Position numbers and translations under genes: made by a program. Source: a virus. From it: a stretch of 51,048 bases of DNA. Below are positions 1-51,048 of this stretch, one piece after another (positions within the stretch are counted from its first letter, which is position 1; each line of letters begins with the position of its first letter). The notes under the pieces were generated by a model. It worked only from the letters and a program-made list of their open reading frames with translations, made no database searches and was not told the DNA's origin. The stretch spans positions 1 through 51,048 of the IMG/VR virus record IMGVR_UViG_3300005099_000077, one strand, 5' to 3'.

Positions 1-91
1 AAGCTGCTGCGGTTTTGTCTATGAAATGATAGGTTCGCCCACAAAAGGGGCAGGTTACACTCGTTTTGGTAATCCGCATCCAATAGCTCAT
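1..91. repeat. Terminal direct repeat, left copy
   Basis: Bases 1-91 are identical to 50958-51048. An exact odd-length end overlap of this size is what a k-mer assembler leaves on a circular or circularly permuted molecule, so it is best read as one locus counted twice rather than a biological terminal repeat. It contains the first 30 codons of the zinc-ribbon gene that is complete at the right end. Confidence 0.95.
1..91 (-). CDS. Partial duplicate of the zinc-ribbon gene (N-terminal part)
   Basis: This is the first 30 codons of the 60-residue zinc-ribbon protein fully encoded at 50866-51048. It is cut by the window edge and appears here only because the circular sequence is repeated at its ends. 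The start codon at 91 overlaps the stop of the upstream 58-residue gene in an ATGA arrangement, which shows the natural operon order across the join. Confidence 0.7.
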   Translation of the reverse strand, partial: MSYWMRITKTSVTCPFCGRTYHFIDKTAAA

Positions 92-264
92 CCTTCCCAC
101 TCCTTGTCAAACATTTCGTGTTCAGGCCAGCCCCATTCTGCTGCCTCCTCCTCGAAGCGACAGAGCATTTCCCACAAATCCTGAACAAAAGCAGGAGGCA
201 ACTCTAATCCATATTCGTTTGCCAGGATAGTGACTTCATCCTCGAATAGAAGTTGATTCATCAT
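88..264 (-). CDS. Small acidic hypothetical protein, 58 aa
   Basis: A short reading frame starts at a double ATG (264) and ends in a TGA that overlaps the ATG of the next gene by four bases (ATGA), the spacing typical of this operon. The protein is acidic and rich in Glu and Trp (for example EEEAAEWGWPEHEMF near the C-terminus) and has no motif I recognise. Its place between two small - strand genes and the tight coupling support it as a real gene. Its function is unknown. Confidence 0.65.
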   Translation of the reverse strand: MMNQLLFEDEVTILANEYGLELPPAFVQDLWEMLCRFEEEAAEWGWPEHEMFDKEWEG

Positions 265-278
265 TGGTCAATCCCCCA

Positions 279-542
279 CTACCGGACACATTGTGGACGC
301 CGAAAAATGCTTTTCCATCCCCAATTAGTAAGATGAGGTCCCCAAACGTGTTCCCACCCCTGGGCCTCTAAAGATTTCTTCTCGTCAGGATAGTTGGGAT
401 TGCATAAAGAATGATTAGAATGATTATTGGAAAAGTAACAACAGGCGTCTACTTCAATATATTCATAGCCCGGCTCTACTGTGCCTCCTGTGAGCGCATA
501 TAAGTGCCACTCTGCAAGCTCTCCAGGATTAAGTTTGCGCAT
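279..542 (-). CDS. Hypothetical protein, 87 aa
   Basis: I chose the ATG at 542 (MRKLNPGELAEW) because a GGAGGGGG ribosome-binding site lies just upstream; the longer frame to 581 has no such site. The protein is rich in aromatic residues, Asn and His and has a CC pair near residue 35 and a Trp-rich stretch near residues 63-77. No family recognised. It overlaps the end of the coiled-coil gene upstream by 14 bases and so belongs to the same - strand operon. Confidence 0.65.
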   Translation of the reverse strand: MRKLNPGELAEWHLYALTGGTVEPGYEYIEVDACCYFSNNHSNHSLCNPNYPDEKKSLEAQGWEHVWGPHLTNWGWKSIFRRPQCVR

Positions 543-744
543 TATCCCCCTCCCACTGCCGGATAGGTTGGCTATATTCACAGTAACGCTCTTCCAGATA
601 ATTTATAAGCCGCCTGTATGCCGGACTAGACAGGGCTTCCTCCAACTCCAACCGTGCCCTCTCTATTTCCCGCTGGAGACGTATAATAGCCAACTCTTGT
701 TCTATAATGGCTGGGTCATTTTCAAACAGTAACTGTCTCGCCAT
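529..744 (-). CDS. Small coiled-coil protein, 71 aa
   Basis: The start at 744 (MARQLLFENDP) follows a GGGAGGAGACC ribosome-binding site and overlaps the end of the preceding gene by 23 bases. Residues about 8-45 form a charged amphipathic helix with heptad spacing of Ile and Leu, so the protein probably dimerises through a coiled coil. No enzymatic motif is visible. It is translated in the same operon as the HTH protein upstream and may be its partner, but that is inference from position only. Confidence 0.65.
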   Translation of the reverse strand: MARQLLFENDPAIIEQELAIIRLQREIERARLELEEALSSPAYRRLINYLEERYCEYSQPIRQWEGDNAQT

Positions 745-1804
745 TGGTCTCCTCCCTCGCCAAAGCTTCAAGCTCTTCCTCCTCCCGCCCTTGTTCACTG
801 GCAACAACTATTCGCTCTAGTGCGTCCAACTCTTTTGGAGACAAATCCGAAAGATGAACGCCCGGATTAGCCTCCAGGATGTTGGCAATCTTCGTTGCCA
901 TCGGGACAGGCGGACACTGCAAGTGCGCATACTTCTCCTTCAGGGGGTCATCTGCTATCATATCCAGCGTGCTCTGGCCCCATATTCGCACAAGCAGGTC
1001 GTGAGGAGACAAGGCGCTAGCCCACTCCCCTGGTCGGGCTTTGCGGGCCGGGCGTGGCGGCTGGCGCTTGTTATAGTGGGGCTTGATATAAAGTTTCTGT
1101 GACGGGTCAGGCATCATCCGCCAACGCCATTCCCCCATTGTGGGCGAACCCCTAACCTTAAGGTCTAACTCCTCCGTGTGGTCAGGGTCGTCATCTTTCC
1201 AGCCCCGCAGCCCATCGAGAGAAAGAACAGAAGCTTCGGCTTGTCGCTGACGTGCTTGAGAGCTTGTTTGTATGGCATTCAAGAAGCGCGTAACCAAAAA
1301 GCGAGATGACAAATGCGACGCATCTTTAGCGCGTTTTCCGCGCTTGAGGGCTTCAATAGCTGCCCGGTCAGCTACGCGGTCAATAAGGTCGAGGTTTGCC
1401 ATCTCGACATTCCACAAACCTCGTTCACGCAACAAAACCGTGAGACTATGTTGCAAGGCATTTTTGATGGCGACGAAATCTTCGGCCAGACCTTCACGTT
1501 CTAACCAGGCCAGCGTTTCAGGGTCGTCTAATTTTATCTGAGGGCGTCCGCGTCCAGCCTTTGGAGGAAGGTCAGGCAGGCGAGGAATTATGTCCACAAG
1601 GGGCGTTTTACCTTCGAGGCGTCGCTTGAGGTATTCACGTAGTTTGTCCCATTCGGGACATTGATAAACAATATCATTTAATAAGTCCTGTCCTACGTTT
1701 TCTACCTCAGCAATGCCTATGCGATAGAACGCCGCTATTTTTTCAATGGGCCAACCTTCCTCCAGCCGTAGACGGACAACCGCGCGTTGCTGCTTCGTAA
1801 GCAT
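722..1804 (-). CDS. HTH protein with sigma-region-4-like N-terminus, 360 aa
   Basis: The start at 1804 (MLTKQQRAVV) has a GGAGGG ribosome-binding site. Residues 1-40 (LTKQQRAVVRLRLEEGWPIE, then KIAAFYRIGIAEVENV) read like a helix-turn-helix of the sigma region 4/LuxR type: a run ending in RLRLEEG, then IA, then a second helix. The remaining 320 residues are not recognised. They include a charged helical region, a basic Pro/Arg stretch near residues 250-275, and an acidic C-terminus. The gene lies downstream of the amidotransferase gene in the same direction. A DNA-binding or RNA-polymerase-binding regulator is plausible, but a terminase-like or replication role cannot be excluded. Confidence 0.6.
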   Translation of the reverse strand: MLTKQQRAVVRLRLEEGWPIEKIAAFYRIGIAEVENVGQDLLNDIVYQCPEWDKLREYLKRRLEGKTPLVDIIPRLPDLPPKAGRGRPQIKLDDPETLAWLEREGLAEDFVAIKNALQHSLTVLLRERGLWNVEMANLDLIDRVADRAAIEALKRGKRAKDASHLSSRFLVTRFLNAIQTSSQARQRQAEASVLSLDGLRGWKDDDPDHTEELDLKVRGSPTMGEWRWRMMPDPSQKLYIKPHYNKRQPPRPARKARPGEWASALSPHDLLVRIWGQSTLDMIADDPLKEKYAHLQCPPVPMATKIANILEANPGVHLSDLSPKELDALERIVVASEQGREEEELEALAREETNGETVTV

Positions 1805-1853
1805 AGTATTCCCTCCTCTCTCCACTATTCCCTCCAGAAAACCCTACTTTATG

Positions 1854-3494
1854 TCAATCGTCCTTTTTTATCTTCTCTTCATCACTTCCTTCCGTGCTGT
1901 CCAACTGCGTTAACACCAACCCGATTGACGCAGCATAGTCGCACAATTCGCCAAAGTCAACCGGATGGCCCCGCAATTCCTCCAACAGAATGCGCGCTTC
2001 TTCGTATGCTGTCTCCGCATCCTCCTTCTGCCCATCACGGGCAAACGTATCGCCCAATCGCAGCCAAAAGGCTACCTCCTCGTATGTCCGGTGACACCGC
2101 ACCAAATCGGTTGTGGCGTTTGAGATACTTACTACTTTGCTTTCGCCTTCGTCCTCCTCAATGGCACGGGCCGCCGTCCAACGTCCTGTCCCTATCACCA
2201 CCTCCCTGATATACGTCTCTGGCACGCTATACCAGGCTTCCTGTATAATCTTCTCCCGCTCTTCCACCGTAAGCTCATTAACCCGATGGAAAACGGGATT
2301 GTCCAGCGTGCCGGTTATGTAGTAATCGGCATCATCAAACTCGTCTACCGCATTCGGATTTAACTCCTCTAAGCACATCCAAATGGGCAAACCCCACTTG
2401 CTCGAACGGAAGAAAGTGCGCTCTTCCTTTGGGTCGAAGTAAAACCAGACTTCCCCCTCAGCCAGCATTATGGCCCGACAGATGACGAACGGGTCGGAGT
2501 AGTCGGGATTGAAGGCCCATAGCGCATTCTCGAACCCGCCCACCTTCGTCCCCATATAGATACTCCGGTTGGGCCAGACAAGCCAGGACGTGCCCTCAAG
2601 GTCACTCCAATCGAACGCCAACGGGCCTAAATACAGCAGGTCTTCTTCGCGTCCTTCGAGGACAACGGCGGAGGCTATGCCCGCAAAGTCATCGTCATAT
2701 TCGTAACCCTCCGCTTCGGCAATGGTGGCCTCCTGCACTTCCGCCCGTTCCTCCTTCTTCTTTTTCTTCTTGCCCTTCTTCTTGCTTGTGTAGGACGTGT
2801 AATGATAGCTGGCTTCGCTCAGAAGACGGGCATTCTCCAACTCCTCGTAAGGTGTTTCAGTAACCCGAACGGGCAAGCTACAACCAGCCACCCGCCTTGT
2901 ATGTTCGGCAGGAATAAGGAAGGTGGGGATAACGCTTCCTAAAATCTCCGCCCCGGTCTCCGGGTGTTTACCTACTTCCAACAAGCCCCCGCTTTTGTAG
3001 ATATAGACGCCATCCTCTAACATAAACAAGGAAACGCCATCGCCCATTGTCACATAATTCGGGTCGAGGTCTTCCATTACGCGCCACATCACGTAGGCAT
3101 CAGAGACGTTGGGAGGGGCAGGCATCTCCACGCCTCTGGCAACCAGCGCCCACCACGCCATCCGCCAATCTGTCCACGTTCCGTTGAAGGCGTAGATAAC
3201 TTTGTTGCCCACAAAGGGCATACAAAGCTCGTCACACACTCGCCCAACGGAGGGAATGCGGGTGTGAAAGATGACGCCATAGCGCATTTTATCTTGATTT
3301 TCCCTTATTACCGCCAAAAGCTCAGCGGGTGTTTTGGCCACGCCCTTGACGCCTTTGAATTCTCCGGTTTCGGCGTCAATCCAGGCGATGCCGTTGCCCT
3401 TCCCTCCGCCTACCTTTATCAGGTGTGCCATATAGCCTACCAAAGTTTCATCACTCCAGGCTTCAGGATGAGGAATGTAAGCTAGTCTGCACAT
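1854..3494 (-). CDS. Class II (Ntn) glutamine amidotransferase-like protein, 546 aa
   Basis: Starting at the ATG at 3494 gives MCRLAYIP, placing Cys at position 2. That is the N-terminal nucleophile class II glutamine amidotransferases need, and it has a GGGAGG site at good spacing; the longer GTG start would bury the Cys. Residues about 70-140 show the expected order: FHTRIPSVG, a Cys-containing segment, then PFVGNKVIYAFNGTW (the HNG-type ammonia-site loop, here FNG) and SDAYVMWRVMED. A Lys-rich linker lies near residues 240-250, and the C-terminal quarter has a TPR-like helical pair. The domain would release ammonia from glutamine for the ligases encoded just upstream in the transcript. The C-terminal 300 residues are unassigned. 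Confidence 0.8.
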   Translation of the reverse strand: MCRLAYIPHPEAWSDETLVGYMAHLIKVGGGKGNGIAWIDAETGEFKGVKGVAKTPAELLAVIRENQDKMRYGVIFHTRIPSVGRVCDELCMPFVGNKVIYAFNGTWTDWRMAWWALVARGVEMPAPPNVSDAYVMWRVMEDLDPNYVTMGDGVSLFMLEDGVYIYKSGGLLEVGKHPETGAEILGSVIPTFLIPAEHTRRVAGCSLPVRVTETPYEELENARLLSEASYHYTSYTSKKKGKKKKKKEERAEVQEATIAEAEGYEYDDDFAGIASAVVLEGREEDLLYLGPLAFDWSDLEGTSWLVWPNRSIYMGTKVGGFENALWAFNPDYSDPFVICRAIMLAEGEVWFYFDPKEERTFFRSSKWGLPIWMCLEELNPNAVDEFDDADYYITGTLDNPVFHRVNELTVEEREKIIQEAWYSVPETYIREVVIGTGRWTAARAIEEDEGESKVVSISNATTDLVRCHRTYEEVAFWLRLGDTFARDGQKEDAETAYEEARILLEELRGHPVDFGELCDYAASIGLVLTQLDSTEGSDEEKIKKDD

Positions 3495-3495
3495 A

Positions 3496-4380
3496 TCAGT
3501 CACCCTCCCTTTCGATTATCTGCTTGAATAAATTCAGGTATGCGTCCTGCGAGATTTCTATCTTCAGGCCCGGCCCTGTGTTGACCTCCGAAACATAGGC
3601 CGTATCTGTGTCTTCTACATACATCACGTCCGCCGCGCCATACGTCAGGCCCAAAACATCAATGGCCTTAATGCCTGTCTGCAAAACGACGGAAGGAATT
3701 CGCCACGGTTTACGCGAATGAAAGCGATAGCCCGCTGCAAAATTCCACACCTTGCTGTCCCTGTCCCATTCGTCCTCGTCCACGACAACTTTGCGCTGGA
3801 CGAAAATCATATCGGGCGAATCGTCGTGTTGGGCATTCGTCCAGCCTACGTGTATTCTATACTCTCTGTCCTTTGGGATATAGGACATTGCGTAGCCCCG
3901 GCCCGCCTGCCGACAAGCGCTCGCCACCTCTTCGGATGTTTCGCAAAAATAAAAGCCGCGCCCGCCCTGGTGATTGGGCTTCCGCACAATCAGGGGCAAG
4001 CCCAGGCGTTCGACAAGAACATCCACAGGCTGAGGCAGGAGAAGGGTGGGAGGCACAGAAACACCGTGGTCGGCTAGAAATTGGCGCGCCCTGGGCTTGT
4101 TCGCAGCCAGGCCGATAGCGGCGGGAGACTGCACGTCTATGAGATTGTCGAAGTCGTAGCGGACGGAATAGGGACTTGTGCAGCCCCAACGCAGGAGAAG
4201 AACGGGCGTTCCATCACGGGGATGGCGGAAGCCTCTCTCCCTGTGCAGGCGGCCCAGGATGGACTTCCCCCACCGCACGCTTGTCCCGTAGGCGTCAAAG
4301 CCCATCTCCCGCAGGCGACGGCCTAACCGACGCGAGGTCGTTCCTGTTTTCCCCTTTAGCCCCGCAACGATTATAATCAT
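3496..4380 (-). CDS. ATP-grasp carboxylate-amine ligase (RimK-like), 294 aa
   Basis: The fold is visible as NKPRARQFL (residues 94-102), the nucleotide-binding lysine and glycine-rich loop RKPNHQGGRGF (133-143), SYIPKDREYRIHV (166-178), GAADVMYV (248-255) and the Mg-binding end motif SEVNTGPGLK (264-273). These are the hallmarks of RimK/COOH-NH2 ligase-type ATP-grasp enzymes, which join an amine to a carboxylate through an acyl phosphate. The N-terminus (MIIIVAGLKGKTGTT) looks like the family's Rossmann-like preATP-grasp part. The stop is one base before the amidotransferase start, and the amidoligase gene lies 11 bases upstream, so the three enzymes are co-translated. The substrate is unknown; a peptide or amino-acid ligation is expected from the family. 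Confidence 0.85.
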   Translation of the reverse strand: MIIIVAGLKGKTGTTSRRLGRRLREMGFDAYGTSVRWGKSILGRLHRERGFRHPRDGTPVLLLRWGCTSPYSVRYDFDNLIDVQSPAAIGLAANKPRARQFLADHGVSVPPTLLLPQPVDVLVERLGLPLIVRKPNHQGGRGFYFCETSEEVASACRQAGRGYAMSYIPKDREYRIHVGWTNAQHDDSPDMIFVQRKVVVDEDEWDRDSKVWNFAAGYRFHSRKPWRIPSVVLQTGIKAIDVLGLTYGAADVMYVEDTDTAYVSEVNTGPGLKIEISQDAYLNLFKQIIEREGD

Positions 4381-4391
4381 TGTTCGCCTCC

Positions 4392-5891
4392 TTAGAAATC
4401 TATCTCCTCATCTATCTCCTCATCCGGGTCTATATCGGGCCATTCGATTATGGCCTGGAAACGGTCAGGCAGGGTGTCCAGGACGCGCCGGGCTTCTTCA
4501 TCGTAGCGGCTATTGTGTATCATCTGAGTGTCGGCGTTGTCTATACGAGCATACTCATACATCTCCTCCAGGTCGGCCATCCACCTCAAGTTTGTTATTC
4601 TACCTAACCGCGCCATAATCCACCGCAGTATCTCCGCCGGATTGGGCCGGTAAGAACCCATCACGTGGGTGTTAATGGTGATAATGTTGGCGTTCTCATA
4701 CAGGTCACGGGTGACGCTTACCGTATTGGGGAGTATTCGGCACACACCATCTATGTGAGCATCCCAAAGTTCAACCATATTGGTCGCACAGTAAGCACTA
4801 GGTTTCCACCCGCCCAATGCATCCCACGTAAGCAGGTCGCTGAAGTTGCGAAAGACAAGCAGGATAGGCTTTGGCAGCGAGACGGCCAGAGCCACAGGAT
4901 ACTCCCCCGTCTCCCAATGGGCAAAGTTTCGCATATAATTTTCGTCCTTGTCAAACCATACGAAATTCCACACGTCACCTACCGGCGGCCTGCGTAAAGT
5001 GTCGTAAAGGTCATTAGTTGGGGCGTTAGCCTCCCGCCACCGGGCCAACTCCTCTTCGGTTGTAAAGCCCCAGGCCACCCGCAGGTCACGATTTTCCCGC
5101 CACGTGCGGCCCAATATAACGCACTGTTTCAGATAGCCTAACGCCCCAGCAATCTCCCGGTCACGATATAGCTGATATTTAGGCCAGGTTTTCGCCACGG
5201 CCCAAAAGTGCGCCTTCAGATGGGCGGTATTGTATTCGCTATAATCCTTTGCCAGGGCGTCTTTCGGTGGAGTATAGGGCCGAGGTGGAATGTGGCCGTT
5301 AAAGAATTCCCAGGCCACCATATAGGCCAGACTGAGGTAAGCCTTTGCAATGCCAGGCTCGACAATCCAGCTACCTGGGGCGCGATACTCCAGGCCGTGA
5401 GGCTGTTGTCGCCAATTAAAGAGACCGCCATAGGTGGTGTTCATTCGGCGCTGACGGGCATCCTCTCGTCCCTCAAGGAGGAGGGCCAAAGGCGCAAAGT
5501 GATAAGCTAGCACTTCCACCAAATCATTATAGATACTCTCCCGATGGAAACGTTTGGGAAAGCCAAAATGAATATGGCCACCCACCGGGTCAGGCCCTAC
5601 CATATTGCCCGCCTTTACCTTGAGGACGCGCATTCGGTGGCTATATGCAGCCTTTTCAGCCAGTTTACGGGTCAAGGCCCCGATAAGAATGCGCACGTTG
5701 TTCACGACTTCAACGGGCCGCACACCAGGCCGGGGACGAATTTCGCCTATATCGGGATGTCCGTCCAGCCCTATGTTTCCGCTCCGGCCTAGGTAACGGA
5801 TGTTAATGTCGTCGGCCATCACCTGCTGGCCCGTAAGAACATTGACATAACCGAATTCAGGGTCAGCCCCTAAAGAAAGTTGGACAGTCAT
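4392..5891 (-). CDS. phiEco32-type COOH-NH2 ligase (glutamine synthetase-like amidoligase), 499 aa
   Basis: Signature segments of the phage COOH-NH2 ligase type 2 family are present in order: GADPEFG (8-14), DGHPDIGEIRP (43-53), GGHIHFG (104-110) and EYRAPGSW (168-175). This family has a glutamine synthetase-like core that uses ATP to form amide bonds. The C-terminal 300 residues are rich in Trp and Tyr and are less familiar; they end in an acidic DEEIDEEIDF-type tail. The start codon overlaps the stop of the upstream gene (ATGA). The neighbours are an ATP-grasp ligase and a glutamine amidotransferase, so this is part of a small pathway that probably makes or attaches an amide-linked modification. 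The target (cell wall, DNA base, virion protein or host protein) is not shown by the sequence. Confidence 0.85.
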   Translation of the reverse strand: MTVQLSLGADPEFGYVNVLTGQQVMADDINIRYLGRSGNIGLDGHPDIGEIRPRPGVRPVEVVNNVRILIGALTRKLAEKAAYSHRMRVLKVKAGNMVGPDPVGGHIHFGFPKRFHRESIYNDLVEVLAYHFAPLALLLEGREDARQRRMNTTYGGLFNWRQQPHGLEYRAPGSWIVEPGIAKAYLSLAYMVAWEFFNGHIPPRPYTPPKDALAKDYSEYNTAHLKAHFWAVAKTWPKYQLYRDREIAGALGYLKQCVILGRTWRENRDLRVAWGFTTEEELARWREANAPTNDLYDTLRRPPVGDVWNFVWFDKDENYMRNFAHWETGEYPVALAVSLPKPILLVFRNFSDLLTWDALGGWKPSAYCATNMVELWDAHIDGVCRILPNTVSVTRDLYENANIITINTHVMGSYRPNPAEILRWIMARLGRITNLRWMADLEEMYEYARIDNADTQMIHNSRYDEEARRVLDTLPDRFQAIIEWPDIDPDEEIDEEIDF

Positions 5892-6676
5892 AGCACGCCC
5901 CTCCTTCTCATTTCATAGTATACGTCGTTAACTCTTTGTGGTGTTAAGGCATTCCACAAGTCTTCAACGTCTTCATAAATGTCACTAAGATAACGTAAAA
6001 CAGTGCCCACACTGGTATCAAAGTAATTAGCCGTTGTCTGATAAAGAGTGTCCAAAAGTGTTTCCTTAGCAAAGATGGGATGAGCAATAACCAATCTTGT
6101 CTCGCTATCGCAGTGCCGACAAAGATGAGCCGATTGGCCGAAACAACGAAACAATGCCCAACATTTCTCTTTCCAATCAGAGTTAATCATTACAGGACAG
6201 TTAAAGCGGTTGTCCCATAAATTAGGCCATAACTCCTTATGGCGTAAGGCATCCCATAACCGCACATAATCGGCCATATTGTCGGTGTGACATATCGGTA
6301 TTGTAAAAACGCTTTCGATGTTATCGTTCCGCAGGATGGGCGTATAGCGACGTATACGCTCACGCATTCGGTAAGCCCTGGCCAACGTGCTGTATTGGGC
6401 CTTGACTATGTTGCGCAAAAGGCCCACCCGAAAAGTAGGCGGGGCAATCAAGGCCCACAACCAGCTCGCCCGCTTGAGTAAATCAGGATTGTCAAGCAAA
6501 AACACGCGCAGGTCTTCCACAGGCTCAGGCCAAACGGCATCCAGGTGAGAACCCGCCCGCACATAGAGAGCATCCCATCGCTGTGAAAAACGTCCAGGAA
6601 GCTTATTAGTCCCTTTAATGCGGTGAACATAAACGCACCTGTATTTATTCCCACGCACCTTAAAGAAACGAGACAT
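5888..6676 (-). CDS. Hypothetical protein at head of amidoligase operon, 262 aa
   Basis: The start at 6676 has an AGGAGGTGCGAA leader, and the stop overlaps the amidoligase start by four bases, so this is the first gene of the four-gene operon. The protein is basic, rich in Arg, Trp and Tyr, and has a Cys cluster near residues 167-195 (CPVMINSDWKEKCW, then CRHCDSE) that could bind a metal. No family recognised. It could be a substrate-binding or target-recognition partner of the amidoligase enzymes, which is inference from operon position. Its C-terminal RRRGVL resembles the ERGVL end of the gene at 7622-8326, but I see no wider similarity. Confidence 0.7.
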   Translation of the reverse strand: MSRFFKVRGNKYRCVYVHRIKGTNKLPGRFSQRWDALYVRAGSHLDAVWPEPVEDLRVFLLDNPDLLKRASWLWALIAPPTFRVGLLRNIVKAQYSTLARAYRMRERIRRYTPILRNDNIESVFTIPICHTDNMADYVRLWDALRHKELWPNLWDNRFNCPVMINSDWKEKCWALFRCFGQSAHLCRHCDSETRLVIAHPIFAKETLLDTLYQTTANYFDTSVGTVLRYLSDIYEDVEDLWNALTPQRVNDVYYEMRRRGVL

Positions 6677-6699
6677 TTCGCACCTCCTCTTACGTCTTC

Positions 6700-6756
6700 G
6701 CTTTGGCCTCGATGAGGAAGGAGGATAACATCCTCCGCCCTCATCGAGGCCAAAGC
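6700..6756 (-). other. Long perfect hairpin in the amidoligase operon leader
   Basis: An 18-bp perfect inverted repeat (GCTTTGGCCTCGATGAGG and its complement, 6700-6717 and 6739-6756) encloses a second 7-bp stem (GGAGGAT/ATCCTCC) around a 3-base loop. The arm core GCCTCGATGA occurs again just outside the hairpin at about 6755-6764. It lies 24-80 bases upstream of the operon's first start codon. No U-run follows on the - strand, so it looks more like a leader structure or RNA-processing/stability element than a terminator. Confidence 0.75.
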
Positions 6757-6937
6757 CTCGATGAAGGGGATTTTAGGAGGGCCGTAGCCGTCCAGGGGTG
6801 TTGTAACCAATGGGACTACTGCCCCCCTGCCCGCCAGCCACACTCACCCCTTCCTACCCTGGCCTTCCGGCGGACAGGCCGAGGGCCTATTGGCGAACGG
6901 ATAAAATATAACATTAAATCCGCCGCCTTTGTATGCA

Positions 6938-7133
6938 GGGCGCAGCCCCCGACGTGCGCCCAGCACCCCTCCAGGCATCCTCACCCTTACGGGTGGAACG
7001 AGGCCGTAGCCTCTGGAGGTAAGCAGGCCCCGTCTGGCGGGAGTTACTAGGAAAGCCGGGCGGCTTTCGTGCTCTCCTCCCTGCGTCACCGCCATTGGCC
7101 CAGGGCGAGAGGGCGGAGGTTTTGCTCTCCGCC
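6938..7133 (-). ncRNA. Candidate structured RNA with multi-stem fold
   Basis: Read on the - strand, this gap folds into many short perfect stems: GGCGGAG/CTCCGCC (7112-7133), GAAAGCC/GGCTTTC (7051-7068), a three-way junction closed by CCTCCAG/CTGGAGG (6968-6974 with 7013-7019) with two inner hairpins, and GGGCGCA/TGCGCCC (6938-6961). The inner hairpins are capped by C(TACG)G and C(GTAA)G on the - strand, which are the stable UNCG and GNRA tetraloop classes. On the + strand the loops would be CGTA and TTAC, so the - strand is the likely transcript. GCAGGG/CCCTGC could close the whole element. No protein start with a ribosome-binding site lies inside. Class unknown. Confidence 0.55.
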
Positions 7134-7140
7134 TAGCAAA

Positions 7141-7200
7141 TTGGGCCGTGGGGAGTTGAACCCCTAGACCTCAAACCCTGCATCCGCGCAGCGGCCCAAA
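7141..7200 (-). other. tRNA-like element without anticodon arm
   Basis: On the - strand an 8-bp perfect acceptor-like stem (TTGGGCCG at 7199-7192, CGGCCCAA at 7148-7141) encloses a small CTGC-gcggat-GCAG hairpin and a typical T-arm (GGGG-TTCAACT-CCCC). Between them are only about 12 bases instead of an anticodon arm, so the length is about 58 instead of 72-76. It is not a functional tRNA. It overlaps the last codons of the gene ending at 7164. It could be a decayed tRNA, an RNase P target or a tRNA-mimic domain. Confidence 0.5.
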
Positions 7201-7625
7201 AAGTCATTCCGCAGGTGTGCATCCCTGGCCAGAACTTCCGCCAAATAGTCCAGGTGTAGCGTCAGGCAAGTATTGGCTACCGTTGTGCAATCCCGTAGCC
7301 CTGGAATGCCCTCGACATAGGAGGATTGCCAAACCCGCCCGCCACAAACCCACTCGCCATAATGTCCCTGCACTATGGCGAAAAGAATTTCAGCGTTGGG
7401 CACACAACAAAACATATAGTGACGCGGTTTGCTCCTATCATAGGGCGGGTGGCGGTCGCCCCACTTCCGCAAAAACCGATTGCGGCGTTGGGCGCGCATT
7501 GCCAGGGCGGACATCTGACGTTGCTTTTTTCGCCTTGCCCGCTTGCTATCACGAGGCGCAATGGCTACCGATTGAAGATATTTTACTCGCTTAATTAGAT
7601 ATTTAATCCTTTCGTCTGCGTTCAT
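7164..7625 (-). CDS. Basic hypothetical protein, 153 aa
   Basis: The ATG at 7625 (MNADERIKYL) overlaps the upstream stop (ATGA) and has a GGGGAG site; the longer frame to 7655 lacks one. The N-terminal 60 residues are strongly basic and helical (RARRKKQRQ and RAQRRNRF runs), suggesting nucleic-acid binding. The rest contains several Cys residues (CC near 72, single Cys later). No family recognised. The last codons overlap the tRNA-like element. Confidence 0.65.
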   Translation of the reverse strand: MNADERIKYLIKRVKYLQSVAIAPRDSKRARRKKQRQMSALAMRAQRRNRFLRKWGDRHPPYDRSKPRHYMFCCVPNAEILFAIVQGHYGEWVCGGRVWQSSYVEGIPGLRDCTTVANTCLTLHLDYLAEVLARDAHLRNDFLGRCADAGFEV

Positions 7626-8326
7626 AATACTCCCCTCTCCTTCAGCCAATCCCAATGGAGGCGGTCGGCCTTCCGATACAGAGCCTCAATATGTAAAGGC
7701 GGTTCCATCCGCAGGCTCGTCCGCCCATAGGACGGACTTTCGTGCGGCTCAACTATCACGCCGTCGTCCTCCGTCCAAAGAAACCATCGAGACGCCTGAT
7801 ATGAACTAATCCAACCCCAATCGGGCCGTCTAACTACCACGCCGTAGTAAGTCGCCCGAATATGTGCAGGTTCGATTGGAGGCAACGGTGGGCTATTCAC
7901 TTCATATAGCATTGTGGCTACATCGCTCAGCATCAGCATCGCCGCCTCATTTATACGGTCGCTTTCGTCAAACGGTGGCGTAGCGAATAGCCGAGGCGAC
8001 GTGGGCCGCCAAATGGCAAGCACATCGGTAAAGTAGAACAACGCCTTGACGTGTATTCGCCGCCCCATTAAGCGAATGTTTCCCCGAATAACCCGCCACC
8101 GGTCGTCTTGCCATTCGCCATCAATTATGTGGTAAGCCCACCGCTTGCCTTGCTGGTATGCCACCTCTACCTGTCGCTGATAAACTTCGGACGAACAGGT
8201 AGCGAATGCCGTGGGCAATCGGTTTACCCTCGAACACCCAAACCACCCATCCACAGGCGGCCATAAGGTTGGGCTAACAAACGCTTTAACAAAGTTTTCC
8301 CGTCCAAATCCTCTCCGTTCCGGCAT
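7622..8326 (-). CDS. Hypothetical protein, 234 aa
   Basis: The start at 8326 has a GAGGGGGAT ribosome-binding site, and copy 3 of the conserved 39-bp element ends 11 bases upstream, so this gene opens a new transcript. The protein is soluble, rich in Trp, Arg and Pro, and I recognise no motif. Its stop overlaps the next gene by four bases, so the two form an operon. Confidence 0.65.
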   Translation of the reverse strand: MPERRGFGRENFVKAFVSPTLWPPVDGWFGCSRVNRLPTAFATCSSEVYQRQVEVAYQQGKRWAYHIIDGEWQDDRWRVIRGNIRLMGRRIHVKALFYFTDVLAIWRPTSPRLFATPPFDESDRINEAAMLMLSDVATMLYEVNSPPLPPIEPAHIRATYYGVVVRRPDWGWISSYQASRWFLWTEDDGVIVEPHESPSYGRTSLRMEPPLHIEALYRKADRLHWDWLKERGVL

Positions 8327-8337
8327 TTTATCCCCCT

Positions 8338-8376
8338 CATATATCAGGCAAATAATGCGACAATAATTTTACATAA
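8338..8376 (-). promoter_or_regulatory. Conserved 39-bp upstream element, copy 3
   Basis: Gapless match to two other copies. On the - strand it reads TTATGT, then TGTCGCATT, then TTGCC and ATATATG, ending 11 bases before the ATG at 8326. No sigma-70 -35/-10 pair fits all copies, so it may be a phage-specific promoter or operator. Confidence 0.7.
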
Positions 8377-8384
8377 TAAGTCCA

Positions 8385-8403
8385 GGCGGGGCCAGGCCCC
8401 GCC
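8385..8403 (-). terminator. GC-rich hairpin, possible terminator
   Basis: GGCGGGG-ccagg-CCCCGCC forms a 7-bp perfect stem directly after the 26-residue gene ending at 8409 and just before copy 3 of the 39-bp element in transcription direction. It separates two transcription units, but the U-rich tail is weak. Confidence 0.5.
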
Positions 8404-8408
8404 GCAGG

Positions 8409-8489
8409 TTAGTCACCCAGGGGCGGGCAATCCTCCCGCTTGTATTCGGCCTCCAGGTCTTCCCAGGTCTCCACATCCTTCTCTGGCAT
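8409..8489 (-). CDS. Acidic microprotein, 26 aa
   Basis: ATG at 8489 is preceded by a GGGAGG site six bases upstream and followed by 26 acidic codons (MPEKDVETWEDLEAEYKRED and six more) before TAA. It fits between two neighbours without large gaps. Too short for family assignment; supported mainly by the ribosome-binding site. Confidence 0.45.
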   Translation of the reverse strand: MPEKDVETWEDLEAEYKREDCPPLGD

Positions 8490-8492
8490 CGC

Positions 8493-8678
8493 CTACCTCC
8501 CTTTCAAGCAGGTGAGCATCTTGAGTTGTTCGGGCGTTAAATCAGTTTGCCAGTTATCAGGCAAGTTTCCGCCCGCATAGTCAGCAGCGATTATAAAAAC
8601 GAGGCGGGCCGTTTCTTTGTCGCAGCCCGTTAGGGACTGAATTAACGCCAAACAATCGGCTATATCGTTCCACGTCAT
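8493..8678 (-). CDS. Small hypothetical protein, 61 aa
   Basis: ATG at 8678 has a GGAGGTAAGGC site, six bases after the end of the upstream gene. The protein is helical (MTWNDIADCLALIQSLTGCD, then ETARLVFIIAADYAGG) with two Cys in the first helix, and is mildly acidic. No family recognised. Confidence 0.6.
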   Translation of the reverse strand: MTWNDIADCLALIQSLTGCDKETARLVFIIAADYAGGNLPDNWQTDLTPEQLKMLTCLKGR

Positions 8679-8684
8679 TTTGCC

Positions 8685-9035
8685 TTACCTCCTTCTGGCA
8701 ACATACGCCGCCAACCTTCGGGCGCTTCCCCAGGCCATCTCCTCCAACGTCATTCCAGGCCGATAATACTTTCGGCCCCGCTTTGACTTGTAGAACGCTT
8801 TGCACTTTTCGGGATGAGCCATCAGGTCTATATACTGGATTGCCGCAAAGATATTGAATGCACTCCAGACGCCCTCAAGGTCGGCCTTTACCAGGTCATA
8901 GAGGGCGCTTTTGCGCGCCCGCTTGTGGCGGTCAATAGCCGCCTGAACGTCCTCGATTAGGCCAGCAGGCGGCAAGCCTTCGTTTGCCTTCTTTGCCTGT
9001 AAATGCCTGAGATATAACTCCTTCGCCCAACTCAT
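8685..9035 (-). CDS. Hypothetical helical protein, 116 aa
   Basis: ATG at 9035 follows a TAGGAGGGC site. The protein is largely helical and basic, with KSKRGRKYYRPG near residues 83-94 and an Arg-rich C-terminus (AAYVARRR), suggesting contact with nucleic acid. No motif recognised. It lies in a run of small - strand genes with consistent spacing. Confidence 0.6.
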   Translation of the reverse strand: MSWAKELYLRHLQAKKANEGLPPAGLIEDVQAAIDRHKRARKSALYDLVKADLEGVWSAFNIFAAIQYIDLMAHPEKCKAFYKSKRGRKYYRPGMTLEEMAWGSARRLAAYVARRR

Positions 9036-9046
9036 CGCTTGCCCTC

Positions 9047-9334
9047 CTATACGAACATTAAACTGGCCTGATGAACGGTCAGCAAAACGCTTTCCTGATT
9101 GTTCAGCCGCTTAATGTCAGCGGCCAGTTGGCGCGCGGTCTCAAGCGCGCGGTCTACATCCCCCGTGTCAGTCACCAAAATCTCAATGCCCAGGGAATTC
9201 TCCTGGCCACCCATCCAGCAGCCCGCCGCTTCATAGACGGTGAAGCCATCAGGAAAAGCGCCCGCCGCTAGGCGGATAACCTTGTCCTTGTTCAGGTTTT
9301 CGGTATACAGGCGAATGCAAATAGCCTTTTCCAT
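9047..9334 (-). CDS. Phage protein of a small alpha/beta family, 95 aa
   Basis: I chose ATG at 9334 (MEKAICIRLYTENLNKDKV) because of the GGGAGGGC site; the longer frame covers a strong hairpin and is unlikely. The pattern (beta strand, TENLNKDKV, then FPDGFTVYEAAGCWMGGQEN, SLGIEILV and NNQESVLLTV near the end) resembles small phage proteins with a ferredoxin-like fold that have been seen in many phages without a known role. Function unknown. Confidence 0.6.
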   Translation of the reverse strand: MEKAICIRLYTENLNKDKVIRLAAGAFPDGFTVYEAAGCWMGGQENSLGIEILVTDTGDVDRALETARQLAADIKRLNNQESVLLTVHQASLMFV

Positions 9335-9361
9335 TTTGCCCTCCCTCCATTTTAAGATTGT

Positions 9362-9409
9362 CTGCAAACCAAAGAGGCGGGCGGTTAGCCCGCCGCTTTC
9401 CGTTTGCAG
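9362..9409 (-). terminator. Strong intergenic hairpin
   Basis: Nested inverted repeats CTGCAAAC/GTTTGCAG (outer, 8 bp) and GGCGGGC/GCCCGCC (inner, 7 bp, 5-base loop) fill the gap between two - strand genes. No U-run follows, so it may be an RNA-processing or stability hairpin rather than a classic terminator. Confidence 0.55.
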
Positions 9410-9416
9410 GCAACCC

Positions 9417-9623
9417 CTAACCGTTGGGCCACGTAAAGCCGTAGGCTTTGGCCCGGACGTAGAGGGCAACCTTGCCGCCGTTGGCGCGGGCAATCAGGGC
9501 CAGCTTCTCCAAAAGCTTCTCCTCCGCCGCCGTCTCTACGGTATGAACCACCTTGTTATCCCGCCCCACCAACACGGTCTTGCCATTCCTGTTCTTAACG
9601 TCCAGCCTTAGCGCCCTGGCCAT
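9417..9623 (-). CDS. Small basic protein, 68 aa
   Basis: ATG at 9623 (MARALRLDVKNRNGK) follows an AAAGGAGGTGACGGGG leader; a GTG three codons earlier lies inside that leader. The first half has beta-strand character (LDVKNRNGKTVLVGRDNKVV), the second a helix and strand. No family recognised. The start overlaps the end of the zinc-ribbon gene upstream by 29 bases. Confidence 0.6.
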   Translation of the reverse strand: MARALRLDVKNRNGKTVLVGRDNKVVHTVETAAEEKLLEKLALIARANGGKVALYVRAKAYGFTWPNG

Positions 9624-9759
9624 CCCCGTCACCTCCTTTCCGTCTACACTTAGAGCATACGCCCCATACCGCTTCCTTCGGGCTTAACTTTCGGCCACAA
9701 TTTTGACAATGTGGCGTTCGATTTTTGCCCTTGATTTTGATTGTCTTTTTCCCCATCAT
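9595..9759 (-). CDS. Small zinc-ribbon protein, 54 aa
   Basis: The frame starts at an ATG overlapping the upstream stop (ATGA at 9756-9759) after a GGAGGG site. Two CxxC pairs, HCQNCGRKL (near 17-25) and GVCSKCRRK (near 33-41), make a classic four-Cys zinc ribbon, preceded by a basic KKTIKIKGKNR segment. Such small phage zinc ribbons often bind nucleic acid or RNA polymerase, but no specific role is shown. It overlaps the next gene by 29 bases in another frame. Confidence 0.65.
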   Translation of the reverse strand: MMGKKTIKIKGKNRTPHCQNCGRKLSPKEAVWGVCSKCRRKGGDGDGQGAKAGR

Positions 9760-10310
9760 CCCTCCAGTCTCAAGTCTACTACAAGCTCATTGGGCGGTGT
9801 ATCGGCAAACCATTCGCCATCCTCCCACTTTGGCGTATAGCCACATAAGGCTACAATCCCGTTTGCCAGCCCTTCCGGGTCGCCAAATCTCAGGTATGGC
9901 GGTATCTTGTTTCTTAAGACGGTCAAAGTCAAATGGTGTCCAATTTCGTGCAACCAAATTGGGACTAGCATCCCCGGCCTATGCTTCATCACGTTTGGCA
10001 AGTAGATTTTGAACAGGGCAAATCTTTCGTCTGAGGCCAGCCAGTTGTAGCAGGCCACCCTGTGTGGATTTTCATCACATCGTTTGGTCACAATGTCCAG
10101 CCGATAACCCCATCCCGCCGCCGAAGGAAACTTTTGTTCGATTAACCTCATTGCCTCATCGAATGCCTCTTTGATTATATCCGGCCAGCGGTTTGAGCTT
10201 ATCGCGTCTTGCCAAAACGCCGCAATCTCTTCGGCCTCTTCCCTTAATCTTTTCTCTTTTGTGTTAACCCAACTAGGCCATTGGCCTTTGCGTTTGCGTC
10301 GCCTGGACAT
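9756..10310 (-). CDS. ImmA/IrrE-like zinc metallopeptidase, 184 aa
   Basis: Start at ATG 10310 (MSRRRKRKG), which has GGAGGGC at proper spacing; the earlier ATG at 10325 lies in the 39-bp element. HEIGHH at residues 121-126 supplies the HExxH zinc motif, and Glu146 in DPEGLANGI lies 21 residues after the second His, as in gluzincins. The E..AN pattern is typical of ImmA/IrrE peptidases, which cleave repressors or toxins' partners. The N-terminus is very basic. No repressor gene is adjacent. It is the first gene after copy 2 of the 39-bp element. Confidence 0.7.
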   Translation of the reverse strand: MSRRRKRKGQWPSWVNTKEKRLREEAEEIAAFWQDAISSNRWPDIIKEAFDEAMRLIEQKFPSAAGWGYRLDIVTKRCDENPHRVACYNWLASDERFALFKIYLPNVMKHRPGMLVPIWLHEIGHHLTLTVLRNKIPPYLRFGDPEGLANGIVALCGYTPKWEDGEWFADTPPNELVVDLRLEG

Positions 10311-10322
10311 AGCAATGCCCTC

Positions 10323-10361
10323 CATATATTAGGCAACAAATGCGACATAGAATTGACATAA
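10323..10361 (-). promoter_or_regulatory. Conserved 39-bp upstream element, copy 2
   Basis: Same gapless element as at 8338 and 12242. It ends 12 bases upstream of the ATG at 10310 and directly abuts the GGAGGG ribosome-binding site, implying a very short mRNA leader if the ATATAT part acts as a -10. Confidence 0.7.
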
Positions 10362-10363
10362 CG

Positions 10364-10435
10364 CTAGGGCCTAAATACCACATAGAACACGCCTGTCACC
10401 AATGCCCAAAGGCCAAAGACAAAGAGCAATGCCAT
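10364..10435 (-). CDS. Single-pass membrane microprotein, 23 aa
   Basis: A very strong AAAGGAGGTG site precedes ATG 10435 by six bases, followed by 23 almost wholly hydrophobic codons (MALLFVFGLWALVTGVFYVV, then FRP). It is one transmembrane helix with a short basic end. Existence rests on the ribosome-binding site and the fit between neighbours; the role is unknown. Confidence 0.55.
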   Translation of the reverse strand: MALLFVFGLWALVTGVFYVVFRP

Positions 10436-10450
10436 CGCTTTCACCTCCTT

Positions 10451-10756
10451 TCAGTCAAGTAATCCCTTGTGTGTCCAGGCCAGCCAATGCAGCCAAACCG
10501 TCCCCGCGAAAGCGGCCTTTTCCTTGTCGCTTAAATCGGCAATCCATTCCCCATCCCGGTCGCCCCAATAGACGGAAACGTAGTTGCGGCCTTTATAGTG
10601 TGGCGGCAAGACAACGCCGCCGCTTCGCCATTTCACTTCGCCCGTCCAGGTATCCGGCAAGCTTTCGGCTACAACTAAAGCGGCCTTGTTGACGGTCTCA
10701 TAATGTTCATAATCGGCATTGTCGCCTAACCTAATCCAGACATATCGCTTGTCCAT
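10451..10756 (-). CDS. Hypothetical protein, 101 aa
   Basis: ATG at 10756 (MDKRYVWIRLGD) follows GGAGGTGACTAGA. The protein is soluble, with many Trp and Tyr residues and an early beta strand, then an Ala-rich helix, then a short WxxxLxDKEK motif region. It ends 15 bases before the microprotein start. No family recognised. Confidence 0.6.
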   Translation of the reverse strand: MDKRYVWIRLGDNADYEHYETVNKAALVVAESLPDTWTGEVKWRSGGVVLPPHYKGRNYVSVYWGDRDGEWIADLSDKEKAAFAGTVWLHWLAWTHKGLLD

Positions 10757-10757
10757 T

Positions 10758-10847
10758 CTAGTCACCTCCATTATACTTTCGGTATATCGCGTATCCGATT
10801 AACCAGAACACAATCCACTTTGTTATGTAAACAATCCACTTTATCAT
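10758..10847 (-). CDS. Single-pass membrane microprotein, 29 aa
   Basis: ATG at 10847 follows the stop of the upstream gene by two bases and an AGAGGG site; the frame (MIKWIVYITKWIVFWLIGYA, then IYRKYNGGD) is one amphipathic transmembrane helix with two WIV repeats. Its last codons carry the GGAGGTGA ribosome-binding site of the next gene, which supports coupling. Confidence 0.55.
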   Translation of the reverse strand: MIKWIVYITKWIVFWLIGYAIYRKYNGGD

Positions 10848-10849
10848 CC

Positions 10850-11113
10850 TTAACCCTCTTCCTCAAACGCTTCCCTGCAAACGTCGCCATCATCAGTGCA
10901 GGCATAGAACTGCACCCAAACGTTATCGTCTACATCGTAAAGCTTTTCCTCGATTGTCTCTAACATTGGTGTCACAATGTGGCCTTCTTCTGTATATTCT
11001 TCTAACACGGTGTCCAGATATTCTAATGCCGCGTCTTCATCGAGAAAGGCCACATTGTCTTCTGGTAAACATCCGTAAAATCCCCAGGCCACGTGATAAT
11101 GTAGAGGCAACAT
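10850..11113 (-). CDS. Acidic hypothetical protein, 87 aa
   Basis: ATG at 11113 has a GGGGAGGGGG site. The protein is strongly acidic (EEYTEEGHIV and DDGDVCREAFEEEG at the end) with a hydrophobic N-terminus rich in His and aromatic residues. Acidic small early proteins of phages often bind host proteins, but nothing identifies a target here. Confidence 0.6.
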   Translation of the reverse strand: MLPLHYHVAWGFYGCLPEDNVAFLDEDAALEYLDTVLEEYTEEGHIVTPMLETIEEKLYDVDDNVWVQFYACTDDGDVCREAFEEEG

Positions 11114-11114
11114 T

Positions 11115-11351
11115 TTACCCCCTCCCCTTTACATAATCTAACGTGATTTTAATCCAGGCCAACAGAAAGTTTACCGTGATTAGGCCAACTATGATATTGC
11201 GCAATACGCCAACACCAGTATAAAGCAAGTAGGATTTTACGCCAATAGCATAGCATTGGCCTATATATGTGCTGGATTGCGCAATTGCTAGCGTCAACAG
11301 CCAGCCCTGGATTAAAGCTTTGTGTTCTGGTATAAGCTTTGGCCTTTTCAT
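11115..11351 (-). CDS. Two-helix membrane protein, 78 aa
   Basis: ATG at 11351 overlaps the upstream stop (ATGA) with a GAGGT site. Two hydrophobic segments are visible (about 14-30 and 46-70), flanked by a basic N-terminus (MKRPKL) and C-terminus (KGRG), so both ends are probably cytoplasmic. Role unknown; an early membrane protein such as a superinfection-exclusion factor is possible but not shown. Confidence 0.6.
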   Translation of the reverse strand: MKRPKLIPEHKALIQGWLLTLAIAQSSTYIGQCYAIGVKSYLLYTGVGVLRNIIVGLITVNFLLAWIKITLDYVKGRG

Positions 11352-11716
11352 AAGTTTACCTCAACTAATCCTAAATCTATCGCTTTCTTTACAACCGGCG
11401 CGCGTTCTTTAATAAATCGTTCTAATCGTCTAGACGCCGCCCTATATTCTTTATACTCTCCAGTAAAGTAGCCGCCATTATATGCGTTTATAGTTGTAAT
11501 TGCGTCTAGTATATCCTTTGGAATTATGCCCTGTTTTACCAGTTGTCTAACTGTGCTTTCGGCATCGCTTATAAACGCATTGCGACAAGGTGGGAATTTA
11601 TTAGACGTTTGTTCATAGCGTTCAATTAACTCATCTAGAGACAACACACGTTTACCATTTACACGTTCAGGCAAGTCAATAGTTGGCAAACCGTAAAGCT
11701 TATCATAGTTGGACAT
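11348..11716 (-). CDS. Hypothetical protein, 122 aa
   Basis: ATG at 11716 has a TGGAGGTAAC site two bases after the upstream gene's stop. The protein is soluble and mostly helical with an Arg/Lys-rich second half (RAASRRLERFIKERAP). No motif recognised. Its DNA is more AT-rich than that of the structural genes, as is the DNA up to 12.7 kb. Confidence 0.6.
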   Translation of the reverse strand: MSNYDKLYGLPTIDLPERVNGKRVLSLDELIERYEQTSNKFPPCRNAFISDAESTVRQLVKQGIIPKDILDAITTINAYNGGYFTGEYKEYRAASRRLERFIKERAPVVKKAIDLGLVEVNL

Positions 11717-11718
11717 TG

Positions 11719-12228
11719 TTACCTCCAGCTTGTTATCTCTACTTTAGAATATTGGCCTTTGTTTCCTATGGTCAAGGTGGTCAAAGGCAATCCCATCCTA
11801 AAATATCTAGGATTAACGTTTCCATTGTTTGCTTTCCAGTATTCTACATAGGCGTAAAATACAATCAACCCTTGAGGCCAACCTTGCTTTGCATATTTAA
11901 GTATAATGGTGGCCTTTTTGACTGTCCTGCTATTGCTGGTCTCAATAGCGTTTTCTAAATAGCGTCTTGCTGATACATAAGTCGCAAAGGCGACAAGCTT
12001 GTAGCTACCGGTTTGCTGTTGTCTAGCCTTTTCGACTTTCCAGCTTGTTGGCCTATGCTGGTCGAAAACTTTGGCCTTGATTATAACGTGTGCTCTACCG
12101 GATTTAACCGGTTTGCCGGTCTTTGTTGGGACGCTATTCTTTAATCCTTTGGCAATCCTTAGCGACGTGATACCAGCAAGCTTTTGCTTTCTAACTGGTC
12201 TATTGTTGCCTGGTATACGTGTAGACAT
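11719..12228 (-). CDS. Basic hypothetical protein, 169 aa
   Basis: ATG at 12228 follows AAAGGAGGTTGCT, and copy 1 of the 39-bp element ends 13 bases upstream. The protein is very basic in the first 60 residues and then predicted alpha/beta, with a YLENAIETSNSRTVKKATII helix. It resembles no family I know. The AT-rich codon use sets it apart from the late genes. Confidence 0.6.
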   Translation of the reverse strand: MSTRIPGNNRPVRKQKLAGITSLRIAKGLKNSVPTKTGKPVKSGRAHVIIKAKVFDQHRPTSWKVEKARQQQTGSYKLVAFATYVSARRYLENAIETSNSRTVKKATIILKYAKQGWPQGLIVFYAYVEYWKANNGNVNPRYFRMGLPLTTLTIGNKGQYSKVEITSWR

Positions 12229-12241
12229 AGCAACCTCCTTT

Positions 12242-12280
12242 CATATATTAGGCAAAAAATGCGACACAGAGTTAACATAA
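12242..12280 (-). promoter_or_regulatory. Conserved 39-bp upstream element, copy 1
   Basis: First of three gapless copies (others at 10323 and 8338). Shared invariant parts on the - strand are TTATGT, TGTCGCATT, TTGCC and ATATATG. It lies partly in the 43-base gap between two genes, directly before a strong ribosome-binding site. Confidence 0.7.
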
Positions 12281-12673
12281 CTGATAAGCTTTCGCTATAT
12301 CAGTTAGCTGACAATTGTATTGGCCTTGTCTTAACGTTTTGTGATTATCGTCTTTGGCGTTATGCCAAACGGTTATAACGGTTATGCCCTTTTCGCTTGC
12401 CTCTATTGCTATACAGGTAACACCATAGCGATAACAATAGCGCAAAGCTTTGCCTCCATTATTATGAACCTCAAAAAGGTAACCTCTTGTTATCGCTTTC
12501 TTTACCATTCCCTTGTTAACTTTCTTCTTTAGACGTTTAAGCTTGCTTTCGCTATGGTCAATATAGTTAACGCCAAAAGCTTTTAATAGCGCAATATGCT
12601 TTTGCTGAAGTTTAGAGGCAAGTATTAAATCTTGTTTATTCCATCTAGTTATATGCGTTCTTAAGCTTAACAT
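12272..12673 (-). CDS. Basic hypothetical early protein, 133 aa
   Basis: First gene after the consensus promoter at 12730-12758; ATG 12673 has GAAAGGAGGTTAG. The protein is Lys-rich (SKLKRLKKKVNKG) with a beta-rich second half (YGVTCIAIEASEKGITVITV) that resembles a nuclease-like or small alpha/beta core, but no catalytic motif is clear. Being the first early gene, it may act on host functions (inference). Confidence 0.6.
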   Translation of the reverse strand: MLSLRTHITRWNKQDLILASKLQQKHIALLKAFGVNYIDHSESKLKRLKKKVNKGMVKKAITRGYLFEVHNNGGKALRYCYRYGVTCIAIEASEKGITVITVWHNAKDDNHKTLRQGQYNCQLTDIAKAYQLC

Positions 12674-12698
12674 AATTCTAACCTCCTTTCATAGAGAC

Positions 12699-12728
12699 AA
12701 GGCGCGCCTTTTCCATTTTGCGCGCCTT
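12699..12728 (-). promoter_or_regulatory. Palindrome over the early transcription start (operator candidate)
   Basis: AAGGCGCGC (12699-12707) is the exact complement of GCGCGCCTT (12720-12728), and the left arm is itself part of a 12-bp perfect palindrome AAGGCGCGCCTT. The right arm lies between the -10 box and the expected transcription start near 12723, so a bound protein would block the promoter; alternatively the RNA forms a leader hairpin. Confidence 0.6.
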
Positions 12729-12729
12729 T

Positions 12730-12758
12730 ATTATAGCGCGTTTGTTTTGCCTTGTCAA
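12730..12758 (-). promoter_or_regulatory. Perfect sigma-70 consensus promoter for the early block
   Basis: On the - strand, TTGACA (12758-12753) and TATAAT (12735-12730) are separated by exactly 17 bases, a full match to the bacterial housekeeping consensus. It drives the first early gene at 12673. This is the clearest promoter in the window and shows that the unmodified host polymerase can start the infection programme. Confidence 0.85.
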
Positions 12759-12910
12759 GTGAAAAATGCCGTTTTTGGGCAAATTTATACTAAATCGTAT
12801 GAATACGGTTGACGTTTGTTTTGTGCTTTGCGCTATGTCCTGGCTTTGTTTACCATACCGATTATATATCACCTAAAACGATTTAGTTATTTATGCGCCT
12901 TTGGTCTTTT

Positions 12911-12998
12911 GGCCTCTTTGTGTGACAAGCTTAGCATAGCAAGCTTTGGCCTTTCGCCCTTGTCTTTGGCCTTGTCAAGCTTGTCACACAAAAAGGCC
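12911..12998. repeat. 22-bp inverted repeat with TGTGTGACA core
   Basis: 12911-12932 (GGCCTCTTTGTGTGACAAGC, then TT) and 12977-12998 are reverse complements with one mismatch, 44 bases apart. The core TTTGTGTGACA occurs again directly at about 13056-13067 and 13404-13414. These look like binding sites for a sequence-specific protein, such as a replication initiator or repressor. Confidence 0.75.
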
Positions 12999-13119
12999 AA
13001 AGTCTAGGCCAAAGCAAAACAAGCTTGACAAAGGCAAGGCCAACACATAGCGCCCTTTTGTGTGACAAAGCACACAGAACACGGTCGAGCTTTCCCTTTC
13101 CCCCTAGGCCAAAGTCTAG
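12994..13119. repeat. 14-bp direct repeat AGGCCAAAGTCTAG
   Basis: Exact copies of AGGCCAAAGTCTAG lie at 12994-13007 and 13106-13119, 112 bases apart start to start. They flank the third TTTTGTGTGACA copy, adding to the repeat-rich character of this control region. Confidence 0.7.
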
Positions 13120-13505
13120 CACAGCACAGCATTGGCGCGCCTTGTCTTGCCTTGACTTGCCTGCATCACGTCATCGCCATAGCCACCCCCGGCCTCCTCC
13201 GCCCCTCCTGCGTTGGCGAGCGAGCGGCGATGATGGGGGGTGATGGCGCTGGCGATGGTGATGGTGGGACGATTGTTCAGGCCAAAGTTGGGTGGAAATT
13301 GGCCCAATCTAGGGCAAGTCGCTGAAAAAGCGTGCCCAATTTTGGGGAAATATCCACAAAACGGAGGGCAATTTTGCAGAAGAAAAAGAAAAGCAAGTGC
13401 CCGTTTTGTGTGACACGCAAACAAGGACGGGCCACTTAGCAAGCTATGCAAGTTTTCAAAGCAAGACTTTCATAGCTTTCAAAATTACTAAACAAAATCT
13501 AAGTT

Positions 13506-13565
13506 GCAGGCGAAGTCCCGAAGATGAGGGGCGGCAGCCCCGTCTCACAGAGGGACTTCGCCTGC
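13506..13565. repeat. Hairpin with 14-bp perfect stem
   Basis: GCAGGCGAAGTCCC (13506-13519) pairs with GGGACTTCGCCTGC (13552-13565). Inside is a second stem (GGGGC/GCCCC). No U-run follows on either strand, which argues against a simple terminator. Confidence 0.75.
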
Positions 13566-13658
13566 CAAACAAGCAAATTCGTCACTTATGTCTACTCTTT
13601 GCTTGACATAAAATGACGAATAATGGAGGGAATAGTGGAGATATGAATATCTCGCCTA

Positions 13659-13775
13659 GGTGGGCGGGCGAGATGCGGTTAGCGTGCAATCACGCCCGCG
13701 ATTCGGCTGCCGCCTCAGTCGCGGGCGTGATGCTATGCAAGAAGTCAAGTGTTAGCAGAATCTCGCCCGCCCACC
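13659..13775. repeat. Nested 16-bp and 13-bp inverted repeats (large cruciform)
   Basis: A 16-bp perfect outer stem, GGTGGGCGGGCGAGAT (13659-13674) with its complement at 13760-13775, encloses a 13-bp perfect inner stem (13689-13701 with 13719-13731, core CACGCCCGCGA). Together they give a 117-base cruciform-capable block of high GC content upstream of the late genes. Confidence 0.8.
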
Positions 13776-13776
13776 C

Positions 13777-13858
13777 ATCCGCGCGATGAATGAATATGAA
13801 GCGCGCGGATTGACAAGCATCCGCGCCGCACCGAATTAAGTGCTGCGCGGCGCGGATG
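13777..13858. repeat. Alternating complementary arms (mutually exclusive hairpins)
   Basis: ATCCGCGCG (13777-13785), CGCGCGGAT (13802-13810), CATCCGCGCCGC (13818-13829) and GCGGCGCGGATG (13847-13858) alternate in sense and complement, so arm 2 can pair with arm 1 or arm 3 and arm 3 with arm 2 or arm 4. This is the geometry of an RNA switch or attenuator, about 105 bases before the first late start codon. Confidence 0.7.
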
Positions 13859-13963
13859 ACATTCGAGGGGGCAAGACCGCCGAAGTCTACCCAAGTCACG
13901 GTGCAAGTCACACAAAGGGCGCAAGACATCGGCGGCAGTCGCAACTCAAGGGGGAGGGAACAA

Positions 13964-14149
13964 GTGGCGGGAATTTTGCAGTTTTTATGGTGTCGCATAC
14001 TTGGGCCAATCTTCTTCTGCCTATTCATTGCTAGCTGGCCATTCATCCTCTCTCTAGCATTTGAGATTATAAGGGGCGCGGCGCGAAACGAGATTGGGCC
14101 GCAAAGCCCCGATGACCCGTATGAATTTTACGGGGGCGAGTTCACGTGA
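13964..14149 (+). CDS. Small single-pass membrane protein, 61 aa
   Basis: I chose the GTG at 13964 because GGGGGAGGG lies just before it; the ATG-led frame from 13856 would read through hairpin DNA. One transmembrane helix is clear (about 11-33, ILGPIFFCLFIASWPFILSL), followed by an acidic tail. The stop overlaps the next start (GTGA), so it is coupled to the glycosidase. A holin-like or signal-arrest partner of the lysin is possible. Confidence 0.6.
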   Translation: MAGILQFLWCRILGPIFFCLFIASWPFILSLAFEIIRGAARNEIGPQSPDDPYEFYGGEFT

Positions 14150-15204
14150 GGAAGAGTAAGTTAGGTGTTCAGGCTTTGGCCGTTGATGCCAAGGCGCTTT
14201 CGTGGGTTAGGGACGTTCGCCCGCGAATTTTCAAAATCGTTATCGTCAGCGACAAGGACTTCACCGATTGGGATATTCCTGACGATGTTTTCCTTATTGC
14301 CCGCTATTATGGCCAGGGCGACGTAGACTATTGGGACTGGACAAAGGGCAATGCCCGGACGCTGGCGGCGAAGATGGCCGAACTCTCCAGACTGCACGGC
14401 GGGCGCATAGATGCCTGGGAGTGCATTAACGAGCCGGTGGTTGGTTCGATAGCCTCGATGAAGCGGCTGGCGCGTTTTGAGAAGATTTGGGCGGAGGCGA
14501 TGCACGAATACGGGCTGCGAACCATCGTGGGCAATTTCGCCGTCGGCAATCCGGCAGACATTGGCTTGATGCAGTATTTCGCCCCGGCCATTGAGGTTGC
14601 AGATTATTTTGGCTATCACGGTTATGGCTGTCCCAAGGCCGTCGGCGACGAGTGGACGACTTTCCGCTATCGGAAGCTTCTAGAGGCTGCGGGGGTAGAG
14701 AAGCCGGTCATCCTAACGGAGTGCGGGGTAGATTGCGGCGGCCCATACAAGGGCTATCGCAAATATTGGACAGATGACGAGTATGCCCTGCAACTCATCA
14801 ATCTCGACCGGGCGCTTATGAACGACCCCAAGGTGTTTGCCGCGTGCGTATATTGCTACGGGACGTTCGACCGCAAATGGGCTTCCTTCGACTTAAGCGC
14901 GCACGTAGCGATGGCGCTGGGTGACCACATTAAAGCATTGGGAGATACGATGCCTGGATTCAATTACGCGAAGTTAGAGCACGACCTGCGAAATTGGGCG
15001 TGGAATAATCTCCCCTGGGGTAAAATTCCATACAATCCCAACGCAGCCTTGGCGAAGGCCGCCATTCGGCACGGCCTGGGAATGCCGTTAACCGGCGAGA
15101 TAAGGAAGACCGAACAAGGTCGCAGGATTGTTTACCAGGTTTTCGTTCTTGGCATAGCCTGGTGCTTTGAGGGCGATTACGCCAACGTTCACATCATTCG
15201 TTAA
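14146..15204 (+). CDS. Clan A-type glycoside hydrolase, probable lysin, 352 aa
   Basis: The TIM-barrel glycosidase signature is visible: WECINEPV with acid/base Glu96 in NEP, and VILTECGVD with nucleophile candidate Glu192, at the spacing seen in clan GH-A enzymes. The C-terminal 50 residues (NAALAKAAIRHGLGMPLTGE onward) resemble a short cell-wall-binding repeat with the LGxPxTxE pattern. It lacks a signal peptide and starts with a GTG overlapping a membrane microprotein gene, fitting a lysis role, although a virion-borne wall-cutting enzyme or a polysaccharide-degrading enzyme is also possible. A terminator-like hairpin follows at 15210. Confidence 0.75.
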   Translation: MRKSKLGVQALAVDAKALSWVRDVRPRIFKIVIVSDKDFTDWDIPDDVFLIARYYGQGDVDYWDWTKGNARTLAAKMAELSRLHGGRIDAWECINEPVVGSIASMKRLARFEKIWAEAMHEYGLRTIVGNFAVGNPADIGLMQYFAPAIEVADYFGYHGYGCPKAVGDEWTTFRYRKLLEAAGVEKPVILTECGVDCGGPYKGYRKYWTDDEYALQLINLDRALMNDPKVFAACVYCYGTFDRKWASFDLSAHVAMALGDHIKALGDTMPGFNYAKLEHDLRNWAWNNLPWGKIPYNPNAALAKAAIRHGLGMPLTGEIRKTEQGRRIVYQVFVLGIAWCFEGDYANVHIIR

Positions 15205-15209
15205 TACTC

Positions 15210-15241
15210 CCCGGCGATGCTTGCGTTGTCGGGCTTTTATT
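15210..15241 (+). terminator. Rho-independent terminator or attenuator
   Basis: CCCGGCGA (15210-15217) pairs with TTGTCGGG (15226-15233), including two G-U pairs, and is followed by CTTTTATT. It comes six bases after the glycosidase stop and just before the next start, so it probably reduces rather than stops transcription into the packaging genes. Confidence 0.6.
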
Positions 15242-15244
15242 CAA

Positions 15245-15808
15245 ATGGGTAAAGCAGCAAAAGCAATTGTCCCCCTTGACGAAACAATGGATTTGGCTGC
15301 CCTAACCCCGGCGCAACGACTTTTCCTTTTCTACTACGCCCAATGTCCTGATTTGGAGTGGGCAGCCGAACAAGCGGGGGTTTCCCCGGCGACGGTCAAG
15401 TATACTTGGTCGAAGAATGCCCTGTTCAAAGCGTGGTGGGACAGGGTTGTTCGGACTGAGGTAACTGACCTCATCAAGGCTAAGGCAAGGGAGGAAGCAG
15501 CCCGGTCGCTGGCGCGGCTGATTGAGTTACGCGACCAGGACGAGAACAAGCGCGTAGCATTGGCAGCGGCGAAACTTCTCTTGCAGGCGATGGCCGACCC
15601 GACTTTCCAGAACAAGATGGAGATTACCAAGGACGTGGGGGCCAACTGGATGCGCGTTTTCAAGACCATTTCCCCCGCGCTGGAAGCTGTGGCGAAAGGG
15701 GAGATAGTAGATGCGGCAGATTGGCAATTGCTCGAAGATTCGGGTGTGTCCGAAGTGTCACAGGTTCACGACGAGGAAGATATGCCCGATGTGCAAGGGG
15801 AAGACTGA
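15245..15808 (+). CDS. Small terminase subunit candidate, 187 aa
   Basis: I favour ATG 15245 (MGKAAKAIVPLDE) because upstream codons overlap the glycosidase end and terminator, but no strong ribosome-binding site marks it. Residues about 35-75 contain a helix-turn-helix (EWAAEQAGVSPATVKYTWSK, then ALFKAWW), as in phage small terminases that recognise packaging sites, followed by a long Ala-rich helix for oligomerisation and an acidic tail. Position before the large terminase gene, though three kilobases away, agrees. Confidence 0.65.
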   Translation: MGKAAKAIVPLDETMDLAALTPAQRLFLFYYAQCPDLEWAAEQAGVSPATVKYTWSKNALFKAWWDRVVRTEVTDLIKAKAREEAARSLARLIELRDQDENKRVALAAAKLLLQAMADPTFQNKMEITKDVGANWMRVFKTISPALEAVAKGEIVDAADWQLLEDSGVSEVSQVHDEEDMPDVQGED

Positions 15809-15978
15809 TGCCTATCAACCAGTCATTGATGAGGGCGCTGAAGCGAAGATACGGCAAGAAGAAAGGTGAAAGAATTTACTATGCGATGGAGGCCAAAGGC
15901 CATCCCGCAACCAAGCCCGCTGCTGTGCGCAAGTCTCGCCGGAAGAAGCGGCGCAAAGCACGACGCAAGAGGAGGTAG
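15808..15978 (+). CDS. Small basic phage protein, 56 aa
   Basis: ATG 15808 overlaps the upstream stop (TGATG). The protein contains RYGKKKGERIYYAMEAKGHP, a pattern seen in small proteins near phage packaging genes, and ends in a run of Arg and Lys. Its last ten bases overlap the start of the tRNA-Trp gene. It probably binds DNA or RNA; no more can be said. Confidence 0.65.
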   Translation: MPINQSLMRALKRRYGKKKGERIYYAMEAKGHPATKPAAVRKSRRKKRRKARRKRR

Positions 15979-16040
15979 TTTAACTGGTAGAATACTGCTC
16001 TCCAAAAGCAGTGGTGCAGGTTCAACTCCTGCCCTCCTTG
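15969..16040 (+). tRNA. tRNA-Trp (CCA)
   Basis: A full 72-base cloverleaf: acceptor GAGGAGG/CCTCCTT, D-arm, anticodon stem CTGCT/AGCAG with loop CTCCAAA (anticodon CCA at 16002-16004), 4-base variable loop and T-arm GCAGG-TTCAACT-CCTGC. No CCA end is encoded. Three bases separate it from the next tRNA. Confidence 0.9.
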
Positions 16041-16043
16041 CCT

Positions 16044-16114
16044 GGGGGAGTAGCATAATGGGAGTGCAGCGGCTTTGCACGCCGCAGGTATGGGTTCGAT
16101 TCCCTTCTCCTCCA
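16044..16114 (+). tRNA. tRNA-Ala (TGC)
   Basis: A 71-base cloverleaf: acceptor GGGGGAG/CTCCTCC (one G-U), anticodon stem GCGGC/GCCGC with loop TTTGCAC (anticodon TGC at 16076-16078), and a T-arm with loop TTCGATT that carries one T-T mismatch. The 3' CCA is not encoded. Confidence 0.85.
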
Positions 16115-16154
16115 CCTGGCGGGATGGTCGGAGATGACAGATTGGAGGTGACGT

Positions 16155-16481
16155 ATGGCCGAATTACACAAAACGGATGGAAGCTATGCCTGGACGCGAA
16201 CATTCCCATATCCCGCCCGATGCAGCGGCTTGAAGAGTGCAGATGCTACCATCAAGTCGGGCAAGACCGTGTTGGCAGCGGTATTGGTCTTAACCGATGG
16301 CAGTAATGATGCAACTTTGACCATTTATGACAATACTTCTGCTAGCGGCACAAAATTGCTTGAGGTGACCGTCCCCGCAGCCGACCGCTATGCCCTCTTC
16401 CCGCTGTGGGTTCGGGCCAACAACGGACTATACGCGGACATTTCAGGCACCGGTGCGCAGTATATCGTCTACTACGTGTAG
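16155..16481 (+). CDS. Beta-sandwich structural protein, 108 aa
   Basis: Start has a TTGGAGGTGAC site. The sequence is beta-rich with DATLTIYDNTSASGT and ends in a strand (YIVYYV). It shares this core with the 110-residue protein at 32358-32690 (SATLKIYDATSITGT), so the two are paralogues. The fold looks like a small jelly-roll used in head decoration or fibre proteins. Its location among pre-terminase genes is unusual for a virion protein. Confidence 0.65.
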   Translation: MAELHKTDGSYAWTRTFPYPARCSGLKSADATIKSGKTVLAAVLVLTDGSNDATLTIYDNTSASGTKLLEVTVPAADRYALFPLWVRANNGLYADISGTGAQYIVYYV

Positions 16482-16490
16482 GGAGGGGAG

Positions 16491-18326
16491 ATGAAAGAGA
16501 TTTTGACGCGGGTATTCCTCGTCCTTTTAGTGACCGTAGGGACATTCACAGCCCAGGGCCTTACGGTTGTGGGGCCGAACGAAGTCCAGGTTTTGACCTA
16601 CCGAACTCTTCAAGGTTACGGAGAAGAGGTTGGTTACATTGCCGAACCGGGCGTTTACATCGTTGACCCGTTTATGGAACGAATCTCGTTCAAGATGGGA
16701 ATCAAGTGGCCCACAACGCTGGACTATCTCAGGGCAGCGCTGTTCGCCGATGAAATGCGAGATGCATATTATGAGCTAGAGGGGCCACACAACCCGACGA
16801 ACGAGGCTGAAATCCTCCAGATGGTTGAGGATGTTATTCCGTACATCAATGCTTACGAGAAGGCCATCGGACGCCCGGTTGCCGTGGACGAGGTAAAGTT
16901 TTTCTGGCCGGAGAAAGGGTCGGGTCGTTACGACCTCCCGATTGCGTATTACTGCTATCTGGAACGCAGCATCACCGTCAATATGTCGTTCTTCCGCGAG
17001 TATATGCGTGGAGATGATAGCTTTCTGGCCGTTCTCGTCCACGAGATGAACCACTCTGCGTTGAACTTCGGGACGGGGGAGATTCTTTGTCAGCTTCTCA
17101 CCTTGCAGGTCTTATATGATATGGCCGAAGACGGCTACCCCGGTGCGAATTTTGCCTTTTGGGACGAACTTCGCAGTTGGTTTCTCTGTGCCGCCAAGTA
17201 TAGGGTGTACTACAATCACGGATGGCGGGCTATTAACTTGGGGATGGCACGGCACGTAGGTTATACCCTCCGGTGGTATCACGAGGAGGAAAATGAGCAC
17301 CTCCCTATGTCCTGGATGACTTATGACTTCGATAGTGCCTTGCCGTCCATACCTCATACGCTTTGGTGGTTCTTCACCGGCCATTCCAAACTCCTGGACT
17401 TCGAGCCGCTGTTTACCGACCCGTTCGTTAAGTTTACCCAGGCGTTTGTGCAGTGGAAGTATAATCTTCGGGTCAACGGCATTCACATTCGGCCCGCCCA
17501 TATTCTACACAAGCTGGGAGTGAGTTATCAGGTTTTGCGGAAGCTTTTCGGCCCCAATTATTGGCATATTGACTGGATTCTGAAGCCGGGCGAGCGCGAT
17601 TATCTCAAAGCTTATGTTGAAGCTATCTATGAGGGCGAGCATACGCACAAGGCTGAATTTGAGCGCAAAATGCGCGAAGACCCCGAACACTTCGCCCCCA
17701 TTTGGTGGGAGTATCTCTATGGGCCGCTTCAGGTTATCGAGGCTAAAGCCGCCGGAATACCGTGTCGGTATCTGACCTGGGCCATAGACATTAACGACCT
17801 TCTGGAAGGCGGCGATATGATGGTTTTCTTCGCCCTCTATTTCGGATTTGGGGCACATATTTCCGAAATGGAGTTTGAGGATGTTGGGCCTCTTGTTTGG
17901 CAACTGTTGAACATTGAGTTAACCCCCCAAACTAGCGAGGAAGATGGCTGCGACAAAATTGTGCCCTTTATCTTCGATACGCCGCCCGAAAAGCCCCGTA
18001 TGAATGTATTCCCAACCCTGCCGGTCATAACCATTATCCTGGTGATTGTCGAGTGGCAGGTCAGAAAGAAATCGTGGTGGGTTAAGGTCAAGACGTTCGC
18101 CTGGCGCTACTTTATCAACCTCTGCATCAGCATTGACCAATTTTTCAACACCTTGTTCTTCGGCGACCCCGACGAGACGATTTCAAGCCGGTTAGGGAAG
18201 TTCAAAGACAAGGTGAAATTCTATCGAATCATCTGTTGGTTCTTAGACCTGATTGACCCTGGGCATTGTCAAGACGCCATCGAAGAGGACGAGGGCGAGA
18301 AGCAGTTGACGCCTTTCGAGGCGTAA
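16491..18326 (+). CDS. Secreted/membrane-anchored HExxH metallopeptidase, 611 aa
   Basis: The start follows GGGAGGGGAG. Residues 1-25 form a signal peptide or anchor (basic start, then VFLVLLVTVGTFTAQG), residues 184-188 are HEMNH (zinc motif), with Glu197 nine residues on as a possible third ligand, and a second hydrophobic segment lies at about 507-523 (LPVITIILVIVEW). The body is rich in Trp and Tyr. An extracytoplasmic metalloprotease anchored near its C-terminus is predicted. I recognise no family beyond the zinc motif. Its place between tRNAs and terminase genes is unusual; roles in envelope breakdown or exclusion are possible. Confidence 0.65.
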   Translation: MKEILTRVFLVLLVTVGTFTAQGLTVVGPNEVQVLTYRTLQGYGEEVGYIAEPGVYIVDPFMERISFKMGIKWPTTLDYLRAALFADEMRDAYYELEGPHNPTNEAEILQMVEDVIPYINAYEKAIGRPVAVDEVKFFWPEKGSGRYDLPIAYYCYLERSITVNMSFFREYMRGDDSFLAVLVHEMNHSALNFGTGEILCQLLTLQVLYDMAEDGYPGANFAFWDELRSWFLCAAKYRVYYNHGWRAINLGMARHVGYTLRWYHEEENEHLPMSWMTYDFDSALPSIPHTLWWFFTGHSKLLDFEPLFTDPFVKFTQAFVQWKYNLRVNGIHIRPAHILHKLGVSYQVLRKLFGPNYWHIDWILKPGERDYLKAYVEAIYEGEHTHKAEFERKMREDPEHFAPIWWEYLYGPLQVIEAKAAGIPCRYLTWAIDINDLLEGGDMMVFFALYFGFGAHISEMEFEDVGPLVWQLLNIELTPQTSEEDGCDKIVPFIFDTPPEKPRMNVFPTLPVITIILVIVEWQVRKKSWWVKVKTFAWRYFINLCISIDQFFNTLFFGDPDETISSRLGKFKDKVKFYRIICWFLDLIDPGHCQDAIEEDEGEKQLTPFEA

Positions 18327-18337
18327 GGAGGAGGGCA

Positions 18338-18439
18338 ATGATTGATGAACGCGCTTTTGTGGCGTGGGTAGTTTTAGCCTTCGTCTGCGCCATCATCTTT
18401 CTTGGATGTTCGGCGCTCATTCTGAGAGGAGGGGTATGA
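18338..18439 (+). CDS. Single-pass membrane microprotein, 33 aa
   Basis: GGAGGAGGG precedes ATG 18338. One transmembrane helix (AFVAWVVLAFVCAIIFLGCS) with a short acidic N-terminus and LRGGV end. The stop overlaps the next start (ATGA), so both small membrane proteins are coupled. Holin or spanin-like roles are possible. Confidence 0.6.
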   Translation: MIDERAFVAWVVLAFVCAIIFLGCSALILRGGV

Positions 18440-18561
18440 TGGACGCCTTTAGCGATGTTTTTGGGGCATTCGGGGTTGTTCTGATTGTCGCTATCATCGT
18501 TTGCGTCTTAATCGGCCTTGCAGTTGGCGAGGGCCACGACGGATTCTACGACGATTGGTGA
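18436..18561 (+). CDS. Single-pass membrane protein, 41 aa
   Basis: The double ATG at 18436 follows GAGAGGAGGGGT; the longer frame from 18364 lacks a site. A 20-residue helix (GVVLIVAIIVCVLIGLAVG) is followed by an acidic tail GHDGFYDDW. It is coupled to the microprotein upstream. Together they could form a two-part holin, but sequence alone does not show it. Confidence 0.6.
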   Translation: MMDAFSDVFGAFGVVLIVAIIVCVLIGLAVGEGHDGFYDDW

Positions 18562-18568
18562 GGGTAAA

Positions 18569-18790
18569 ATGGCACGAAGACGAAGCAGAAAAAGCACGTC
18601 CAGATATAAAGCAACCGGCCCTGTGGGTACGGGTGTGCGCTTCAGGAAGCTGGTTGCGGCTTTGAGAAAGCGCGGCGCTAAGAATCCCAAGGCGCTTGCT
18701 GCCTGGATTGGGCGCAAGAAATACGGAAAGAAGCGGTTCCAGAAAATGGCGGCTCGTGGTCGTAGCCGCAAAGCTAGACGACGGAAGTAA
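18569..18790 (+). CDS. Small Arg/Lys-rich phage protein, 73 aa
   Basis: ATG 18569 follows GAGGGT. The core NPKALAAWIGRKKYGKKRFQ is a pattern I recognise from small basic proteins near terminase genes in diverse phages; both ends are clusters of Arg and Lys. Probably nucleic-acid binding. The stop overlaps the large terminase start by one base (TAATG). Confidence 0.7.
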   Translation: MARRRSRKSTSRYKATGPVGTGVRFRKLVAALRKRGAKNPKALAAWIGRKKYGKKRFQKMAARGRSRKARRRK

Positions 18791-20178
18791 TGGCTTACCA
18801 ATCGCGTGCTCATATACCGTGGTCGCTTAAGGCCCCGTTATATGAGGCGATAGGTTATAAGCCTTTTGGTGCGCAAGAACCGTTTCATCGCAGCACGGCT
18901 TTACATCGCATCTTCGGGGCTGGTAACCAATCGGGGAAAACCTATTGTGGAGCGAGGGAGATTTTTCCGCAGCTAGTCATCCCCATCTACGACCCGACCT
19001 TGGGGGCAGCGCGAGGCCGACGTGGTTGGGTTGTTGTCCCGCGTTATTCGTTGGCCGACCCGATAGTTAGCGAAATAATCAATGTGCTGGAAATGTTTGG
19101 CTTCAAGCGGGTGGCGCGAGGCGGGACGTTACGCGAGGGCGAATTCCATTGGGCAAAGAAAACTCATCACCTTACCGTCTGGACTGGCGCGGAGTTGTGG
19201 GTCAAATCGGCGGATGAACCTGCTGCATTGCACGCACAACCCCTCGACTGGATTCTGATAGACGAGGGAGGTCTGGTGCCATTTGAGATTTACCAGGTCT
19301 CCCTTGTTCCGCGTTTGACGGTTACCGGCGGGTGGATTGCTGCCCTGGGGACGTTCGAGGACACCATTGTTGGTAAGTGGTTTGAGGATTACTGGTACAT
19401 CGGGCAGATGCCGAACGACCGGGGCATCGAAAGTTTCCGTCACCCCACGACCGCTAACCCTTACGTGGATAAAGCGTGGCTAGAAGAGCAACGCAAAAAC
19501 TATGACCCCGATTTGTTTGCCGCCCGATTCGAGGCCATTCCTAAGCCGAACACGCGCCTGGTATTCCGCACGTTTAGCTTTGCCGACCACGTAGATGCTG
19601 AGCTTGCGACGTTTGACCCCCAACTTCCCGTTTATTTAGGTGTTGACCCCGGTGGCGTCTATGGTGTGGTTGTTCTTCAAATTAAATATGTCGAAGGCCG
19701 GGGGGATGTCGTTTGCGTTATAGACGAATACTACGACCAATCAGGCAAAGCCACACCAACCATTGTTGATGAGCTTCGCAAGCGTAAATGGTGGCGAAAC
19801 CTGGGCCTGAACGGGGAGATGATGGGGGCCATTGACAAGGCCAACAAGGAGAGCCGACAGTTGTGGAGGAATGCGGGTGTCAAGTTGGCCATCAATGCCG
19901 TCCCCATTGAAGCAGGAAACGACCTGCTGCGGTCATTCCTTAGCCAACGACGCTTTGTCGTTCACCCCAAGTGTCGGAACTTCTTGTTGGAGATGAAGAA
20001 GTATTCTTACCCCCGGCGGACGGCGGGCCGTGAAGTGCGCGCCGGTCGTCCTGTGGACGAGTATAACCACCTCATTAAGGCCACGATTTATTTCTTGGTG
20101 GCCAAATTTGGTTGGTGCGGTATTCGTCCCGATAAGCGGCAGGCGATTCCGCCGCGCCGTTGGTGGAGTTTGAAATGA
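18790..20178 (+). CDS. terL: Large terminase subunit, 462 aa
   Basis: ATPase domain: Walker A GAGNQSGKT (43-51) and Walker B WILIDEGG with catalytic Glu159. Nuclease domain: VYLGVDPGG with metal-binding Asp286, a second acidic strand near residue 313 (VIDEYYDQ) and the C-terminal DEYNHLIKA near residue 437, matching the RNase H-like terminase fold. It packages DNA into proheads with the portal. It starts at a TAATG overlap and its stop overlaps the portal start (ATGA). Confidence 0.92.
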   Translation: MAYQSRAHIPWSLKAPLYEAIGYKPFGAQEPFHRSTALHRIFGAGNQSGKTYCGAREIFPQLVIPIYDPTLGAARGRRGWVVVPRYSLADPIVSEIINVLEMFGFKRVARGGTLREGEFHWAKKTHHLTVWTGAELWVKSADEPAALHAQPLDWILIDEGGLVPFEIYQVSLVPRLTVTGGWIAALGTFEDTIVGKWFEDYWYIGQMPNDRGIESFRHPTTANPYVDKAWLEEQRKNYDPDLFAARFEAIPKPNTRLVFRTFSFADHVDAELATFDPQLPVYLGVDPGGVYGVVVLQIKYVEGRGDVVCVIDEYYDQSGKATPTIVDELRKRKWWRNLGLNGEMMGAIDKANKESRQLWRNAGVKLAINAVPIEAGNDLLRSFLSQRRFVVHPKCRNFLLEMKKYSYPRRTAGREVRAGRPVDEYNHLIKATIYFLVAKFGWCGIRPDKRQAIPPRRWWSLK

Positions 20179-22034
20179 AGATAACAACCGACGATATTCT
20201 AGCCAAAGCGCGACATCTGCATAACTTTTATAGGCAGCGAAACACCAATATGAAGATTTGGCGGAGTTTGGCCCTTCTGTCCAAATATTCGCTTTGGACG
20301 GATGAGGAGGGTGCATACATTCCGCCCGAAGACCAGGAGATTCGTGTTAACCTGCCTATTGCTTATACCATAGTCGAGGGGTATCGGACGCTCTTGCTTT
20401 CCCGACCGCCAGTTATTAGCGTGCCTACGTCCTCAATCAAGGCCGTGCATCAAGACCAGGCCGAAGAGATTGAGAAAATGCTGTATGGCATTTGGGAGAC
20501 CTCCAACGTTTTGGAGGCAGTCAAGGAGGCGCTGTGGCACGCGCTGGCTGAAGGGTGGGGAGTGTTGCAGATTGTTTATGATGCCGATGCTGAAGAGCGC
20601 GGCGCGTGTCCTATCTACGCCAAGGCCGTTGACCCCCTTAACGTTTATCCGATGCCTGCCGACCGCCCCAACGAGTGGGCTTATGTCATCGTCATAGAAA
20701 AGCGGCTGGTTGGGGAATTGTATCAGACTTACGTGGCCGGGCACGATAAGCGGCTGCGAACAACCAAGATTGCACAGCAGGCTTTGGAGGGGTTTAAGGA
20801 CACCGATGAGGTAGCGGTCATTGGCTATTGGGATGACACGCACTTTGCAACCGGCATTGCCCCCTTCAGTCTTCTCAAGGGCGAGGAAGCCGAAACTCCC
20901 GCTGAAGTGCGATGGCTGGAAGAGCCGACCGAACACGAGTTGGGCCGCGTGCCTTTCGTGTTCTTCTTCGGCATTGACTTGCCTTACCGGGACAAAGGCG
21001 AGAGGATAGGCGTGAGTGTGCTATGGCCCATCGAGGGCCTGATTCGTTACGCTGCTCGCCTATTCTCGCAGAAAGCTACCATCATTGCCCGCTTTGCTGA
21101 CCCGACCCTGGTGACTAAGACGCTGGAAGGCCGGGGCTTTGAGGGAGTTGGAACATACGGCGGCCAGCTTCCTCTGGAGTTGGAGGAGGACGCCTACTAT
21201 CTCCAACCTCCTACCCAGGCCCTCAGCAGCGTGGATGTCCAGATTGAGGAGATTCTAGGGCAAATCGAGCAGGCCGGTCTTCCGCGCCACGTGCTGGGCC
21301 AGCTTACCGTCAGCCGCTTGTCGGGCGTGGCAATGAACTTGCTGCGCACGCCGGTGTTGATGAAGATTGCCTTCAAGCAGATGGGTATCGAGAATGCGTT
21401 GGAGAAAATGAACGAGATGTTCCTGCGCATTATCGAGAATCGCGTTACCCATCCGGTCTACATTTGGGGGACGATGCCCGACGGCACCCCAATCGAGACC
21501 GTGCTTACCCCCGAAGTAATCGGCGGGTATTACCGCAACCGCGTGCGCTTGACGGCTTCATTGCCTACCGATGAACCGGCGGTGACGGCGATGTTGACCG
21601 CTTTGGTGCAGCTAGGCATCCTGTCCAAGCGGGCTGCGCGCGATGTCATCCAGCAGACTTTCCGTGACCTGGCCCCGCAAAGCTTGAAGCAGGAGGAAGA
21701 CCAAATTCTCATCGAGACCCTGTTGGAGATGCCCGCCATCAAGAATGCTTTGATGTGGGATGCTGCACAAGAGGCCGGTTTGCCCATTGTTGAGGAATTG
21801 ATGGGCCAGCAAGGGCAACAACCGCGACAGGGCGCAATTTTCCAGGCGGGGGCAGAGGCCGGGCTACCGGCTCAGACTTTCCCCTTCCGCATTGCGGGAA
21901 GGCAAGAACCCACTACCCCGGATATAGTTAGGCGCTTGGCTCAGGTAACTTTGGGGGCACAAGGCGGCTCGCCTAACCCGCCGCCGACTGCCAGCCCAAT
22001 GGGGCCAGAGTTACCGACCGAAGTTGAGGAATGA
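20175..22034 (+). CDS. Portal protein, 619 aa
   Basis: Start at ATG 20175 (MKITTDDILAKA), which overlaps the terminase stop by four bases. The sequence follows portal proteins: an N-terminal helical part (YRQRNTNMKIWRSL), VNLPIAYTIVEGYRTLLLSRPP near 60-80, DPLNVYPMP near 160, and a long C-terminal helical region ending in a Pro/Gly-rich tail. It forms the DNA channel at one head vertex. Position right after TerL supports it. Confidence 0.88.
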   Translation: MKITTDDILAKARHLHNFYRQRNTNMKIWRSLALLSKYSLWTDEEGAYIPPEDQEIRVNLPIAYTIVEGYRTLLLSRPPVISVPTSSIKAVHQDQAEEIEKMLYGIWETSNVLEAVKEALWHALAEGWGVLQIVYDADAEERGACPIYAKAVDPLNVYPMPADRPNEWAYVIVIEKRLVGELYQTYVAGHDKRLRTTKIAQQALEGFKDTDEVAVIGYWDDTHFATGIAPFSLLKGEEAETPAEVRWLEEPTEHELGRVPFVFFFGIDLPYRDKGERIGVSVLWPIEGLIRYAARLFSQKATIIARFADPTLVTKTLEGRGFEGVGTYGGQLPLELEEDAYYLQPPTQALSSVDVQIEEILGQIEQAGLPRHVLGQLTVSRLSGVAMNLLRTPVLMKIAFKQMGIENALEKMNEMFLRIIENRVTHPVYIWGTMPDGTPIETVLTPEVIGGYYRNRVRLTASLPTDEPAVTAMLTALVQLGILSKRAARDVIQQTFRDLAPQSLKQEEDQILIETLLEMPAIKNALMWDAAQEAGLPIVEELMGQQGQQPRQGAIFQAGAEAGLPAQTFPFRIAGRQEPTTPDIVRRLAQVTLGAQGGSPNPPPTASPMGPELPTEVEE

Positions 22035-22279
22035 ACCTACCTTATGTAGTTAACAGCACTGCAAAACAACTTCACAAGTATCGGAAGGCTATTCGGCGTA
22101 CCTTCCGCCCGTCGCCTGACCAGATTCGGGTCTTGACGCCCGAAGAACAGGTGCGTCGCTTCCTGTCTTTGACGATGGACGACCTGGAAAATATCAGGCG
22201 ACAGCGGGGGACGACCGAATTGATGCGTTACGTCTTGGCACAATTAGAAAATCTGAAGGCGTTGAGAAATGCTGTATGA
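22031..22279 (+). CDS. Small helical protein after portal, 82 aa
   Basis: ATG 22031 overlaps the portal stop (ATGA). Basic and helical (KQLHKYRKAIRRTFRP, then TPEEQVRRFLSLTMDDL and RYVLAQLENLKALRN). No family recognised; likely a minor head or assembly protein from its position. Confidence 0.6.
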   Translation: MNLPYVVNSTAKQLHKYRKAIRRTFRPSPDQIRVLTPEEQVRRFLSLTMDDLENIRRQRGTTELMRYVLAQLENLKALRNAV

Positions 22280-23081
22280 GGATGGTGGGGGGAGAAAACC
22301 CCGCAAACGTAAACCCCGCAAACCTAAAGTCCCAACCTATCCGAAAACTCTTGGGCCTGGGCAACCCGAATATCCGGGCGAGTATAAGCCTCCCCGCCGC
22401 ACAGGTATTCCTCCCGGCCCTTGGGGGCCAGGTGGAGAGGAGGGCCAGGTAGGGCTAGAACAGAAGCCGCCTGTGCCGCGCCCTTCCGCCCGCGTTGGTG
22501 ACCCAGGTGGGCCGGGGCCTGCTGCTTGGCGTTATCAATTCTATCTTCAGCACGGGCGTTGGCCCAACGAACAGGATTACGAGGATTATAAGTGGTCGCT
22601 GGATTTCCAGCGGCTATATGGCCGTCCGCCTTCCGAAGAGGACTGGAAGGCCCACTGGTTTGCCTCACAAGGAGGCGGCGGTGGTGGAGGCGGAGGGGAA
22701 GAGCCTAAACGCCCGGAAACCATCGGCGAGATTTTGCACAAACTTCTCTTCCCCGAAGAGTATCAGCTTCCTGTCTATATGCGAGACTTCGGGCGCTATA
22801 TCGAGGAGTTGTTAACCCAAAACCCGGAGTTTGCGATTGCGCCCCCGAAGTTTAATGAGCAAGGGGAGTTGATACCTCCCACAGAGGAGGCTGCTGAAAA
22901 GCCTCTGGAAGAGTTCGAGAGTGTCGAGGCTTATGCCCAGGCTTGGAATGAATTTCTAGAAACATTGAAAACTTTGTCCCTGGAAGAGCAGCAATATTAT
23001 CAGGGTTTGCGTTATTCCCCGGAGACGGGGTGGTATCGTAGCGGGGCTGTCCCCCTGTTACCACATCCGGAGTATCTGTAA
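22269..23081 (+). CDS. Pro/Gly-rich low-complexity virion protein candidate, 270 aa
   Basis: The N-terminus is a Lys/Pro/Gly run (RKPRKRKPRKPK and many PG repeats), residues about 90-130 contain two similar WxxxxDYEDYKWSLDF- and PSEEDWKAHWF-type motifs, and a run of nine Gly follows. The rest is acidic helical. The two motifs look like an internal duplication of a short aromatic helix. Start overlaps the previous gene by 11 bases with a weak ribosome-binding site. Likely a structural or internal head protein by position. Confidence 0.6.
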   Translation: MLYEDGGGRKPRKRKPRKPKVPTYPKTLGPGQPEYPGEYKPPRRTGIPPGPWGPGGEEGQVGLEQKPPVPRPSARVGDPGGPGPAAWRYQFYLQHGRWPNEQDYEDYKWSLDFQRLYGRPPSEEDWKAHWFASQGGGGGGGGGEEPKRPETIGEILHKLLFPEEYQLPVYMRDFGRYIEELLTQNPEFAIAPPKFNEQGELIPPTEEAAEKPLEEFESVEAYAQAWNEFLETLKTLSLEEQQYYQGLRYSPETGWYRSGAVPLLPHPEYL

Positions 23082-24085
23082 TGCCTGACCGTTGGGCAGT
23101 TCTGGAACAGAAGATAAAACAAGAACCTGAAACTCTTCCTCCTCAATATCGGCCTTATAGCTGGTGGGAAGAGTATCAAAAGAAATATACCAAACCGAAA
23201 CCGGAACCTAAGCCGGAGTATAAGGTTGAAGACCTTGAGTGGTGGGAGTACGACCGTTATGGTCGCGCCCCTGAGCCACAGGTGAAGGCTGCCCCACCTA
23301 CTCCGGTTACGCCACCTCAGCCCCAATTCCAAGAGCCGCCCTTCAACCCCTATCTGGACGACCCCCATTTGTCCGCGTGGGACAAGATTAAGATGGGGTT
23401 GAACCATTGGATAGACGAGTTAGACCAAGGTAAACAAGACATCAAGAGCACTGCCGAATTGGTTCAGCAATTGGCGGTAGAACAATTTCGTCGTCCGACC
23501 CTGAAGAGGGCAGGACGGCTAGCTTGGGAGACGGGTAAAGGCTTCCTTAAGCTGGCAATTACCGGATTTACCAAGGTAGCTGGGCCTGTGGCCAACCAGT
23601 TGGCTTACCTTCACGAACGGTTCAATGGTAAGCTTTGGCGGGATAGCGTTTGGGTGAAACCCAAGCCCCGCTTTGAACATCGGGGGCTAACCATTCGGGA
23701 AACCACGCAGCAAGCCTTAGCGCGCGTTTGGGGTCAGGCAGTCTCGCGCGAGCCTATTGAGTATGATGAAGAAGAGATAGCCAAATATGGACGCACGCCT
23801 AACGAGTGGTTGAAGCGCGAGTATGGAGATGACCCTGAGAAATACCGCAAGGCGCAAGTTGCGGCTCAAGAGCTTGACCGCATAAGTTTTAGCCTTGCCC
23901 CCGACCCGGAGAAATTCCGGGAGGGTATTCGCCGCATTGTGGACAAGGGCGAGCCAGTTGATGAGGTCTTGAAAGATTTGGAAGACCCAATAGTTGAGGC
24001 CGTGATGCAAGCTTCGCCCACTGAACATTCCACAAGCGGCGGCCCCTCACTGGATTACAACCCTGCGGCGACAGCGGTTGGCTAA
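23081..24085 (+). CDS. Large virion protein, N-terminal part, 334 aa
   Basis: ATG overlaps the previous stop (TAATG) with a GGAG site. The N-terminus is rich in Trp, Pro and Lys, then helical; residues 150-210 are basic. The frame ends just after DYNPAATAVG, but the +1 frame is open from 24006 and reads plausible coding sequence (LNIPQAAAPHWITTLRRQRL) straight into the next gene. I therefore suspect it is the first part of one very large protein continued at 24078. Confidence 0.6.
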   Translation: MPDRWAVLEQKIKQEPETLPPQYRPYSWWEEYQKKYTKPKPEPKPEYKVEDLEWWEYDRYGRAPEPQVKAAPPTPVTPPQPQFQEPPFNPYLDDPHLSAWDKIKMGLNHWIDELDQGKQDIKSTAELVQQLAVEQFRRPTLKRAGRLAWETGKGFLKLAITGFTKVAGPVANQLAYLHERFNGKLWRDSVWVKPKPRFEHRGLTIRETTQQALARVWGQAVSREPIEYDEEEIAKYGRTPNEWLKREYGDDPEKYRKAQVAAQELDRISFSLAPDPEKFREGIRRIVDKGEPVDEVLKDLEDPIVEAVMQASPTEHSTSGGPSLDYNPAATAVG

Positions 24086-26951
24086 GCTTACCGAAACTCC
24101 GGTAGATGAAATTGCCGACCGCACGCAACTGGCGAAGGCTATCAATCAAATTGGTGGACTTGGGCGCACTCGCCATACTCGTATTCACAAGGCTATCGAG
24201 TTAGTTCACGACCGCTTGGAAGCGGCTCTAACTGGCGTTCACAATTGGGATGAAGTTGAGGATATTCTAAGGAATTGGGGACACACCGAACGCGGCCTCC
24301 CGTTGAATCATCAGCAAAGTCTATCGGGCCGCGTTGTGCAGTGGTTCCTGAACAGTGAAGATACCCCTCTGGATGAGATTATAGAGAAGGCCAAGCAGAC
24401 GTTCGCCAAAACCCAGGATTGGAACGAGGCACGCGATGTCATAGTTAAAGGCATTCGAGATGCTGCGGTGAGACAAGCCCCTAAGCTGATGCCCGGCTGG
24501 GTTTGGCGGATGGAAAGTAAGCTAAGCGAAGTTTCTCGTTGGGGTAAGCGCGCCTACTCTGCGCTCTTCCTGGGCTGGAACCCGCAGTATCTGATTAACA
24601 ACTGGAAAGACAACCTGATTAACATCATTCTCGACCTGGGCCGGGGCGATGATGGCCTTTCGTGGGCTGAGCGTTTCTTACTCAAGCACGATAAGGCGCG
24701 GGAATTCTTCATTAAGCACGTTGGCGCTACCCCTGAGCGCTTGGCTCGCGGTTTTGGTGAAACATACCAGACTGGCGTGAAAATACCGGAGGGCCGACGC
24801 CTTATTGATGCCCTACGCGAAAGAAAGTGGCGGGAAGTCGCTCAGCTTCTGAAGCGCGATTTCATTCACGGCCCTACCCTTATTCAATCGGGTCAAGTCG
24901 AGCGTAGTGCTTCAGCTATCGCTACCTACAAGGCATACAAAATTCATTGGACGAAGAACTGGACGCCTGATGCATACAAGTTGCCTGATGAGCTTGCTGC
25001 CCGGCTTGAGGCAGTTAGCCCACGTTTACGGGCAATTATCGAGAACTTACCGGCTACGTGCTATGGAATTGACGATTTGGAGAGGGCCGTAGCCGATGTC
25101 GAACGGATGATAAAAGCGGAGGCTGTGGGCACACGGGCTGCTTACAGCGTGCGCTTTTATATTCAACAGCTTCCCAAAGACCAACGAACGCTTCTCCTCC
25201 AGCGTGAAGATATACTCGAACTTCTCGAAACCGGCCTGAAGAAAGCGAAAACCGATGCCGATGTAGACGAAGTTTTCGACGCGGTACGCAAGCTGCTTGA
25301 TGCCGACCTCGAAACCGTTCTTCGCCACATTCACGAACGCGACTTGCAAACCGTGGGTTGGGCACACCAGACGGTGGACTTGTTACGGGCACGTGAGCCG
25401 TTCACCCACTCGTATGATGATATGCCTCACGTGGCCGAAATGCTGGAAAAGAACACCCACGACTTTGATGTTTTGGCAACTATCGCGCGGCAATCAAACA
25501 CCAGCCTTGACGCCCTGATGAGGCCGATGACCGATGCCGAATTCAAGGCCATCAAGGAGGGCGTGTCGCCGTCTGAGTTGTGGCAAGTCTTGGCAGAGGA
25601 ACACCCGGTCTTGACCAAATTCTTCCCCAACGAGGGGGCTGTCAATGCCTGGGATGTGGCGGATGGGGCAGAAGAGATAGTCCGGGCTACATCCCTTCAG
25701 CCCGAAGGGATGATTACCAGCCGGGACAAGTTCTGGTATGTTTACAAGAGATTACTGCCTGCGGGTCGAAAGGCCGTCCGAAAAGACAAGGAAATTCGCC
25801 TGGCCCTGAAGACGCCAGGACTTTCGCCTGACGCCTGGGATAACGTCGCTGAGAAGATTACCAAATTCGCTGAAGAACACCCCGAATGGGTGTGTCCAGA
25901 CGAGTATCTGGATGAGCTTCAGGAGGCTATGGAGGTCGCTGCGCACTATATCTGGTATAAGAAAGACCCGCAGCGCTGGATTGATTGGGCCAACAGCGAC
26001 CATCACATCGAACGCCTCCCCAGCGATTTACCCAGCCCTTATGATTTACAGAAGCTTGTTTACCCCCGTTTGACTGCGGCTCTCGATACAATCAAAGCGA
26101 GAGTGCGCAAGACAATGGGGGTGGAGGAGGCTTGGGAAGTCCCACGACCTCTTCTGGAAGAATGGAAGAATTGGGTGGAGACTACTCTCAAGCCTGAGAT
26201 GCGGGCCACTATTTATACTACGCTGCGACAAGCCATTGCCGCACGTGACTTTGCCATTCTGGACTATGGCGACCGCACATACCTCGACCTGTTCTTGGGC
26301 CTGGCTTTCCCTTATGAGATTTGGCCCGTCCACAACTTCGGGCACTGGATTGTGCGGTTAATTCAGTCGCCTGCTATAATGGCGAACTACTATCGCTACC
26401 AGCAGGCGATGGAAAAGATTAACCGTGACCCGCTTGTGCCCAGCCGGTTGAAAAAGTGGACGCCGATTGGGACGTGGGCGCTCATCAACGAGGTCTTAGG
26501 CTATCCGGCCAAAGTATATATCAGGCCAGAGCGCGATGCTTTACCTCTGGAAACCATCCCGTTCTTGGGTGAGACTTTCCTGCCCGGTCGGTGGGGCGAC
26601 ATTGGGCGTGGTCGGGAGATTCTCCTTATAGATAACATCCTGAGTGCCAACCCCGCTATCCAAACCGCCGTTTACGCCATTAACGCAATGCTGCCCCACA
26701 TCGAGAAACATCATCCCGGACTTGCGCGCGTAATCAAACGCTACTTACCCGCGTCGCACGTCTTCATAGATGGTTCGTGGTGGTCTATGAACCGGGGTAT
26801 TCGGGGTGGTTCAATCATCTTCCGGGACTTACTTAAGCAGATGGGCATTGATGTCCCGCCTGAAGGTCTTAACCCCGAAGGCGCAATTCGGGATGTTTTA
26901 GGGCTGCCTCGTGTTTCGCTGGGCGTATTGGCGGTATCAGTGGTTGGCTAA
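24078..26951 (+). CDS. Very large virion protein, middle part, 957 aa
   Basis: Translation could start only at a TTG (24078) with no ribosome-binding site, and coding character begins before it in the same frame, so it is probably entered from the preceding frame. The protein is almost entirely helical, with hydrophobic segments near residues 160-185 (YSALFLGWNPQYLINNWKD) and 730-760 (YLDLFLGLAFPYEIWPVHNF). Its size and place between portal and scaffold suggest an internal or ejected virion protein. The end (RDVLGLPR) leads in the +1 frame into the next gene. Confidence 0.6.
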   Translation: MAKLTETPVDEIADRTQLAKAINQIGGLGRTRHTRIHKAIELVHDRLEAALTGVHNWDEVEDILRNWGHTERGLPLNHQQSLSGRVVQWFLNSEDTPLDEIIEKAKQTFAKTQDWNEARDVIVKGIRDAAVRQAPKLMPGWVWRMESKLSEVSRWGKRAYSALFLGWNPQYLINNWKDNLINIILDLGRGDDGLSWAERFLLKHDKAREFFIKHVGATPERLARGFGETYQTGVKIPEGRRLIDALRERKWREVAQLLKRDFIHGPTLIQSGQVERSASAIATYKAYKIHWTKNWTPDAYKLPDELAARLEAVSPRLRAIIENLPATCYGIDDLERAVADVERMIKAEAVGTRAAYSVRFYIQQLPKDQRTLLLQREDILELLETGLKKAKTDADVDEVFDAVRKLLDADLETVLRHIHERDLQTVGWAHQTVDLLRAREPFTHSYDDMPHVAEMLEKNTHDFDVLATIARQSNTSLDALMRPMTDAEFKAIKEGVSPSELWQVLAEEHPVLTKFFPNEGAVNAWDVADGAEEIVRATSLQPEGMITSRDKFWYVYKRLLPAGRKAVRKDKEIRLALKTPGLSPDAWDNVAEKITKFAEEHPEWVCPDEYLDELQEAMEVAAHYIWYKKDPQRWIDWANSDHHIERLPSDLPSPYDLQKLVYPRLTAALDTIKARVRKTMGVEEAWEVPRPLLEEWKNWVETTLKPEMRATIYTTLRQAIAARDFAILDYGDRTYLDLFLGLAFPYEIWPVHNFGHWIVRLIQSPAIMANYYRYQQAMEKINRDPLVPSRLKKWTPIGTWALINEVLGYPAKVYIRPERDALPLETIPFLGETFLPGRWGDIGRGREILLIDNILSANPAIQTAVYAINAMLPHIEKHHPGLARVIKRYLPASHVFIDGSWWSMNRGIRGGSIIFRDLLKQMGIDVPPEGLNPEGAIRDVLGLPRVSLGVLAVSVVG

Positions 26952-29487
26952 CCTGGCTGGTACAGGGGCCATCACCGAAGAGGAAGCGTGGGAGGCATTC
27001 AAGACGAAGAAAGGCCCCGCTTGGGATTTGGCCGTTCAGTATGCAGCCCGTCAGGTGGCTGTGCCTAGTGCGTGGAGTTGGTCTGGTTTGCCTCACGCTT
27101 TCGGGATAGGTAACGTCAAGTTCTATCCTGAGCCTGAGATGACAATGCGGGGCATTGGCCAAATCTACCGCATTGCCCGGCAGAAGTATGAACAAGGCGA
27201 CCGCAATGCCCTGAAGGAATTCTACGAGGTTTACCCTGAATACCGCTTGCGCCAGCTAGCTTTTGGTTATTGGGATGTTGCGTCGGGCAAGATGACGCCC
27301 GAAGAGTGGGAGGAAATCGTCAAGCTTCAGGATGCTGTTCAAGACGCTTATAGGGAAAGAGGCTGGCTGGAAAGGCAATGGGTTGAGGCACAGAAACTCT
27401 ACCCTATTGGGACGCCAGAATACGAGCGCGCTCGTGATTACTTTGCGGAAAAGCGGCGGGAATGGTGGGAGAAAAACGATGAGATTCTAGACAAATGGTA
27501 TAACTACCTGGAAAGAAACCGCAAGCAGTATTTGGAGTGGCGCGATGGCCCCAAGGCGCAAGCAATGCGGACTTTCCTTGACAAGTGGTATGCTGCCAGC
27601 CCGGAGGAAAAGCAGCGAATGCTGGCAAACCTCCCACGCACGATGGAGGATGTCGCCAGGGAAGTTCGCAGTTCGCTAGAGCCTCGCTTGTTTACGCGGG
27701 ATGAAATCCTCCGCTTTATGGCCCGCAACGATGACCCGGTTGATGCGGTTTACCGGGAGTTGAACAACCAGGTTGCTCAGGCGTGGGACTTGTTCTATGA
27801 CGATTACTTCAGCCGGAAGTATCCCGATTTGGTGGACGAGTATGCCGCATACCTGGCGCTAGAATTCCCCGATAACATCCGGTATAGGGAAGCCCATCCT
27901 GAGTTAGACAAAGCCCTCAAAGAGTTACAGGAGTATAAGAACTCCATCCTGGAAACCAAGCTCGATGTAACTAACCCGGAGTTTAAGGAACGCATTCTGA
28001 AGCTTCACCCCGATTGGAGGGGGACGGAGAAAGAGAAAGAGTTAGATGAGGTAATTGCCAAGACGCCCATCTTCACGGTTGCCGAATACACCGACTTGAA
28101 GCACAGCGACCGGGAGATGGTCATCAGCCTTCTCTGGCGATTCTGGAATTCACTCGACCCGAAGTCTTTGGCGCGCAAGCGGGTTAAGGAAGTCTTCGGC
28201 CCTCGCTTCACCGAACTCTTCCTAGGGCAAGAATACAACCAGATTTCTGACCAGGAGTTGGCCCTGTGGTTGCAACTTCTCCCAGCAGATTGGGAGGAGA
28301 AATTGCCTCCGGGCCGGAGACCGCCTTTCGGCACAGGCCCCATTTATATGCCCGATTCTGTCCGCGAGTTCAAAGCTCGCGTTGGGGATGAGTTAGGGCC
28401 TTGGGTGCCGCCTGAGCCTCCAACGCGGGAGAAATATGCTTATCAGCCTACGGCTCGCAAGGGTGCGGAGGGCGAATATATTTCCGAAGAAGAGGCACGG
28501 CGGGCTGCGGAAGAGGCGGCTGCTGAGGCAAAAGAAAAGCTGGAAGAAGGTGTAGAGAAATATACGCCTCCCACCAAGGAAGAAGAGGAAGAATATCAGC
28601 AGGCATACCAACTTCTTCAGCGCGCGCTGAATGGCGAGACAGATTTGTGGGATGACCCGCTCTTGAAGAAATACTTCCCTCCCAATTCTCCATCTCGCCG
28701 CTTTTGGGATTTCTATTACGAGAGTGTACCGCCCGGCAAGTTAGGAGATTGGGCGAGGAATAACCCGCTGATTGCAACGATTCTTGAACGGTCGGTCAGG
28801 GAATACCTGGACGACCAGATTTACCTGGATGCCATCCAGTGGTTGATTGACGAATTACCACGTCATGACATCGGCGACCCTGCGGAATATAAACAAGCAA
28901 GGGAGGAGAACGAACAGTTCTGGTCTCTCCTTACGCCAGAGCTTGAGCCTGTTTATAACGCCTATCGCGCTCTTCCCCCTCGAAGCAAAGAACGGCGCGA
29001 ATTCCTCAAGGCCCACCCCGAACTCCTCGCCCTGTTCGATGCTTGGGAAGAGTTCAAGAAAACTCACCCCATCTACGTCAAATACTATGACCCCGATTGG
29101 GTGCCACGCGAAGCCCGTCGGGGAGGCGGAGGTGGGGGAGGTCGTCGTGGCTATTGGAGCCGTGGCCGAAGTGGAGGTCGCGGAGGGTATAGCCGAATGT
29201 CGTGGCAGGAGTTCGTGATGGACGCAGGCCCGCTTGTGATGGGCGAGCTAATCAACTACTGGTTTGGCCGCGCGGCACTATCACAAGGGGCGCGCAACGT
29301 CTTGAAGGCGTTGCACCGCAAGTATGGCGGCGGAATGGACTTTGAGGAGTGGCTGCTATACTTACGCCGCCTGTTCAGTCGGTTTGGCTCTAGGGCATTC
29401 CGGCGGCCACGTGCGCCTAGGGCAACAATACCAGCAGTGGGTGCGCCTCGTGTGACGGGGCGTGCGCGCTGGCAGTTAAGGAGGTAA
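26911..29487 (+). CDS. Very large virion protein, C-terminal part, 858 aa
   Basis: A GTG at 26911 with only a weak site would start it, 41 bases inside the previous gene. Joining in the +1 frame gives LGLPR then FRWAYWRYQWLANLAGTG, which reads naturally. The protein is helical, rich in Trp, Tyr, Glu and Arg, with acidic stretches near residues 520-570 and a Gly/Arg-rich patch (RRGGGGGGGRRG) before a basic C-terminal end. It is probably the last third of a roughly 2,100-residue internal virion protein. Confidence 0.6.
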   Translation: MFRWAYWRYQWLANLAGTGAITEEEAWEAFKTKKGPAWDLAVQYAARQVAVPSAWSWSGLPHAFGIGNVKFYPEPEMTMRGIGQIYRIARQKYEQGDRNALKEFYEVYPEYRLRQLAFGYWDVASGKMTPEEWEEIVKLQDAVQDAYRERGWLERQWVEAQKLYPIGTPEYERARDYFAEKRREWWEKNDEILDKWYNYLERNRKQYLEWRDGPKAQAMRTFLDKWYAASPEEKQRMLANLPRTMEDVAREVRSSLEPRLFTRDEILRFMARNDDPVDAVYRELNNQVAQAWDLFYDDYFSRKYPDLVDEYAAYLALEFPDNIRYREAHPELDKALKELQEYKNSILETKLDVTNPEFKERILKLHPDWRGTEKEKELDEVIAKTPIFTVAEYTDLKHSDREMVISLLWRFWNSLDPKSLARKRVKEVFGPRFTELFLGQEYNQISDQELALWLQLLPADWEEKLPPGRRPPFGTGPIYMPDSVREFKARVGDELGPWVPPEPPTREKYAYQPTARKGAEGEYISEEEARRAAEEAAAEAKEKLEEGVEKYTPPTKEEEEEYQQAYQLLQRALNGETDLWDDPLLKKYFPPNSPSRRFWDFYYESVPPGKLGDWARNNPLIATILERSVREYLDDQIYLDAIQWLIDELPRHDIGDPAEYKQAREENEQFWSLLTPELEPVYNAYRALPPRSKERREFLKAHPELLALFDAWEEFKKTHPIYVKYYDPDWVPREARRGGGGGGGRRGYWSRGRSGGRGGYSRMSWQEFVMDAGPLVMGELINYWFGRAALSQGARNVLKALHRKYGGGMDFEEWLLYLRRLFSRFGSRAFRRPRAPRATIPAVGAPRVTGRARWQLRR

Positions 29488-29490
29488 ACA

Positions 29491-30183
29491 ATGGCAGAGG
29501 AGAAGCTCGAAGGACAGGCCCCTGAGAGTTCCCAAGAGGAGGGGATGTCTCAGGAGAAAACCGGGGTTGCTGAGAAGAAAGCGATGCCCGAAAAGCTGGT
29601 TCCGGCGAGCGACCTCGACAAACTCCGCTCAATCAAAGACCGCGAAGTCGCCCAAGCCAAGAAAGAGGCTGAAGAGGCGCGACAGGCGTTGGCCGCTCTC
29701 CAAGAGCAGATGGCCCAACAGAAGGAGTTGTTCGAGGCGAAGCTTAAACATCTGGAGGAGAAGATGGCCGGGCTGTTGGGCGAAGCTCAGCCTGCTCTGG
29801 AGGAGATTCGGCGGGCCTCGCGCCTTCAGCAAGCCATCGCCCGTTATCGCCAGAACTGGCCAGAAATTCCGCCCGAAGTATTTGCCGAATGTCGGACGGA
29901 AGACGAGGTAGATGCCGCTGCTTATAAGTATCTTAAGCAGCTTGTAGCTGAACGACAAAAACTGGAGAAGGAGATGGCAAAGGCAACGGGGACGAAGCGC
30001 GGTCTTGGCTACGTCAGCGGAGGGCCTTTAACGGGAACCGCTATGCCCTCCGACAAGGACAAACTCGCCAAGATGCGCGAGGAAGTCAAAACCAAGGGAG
30101 TGGACAGGGGCTTAGCTTTCTTGCTGGCCACTGACCCCACCTTGCGGAAAAAGGAAGAGGAGGGCACCAGTACTAAAATATAG
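29491..30183 (+). CDS. Scaffolding protein candidate, 230 aa
   Basis: Start has TAAGGAGGTAAAC. The first 40 residues are acidic and disordered, residues 45-115 form a long coiled coil (Glu/Lys/Ala/Gln heptads), residues 120-165 are helical, and the C-terminus is basic and disordered. This profile, immediately before the major capsid gene, is typical of phage scaffolding proteins that guide prohead assembly. Confidence 0.75.
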   Translation: MAEEKLEGQAPESSQEEGMSQEKTGVAEKKAMPEKLVPASDLDKLRSIKDREVAQAKKEAEEARQALAALQEQMAQQKELFEAKLKHLEEKMAGLLGEAQPALEEIRRASRLQQAIARYRQNWPEIPPEVFAECRTEDEVDAAAYKYLKQLVAERQKLEKEMAKATGTKRGLGYVSGGPLTGTAMPSDKDKLAKMREEVKTKGVDRGLAFLLATDPTLRKKEEEGTSTKI

Positions 30184-30199
30184 TAGGTGAGAGGGAAAA

Positions 30200-31348
30200 A
30201 TGGCTCTAGGGACTGTTCGGGTTGGCCCTGAGAGCACGTTCGCGTCGGAGTTGGCTGGCCTTCAGCCCATTCGGTCTCTCGAAGACCATCTCGATATGAT
30301 TTGTCCCGATGATTATCCTCTCCTCACGACCGTCGGTTTGGGGAGTGGTGGCGCTGTGCATAATCTCAAGTACGAGTGGCAGGAGGACACCCTTATCCCC
30401 TTAGAGGATGCCCTCAATGGCGCAGTTAGCGCAACCACCACCAAGCTGACCGTTGACCACGGCGGGTACTTCCGCCCTGGCGATGTCCTCCTCATCGAGG
30501 ACGAGCTTGTGTGGGTGAAATATATCGAGGGCAATGACCTCTATGTGAAGCGCGGCTTTGCCGGTACGACCGCTGCAACCCACAACGATAACACTGCGGT
30601 CTATAACGTCGGTAATGCCCAGCTTCAGGGTAGTGCCCCCGGTGCTGCTCGCAACGTTGAGATTGCACAGTACTACAACTATCCCCAAATCTGGTCTGAG
30701 GATGCAGAGATTTTCATCGAGGACACTCAAATCGAGTATCACGGGATGTCCGGGGCTGAGCTACTGAACTATCGTCTTGATAAGCGCCTCCGCGAGATGT
30801 ATCAGGCTATGGAGAGGTCTCTCATTTACGGTCGGCGAAATGCCCCCTCCACCAATGATGAGCCTTATGCATCTGGCGGGCTGGCAACGTTCTTGGCAAC
30901 CAACCTGACCGACAAGTCCGGTGCAGCCTTGGAGGAGAAGGACTTAATTGATGTCCTGGAGAGTATCTTCAAGGCTTGCGGTGCTTCCTATGTGCCTGAC
31001 CTGATGGTGTGCAACACCTGGCCCAAGCGCAAAGTTACCGCTTGGTATCGTGGTCTTATCACGACTGAGCGGGCAGAGCGCGTGGGTGGTGCTCGCATTG
31101 ACCGCATCGAGACCGACTTTGGCGACCTCGATATTATGATTGACCACCTGGTCAAGCCCGATGAGTTGTACCTACTGCGGACGGAAGACCTTTCGTCCGT
31201 GACCTTGGGCAACCTGGGCCTGACTGAGTGGGATGCCACCATTCCGGGCAAGGCACATCAGGCACGCCGGGCTTATGGTGTTTACGGTTGGAAGGTCAAG
31301 AACGAGAAGACGATGGCCAAGATTTACAACTTCTCGACGACCTCGTAG
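30200..31348 (+). CDS. Major capsid protein, SU10/DUF5309 type, 382 aa
   Basis: The sequence fits the SU10-like branch of HK97-fold capsid proteins: N-terminal LEDHLDMICPDDYPLLTTVG, YEWQEDTL near 57-64, an inserted beta domain with TKLTVDHGGYFRPGDVLLIE, and the C-terminal LGNLGLTEWDATIPGKAHQA then GWKVKNEKTMAKIYN. It forms the icosahedral shell. Start follows GTGAGAGGG; it comes right after the scaffold gene. A 10-bp hairpin follows the gene. Confidence 0.88.
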   Translation: MALGTVRVGPESTFASELAGLQPIRSLEDHLDMICPDDYPLLTTVGLGSGGAVHNLKYEWQEDTLIPLEDALNGAVSATTTKLTVDHGGYFRPGDVLLIEDELVWVKYIEGNDLYVKRGFAGTTAATHNDNTAVYNVGNAQLQGSAPGAARNVEIAQYYNYPQIWSEDAEIFIEDTQIEYHGMSGAELLNYRLDKRLREMYQAMERSLIYGRRNAPSTNDEPYASGGLATFLATNLTDKSGAALEEKDLIDVLESIFKACGASYVPDLMVCNTWPKRKVTAWYRGLITTERAERVGGARIDRIETDFGDLDIMIDHLVKPDELYLLRTEDLSSVTLGNLGLTEWDATIPGKAHQARRAYGVYGWKVKNEKTMAKIYNFSTTS

Positions 31349-31380
31349 CTCTCAGGCCACGGAAAGGTGTAGATTCGCCA

Positions 31381-31414
31381 GGGGAGGCGAAGGTTACTTC
31401 TTACTCGCCTCCCC
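31381..31414 (+). other. Hairpin after the major capsid gene
   Basis: GGGGAGGCGA pairs perfectly with TCGCCTCCCC around a 14-base loop. No U-run follows, so partial termination or mRNA-end protection is more likely than a full stop. The next gene follows 40 bases on. Confidence 0.6.
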
Positions 31415-31453
31415 CTACTACCCCATAGTCTTGGGAGGAACGGAGGGTGAAAA

Positions 31454-31900
31454 ATGGGTAGGTTCTTGAACATCAAGCGTGAGACTGAGATTAAAACCGA
31501 TTGCGTCGGCCTCAACCAGGCGAACATTGCAGACGGCCAAACTGTGTGCATTGGCCATTGGGCTAACCCTGCTGGTGTGGACGTGATGTTGGTTGGCGTG
31601 TCCATCATCTTTGGTGCCGACATCCATCAAAAGGCTGACGGTCAATACTCCAAGCAGGAGTATAAACTGTATGACCGCAAGGATGATGGCAGTGGCACCA
31701 CGCAGGTTGGCTCGACCATTGACAACAACAGCGGCGACCTGGAAGACGACATCGAGCACGACTTCGGCGCATTCGGCTATGTGCTGAACGCTGGGTATGT
31801 GCTAGGCGTCGAGGTGACTTGCACCGACCAAAGTACGTCCGACGAGCAGAAGCCCGCAGCTACCTTGGTTGTGCGGTACATTGAGTGGCCGAATGTGTAA
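31454..31900 (+). CDS. Head decoration/structural protein candidate, 148 aa
   Basis: Start follows ACGGAGGGTG. The protein is beta-rich and acidic with alternating short strands (VDVMLVGVSIIFGAD, YKLYDRKDDGSG, LVVRYIEWPNV), typical of small capsid decoration or stabilising proteins. It lies between two hairpins directly after the capsid gene, so it is likely made in high amounts. Confidence 0.65.
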   Translation: MGRFLNIKRETEIKTDCVGLNQANIADGQTVCIGHWANPAGVDVMLVGVSIIFGADIHQKADGQYSKQEYKLYDRKDDGSGTTQVGSTIDNNSGDLEDDIEHDFGAFGYVLNAGYVLGVEVTCTDQSTSDEQKPAATLVVRYIEWPNV

Positions 31901-31916
31901 TGACAACTGAATAATC

Positions 31917-31942
31917 GGGGAGGGGGTTTAGTCCCCCTCCCC
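31917..31942 (+). other. Hairpin after the decoration gene
   Basis: GGGGAGGGGG pairs perfectly with CCCCCTCCCC (10 bp, 6-base loop). Like the hairpin after the capsid gene it lacks a U-tail; together they bracket the two most abundant virion genes. Confidence 0.65.
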
Positions 31943-31964
31943 AACTATGGCACAGGAGGGAAAG

Positions 31965-32345
31965 ATGGCCAAAAAGAAACAATCACTTCCGGTTTTAATT
32001 GTTACTCAGGGGCGAATGCTCAAGGTCGAAATCGGGCCTCGCACAGATGAACACGCTTATCCTCTTTATCTTCAGTTCTTCCCTTGGGATGTTCCGAACC
32101 CCAGGGAGGGTATCCAGTGGTGTCAGATGTCATTGACGCCACAAGAGTATGCGAAGCTCATAGAGGGGCGCGAGGTCTACCCCGGCTTTGAGACGTATGA
32201 CAAGATGGTCGAGACTTTATTGTCTCGCCCGGAGTATTTGTGCGCGTGCATCATCTGCGGTAAAATGTTTGAATCGCTAGATGACTTGCGCGAGCACTGG
32301 AAATCGCACGAAGCTTTAATTCAGGCTTTGAAAACCACGGAGTAG
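31965..32345 (+). CDS. C2H2 zinc-finger protein, 126 aa
   Basis: ATG 31965 (MAKKKQSLPV) follows GGAGGGAAAG. The C-terminal part has CIICGKMFESLDDLREHWKSH, a textbook C2H2 finger (CxxC, Phe, Leu, HxxxxH). The N-terminal 80 residues are beta-rich and unassigned. A zinc finger in the structural block is unusual; it could bind DNA in the head or regulate late expression. Confidence 0.7.
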   Translation: MAKKKQSLPVLIVTQGRMLKVEIGPRTDEHAYPLYLQFFPWDVPNPREGIQWCQMSLTPQEYAKLIEGREVYPGFETYDKMVETLLSRPEYLCACIICGKMFESLDDLREHWKSHEALIQALKTTE

Positions 32346-32357
32346 TGAGGGAGAAAA

Positions 32358-32690
32358 ATGGCTGTGACAAATCTAGATACGCTTAGTCCCCTGAAGGGTA
32401 GAGTAATTATAGATAGCAACGGCATTCGACTGGCTGCCGGGGCGTGTACCGTCTACCGGCTTGTCGTCCGTGCTAAGGCTTTGGCAAGCGGTTCTGCTAC
32501 TCTGAAGATTTATGACGCCACGTCCATCACCGGCACGCCGGTTATGACGTGGGTGACCAACAAAGCGGGCGCAATCTTAAAGGTGCGCTTCCCCGCTAAT
32601 GGTCACAAGTTCGCCAACGGCCTGCTGTTTGTGTCGGCCAATTCAGGCGAGGAGTTTGAGCTTCTGGACATCTTTGCCGTTCAACCATAA
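32358..32690 (+). CDS. Beta-sandwich structural protein, paralogue of 16155 gene, 110 aa
   Basis: Start follows GAGGGAG. Beta-rich with SATLKIYDATSITGT, matching the paralogue at 16155-16481. Likely a small virion surface or connector protein from its place between decoration and adaptor genes. Confidence 0.65.
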   Translation: MAVTNLDTLSPLKGRVIIDSNGIRLAAGACTVYRLVVRAKALASGSATLKIYDATSITGTPVMTWVTNKAGAILKVRFPANGHKFANGLLFVSANSGEEFELLDIFAVQP

Positions 32691-32703
32691 TCGGAGGTGA
32701 CAA

Positions 32704-33504
32704 ATGAGGGCACGCCCAAGGACGCTGGCCCAACTGGTTGCCACCCTTGGAAAACGCCTGGAGGACACGGCACATCAGCGTTGGCCGCAGGAGGAAAAGG
32801 AGGAGGCTATAAATAAAGCCATCCAGCTTGCCTGGCCCTCCTGGTACGATGTCGTAATAGTCAAGGACACAACCTACGACTATCAAACCTATGAGTATGA
32901 TTTACCTTATGGGGTGGAGGACGTTTTCGCCGTCTACGTCGAACCGGCCACCCAGGGCAAATCGTGGCATCGTCTTCGGGCCTGGCACGTGGAAGGCGAT
33001 GTGCTCTTCTTGCACGAGACGTTAGGCAAAACGTATGATGGCAAGAAGATGCGTCTTGTGTGCATTACTCCTCCTTGGGAATTATTCCCGGCGGGCACGG
33101 CAGACGGCACGGATGGCTCAACCACCGAAGGGCAGTCTACCTTCACCTCGTCTAGTTCGACCTTTATTACGGATGGGGTGGAGGAAGGCGATGTCTTGTT
33201 CATTAAGTCAGGTGCTAACAAGGGAAAGTATCTAATCAAATCTGTGGACAGCGAAACACAGTTGACTATCTATGGAACTTTCCCCGCTACCGCCGATAAC
33301 CAGTCGTTTGCCGTGAACTGGAAAACTACCGTCCCCGAAGGATACATTATCCATCGTGCGGCGGCCAACCTGTTTGAGTTGTCCGGGCACAAGGGTGCAG
33401 GGCAGGATATTACGGAAGATATGGAATGGGCGCAATACCACGCACAGATGGCTGAATACATTATGGAAAGGCAACAGCGCCCGTTCCCGCCACGGAGAGA
33501 CTAA
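32704..33504 (+). CDS. Head-tail adaptor candidate, 266 aa
   Basis: Start follows TCGGAGGTGAC. The N-terminal helices (RWPQEEKEEAINKAIQLAWP) and following beta part resemble adaptor proteins that sit under the portal in short-tailed phages; residues 130-215 form an inserted Gly/Thr/Ser-rich beta domain. The C-terminus is helical (HAQMAEYIMERQQRPFPP). Position before the propeller protein supports the call. Confidence 0.65.
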   Translation: MRARPRTLAQLVATLGKRLEDTAHQRWPQEEKEEAINKAIQLAWPSWYDVVIVKDTTYDYQTYEYDLPYGVEDVFAVYVEPATQGKSWHRLRAWHVEGDVLFLHETLGKTYDGKKMRLVCITPPWELFPAGTADGTDGSTTEGQSTFTSSSSTFITDGVEEGDVLFIKSGANKGKYLIKSVDSETQLTIYGTFPATADNQSFAVNWKTTVPEGYIIHRAAANLFELSGHKGAGQDITEDMEWAQYHAQMAEYIMERQQRPFPPRRD

Positions 33505-33638
33505 TGGCCAAGCGTCAACGACTTCGGATAAAAGACGTTAAGTTTCCTCATCTCCGGGATGGGGAGAAAATAGTTATCTCTGTCCCGGTGCAACAACCGA
33601 AGGAGAAAGAACGCCCCAGGCCACCCGCGCGGAGGTAA
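33504..33638 (+). CDS. Small basic hypothetical protein, 44 aa
   Basis: ATG overlaps the upstream stop (TAATG). Basic start (MAKRQRLRIKDVKFPHL), one possible strand (EKIVISVPV), and a Pro/Arg-rich tail. The GGAGGTAAG at its end is the ribosome-binding site of the next gene. Real by context; role unknown. Confidence 0.6.
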   Translation: MAKRQRLRIKDVKFPHLRDGEKIVISVPVQQPKEKERPRPPARR

Positions 33639-33639
33639 G

Positions 33640-36369
33640 ATGAGGCAAGGACACATTCTAGGGCAAGGCACGAATACGCCTACGCGCTATGCTGTCTGCT
33701 TCCAGGTGGACGCCGACAAATACCTGAAACACGTCAGCGTTCCTTTGGCCCGGCTGCCTTGCGGCGGTACAACCGAACTCAGCGTTTTACGCTGGGAGTT
33801 GCGCGAGGGCACGGCGGCAACCGTTGCTGGGCTGAATGGGTCAACCAAAATTACTGAAGGGACGTGGACGTTTAACAATGATGATGTTTGGCCCCCGTAT
33901 TGTATGATTTGGAAAACGGCGGTCTTCCCCGACCCCGTTTTATGCGAGGCCGATAAGTATTATTTCTTCGTTGTCTACTCAGGGGCAGACAGCCAAAACT
34001 TAAAATACTGTGCGGCCTGGTATGATGTTGGCTACAACACTGACGACCCTGACCTTGTTTCCTTCAAATACGAGGGGGGCTGGTCACAGATTTCCGGTTG
34101 GGACTTAGCCCTCCTCGTTAACGATGACCAGGCGGGCGTCAAGTATCACGTGGTTGTGGACGGCGTAGGTTATATGACGCCCCATAACCTGCGGAGTTAT
34201 AGCTGCCAACTTGCCTCGCAGTTTGGGGCCGGACTACGCGGCGGAATGGAGAAGCACTCCGACCTTACTTACCCCTACTCATCCTTCTCCCAGGATACCT
34301 GGAAGCACGGGATGGGGTGGGAATACTTTGAAGACCCGGAAACTATGCGTTTCGGGTGGAATCTCGACTGCCGCGTAGAACATCAGGCCATCCTTGGGCC
34401 GGAGGCCAAGCTGACGGTCACCGACACAGCCTGGCCCTATCACATCTCCGACAAAGGCAAGATGATTGGCTTGCCCTGGACGGAGAAGGGCCAGAACGTT
34501 AAGTATATTGCACAGCAGTTTTCTACCGACCAGGTTGTGCGTTACCTGACTGTGCGCGTGCGCCGCACGCCTATCGCCCACGCACATACGCCTAACCTGA
34601 AAGTCGCTTTATATAACGACAATGGAGATAAGCCTGGCACTAAAATCGCTGAAGTAGACATCACGGGAATGACGGGCTGGGCTTTGCGCTGGGAGAGGGC
34701 GGACATTGCCGATTACACTCCCAGCGGCACGGAAAAACTGTGGCTCGTTGTTTACACAGACGAGGATTTCACTCAGCCATACTTCGAGGTTGTGGCCGAC
34801 CCGGAAGCTGGATATAGTGGCGGTAAGTGTATGTATTCGGCGGATGGTACCAACTGGACAGATGTGTCTAGCGAATACAGTCTCCAATTCCTTGTCAACT
34901 GGAATTTGTGGCCCGATGAGGAGGCTTTCTTCGCCGAATACAACGGGACACTTTATGTCGCCTGTGGTGAGACTATCTGGAAATGGAGTGAAACTGACCA
35001 AAAATGGTATGGTATCAAGACATTCTCCGGGCAAGTTGCCACATCAATGATTGTCTTTGACGATAAGTTATGGGTGGCATATGGCGACGGCAAGAACGTT
35101 GCCTATTATGATGGCACAACCTGGGTGGATGACGCTGGGTATAAAGCACACATTTTCTTCATAGGAAAGGGCTACTTATGGAAATCTAATGGTGATAACA
35201 CCATCAACTATTCCAACAATGGGACAAGTTGGAGTAGCCCTATTGCTGTGGGCGACAACACGTCCAAGGTAACCGGCTTCACTTTGTTCAATGACGTGGT
35301 TGTCGTCAGCAAGGAAGACGGTTTGTGGTATATTGACGATGACTGGCTGGCCCACAGCTACTTCAGTTACGAAGACCAAAAGCACGAGACCAACGGCAAA
35401 TACATTAAAACCTGGTCGGATAACGTATACATCAACATTCTCTCTGGCCTCTGGCGCTGGACGGGCAGTTCGGTTACAATGGTTGGCCCCGACCGAAGGG
35501 CAGGCTTACCTAAAGGGTTTGAAGGCCCGGTAACTCACCTGGTTTCGGCGGCCAACTGGTTATTTGCAGCCATAGACAGCGAGGGTTCAGGCTGGTCGCA
35601 CATTCTGGCCTACAACGGCATTGGCTGGCTTCCGCTTGTTAGCGGGTTTACTCACGATACGCGCATCCGGGGAATGACCTTTACCAGCACCATAGGCAAC
35701 GAATTGCGCCTGTGGTTTATGGACGCACAGCACATTCGTTACGTGAAATTTTCGCCCACTACCGAAAACCACTACGATTGGGAGGATGCGCGCTATGAAT
35801 TCTTCGGCTTGCTGCGGACGCCTTGGTGGAATGGTGGATTGTATGCGGCTAAGAAATATTTCAACGAAGTAACCGTAGAAGCTGATGTACCAGAGGGCAC
35901 GTGGATTGACGTTTATTATCGAATCAACGGCGAAGACACACTGTATTACCTGGGGACGATTTCTCAGTATTCTGGCACTAATACCCTCCACTTTGGCGAC
36001 GAAATCGAGGCTACGAGTATTCAGTTGGAGTTTCATTTCTATACCACCGATAACACCAAGACGCCGCGCTTGCGCAGCTACAACGTGGAGTGCTTAGTGC
36101 GTCCTGAGCCTGCTTATGTCCATTCAGTTACGTTGACCATCGCCGATGACTTAGAGCTAATGGACAGAACGCATTGCACTCGCAGCGCCGAAGAATTGTT
36201 AGAACATCTTAAGATTGCAGCAGCCAAGCCCGAACCCATCTTGGTCTCCTTCCCCTGGACAACTATCCGGGGCTGGATTTCGGCCTTGGTTTGCCAGGTC
36301 AATCAGTATAAGGAACACGGCGAACCCAAATGGGAACAGTTTGTTAATCTCAGCATTGTCGAGGCATAA
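33640..36369 (+). CDS. Tail nozzle/beta-propeller protein, 909 aa
   Basis: Start follows GCGGAGGTAAG. Residues about 425-700 contain repeated strand-turn units of Kelch/YVTN type (NGTLYVACGETIWKWSETDQ, DKLWVAYGDGKNVAYYDGTT, KGYLWKSNGD, NVYINILSGLWRWTG), giving a beta-propeller. N-terminal and C-terminal regions are beta-rich. Short-tailed phages have a beta-propeller nozzle after the adaptor, which is the order seen here. A receptor-binding role is an alternative. Confidence 0.7.
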   Translation: MRQGHILGQGTNTPTRYAVCFQVDADKYLKHVSVPLARLPCGGTTELSVLRWELREGTAATVAGLNGSTKITEGTWTFNNDDVWPPYCMIWKTAVFPDPVLCEADKYYFFVVYSGADSQNLKYCAAWYDVGYNTDDPDLVSFKYEGGWSQISGWDLALLVNDDQAGVKYHVVVDGVGYMTPHNLRSYSCQLASQFGAGLRGGMEKHSDLTYPYSSFSQDTWKHGMGWEYFEDPETMRFGWNLDCRVEHQAILGPEAKLTVTDTAWPYHISDKGKMIGLPWTEKGQNVKYIAQQFSTDQVVRYLTVRVRRTPIAHAHTPNLKVALYNDNGDKPGTKIAEVDITGMTGWALRWERADIADYTPSGTEKLWLVVYTDEDFTQPYFEVVADPEAGYSGGKCMYSADGTNWTDVSSEYSLQFLVNWNLWPDEEAFFAEYNGTLYVACGETIWKWSETDQKWYGIKTFSGQVATSMIVFDDKLWVAYGDGKNVAYYDGTTWVDDAGYKAHIFFIGKGYLWKSNGDNTINYSNNGTSWSSPIAVGDNTSKVTGFTLFNDVVVVSKEDGLWYIDDDWLAHSYFSYEDQKHETNGKYIKTWSDNVYINILSGLWRWTGSSVTMVGPDRRAGLPKGFEGPVTHLVSAANWLFAAIDSEGSGWSHILAYNGIGWLPLVSGFTHDTRIRGMTFTSTIGNELRLWFMDAQHIRYVKFSPTTENHYDWEDARYEFFGLLRTPWWNGGLYAAKKYFNEVTVEADVPEGTWIDVYYRINGEDTLYYLGTISQYSGTNTLHFGDEIEATSIQLEFHFYTTDNTKTPRLRSYNVECLVRPEPAYVHSVTLTIADDLELMDRTHCTRSAEELLEHLKIAAAKPEPILVSFPWTTIRGWISALVCQVNQYKEHGEPKWEQFVNLSIVEA

Positions 36370-36878
36370 TGGACTTACCTCGTTATCCCCGGTTTAAGAA
36401 AGGCGAAAGGCCAGATATTCCTCGTGGTACTCGCCTCGCCCGCGTGGGCCTGACCGAACGGGAAGCGTTATCGGCAGGGCCGTTTGAAGCCTCTGCCGCT
36501 GAAAGGGCAGTCTATGGCTGGCTTCAACGTCATAACATCCCGTTCGCATTTCAGGTTCCGGTGATGGGCGGGCGTTTGATTCCTGGCGGGGCTGTCCTGG
36601 ACTTTGTGATTTATCTCTCCCTTCCTCCCCTCGTCATCCGCGTTCAGTCATACTGGCATACTGACCCCGCCCAGGTAGAACTCGACGCCCTCCAAAAGGC
36701 CGTGCTTGAACGGGAGGGCTTTAGGGTCGAGGACATTTGGGAATGGGAAACGATGGATTATGTCCAGATGTCCCGACGCTTGTTTGAAATCATCTTCGGC
36801 TATGTGCCCCAAACGGCACCGATGCAGAAGACCTTCAAGCCCTGTCCTTATTCTTTTGACGAGGTTTGCCCTGACTGA
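36369..36878 (+). CDS. PD-(D/E)XK-fold protein in the tail module, 169 aa
   Basis: Residues 40-125 show the Vsr/DUF559-like arrangement: SAAERAVYGWL (Glu), FQVPVMGG, GGAVLDFVIYL (Asp) then LVIRVQSYWHTD and a helix leading to a strand (EGFRVEDIW). The usual acidic-Lys pair after the Asp is replaced by RVQ, so the catalytic site may be degenerate. It sits between propeller and fibre genes with start/stop overlaps on both sides. An inactive nuclease fold used structurally, or a virion-borne nuclease, are the options. Confidence 0.6.
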   Translation: MDLPRYPRFKKGERPDIPRGTRLARVGLTEREALSAGPFEASAAERAVYGWLQRHNIPFAFQVPVMGGRLIPGGAVLDFVIYLSLPPLVIRVQSYWHTDPAQVELDALQKAVLEREGFRVEDIWEWETMDYVQMSRRLFEIIFGYVPQTAPMQKTFKPCPYSFDEVCPD

Positions 36879-39800
36879 TGGCTACGGTTTGTGACATTCT
36901 TAAAAAGCTTGAATTTCAAATTGATGATATTTACAAACGCCTGGCTGCTATTGGCGTGCGAGACACCACAGGCGAAGGGCAATTCACCGGCGCTTTGTGG
37001 GAAGTTTCTGACGACCAGATTGCCGTCTGGTCTAAAAACACTACACGTCCTCTCAGTTTCGAGGGCAGCGGCAAATGGGCGCGCCTGAAAGCGGGCCGGA
37101 TTGAGGCGTATGGTGACGCCTTTGAGTTCAAATCCGGCGCGTCAGGCGCGCGCATTCTTATAGACAGCCAGGGCTTGCGCCTGTACAGCGACACAGAAGA
37201 GACTGTTAAACTTGACGCTACTACGGGCGATGCAACCTTCAAGGGCACGATTCACGCCAGCGCAGGTGATATAGCTGGCTGGACAATTGGCGCGGACAAG
37301 TTATACAAGAACAACGCCGAACTGCGTAGCAGCGGCGAACTCGTCTTAGGGACAGGCAGCGAGATAGTCTTCCTCTCTGCTGTGAACGATACCTTCCGCC
37401 TGTGGGTTGGAGATGAAAACCCCACCGATGCCCCATTCAGCGTCCAGAAGACCGGTCATCTCTATTCCAGCAAAGGGCAAATCGGCGGTTGGACAATCGC
37501 TGAAACTTATCTACAAGGCGGTGGCATTAAGCTGGATGCAACCCAGGCTAAAATTGAGGTTGGTTCAGGTGCTAACATCGTTATTGATGGCACCAATAAG
37601 CTTATTAAAACCTCGAACTTCTCTAGCGGTATACGTGGCTGGCAAATTAACTATGACGGAAACGCTGAATTTAATAACGTCCTCTTGCGTGGTGAATTAC
37701 AAGCTACTGTCTTACGTCTGAATGTGGCCCAATGTTTGGGCAGTCTTTTCTATGTAATGCCTGCCACGAAGCTAATTGCCGATGTCAGCCCAACTGATAC
37801 TACGATTGATGTCGCCGATAACATTTTTGAAGCAGGCGATTATATTTACCTTCACCCCGCTGCTGACCGGACTGAATGGATGAAAATTACTGATAATGGG
37901 ACATCCATTAGCGGAGGCTATCGTTACTCCGTTACCCGCGATTGTGATGGTGGTGGGGCCGATAGTTTCTATAAGGATGAGGGTGTCTTAAATACCGGCC
38001 AGCGCGGAGACGGCTGGATTGCCCTTGTTGGTGGTTTTACTTACCGACCCAACCGCATAGACATTGTTAAACGCGAAGGTTTCGCTCATTATGATTGGAC
38101 AACTAAGGTCAGCCTGGGTAATTTAAGTGGACTTTCCCACCCCCGCTTTGGGTCGCTGAGTGGTTATGGTTTGTTTGCCCAAGATGGTTACTTTACGGGC
38201 AAACTCCACGCAGCTAGCGGTAATATTGCAGGTTGGGAAATTACTGCTGACCGCATTCGTGGTAGTCAAGCATACTTAATGGACAACCACAATGCGCACC
38301 CTTACCCTTCTTATGCTCTTGTTACCGTCGGGTGTTTGGGCCGCTGCCAGTTAGCTCGCTGGCTAATTGAGGGGGAAGACAGCGTTCTGTCCGAATTCTA
38401 TCACCGGACGGATGGCGTGTGGCTGCGACACTTCGATTACATTGACCGCAGCAATTGGACGTGGAGTGCGGATTGGAATGACAGTCATCGCACTACACAC
38501 GGGCAGGATGAATACGGCAGCACGGGCCGTCATATGAATGACGCCTTCGCCTATCGCTACCATTATACAACTGAACCTTACTATTGGGAATTATTGGGCT
38601 ACCAACGGTGGTGGTTTGACCAAGGTGGACACTACACCGTCTACATCGAATACAATGATGGCTATGATTATAGTGACAACGAGAAATGGTATTACGATAG
38701 TATTTTCTGCTTCCGCCACCTTGTAGCTCATTGGATTCACCACGCAAAGAATTCAAGCACGGAGAAGGCCGAAGAGTGGCATTCAGCTAAACAATTCTAT
38801 GAGACATACCCGGCAGGTACGCGCTGGGATGACTTAACGGGGCTAGACAATGCAGCTAGAGCACGAGGACTAGCCAATGTTGCTGTTCTCTATGCGACAA
38901 AATACTACTACACTAATAGCACATCTGACCGGGACGAATGCACCCAACTGATTGATGATGTTAACAACCATTATAGTGATTGGGGGCAATCATTTGGGTC
39001 GCCTCTAGCCACATACTCCTTGATTCTGGCCGCCTGGCTCATTGATAAATACGCAGGCACAAACAAGCTCAGCGATATTCAAAGCAATATGACATCTGAG
39101 CTTAATTATTGGCACGGGCAAGAGCCAGAAAGCGGCTACGTTGACGACAGCAAAGCAGAAAGCAACGCTTGGACAGCAGCAGCCCTGTATATTGGTGGCG
39201 CAGCCTACGATAACTCAACGTGGAAGGATGATGGAAAGAAGTGGGCTTACTTCACCTTCTGCTGGCCCAGCGACAGTTACGGCGGCCTAACCAATAAGCA
39301 GACCATTTACGATGATAGTTCCTATATCGAACTAATGCCCGATGGTATTATCGGGTGGAATAATACAACCAAAGAGTTCTGGATTAGTGCTGCCGATGGT
39401 AAAGGATATTTCGCGGGTGGCGATGCAATCCTTAGTGATGAAGGTATTAAATTAAAGGACACCCTGGTTATTCGTTACCAGCCCACCGGTACGGATGACG
39501 TAGATGTACGCGCCACCCTGTCCATTGTCCAACCTATCCCCACCGGGGACACCGACGGACATTATCGCGGTGTATTTGGTGTGGCCGAAAGCAATTTGGC
39601 TGATGTTAACTTCAACAAATGTTTGATTGGTGTCTTTGGTTATGCTTACCACGCCAGCCCCGGCACAGCGCACGATATTCACGGTGTTTACGCGGAGGTT
39701 AACAAAGAGGATGGTGCTGGAACAGTTGCGGAATCTGCCGCATTCTCTGCCTATTTCCTGAACAAGGGCGGAGAAGTTACCACCGGTTGGTTATTCCGTG

Positions 39801-39985
39801 GGGTGGCGTGCAGCAATGCCGGAACAATTGGGACGATGTATGGTTTGTATATCCCCACGTTGTCCGGCAATACGCGCTTTGCTATCTACACAGAAGGGCT
39901 TGATGATATTGTGCAATTCGGCGGCGAAGTGCGTATGCGCGGCGCTGATTTGCACATTAACTGGCTAAACGCACGACCACGCTGA
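36878..39985 (+). CDS. Tail fibre/tip protein with inserted helical toroid-like domain, 1035 aa
   Basis: ATG overlaps the previous stop. The N-terminal 470 residues carry repeated AGWTIGADKLY- and GGWTIAETYL-type fibre units with Gly/Asp turns. Residues about 480-800 change to a Trp/Tyr/His-rich all-helical domain (HLVAHWIHHAKNSSTEKAEE, AARARGLANVAVLYATKYYY, LATYSLILAAWLIDKYAG) like an (alpha/alpha) toroid of polysaccharide-degrading enzymes. Fibre units resume after it. The end (HINWLNARPR) is probably not the true end: the +1 frame continues into the next gene. Confidence 0.7.
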   Translation: MATVCDILKKLEFQIDDIYKRLAAIGVRDTTGEGQFTGALWEVSDDQIAVWSKNTTRPLSFEGSGKWARLKAGRIEAYGDAFEFKSGASGARILIDSQGLRLYSDTEETVKLDATTGDATFKGTIHASAGDIAGWTIGADKLYKNNAELRSSGELVLGTGSEIVFLSAVNDTFRLWVGDENPTDAPFSVQKTGHLYSSKGQIGGWTIAETYLQGGGIKLDATQAKIEVGSGANIVIDGTNKLIKTSNFSSGIRGWQINYDGNAEFNNVLLRGELQATVLRLNVAQCLGSLFYVMPATKLIADVSPTDTTIDVADNIFEAGDYIYLHPAADRTEWMKITDNGTSISGGYRYSVTRDCDGGGADSFYKDEGVLNTGQRGDGWIALVGGFTYRPNRIDIVKREGFAHYDWTTKVSLGNLSGLSHPRFGSLSGYGLFAQDGYFTGKLHAASGNIAGWEITADRIRGSQAYLMDNHNAHPYPSYALVTVGCLGRCQLARWLIEGEDSVLSEFYHRTDGVWLRHFDYIDRSNWTWSADWNDSHRTTHGQDEYGSTGRHMNDAFAYRYHYTTEPYYWELLGYQRWWFDQGGHYTVYIEYNDGYDYSDNEKWYYDSIFCFRHLVAHWIHHAKNSSTEKAEEWHSAKQFYETYPAGTRWDDLTGLDNAARARGLANVAVLYATKYYYTNSTSDRDECTQLIDDVNNHYSDWGQSFGSPLATYSLILAAWLIDKYAGTNKLSDIQSNMTSELNYWHGQEPESGYVDDSKAESNAWTAAALYIGGAAYDNSTWKDDGKKWAYFTFCWPSDSYGGLTNKQTIYDDSSYIELMPDGIIGWNNTTKEFWISAADGKGYFAGGDAILSDEGIKLKDTLVIRYQPTGTDDVDVRATLSIVQPIPTGDTDGHYRGVFGVAESNLADVNFNKCLIGVFGYAYHASPGTAHDIHGVYAEVNKEDGAGTVAESAAFSAYFLNKGGEVTTGWLFRGVACSNAGTIGTMYGLYIPTLSGNTRFAIYTEGLDDIVQFGGEVRMRGADLHINWLNARPR

Positions 39986-40130
39986 CATTCGTTTCCACGA
40001 CCAGGGCGTAGATGATTGGGCAGCCATCCGCTTCGATAACGGCCACCTCTACTGGACAGAGGACAGCGGCAATACCTGGACACAATTTGGTGGGGGAGGT
40101 GGTGGAGGCGCACCGACCGACGCCCATTAT

Positions 40131-41669
40131 GTGTTAACTCAGTCTAGCGGCGGCACATTACCAAATGAACACTTACTTCCGCAGATTGATGTCAACATCA
40201 TACCTGACGCCGACCTAACACGCGGTTTAGGTGACGCTGCCCACCGTTGGGACAGCTTACACGTTAGCCACATTTGGGGCGGTGACCAATGCGTTTTCCT
40301 GGATGACACCAACAAGCGTATTGAGTTTTACGCTGATGGCGCAACCCGTGCTTACATCAATGCTAACGCCCTTGATTTAAGTCCACTGTCTACCCCCTCA
40401 ATCTGGTTAGACGGTAACGACGAGTTCCGCTATGATAAAACCAATGACCGCTTTGTATTTTACATCGGCGGAACTGCTTGTGTATTTATTCACGCTCACG
40501 CTCTTGATTTAACTCCATTATCTACCCCCTCCATTTGGGTAGACGGTAATGATGAATTTCGTTATGACAAGTCCAATGACCGCTTTGTGACCTACATTGG
40601 TGGGACGGAAGGTTTGTATATTGGTAATGAATATATTGCCCGCGCTGGGTTAGAAGGACGTGTAGGTATTTTAGGTGGCGCAGGTTGGCGTGGTGCAGAA
40701 ATCCAAGTCTTTGGCCCATCACATCCTAACCATCCTGGCTGCTTCTATCTCGACTTCGGCGATTATGGTGCGACTGCACCTAGCGGCGCACAAGGCTACG
40801 TGCGCTATCTAAATGACAGTAGTGCGACCACTATCTTTGAGTGGTTGAGCAATCAGGTCAAGTCGCACGTTGACTTTGATGTGTCGGGCAACATCACCGT
40901 TTCTGGCACAGTGGACGGTGTGGACATCGCAGCCTTTAAATCTTCGTATGATAGTCACGTTGGGGACGCCAATGCCCACCACGAGAAGTTCACTGCCGCT
41001 GACCACGATGCACGTGACCATAGTGCTGTGGCCGATACAATTGGTCTAAATGAGTTAGGTAATAGGCAATGTGACAGCGACCAACCAATATATTGGGGCG
41101 GAAATGACCTCTACATTGTTGGTAAACAAGGCAGCCCCGATATGTTAGACTTTTATACTGCTGGTTCGCTGCGGCTACGTATTCAGGATAACGATACTGT
41201 TTCGTGTCAGAACTTCTGGCCTTCGCCTGACGGAAGCTATACGCTGGGTAAATCTAACCGGCGCTGGACAGGCATTTATGGCCAGCATTTCTACAAGGCC
41301 AGCGGGTCGAATAACTACGAGTTAGGTGTTCATTATATTGACCCGACTTACGTGGATAGAGATAACTACGATGCCAACACCTGGTATACTGAAACGGCTC
41401 CGGATTCCGTTCCCTCTGGTGCAACAGCAATTTTGGTTAAAGTCACTATCCGGGACGGTGCAGCAGGACGTTATGTTGTAATGTGCCACCCTAACCAGTC
41501 TGGCGCAACCTATTGGTATCAGACAAACTGCGTTCGCACGCAAGTCGCTAACACTTACATAGACGGTGTATTTATTGTGCCCATTGATAGTAACCGTCAG
41601 TTCAAATGGTATAAAACCGTAGCCAACGGTAGTTACTTTAAATACGGAGTGTTTGGTTACATAATGTAG
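40131..41669 (+). CDS. Tail fibre protein, distal part, 512 aa
   Basis: A GTG at 40131 without a ribosome-binding site would start it, but the frame is open from 39969 and codes HDHADIRFHDQGVDDWAAIR and a seven-Gly hinge before that point, so it is probably the continuation of the preceding fibre gene. It has two tandem 44-residue repeats (ALDLxPLSTPSIWxDGNDEF units), GGAGW turns, and a beta-rich C-terminal domain ending in KYGVFGYIM, likely the receptor-binding tip. Confidence 0.7.
   Translation: MLTQSSGGTLPNEHLLPQIDVNIIPDADLTRGLGDAAHRWDSLHVSHIWGGDQCVFLDDTNKRIEFYADGATRAYINANALDLSPLSTPSIWLDGNDEFRYDKTNDRFVFYIGGTACVFIHAHALDLTPLSTPSIWVDGNDEFRYDKSNDRFVTYIGGTEGLYIGNEYIARAGLEGRVGILGGAGWRGAEIQVFGPSHPNHPGCFYLDFGDYGATAPSGAQGYVRYLNDSSATTIFEWLSNQVKSHVDFDVSGNITVSGTVDGVDIAAFKSSYDSHVGDANAHHEKFTAADHDARDHSAVADTIGLNELGNRQCDSDQPIYWGGNDLYIVGKQGSPDMLDFYTAGSLRLRIQDNDTVSCQNFWPSPDGSYTLGKSNRRWTGIYGQHFYKASGSNNYELGVHYIDPTYVDRDNYDANTWYTETAPDSVPSGATAILVKVTIRDGAAGRYVVMCHPNQSGATYWYQTNCVRTQVANTYIDGVFIVPIDSNRQFKWYKTVANGSYFKYGVFGYIM
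40371..40634 (+). repeat. Tandem 132-bp coding repeat in the fibre
   Basis: Two successive 132-base units start at 40371 and 40503 with CTTGATTTAA. They encode near-identical 44-residue blocks (PLSTPSIW, DGNDEFRYDK, NDRFV, YIGGT). Third-position differences show the duplication is not recent. A weaker related unit precedes them. Confidence 0.7.
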
Positions 41670-41679
41670 GAGGAGGGAA

Positions 41680-42039
41680 ATGAAAAAACAAAAGAAAAAG
41701 CAACAGATTTTAGAGGAGACAGCACAACTTCTCGCTTGTGAGCCAAAGGATGTGCCCGCACGTGTGCGCACAATCCTGGACATTGTGCAACAACCCTGGG
41801 CAGTTGTTGCCATTACATTCCATCCTGACATAGACGCATTGCCTGTCGTGGCATATCAGGGCTTGCCCCCCGGCAAAGCGGGGTTGCGCTTGTTGCAGCG
41901 TAAGTTACTTGCGGTTGTTGGGGCAATCACTGACACGCTTGACCGTCTCGATAAACAAGAGCAGGCAATGCAGGAGGTCAACGATGAACGAGACACAGCT
42001 AGAACATCGTCTGACGAAAATCGAGACGAAGCTGGATGA
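41680..42039 (+). CDS. Hypothetical protein after fibre, 119 aa
   Basis: Start follows GGAGGAGGG. Very basic start (MKKQKKKQQ), central alpha/beta part (WAVVAITFHPDIDALPVVAY), then a helix and an acidic disordered tail. Could be a fibre-assembly chaperone from its position; not recognised otherwise. Overlaps the next gene by 56 bases. Confidence 0.6.
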   Translation: MKKQKKKQQILEETAQLLACEPKDVPARVRTILDIVQQPWAVVAITFHPDIDALPVVAYQGLPPGKAGLRLLQRKLLAVVGAITDTLDRLDKQEQAMQEVNDERDTARTSSDENRDEAG

Positions 42040-42214
42040 CCTGGTAGAATTGTATGAACAAATCAGGTCGAATGAACAAAAACATATGCTCATTCTTAGT
42101 CGTTGGCGCGCTTGCCCTTGGGGAGGGGGCAGCACGGATTCTTCCTGTGCTCCTCAAGGCGCTTGGCGGCTAGCGATGAGAAGGAGGGAAAACTATGTGG
42201 GAGAAAATTCGTGA
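41984..42214 (+). CDS. Coiled-coil XhlA-like protein, 76 aa (frame in doubt)
   Basis: ATG 41984 (MNETQLEHRLTKIETKLDDL) follows CAGGAGGTC. Residues 1-35 are a coiled coil like that at the N-terminus of XhlA-type holin helpers. The following residues in this frame (RWRACPWGGGSTDSS) look non-coding, while the +1 frame encodes a membrane helix, so a single-base frame change near the five-A run at 42077-42083 is suspected. Confidence 0.5.
   Translation: MNETQLEHRLTKIETKLDDLVELYEQIRSNEQKHMLILSRWRACPWGGGSTDSSCAPQGAWRLAMRRRENYVGENS
42072..42173 (+). CDS. Small membrane protein overlapping the coiled-coil gene, 33 aa
   Basis: In the +1 frame, MNKNICSFLVVGALALGEGA then ARILPVLLKALGG encodes one hydrophobic helix. 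It has only a weak AGGTCGA site. It may be an independent nested holin-like gene or the membrane half of the coiled-coil protein. Confidence 0.45.
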   Translation: MNKNICSFLVVGALALGEGAARILPVLLKALGG

Positions 42215-42386
42215 CTGGTTTAAGGAGAACAAGAGCGCGCTCTTCTTCGCCTTAGCCGTCATCGTTGCTATCGCCAACTACTTCGGGTTCAAAGAGTTTG
42301 AGCTTCCGCCCGAAGTTCTCACTCTCATTACCATCATCCTGGGCTGGCTCTTCCCGAAGGCGGCGAAGAAGGCACAAATGCTGTAA
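42195..42386 (+). CDS. Holin candidate, 63 aa
   Basis: Start follows AAGGAGGG. Two hydrophobic segments (about 14-31, SALFFALAVIVAIANYFG; and 41-54, LTLITIILGWLFP) and a basic C-terminus (KAAKKAQML) match small class II holins. It is the last + strand gene before the convergent terminator. Confidence 0.65.
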   Translation: MWEKIRDWFKENKSALFFALAVIVAIANYFGFKEFELPPEVLTLITIILGWLFPKAAKKAQML

Positions 42387-42389
42387 AGA

Positions 42390-42427
42390 AGAAAAGGGGG
42401 CGCTATGCCCCCAGCGCCCCCTTTTCT
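42390..42427. terminator. Bidirectional terminator between convergent blocks
   Basis: AGAAAAGGGGGCGCT (42390-42404) pairs perfectly with AGCGCCCCCTTTTCT (42413-42427), an unbroken 15-bp stem with an 8-base loop and U-rich tails on both strands. It stops the late + transcript and the - replication transcript where they meet. Confidence 0.9.
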
Positions 42428-42639
42428 TTCAATACCTGCCTTGTAACCAGCAGGTCATACAGCGTTTGCTTTGCTTCTTCCCCCTCTAACTTCTCACGTA
42501 TTACCAGGTAGGCCAGTAATCCCTCCTCTTTGTTAGGTGGCTTGAGGCTTTGAATGAACTCATCCGCCGCCTCTTTCTTCGTCACGAAGAGGTTTACTGC
42601 TACGTGATAGATGATGGGGGAAGCCGGTCTTCCCTCCAT
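42403..42639 (-). CDS. Hypothetical protein, 78 aa, last gene of the replication block
   Basis: ATG 42639 (MEGRPASPIIYHVAVNLFV) has GGAGGAGGG; the longer frame passes through a hairpin. Helical with charged heptads (EGEEAKQTLYDLLVTRQVLK). Its stop lies inside the terminator. No family recognised. Confidence 0.6.
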   Translation of the reverse strand: MEGRPASPIIYHVAVNLFVTKKEAADEFIQSLKPPNKEEGLLAYLVIREKLEGEEAKQTLYDLLVTRQVLKEKGALGA

Positions 42640-42814
42640 CTTCCCTCCTCCTTTGGCCCTGCGGTGTGGCCCCAACCGCAGGGCCTTCTTTTATATCTAT
42701 CACAAGTTTGACTGGCGTAGGGTATCTTCCATGTGGCTGGACTTCAATGTATAGCTTGTTGCCCAGCCGAATTTTTCTCAAGTAACCGTTGGTCACCCTA
42801 ACCCTAGGCGTCAT
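42560..42814 (-). CDS. Small beta-rich protein, 84 aa (C-terminus doubtful)
   Basis: ATG 42814 follows GGAGGAGGA and overlaps an upstream TGA (ATGA). Residues 1-44 (RVRVTNGYLRKIRLGNKLYI and on) look like real beta structure; the rest runs through a hairpin and 80 bases of the next gene and looks non-coding. A +1 stop (TGA TAG) near 42699 would be a natural end. Confidence 0.5.
   Translation of the reverse strand: MTPRVRVTNGYLRKIRLGNKLYIEVQPHGRYPTPVKLVIDIKEGPAVGATPQGQRRREDGGKTGFPHHLSRSSKPLRDEERGGG
42655..42699 (+). terminator. Second + strand terminator candidate
   Basis: GGCCCTGCGG and CCGCAGGGCC (42655-42664, 42676-42685) form a 10-bp perfect stem followed on the + strand by TTCTTTTATAT. 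It could stop + transcripts that escape the main terminator. Confidence 0.55.
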
Positions 42815-43026
42815 TCCTCCTCCTTCGGGGCAAAGACCATTACGGCAAATACATCGCCTTCAATTTCCCTTTCTAGCTGTCCGGCCACCATAAACGTGCA
42901 GTGCCCATCATAATATTCCTCTTGTTCGCCCACGATTGAGAACACCAACACCGGTGTCCCCGGTGCCAGACTGAGTTGGGCCTGGTCGCTACGGATGAGG
43001 CAACAGGAAAGAATTGAAGGAGAAGT
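42811..43026 (-). pseudogene. Out-of-frame continuation of the 43178 gene
   Basis: The -1 frame is open from 43026 and encodes APGTPVLVFSIVGEQEEYYD, then GHCTFMVAGQLEREIEGDVF and AVMVFAPKEEE, a natural beta-sandwich-like end. Its TGA overlaps the next gene's ATG (42811-42814), exactly the spacing used throughout this operon, which supports it as the real C-terminus. Confidence 0.55.
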
Positions 43027-43178
43027 TCAAACAATTCTGGCAGATGGTGGTCGTCTAAGCCCCGTTCTTGCTCGATGATTTTCTTGAGAATTTCCCGCAC
43101 AACAGCGGGCAAGACGGTGCCGTAATGGTCAGCCAATTCCTCCAATGCTGTGATGACACAGTAGAAATCTTCCTCCAT
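42873..43178 (-). CDS. Hypothetical protein with apparent -1 frameshift, 101 aa as read
   Basis: ATG 43178 has GGAAGGAGG. Residues 1-58 are helical and convincing (DFYCVITALEELADHYGTVL and on to LFELLLQFF). The remaining codons in this frame (RPNSVWHRGHRCWCSQSW) look non-coding, while the -1 frame from 43026 continues as good coding sequence to 42811. The intact protein would have about 120 residues. No family recognised. Confidence 0.55.
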   Translation of the reverse strand: MEEDFYCVITALEELADHYGTVLPAVVREILKKIIEQERGLDDHHLPELFELLLQFFPVASSVATRPNSVWHRGHRCWCSQSWANKRNIMMGTARLWWPDS

Positions 43179-43190
43179 TTTTCCTCCTTC

Positions 43191-43493
43191 CTAGCTGGCC
43201 CCGTGGACGGTGCGTAAGTGGTCGGCGAACTCCGACAAACTATGGAATTGGGCAACCACTCCCCGTTGGTGACAAAGAGGACAGAGATATTCGAGAGCCT
43301 GCGGGTTGTATTCCACAGCTTCAAACCCCTGAATCAGGCCCGGCACACGAACATCCCGATGTTCTTGAGTGGTAGCCGGGTTTGCGCCGTGTTTTTCCAC
43401 AAGGTGAAACGCAAAGACATTCCACCCTATCATTTCGCCACATAAAGGGCAACGCACTGAGACAATCGCTTGTGGTCTATTTACTGTAACCAT
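43191..43493 (-). CDS. Double C2H2 zinc-finger protein, 100 aa
   Basis: ATG 43493 (MVTVNRPQAIVSV) follows GGGAGGTAAT. Two fingers are clear: CPLCGEMIGWNVFAFHLVEK then H, and CPLCHQRGVVAQFHSLSEFA then DHLRTVH. Two fingers in tandem suggest specific DNA or RNA binding. It lies between DNA polymerase and late replication genes, and a 7-bp palindrome sits just upstream, which it might bind to regulate itself (inference). Confidence 0.75.
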   Translation of the reverse strand: MVTVNRPQAIVSVRCPLCGEMIGWNVFAFHLVEKHGANPATTQEHRDVRVPGLIQGFEAVEYNPQALEYLCPLCHQRGVVAQFHSLSEFADHLRTVHGAS

Positions 43494-43504
43494 AATTACC
43501 TCCC

Positions 43505-43522
43505 GTGTAACTTTTGTTACAC
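43505..43522 (-). promoter_or_regulatory. Palindrome GTGTAAC-tttt-GTTACAC
   Basis: A perfect 7-bp inverted repeat with a 4-base spacer lies 12 bases upstream of the zinc-finger gene's start, between it and the polymerase stop. It looks like an operator or a small leader hairpin. Confidence 0.6.
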
Positions 43523-43531
43523 AAAACAGGA

Positions 43532-45409
43532 CTAATGGCACTCCTCCCACGTATAACCAATCGTAGCTTCCGCGATTAACTCCACCCCGTTCAGGTTTGT
43601 ATACATTGCTTCCTCCAACGCACGGGCTGCGTCCTCAGCCTCACCTTCTTCGACCTCGATTATAATCTCGTCGTGGACTTGCCCTACGATTTTGATGCCC
43701 TGCTTATACAGGCGCACAAGCGCCCGATTGATGATGTCGGCAACCGTGCCCTGGATGATAGCGTTAACGCATTGGCGTTTGCCCCGGTCTTGAAGGTAGC
43801 TAATGTCATCTTCCGTCAGGGTGTTGCGGGTCAGGCCCTTCTTACGCAACTCCTGCTCGAAGGCAGCATAACGCAGACGGTCGTGTCCAGGCGGGACATC
43901 CTCAATGCTTTCGTAATTCAGCAGGTCGAAGAAGTTCAGAAGGACAGGACGCCGTGGCCGTCCAAAGGCAGTCAATACGTAGCCCCTGACCTGGGCTTCC
44001 TCTATCACCATCCGCCGCCAGGCCGAAACCCTGGGGAATGCCTGGAAGAAGCGGGCCATAGCCTGCTCAGCCTCTCGCTTGCTTATCTTTGCCACGCTCG
44101 CCACCCGGCCTGCCCCCGCACCGTAGAGGATGGCGAAGTTGATGGTCTTTGCCAGGAAGCGTTGTTCGGGCGTTACATCATCCGCAGGGACGTTGAAAAT
44201 GCGGGCAGCAACTGCCCGGTGAATGTCCTCACCGTTGGCAAATGCCCGGCGCAAATGCTCGTCATTAGACAAGGCGGCCAGCACTCTTAACTCCGCCTGG
44301 CTGAGGTCAGCCACCACCAGCTTATTCCGTCCGCCGCACAACCAGCGGCGAGGGTGAAGGATGGCTTCCTCGTCCACTTGCCCTTTACGGGTGGAGGGAA
44401 TCTGCTGCAAGTTAGGTTCGGAACACGACCAGCGCCCGGTAGCCGGGCCGAAGCAGCGCCAACGCGGGTGAACCCGATAGCCATATTCCGTTTCGACTGT
44501 ATGCGTAAGCAGTCCCCGACCTTTTTGTGGCGCAAGATAGGAAGCCAGCTTCGCCACATTGCGGTAGGTCAAAAGCAGAGAAGCGGCCTGACGGACTGCG
44601 GGATTTCCATTTGAGGCCAGGCGCGTAAGCACAGCCTTGTTAGCCGACTTCGCGCCGGTCGAGGTCAACTCGCTCGTCTGCCATTTTGCCCCCAATCTCT
44701 CTAAGCATTCCACAACCTGACGAGAGGAGTTGGGGTTTTCCAGGCCCAGGCCGTTCAGCTTTGTCGTCAAGATGTCCAACTGTTTTTGCAACGCTGCACG
44801 GTCGGCCTCGATTGCTTCCTTGCTGAGCGCCCACCCATCCCAGGTCATTTGCGCAGCCACCACAGGCAGGGGCTGAAGATGGGTGAGATAGAGGTTGCGC
44901 AGGTCAGGCGATAGCGCCCGGAGATACCAGACGGCCAGGTCGTAGGTATTGCGAACATCGGCACAGCAATAGGCCGCGATGTCCTCCACCGGTCTGTCCA
45001 GCAAGTCTTTACTCCAGGGCGTCATCTCCCTGTCCAGCACTAACTTAGCCTGTTCTTTCAGGCCCAACGGGGCCATCTCGTTGTAAAGGTGGGCTAAGCC
45101 CATCGTGTCAAGGTTATAAGTCGCTGAAACAGGGCAATTGTTCTTGAGAAAGAAAAGCTGGTCAAAGGCCAGATTATGGGCGATGACGCGCGTGCGGGTG
45201 TTCACCCACAACTCGCGCATAAATTCTGCCCAATTGGGGATGGCGTCTGTGGGAATATACCACTCGTCTTCCGCGTTGGCCAAACCAATACCCACAACCC
45301 GGTCAGTCAGGTAGTCCGGGCCAGTGGCCTCTACGTCCACCGCCACAGCCTTACCTTTTAAGTTGTTTATCACTTCTGTTAAGGTTACCGGGTCGGTCAC
45401 AATATGCAT
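43532..45409 (-). CDS. polA: Family A DNA polymerase with 3'-5' exonuclease, 625 aa
   Basis: Start at ATG 45409 (MHIVTDPVTL); the earlier GTG overlaps the upstream stop. Exonuclease motifs: DVEATG (25-30), IAHNLAFD (near 76-83) and YCCADVRNTYD (147-157). Polymerase motifs: A VVADLSQAELR (about 365-375), B RFLAKTINFAILYG (417-430) and C VHDE (578-581). All catalytic acids are present. The 5' nuclease domain of cellular Pol I is absent. The position matching E. coli Phe762 is Phe. This is the replicative polymerase of the phage. Confidence 0.93.
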   Translation of the reverse strand: MHIVTDPVTLTEVINNLKGKAVAVDVEATGPDYLTDRVVGIGLANAEDEWYIPTDAIPNWAEFMRELWVNTRTRVIAHNLAFDQLFFLKNNCPVSATYNLDTMGLAHLYNEMAPLGLKEQAKLVLDREMTPWSKDLLDRPVEDIAAYCCADVRNTYDLAVWYLRALSPDLRNLYLTHLQPLPVVAAQMTWDGWALSKEAIEADRAALQKQLDILTTKLNGLGLENPNSSRQVVECLERLGAKWQTSELTSTGAKSANKAVLTRLASNGNPAVRQAASLLLTYRNVAKLASYLAPQKGRGLLTHTVETEYGYRVHPRWRCFGPATGRWSCSEPNLQQIPSTRKGQVDEEAILHPRRWLCGGRNKLVVADLSQAELRVLAALSNDEHLRRAFANGEDIHRAVAARIFNVPADDVTPEQRFLAKTINFAILYGAGAGRVASVAKISKREAEQAMARFFQAFPRVSAWRRMVIEEAQVRGYVLTAFGRPRRPVLLNFFDLLNYESIEDVPPGHDRLRYAAFEQELRKKGLTRNTLTEDDISYLQDRGKRQCVNAIIQGTVADIINRALVRLYKQGIKIVGQVHDEIIIEVEEGEAEDAARALEEAMYTNLNGVELIAEATIGYTWEECH

Positions 45410-45414
45410 AGCCC

Positions 45415-45603
45415 CTAACTCCACAGTCTTTCAAGCTCTGCTAGAATAGTATACCCAACCACATATGTCAAACCTAGTGCGCCTAAACAAGCTATGGCAC
45501 GGGCGGTTTGGTCAGGATAGCGGGTTACCCCGATTATAAGTGGGACAACAACCAGCCCGCCCACGCCCAGGCGTAGCAGATAGAGAAGGAGTTTCTCTTT
45601 CAT
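45415..45603 (-). CDS. Two-helix membrane protein, 62 aa
   Basis: Start follows AGGAGGGC. Two hydrophobic helices (about 5-25 and 36-54) and a positively charged N-terminus. It lies between the nucleotide-metabolism gene and the polymerase. Role unknown. Confidence 0.6.
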   Translation of the reverse strand: MKEKLLLYLLRLGVGGLVVVPLIIGVTRYPDQTARAIACLGALGLTYVVGYTILAELERLWS

Positions 45604-45612
45604 TTTGCCCTC

Positions 45613-46074
45613 CTATTGCCCATAGACTTTCTCGTAAGCCGCGAGCAATTCGCTCTTCTTTGTGGCCAACGTTACCAGGGCTTTTGCCAGGGCTTCCACA
45701 TCGCTAAAAATGTAGCGAGCCATTCCTGCTTTGAGGGGATGGAGGAAATGTCGTCGCGTCCAAACCCACACCGGCTTAGCCGAACCGACGGCGTAGCCGA
45801 ATTCCAGCAGGCCGCCCTCGCTCATTTCCTCACCGTCGTAGAAGACAACGAGGTCGGCCTTGTCCACCATTCCCAGGTCGGACGCGCAGGTGACGTAGTT
45901 GGAGACGGTCTGAACACTGCCTCCCTCGTGGGAGGCCACAGGATTAAGGAAGGTGATGAGGTCGTCAAGCTTCTTGCCCTCCTTCTCCGCCTCCACTTTC
46001 GTCGCCTCCATCACCGTCGTCCGCCACGTCGTCGGCTTGCCCCGCATCGTCCCGGCCAGATACACGGTTAACAT
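45613..46074 (-). CDS. Nucleoside 2-deoxyribosyltransferase-like protein, 153 aa
   Basis: Start follows AAGGAGGAGGC. The N-terminal strand VYLAGTM, DKADLVVFYDGEEMSEGGLL then EFGYA (near 70-95) and KPVWVW match the deoxyribosyltransferase/YtoQ-like fold, where the acidic residues of the EGGLLEFGYA-type segment bind the sugar. Expected role is nucleotide salvage or modified-base metabolism. Embedded in the replication block. Confidence 0.7.
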   Translation of the reverse strand: MLTVYLAGTMRGKPTTWRTTVMEATKVEAEKEGKKLDDLITFLNPVASHEGGSVQTVSNYVTCASDLGMVDKADLVVFYDGEEMSEGGLLEFGYAVGSAKPVWVWTRRHFLHPLKAGMARYIFSDVEALAKALVTLATKKSELLAAYEKVYGQ

Positions 46075-46606
46075 TTCGCCTCCTCCTTATCAGCGGTTCT
46101 CTTCCGGCAATTAAAACCAACTCGTCGTTGGCTATTCGGTAAATAACGGCCTTGCCAGGAAGGATGAGAAAATCACGGGGAATAACAAGGCCGAAAGCAC
46201 TCCAGGCGTGCTCAGCCTCTTCAGACCAGATTGTGCGCTTGTAGTGTTTTTCAAGCCAATCCAGATTTTGCTTAATCCAGCGCCGCACGCCTGGCACATA
46301 GAGGAAATATACCAGGCCCAGGTTGACCAGATAAATGGCCCACCATTTGGCCTGACTGGTCATAATGCCGGAAGGTTTGTTTGCACAGACATACTCGATG
46401 AAGAAATTACCCGATTTGTGCGTGTCGGTCTTGACTTCGACATAGCCGTAGCCAGGAAGCCAGCAGTCCACCCCGGCACGCTGTTTCTTCTGGTCGGAGG
46501 TGTAATCGCGGAAAGTGCCGAAACGTTTTTCGCACAAACGCATCAGTTCTCTGAAACCGGATTGGCCTACTTGCATTTGTGCCCTCATTGAAAATCGCTT
46601 CGTCAT
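45965..46606 (-). CDS. PD-(D/E)XK nuclease, 213 aa
   Basis: ATG 46606 overlaps the primase stop (ATGA). Catalytic pattern RAGVD with Asp47, then YGYVEVKTD with Glu57 and Lys59, is a PD-(D/E)XK nuclease core; Glu20 may be the fourth residue. A hydrophobic helix follows (WWAIYLVNLGLVYFLYVPG). The last 37 codons overlap the deoxyribosyltransferase gene and encode a Gly/Asp-rich tail; a TGA TAA pair one base out of frame just before that gene suggests the tail may be a frame-change extension. Confidence 0.7.
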   Translation of the reverse strand: MTKRFSMRAQMQVGQSGFRELMRLCEKRFGTFRDYTSDQKKQRAGVDCWLPGYGYVEVKTDTHKSGNFFIEYVCANKPSGIMTSQAKWWAIYLVNLGLVYFLYVPGVRRWIKQNLDWLEKHYKRTIWSEEAEHAWSAFGLVIPRDFLILPGKAVIYRIANDELVLIAGREPLIRRRRNVNRVSGRDDAGQADDVADDGDGGDESGGGEGGQEA

Positions 46607-47514
46607 AATTTACCCCCGCCCCGCAGATATTCGGCGATGTCTTTTGCCTCTCCGTCCCACATTTGTTGGCCCACAAGCAGGTCGGGAGTAGCTGTCTTGA
46701 AGTAGTCCAATGCCGCCACCACGCCTGCCTTTCCCGCAGCGTCCTTGTCGAAGCAGAGCCAGATAAACGTCCCGGCCCTCTCCAACTTTTTCCAGAATTC
46801 CTGCCACTTTTCCAGCGGCGTATTGACGCCGGAAGGAAGGGCAAGGGCGGGCAGCTTGCGCGCGTGTAGCGCCATTGCGTCAAACTCCCCCTCCGTCAAC
46901 CATAGATGGCGCGGAGGTTTCCTCAGATAGTGCAGGAAATGAGAGGCCGGATACAAGGTCTCGAACAAAGAGGGCTTAAGCGCCCAATACTTCGGGCCTT
47001 CTATCTTCTTCCTGGGGTCAGCCCGAAACTTTACTCCCCAACACTTGCCGTCTATACCGAAATGCGGGATGGAGAAAGCAACGCCGGTATAGCCTAACTT
47101 ACGATGTTTGATGATGGCCGGAGTTATGGCATAGCGTTGGCAGAGGACAGCGGCGCTTGCGGCATCAAGCGCCGCTGTCCACTCCTGCCAAACTTCATCG
47201 GGAATAGGGCGTGTGCGCTTCTTCTGTGTCTTGACACGTGCTGTCTTCGTAGCCACCGGCCATAACTTCCGCAGGGCTTCTGTATATCCCCAACCGTAGT
47301 AAATGCGCACGGCCTCGAAGATGTCCGTCAACGTCTTTCCGCAGCCAAAGCAGAAAATGCCGTCAGGATACACAAAGGCTGAGGGGTGCTCGTCCTGGTG
47401 TTCGGGATTAAAGCAGCGCAAATGCCCGCGCCCGAACACGTCTTGCCAGTCAATGTGTTTACGTATTAGTTCGGCTTTTCGCTTATAGTGCTGGTATCGC
47501 GCACGTCCGCCCAT
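46603..47514 (-). CDS. DNA primase with CHC2 zinc finger and Toprim domain, 303 aa
   Basis: ATG 47514 (MGGRARYQHYK). Zinc-binding domain: Cys34, His39, Cys55 and Cys58 in HLRCFNPEHQDEHPSAF and IFCFGCGKTLTD. Toprim: WLTEGEFDAMAL with Glu208/Glu210 near 205-216, and WLCFDKDAAGKAG with Asp256 and Asp258. Shorter than DnaG and lacking a helicase-binding domain. It makes RNA primers for the phage polymerase with the helicase at 49408. Confidence 0.88.
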   Translation of the reverse strand: MGGRARYQHYKRKAELIRKHIDWQDVFGRGHLRCFNPEHQDEHPSAFVYPDGIFCFGCGKTLTDIFEAVRIYYGWGYTEALRKLWPVATKTARVKTQKKRTRPIPDEVWQEWTAALDAASAAVLCQRYAITPAIIKHRKLGYTGVAFSIPHFGIDGKCWGVKFRADPRKKIEGPKYWALKPSLFETLYPASHFLHYLRKPPRHLWLTEGEFDAMALHARKLPALALPSGVNTPLEKWQEFWKKLERAGTFIWLCFDKDAAGKAGVVAALDYFKTATPDLLVGQQMWDGEAKDIAEYLRGGGKL

Positions 47515-48290
47515 AGCTCTCTCCACTCGTCACTTAACCACTTCTCAGGCAGGACAAACTCCGTGGGATACTCCTTGCAGAAACGTTGGAATGGACAGAA
47601 GCGACAAATCCATCCCGATTGGGCATTGACGCAGGCTGAGCGCGGGGGGACTTTGTGCTCGTGAAGATACTCGACATAGAAGTTCACCAACTCTTCTAGC
47701 AGCGCCTCCGTCTCATCAGGCGGCCAGATTTCAACCGGCATCATCTTCTCGCCGGAGAAGGTCATATACACCAGGCCCATCTCGTTCACCGTATAGCCAT
47801 TCCTCATCAGGATGTATGCATACGCATTGAGTTGTTGAATGTGGTTGGGATAAGGCTCTTCGGGAATGCGAGACGTGCTCTTGTAGTCCAGCAGAAGCCC
47901 CCGCCGCACATAGTAGATGTCGAACTTGCCGGAGATGTCCTGGCCCGCGACGTTCACGTGCAAACGCTTTTCTGTCTCCACCTCGATTTCATCGGTGAGG
48001 AATTGCACGGCGGCGAGTTGTTGACCATCGTGAATAATACGTCCCCGTGCAGAATAATAACCGTGCTGAGGTTCGATATAATAATCTACAAGGTGGCTAA
48101 GTAGGCTTCGACGAATTTGGTCGGTCATTATCTCCGTAACGGACAAGCCCTTGACCTTCCGATTGTGTAGCATATTTGCTAGAGTTACAGGGTCATAAGG
48201 ACATCGGAAGGGGAATTCGACAGCGCAGCGTAGACATTCTTCGGTGGGGACTTTCTTGCCCGTTACGGGGCAGCGAACGCCCTTAATCAT
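47466..48290 (-). CDS. Cas4/RecB-family PD-(D/E)XK nuclease with Fe-S cysteines, 274 aa
   Basis: I chose ATG 48290 because it overlaps the upstream stop (ATGA) and has AGGAGG; the longer frame to 48353 has no site. Active site: His87 in GRIIHDG, Asp124 in SGKFDIYY, Asp136 and Lys138 in LLLDYKST, and QQLNAYAYI (152-160, RecB motif). Cys229, Cys232 and Cys238 (with Cys220 or an N-terminal Cys) would hold a 4Fe-4S cluster as in Cas4 and AddB. There is no CRISPR array here; a recombination or end-processing role in replication is most likely. Confidence 0.85.
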   Translation of the reverse strand: MIKGVRCPVTGKKVPTEECLRCAVEFPFRCPYDPVTLANMLHNRKVKGLSVTEIMTDQIRRSLLSHLVDYYIEPQHGYYSARGRIIHDGQQLAAVQFLTDEIEVETEKRLHVNVAGQDISGKFDIYYVRRGLLLDYKSTSRIPEEPYPNHIQQLNAYAYILMRNGYTVNEMGLVYMTFSGEKMMPVEIWPPDETEALLEELVNFYVEYLHEHKVPPRSACVNAQSGWICRFCPFQRFCKEYPTEFVLPEKWLSDEWRELWADVRDTSTISEKPN

Positions 48291-48520
48291 TTCTTGAACT
48301 TCCTCCTGTGTAAGCGGCGTCTCTCCTCCTTCTTTCGGCGGCGTAAAAGCCATTGGTCAATGTTCTTGTAGGGATAACCCTTCTGCTTGAGACGTTTGGC
48401 TTCCAACTCTCGCTGTTTGCGCTGCATTACCTCTTTAGGTTCGTAATTGTCCCCACGGACAACCCGCCCCTGTTTATGCAGTTGTGAGAGTTCGTCCAGG
48501 TTCAGCCGCCAATATACCAT
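48287..48520 (-). CDS. Small basic protein, 77 aa
   Basis: ATG 48520 after GCGGTGAAAG. Strongly basic, helical C-terminal half (RKQRELEAKRLKQKG, RRRKKEERRRLHRRKFKK), probably nucleic-acid binding. Coupled to the Cas4-like gene by ATGA, so it may assist the nuclease. Confidence 0.65.
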   Translation of the reverse strand: MVYWRLNLDELSQLHKQGRVVRGDNYEPKEVMQRKQRELEAKRLKQKGYPYKNIDQWLLRRRKKEERRRLHRRKFKK

Positions 48521-48529
48521 CTTTCACCG

Positions 48530-49087
48530 CTACCGTCTTCGTATTCGCCTAATCTTTCGGCGAAGGCGGGAAGGGCCAACCTCCTCGTCTTCATCCTTCG
48601 CCCCCTTGTCGGGCATCGCCCGCAATTCCTCGATAATACGCTCGACCTCCCTGGGTGTAGCCTGGCCGATGTTGGGATAGGCTTTCTTGACGTAGATGCC
48701 CTTCTGATTGCCCAGGGTGAAGATGGTGCGCCATTGTTCGGTGGTCGGGCCAGTCCCGACCTCCTCTTCCTCCTCGTCATCATACCTAACCCGGTCGTAG
48801 ACTTCGGCCAGGCGTTCAGCGTAGGTCGCCTTGAGGTCGTCCTGGAAAGCAATCCAGTCCGTAATCAGTTGTGTCAACTCATCCCAGGAATATACGACGA
48901 GCTTCACCCCAATGTGGCCTAAAGGCCAGAGATACTTCTGAGTATCGAGGGTGACCTCCAGCCCATCAGGGAAGTCCACCTCCTCTTCGACAACCTCTTC
49001 GACGACCTCCTCCTGTGGGGCCTCCTCAATCGGGGCCTCCTCATCGCCCAAAAGGATGTCCTCGATAGTCGTCACTTCGTTAGCCAT
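48530..49087 (-). CDS. Acidic hypothetical protein of replication block, 185 aa
   Basis: Start follows GAGGAATAA. N-terminal 35 residues are Glu-rich (EEAPIEEAPQEEVVEEVVEE), the middle contains a helical domain (YSWDELTQLITDWIAFQDDL), an acidic run (DDEEEEEVG), then an alpha/beta part, and a basic C-terminus (RLRRKIRRIRRR). Acidic proteins beside helicase and nuclease genes often mimic DNA or act as adaptors; no family recognised. Confidence 0.6.
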   Translation of the reverse strand: MANEVTTIEDILLGDEEAPIEEAPQEEVVEEVVEEEVDFPDGLEVTLDTQKYLWPLGHIGVKLVVYSWDELTQLITDWIAFQDDLKATYAERLAEVYDRVRYDDEEEEEVGTGPTTEQWRTIFTLGNQKGIYVKKAYPNIGQATPREVERIIEELRAMPDKGAKDEDEEVGPSRLRRKIRRIRRR

Positions 49088-49088
49088 T

Positions 49089-49427
49089 TTATTCCTCCTC
49101 CTTCTTCTGCATTTGTAAATCGGTGCGCCAAATCTGGCTATACACCCCTAAGTCTCGCAGCGTGTCCTCGATACTCTCGTTGTTGGGGACTTTGCCCGCC
49201 CCTAGCAACTCGATTAGACGGGCCAGCTTCGTGGCAATATGCACGAGATAAACCAATGCCCGTCCCCGCACGCCCTTCTTGACGGCGAAATCCACCACGT
49301 AGGCGACAAAGCGGAAGTTGCTGAGCGGGTCATCATCGCTGGCATAGTCGTGACGTTTGCGTCGGTTGGTTGCCAGCAAATCCTCGCAGTTGCGTTGAAA
49401 TTGTTCATCATACTTCTGTGCGTCCAT
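49089..49427 (-). CDS. DUF1599-like (nucleotide metabolism) protein, 112 aa
   Basis: Start follows GGAGGAGGG. The order KRHDYASDDDPLSNFRFV, HIATKLARLIELL and NNESIEDTLRDLGVYSQI fits the DUF1599 family, which is related in fold to MazG-type nucleotide pyrophosphohydrolases and occurs next to phage nucleotide-modification genes. Overlaps the helicase end by 20 bases. Confidence 0.7.
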   Translation of the reverse strand: MDAQKYDEQFQRNCEDLLATNRRKRHDYASDDDPLSNFRFVAYVVDFAVKKGVRGRALVYLVHIATKLARLIELLGAGKVPNNESIEDTLRDLGVYSQIWRTDLQMQKKEEE

Positions 49428-50487
49428 TCCCTCCCTCCTCCATTACCTGTTGGCTTTTAGGTGCTAACTTGAACCGCTTATAGCGGTCTTTCTCAAAACT
49501 GGTCAACGGTTCGAGGTCGTTGAAAAGACCGATGGGAGGATAAAACCACAAGCTGGCTGTCCCCAACGAGCCGCCGCTAATGCGCGCCTTGTCCACCCTT
49601 ATATCCACCCGAATTTTGGGCGGCAATTGGGCCACGTCGGTTTCGCCCATCCGCATTCCGTGCAATTGGGGAGATGACATCATCAGAATGGTATCTGCCG
49701 AATACAGGGGCATTGCGCTTTGTCTGAGAGAGGAGAAACGTGGGCGTGTCGCTTTCATTCCCTCTTTTGTCATCGGCCAGATTGCCAGGATTGCCGTATC
49801 ATATTGCTTAGCAAAGTTAGCAAGCTGTGTGATGATGAAGTCCACCTTAGCTGTCGAACTCTCCGTCTCGCCCACATCGCTTAACTGTTCAACGTAGTCC
49901 AGGATGATAAGCGGATAGTCCACGCCTTCTTGTCGTTTCTCCTCCAATAACTCGTGAATGAGAAAAGTATTGCAATCGCTCGCCGTCCAGATGTCCACAG
50001 GCCAACTCGCTATCTTCTCAAAAACCTTCTCCACCTCTGTCCACACGGCCTTTAGCTGGTCGCTCTCTATCGGGTCAAAGCTGGCCGTCTTCAGGTTAAG
50101 CCGTTTGGTGGGCAAGCCTCGCTCAAGGTCGGCCTGTGGTATCTTAATCCACATTGAGACAATGCGCAACAACCAGCTTTCAGCCCCCATCTCCAAAGGC
50201 AGCATTAGAATGCGCTGGCCCTCGCTCAGCGTCTCCCAAATGCAGTTGCGAACAATGATGGACGTAACGAAAGCCGTCTTGCCCACGCCCGGCGGGCCAC
50301 ATAAGATGGTAACAGTCCCCCGGCGAAACCCACAAAGCAGGTCGTCCAGAGCGAGGAAACCAGAGGGCAAACCTAGAAAAGTCTGAGGGTCTTGCCAACG
50401 CTGATTGAGAACGGACAAAGCGTCGGCGGCGACTTCGGGCAGGGGCGTAACCTTCGTAACAATCGTGTCGGGCAGCATAGTCCTCAC
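49408..50487 (-). CDS. Replicative DNA helicase, DnaB-like, 359 aa
   Basis: RecA-type core: Walker A GPPGVGKT (64-71), LPLEMG near 96-101, Walker B LIILDYVEQ (193-201), and KARISGGSLGTASLWFYP near the end as the DnaB motif 4 region. The short N-terminus lacks the DnaB N-terminal domain. GTG 50487 overlaps the upstream stop (GTGA); ATG 50478 is an alternative. It unwinds the fork with the primase at 46603. Confidence 0.85.
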   Translation of the reverse strand: MRTMLPDTIVTKVTPLPEVAADALSVLNQRWQDPQTFLGLPSGFLALDDLLCGFRRGTVTILCGPPGVGKTAFVTSIIVRNCIWETLSEGQRILMLPLEMGAESWLLRIVSMWIKIPQADLERGLPTKRLNLKTASFDPIESDQLKAVWTEVEKVFEKIASWPVDIWTASDCNTFLIHELLEEKRQEGVDYPLIILDYVEQLSDVGETESSTAKVDFIITQLANFAKQYDTAILAIWPMTKEGMKATRPRFSSLRQSAMPLYSADTILMMSSPQLHGMRMGETDVAQLPPKIRVDIRVDKARISGGSLGTASLWFYPPIGLFNDLEPLTSFEKDRYKRFKLAPKSQQVMEEGGNGRTEV

Positions 50488-50897
50488 TTATGGTAAACTT
50501 TCCGGTCGGTCTTATCCACATCTCCGTCCAGCCGCAGGAAAGGCGTGGTCTGATACTTCATTCCTTCGGCCCGTGCCAGCTTAATCTCTAGCAGGCGTTC
50601 GGCCCGCCTGTTGCGGAATTTTATCCGCTCGTCCTTAATTACCCGCTGGCGGCCAAAGCGGTCGGTGAGATGGCCATAAACGAACGGCCCCCACACATCG
50701 GTCGGGTCGGTGGGCCGAAGGATGATAGGCCGGAAGTAAACGTTCAACATAACGCCTTTGGTGGTCTTGACAACCTCGTGTCCGGCATAGGCACAGACGT
50801 GCCATTTCCCATCCGGCCCGATTACATCGTATTCTGGCGCGTCCTCTAAGACCGCTGTGACAAGCTTAGCTCGCTGCTTTATCTGGTCGAGATTCAT
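50484..50897 (-). CDS. Hypothetical protein, 137 aa
   Basis: I chose ATG 50897 (MNLDQIKQRAKLV) because CGGAGG sits nine bases upstream; ATGs at 50918 and 50906 are less well placed. The protein has a beta-rich middle (KWHVCAYAGHEVVKTTKGVM) and a basic helical second half (RNRRAERLLEIKLARAEG). It may be an ssDNA-binding or helicase-loading partner from its place before the helicase gene, but no motif shows it. Confidence 0.6.
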   Translation of the reverse strand: MNLDQIKQRAKLVTAVLEDAPEYDVIGPDGKWHVCAYAGHEVVKTTKGVMLNVYFRPIILRPTDPTDVWGPFVYGHLTDRFGRQRVIKDERIKFRNRRAERLLEIKLARAEGMKYQTTPFLRLDGDVDKTDRKVYHK

Positions 50898-51048
50898 CGC
50901 ATTCATCCTCCGCCTCATCCTCCGATTCGCGGCATCCGCAACCGTTTATAAGAATGTAAGCTGCTGCGGTTTTGTCTATGAAATGATAGGTTCGCCCACA
51001 AAAGGGGCAGGTTACACTCGTTTTGGTAATCCGCATCCAATAGCTCAT
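50866..51048 (-). CDS. Small zinc-ribbon protein spanning the circular join, 60 aa
   Basis: Starts exactly at the window's last base; its first 30 codons reappear at 1-91. ITKTSVTCPFCGRTYHF has a CxxC pair, and GCGCRES supplies further Cys residues near 37-39, then the tail is acidic (EDEAEDECDESRPD). On the circle its upstream neighbour is the 58-residue gene at 88-264, coupled by ATGA. Probably metal-binding; role unknown. Confidence 0.7.
   Translation of the reverse strand: MSYWMRITKTSVTCPFCGRTYHFIDKTAAAYILINGCGCRESEDEAEDECDESRPDKAAS
50958..51048. repeat. Terminal direct repeat, right copy
   Basis: Identical to 1-91. Trimming one copy gives a circle of 50,957 bp. Confidence 0.95.

Follow-up and report, generated by a model that had tools for sequence, protein, structure and literature searches.

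A four-gene phage operon best read as a reduced, strongly diverged version of the phiEco32-type amidoligase module

We analyzed the metagenome-derived virus genome IMGVR_UViG_3300005099_000077, the whole 51,048 nts of which are referred to here as the window. A 91-bp direct terminal repeat lies at both ends, and by this repeat the window is a complete virus genome. Four packed genes on the minus strand run from 6676 to 1854, in the transcription order 262-aa orphan, PF14395 ligase, ATP-grasp ligase and amidotransferase. The features discussed here are:

1..91, second copy at 50958-51048, no strand: 91-bp direct terminal repeat, marking the genome as complete
1854..3494, minus strand: class II (Ntn) glutamine amidotransferase/amidohydrolase (about residues 1-210) with a 330-residue C-terminal part (phage GATII HMM, 2.8e-5)
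3496..4380, minus strand: RimK-like ATP-grasp ligase of 294 aa (PF08443, phrog_2599)
4392..5891, minus strand: COOH-NH2 ligase of 499 aa, with PF14395 at residues 1-277 and a 220-aa C-terminal extension (PF14395, 7.5e-31)
5888..6676, minus strand: first gene, an orphan 262-aa protein with a Cys cluster (ORF with no detectable homologue)
6700..6756, minus strand: RNA hairpin with a 27-bp stem and a 3-nt loop, directly upstream of the ribosome-binding site of the first gene

All four ORFs are considered real genes, because an AGGAGG/GGAGGG-type site precedes each start and because sense-frame codon usage correlates with that of the other phage genes at 0.53-0.77, the remaining frames reaching no more than 0.34. 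The ligase start (5891) overlaps the stop of the first gene as ATGA. The tight four-gene operon of the original prediction was recovered, with every ORF where it had been placed except for the start of the amidotransferase. This start is the ATG at 3494 (M-C-R-L), which leaves the nucleophile Cys at position 2; a GTG at 3503 was rejected, as it would bury this Cys at position 5. Searching an anti-phage defence library gave no match. A near relative, IMGVR_UViG_3300021509_000004, shares about 72-85% DNA identity with the window over the shared parts; it is silent on conservation of the operon because it is a 40-kb fragment that ends on both sides of this region.

The 499-aa ligase matches PF14395 over the full length of the model (1-253), and residues G8, D10, E12, H106, Y154, G155, E168 and R170 are invariant across 66 sequences. 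Its structural model is nearest to YbdK, glutamine synthetase and GshA, although these matches are weak (best E=2e-3, low TM). No known relatives matched the 220-aa C-terminal tail. The nearest relative of the ligase is WP_134914728.1 of Paenibacillus sp. IHB B 3084, whose gene lies between cotE and mutS (31% identity over 294 columns, ligase residues 4-277, 82 bits); the two proteins are reciprocal best hits, whereas the best phage copies reach at most 47 bits. Against PF14395 itself, the window ligase scores 108 bits over the full length, canonical phage copies about 43 (partial), and the Paenibacillus protein 336. The alignment with the latter reaches its extreme C-terminus; the Paenibacillus protein stops where the domain does and has an extra 150-aa N-terminal part, which is absent from the window ligase with its own C-terminal extension. 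Neither an ATP-grasp nor a GATase gene is annotated beside the Paenibacillus gene. Judging from this nearest relative, the ligase looks either to have come from a chromosomal lineage of Bacillota or to be shared with one; in the PF14395 tree long branches meet, leaving the placement of the window ligase unsure.

The ATP-grasp ligase matches PF08443 (RimK-like ATP-grasp) at 1.3e-5, above the family cut-off, and the phage ATP-grasp family phrog_2599 at 6e-22, and an HMM of other phages' copies finds it at 1.3e-34. K95, D251, E265 and N267 are invariant with respect to five phage homologues, and the closest profiles are alpha-L-glutamate ligases of the RimK group.

The amidotransferase was left unassigned by Pfam, PHROG and NCBIfam profile searches, and was matched by an HMM built only from class II GATases of other phages. 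M1-C2, H77, R79, G84, P93, N104 and G105 are invariant across 52 sequences. Foldseek of its model gave EgtC, the GlmS glutaminase and PurF at E of about 1e-4. The features of class II (Ntn) enzymes are present, namely Cys after the N-terminal Met, the Arg and Asn-Gly motifs and the Ntn fold, and EgtC and the GlmS glutaminase share this fold over the N-terminal 200 residues together with these residues. Unlike them, the window protein has no recognised synthase domain and carries the 330-residue C-terminal part, for which no known relatives were matched; the C-terminal half of the model is mostly below pLDDT 50. Two or more C-terminal CxxC pairs occur in 59 of 85 GATase relatives and are absent here. 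Three enzyme families had originally been called from the letters alone; all three assignments hold, the amidotransferase below Pfam detection, and the catalytic-type residues are kept in the alignments. The 262-aa partner and the C-terminal part of the amidotransferase, described then as unfamiliar, are both indeed unmatched.

EgtC hydrolyses a gamma-glutamyl amide and feeds no ammonia to a synthase. From the structural model, use of glutamine with ammonia passed to a partner and EgtC-type hydrolysis are equally compatible predictions, so that the ammonia supply stated in the original prediction is one option only. The synthesis of ergothioneine involves EgtC and that of glutathione GshA, both acting on free gamma-glutamyl compounds. 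The structures that best match the two models (YbdK/GshA and EgtC) could also point to a soluble gamma-glutamyl-type peptide or metabolite: the PF14395 enzyme would act like EgtA/GshA/YbdK, the ATP-grasp enzyme would extend the dipeptide, and the Ntn enzyme would trim gamma-Glu like EgtC. We regard such a product as unlikely, as structural likeness at this level reflects fold rather than substrate and the ligase match is weak. In addition, no sulfur or redox gene was recognised nearby, and gamma-glutamyl cyclotransferase (GGCT), a recycler of gamma-glutamyl compounds, is absent.

The first gene had been described as Cys-rich, which is true only mildly: the protein has 7 Cys in 262 residues, although four of them are grouped at about residues 172-189 in a zinc-binding-like C-x5-C-x7-C-x2-C pattern. 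It has no significant match in Pfam, PHROGs, NCBIfam, PADLOC, INPHARED (tblastn E<=10) or IMG/VR.

Iyer et al. 2009 reportedly predicted that the phiEco32-type phage amidoligase module modifies cell-wall peptides. Published accounts predict that the module forms amides and modifies cell-wall peptides (PMC11945000, PMC10580990), in line with the phage-encoded amide-forming pathway originally proposed for the operon, and superinfection exclusion is also among the published readings. All of these rest on Iyer et al. 2009, and the predicted cell-wall target goes back to this single source. In phiEco32-like, LUZ24-like and Zobellviridae phages the module clusters a class II GATase, a PF14395 ligase and an ATP-grasp gene, as does the window. 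The operon is a version of this known module, and a wholly new system was rejected because the three enzymes are its common core; their combination is standard. Loci were collected by way of their ATP-grasp gene; among the 50 that had sufficient flanking sequence, the class II GATase occurs in 49, the PF14395 ligase and the PF12224 amidoligase in 47 each, an unnamed 180-aa protein in 44, and a class I GATase in 38. The complete window genome has no match to the PF12224 amidoligase, to GGCT or to the GATase_6 type; phage HMMs find in it no class I GATase and no significant match to the 180-aa protein. It also differs from the module in its own orphan first gene, in the gene order UNK-LIG-GRASP-GATII and in the GATase C-terminus lacking CxxC pairs. 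The operon is thus best read as a module of this type that is reduced and strongly diverged. The original prediction had the operon's families right, and missed both these absences and the bacterial type of the ligase.

There is a hint that the orphan may be related to the 180-aa protein, a kinship that we do not claim: phmmer gave non-significant E-values of 0.021 and 0.42 with two closely related members, a subfamily HMM ranked the orphan first in the window at only E=0.45, and none of 60 shuffles gave a comparable match to the family.

Comparable ligases, next to a Cys-rich protein, are also encoded on other virus contigs. IMGVR_UViG_3300045256_000426 (L092), IMGVR_UViG_3300047444_000187 (L108) and a contig of a Desulfobacterota genome (L127) each carry a second PF14395 copy that resembles the window ligase in having EYR followed by a non-SNxW motif, whereas canonical PF14395 ligases have SNxW there. 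In L092 and L108, a Cys-rich protein of 200-260 aa precedes the second ligase, with GATII and ATP-grasp genes nearby. Unlike the window, all three contigs hold a canonical PF14395 copy too, and they contain GGCT (L092 and L108) or an amidoligase-like gene (L127). The Cys-rich neighbours in L092 and L108 could not be aligned with the orphan better than by chance, and their homology to it was rejected. Comparison likewise did not support a C-terminal extension common to the window ligase and the L108 protein. A general role of second-type ligases as PF12224 replacements was dismissed, since L127 has two PF14395 copies besides its amidoligase-like gene.

In named phages, the module cassette mostly sits just ahead of the genes for primase/helicase, a sigma factor and DNA polymerase. 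The window operon has a similar placement, within a leftward block that crosses the terminal repeat into the genes for DnaB helicase (50487-49408), Toprim primase and DNA polymerase. A sigma-70 promoter match (12/12) was found upstream of the operon in this block, at 12758-12730, and the operon is early-type by gene position. The hairpin ahead of the first gene (81-nt segment, dG -51.4 kcal/mol, z -7.7) is not a simple terminator, because it has no T-run; Rfam microRNA matches to it all fell far below gathering scores and were put down to chance. The replication block also contains a nucleoside 2-deoxyribosyltransferase-like gene (45613-46074), which would fit an operon that adds an amino-acid or amide group to phage DNA bases. 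This is very improbable, given that the gene is apart from the operon and that no thymidylate-hydroxylase, base-modifying or glycosyltransferase gene was found among the scanned proteins.

With about even confidence, we propose that the reduced module acts early in infection by ligating amino acids onto a peptide of the cell surface. Its ATP-grasp and PF14395 enzymes would each turn a carboxylate into an acyl phosphate and couple this to an amino group, so that one or two unusual amide links would be added to a short peptide; the likeliest substrate is the stem peptide or cross-bridge of the host's peptidoglycan. The Ntn enzyme of class II may either free ammonia for amidation or remove a gamma-glutamyl group like EgtC. 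The expected benefit would be exclusion of competing phages or a wall prepared for lysis.

Protein tagging seems unlikely, in which both ligases, the RimK-like one and the PF14395 one, would attach amino acids to a ribosomal, RNA-polymerase or virion protein recognised by the orphan. Some of the RimK-group ligases nearest to the window enzyme do modify proteins, other phage ATP-grasp ligases have proposed protein targets, and the Cys cluster of the orphan would suit such a role; however, the operon has no target gene, and the substrates of GCS-like ligases are usually small molecules. Moreover, the enzyme set is shared with the module that has published wall-peptide predictions (PMC11945000, PMC10580990).

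Because the second amidoligase, class I GATase and GGCT are missing, the product may differ from that of canonical phages. It is conceivable, though we hold it only tentatively, that the operon is a distinct minimal, self-sufficient pathway rather than the outcome of decay, composed of a ligase of the Bacillota cotE-mutS type, an ATP-grasp enzyme, a diverged Ntn amidohydrolase and the orphan as a possible carrier or target adaptor, with a product unlike that of the canonical six-gene module.

The module is widespread, being present in hundreds of phages, and neither an experimental test of its product or target nor a biochemical result was found in the literature searched. What is new here is a version of the module without near-universal parts and with a ligase closest to that of spore-forming bacteria. 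Its two ligases and one Ntn enzyme form the smallest natural set among the loci examined for reconstituting the module chemistry. A cellular counterpart for study is offered by the related Bacillota ligase, which is encoded on the chromosome next to cotE.

Identical direct repeats at positions 1-91 and 50958-51048 mark the window as the complete genome of a virus. The original prediction placed a four-gene operon on the minus strand from 6676 to 1854, and all four genes are present there, encoding proteins of 262, 499, 294 and 546 aa in the order of transcription. The stop of gene 1 and the start of gene 2 overlap by four bases, genes 2 and 3 are separated by 11 bases, and genes 3 and 4 by one base. 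A strong ribosome-binding site precedes all four starts, and the genes resemble the phage's others in codon use. In Ntn enzymes, the nucleophile is a Cys at the mature N-terminus; because Met-Cys is required for this, the correct start of gene 4 (amidotransferase) should be the ATG at 3494.

For comparison, a tblastn search with the ATP-grasp protein as query yielded 308 phage records, and a degenerate scan of IMG/VR yielded 144 relatives, of which 80 were kept. Annotated examples of the phiEco32-type module were found in Salinivibrio phage CW02, Rhizobium phage RHph_N3_13, Pseudomonas phage TC6, Klebsiella phage Asterion, oyster phage T5S1-k141_18163 and the phiEco32-like Escherichia phage Bas89. 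They carry class I and class II glutamine amidotransferases (GATases), COOH-NH2 ligase, amidoligase and ATP-grasp genes, often with a gamma-glutamyl cyclotransferase (GGCT); the class I GATase is unannotated in the Bas89 stretch. These cassettes usually lie directly ahead of primase/helicase, sigma factor and DNA polymerase genes. Among 50 loci with enough flank, most of them found via the ATP-grasp protein so that the counts describe this sample, we observed class II GATase in 49, PF14395 ligase in 47, PF12224 amidoligase in 47, an unnamed 180-aa protein in 44 and class I GATase in 38. The common order is class I GATase, class II GATase, PF14395 ligase, 180-aa protein, amidoligase, ATP-grasp. 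The unnamed proteins form the TC6_050 family (about 180-200 aa; for example L004:6497-7045, with 78 further members in the loci compared); TC6_050 itself has no Pfam match. Their gene is flanked by those for the COOH-NH2 ligase and the PF12224 amidoligase, and the family appears to be a sixth core component of the module.

The complete window genome contains neither a PF12224 amidoligase nor a GGCT, and phage HMMs detected no class I GATase or 180-aa module protein in it. The enzyme families originally proposed for the operon are right; this kind of system is already known, and the window instance is a reduced, diverged variant.

The third gene (294 aa) encodes a RimK-like ATP-grasp ligase, in which K95, D251, E265 and N267 are invariant against five phage homologues. 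The 546-aa protein has no match in Pfam, PHROGs or NCBIfam and was found (2.8e-5) by an HMM made from class II GATases of other phages. A 52-sequence alignment shows that it retains C2, H77, R79, N104 and G105. Its first 120 residues model well, and EgtC, the GlmS glutaminase and PurF are structural matches of this N-terminal part. The C-terminal 330 residues have mostly low model confidence and no relative; this part contains no CxxC, whereas 59 of 85 relatives have at least two within the last 140 residues.

The 499-aa protein matches the entire PF14395 model (7.5e-31), and G8, D10, E12, H106, Y154, G155, E168 and R170 are invariant in the window ligase and 65 aligned relatives. The quality of its predicted structure varies (mean pLDDT 56); the top matches of this model include the expected superfamily, with YbdK, glutamine synthetase, GshA and Dop among them. 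The nearest relative is a Paenibacillus protein from a plasmid collection (E=3e-11; 31% identity across residues 4-277), encoded between cotE and mutS, and the two are reciprocal best hits within the set compared. Both cover the whole PF14395 model, with 336 bits for the Paenibacillus protein and 108 for the window ligase; two canonical phage ligases match just part of the model, with 42-45 bits. SNxW follows EYR in most phage PF14395 copies (68 in the motif survey) and is absent from the window ligase and from the second PF14395 copies of two IMG/VR viruses (L092 and L108) and a Desulfobacterota contig (L127). The Paenibacillus stretch (sp. IHB B 3084, pHD02; ligase gene at L124:7548-8771, between cotE and mutS-mutL) was deposited as a plasmid and looks chromosomal, with miaA and hfq also present.

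Searches of Pfam, PHROGs, NCBIfam, PADLOC, INPHARED and IMG/VR gave no significant relative of the 262-aa protein. In L092 and L108, as in the window, a Cys-rich protein (200-260 aa in these two) is encoded immediately upstream of the ligase, there the second PF14395 copy; these proteins are not alignable with that of the window.

The operon's leftward block runs across the terminal repeat to genes for DnaB helicase, PD-(D/E)XK/Cas4-like nuclease, Toprim primase and DNA polymerase, the same replication-gene neighbourhood as in canonical phages. Features of this block are as follows:

12730-12758, minus: perfect (12/12) sigma-70 promoter match, TTGACA-17-TATAAT, heading the block
8338-8362, 10323-10347 and 12242-12266, minus: element TGTCGCATTNNTTGCCTAATATATG, directly ahead of three leftward genes
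6700-6756, minus: very stable hairpin with near-perfect 27-bp arms (dG -51 kcal/mol, z -7.7), directly ahead of the first gene's ribosome-binding site
722-1825, minus: 367-aa protein adjoining the operon, with a weak N-terminal sigma-70 region 4/HTH match (E 0.011)

A sigma factor gene also lies near several canonical cassettes. The hairpin has no T-run and may serve in RNA processing or mRNA stabilisation; the flanking CATCGAGG could pair with CCTCGATG as an alternative, smaller hairpin. The element TGTCGCATTNNTTGCCTAATATATG occurs three times against 0 expected from shuffles and may act as a phage promoter or as a translation leader.

We also observed:

7142-7198, minus: tRNA-like fold that has a 7-bp acceptor-type stem (TGGGCCG/CGGCCCA), a small hairpin and a T-arm GGGGTTCAACTCCCC but lacks an anticodon arm
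45613-46074, minus: gene resembling those for nucleoside 2-deoxyribosyltransferases, within the replication block
18790-20178 and 43532-45424: terminase and DNA polymerase, with distant matches including, among others, Thermus phages of the P23-45/TSP4 group

The tRNA-like fold overlaps the end of ORF 7164-7655, was not called by ARAGORN, falls below Rfam gathering thresholds and has a fold z of only -0.7; it may be the remnant of an attachment site or a chance occurrence. A related virus, G001 (IMGVR_UViG_3300021509_000004), is about 72-85% identical at the DNA level in virion and replication regions; it has no counterparts of window 1-11347 because its contig ends there.

Taken as a whole, the operon encodes two ATP-dependent amide-forming folds and one Ntn amidohydrolase/amidotransferase fold, with active-site-type residues retained, in an early-type block. 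A proposed cell-wall and superinfection role for the module goes back to Iyer et al. 2009, as relayed in PMC11945000, PMC10580990, PMC11318856 and PMC11253131; no experimental test of it was found in the literature searched. Amino acids would be ligated sequentially onto a cell-surface peptide, and the Ntn enzyme may either release ammonia or trim gamma-glutamyl groups. The operon is of modest interest overall, with the bacterial-type ligase and the minimal gene set adding to it.
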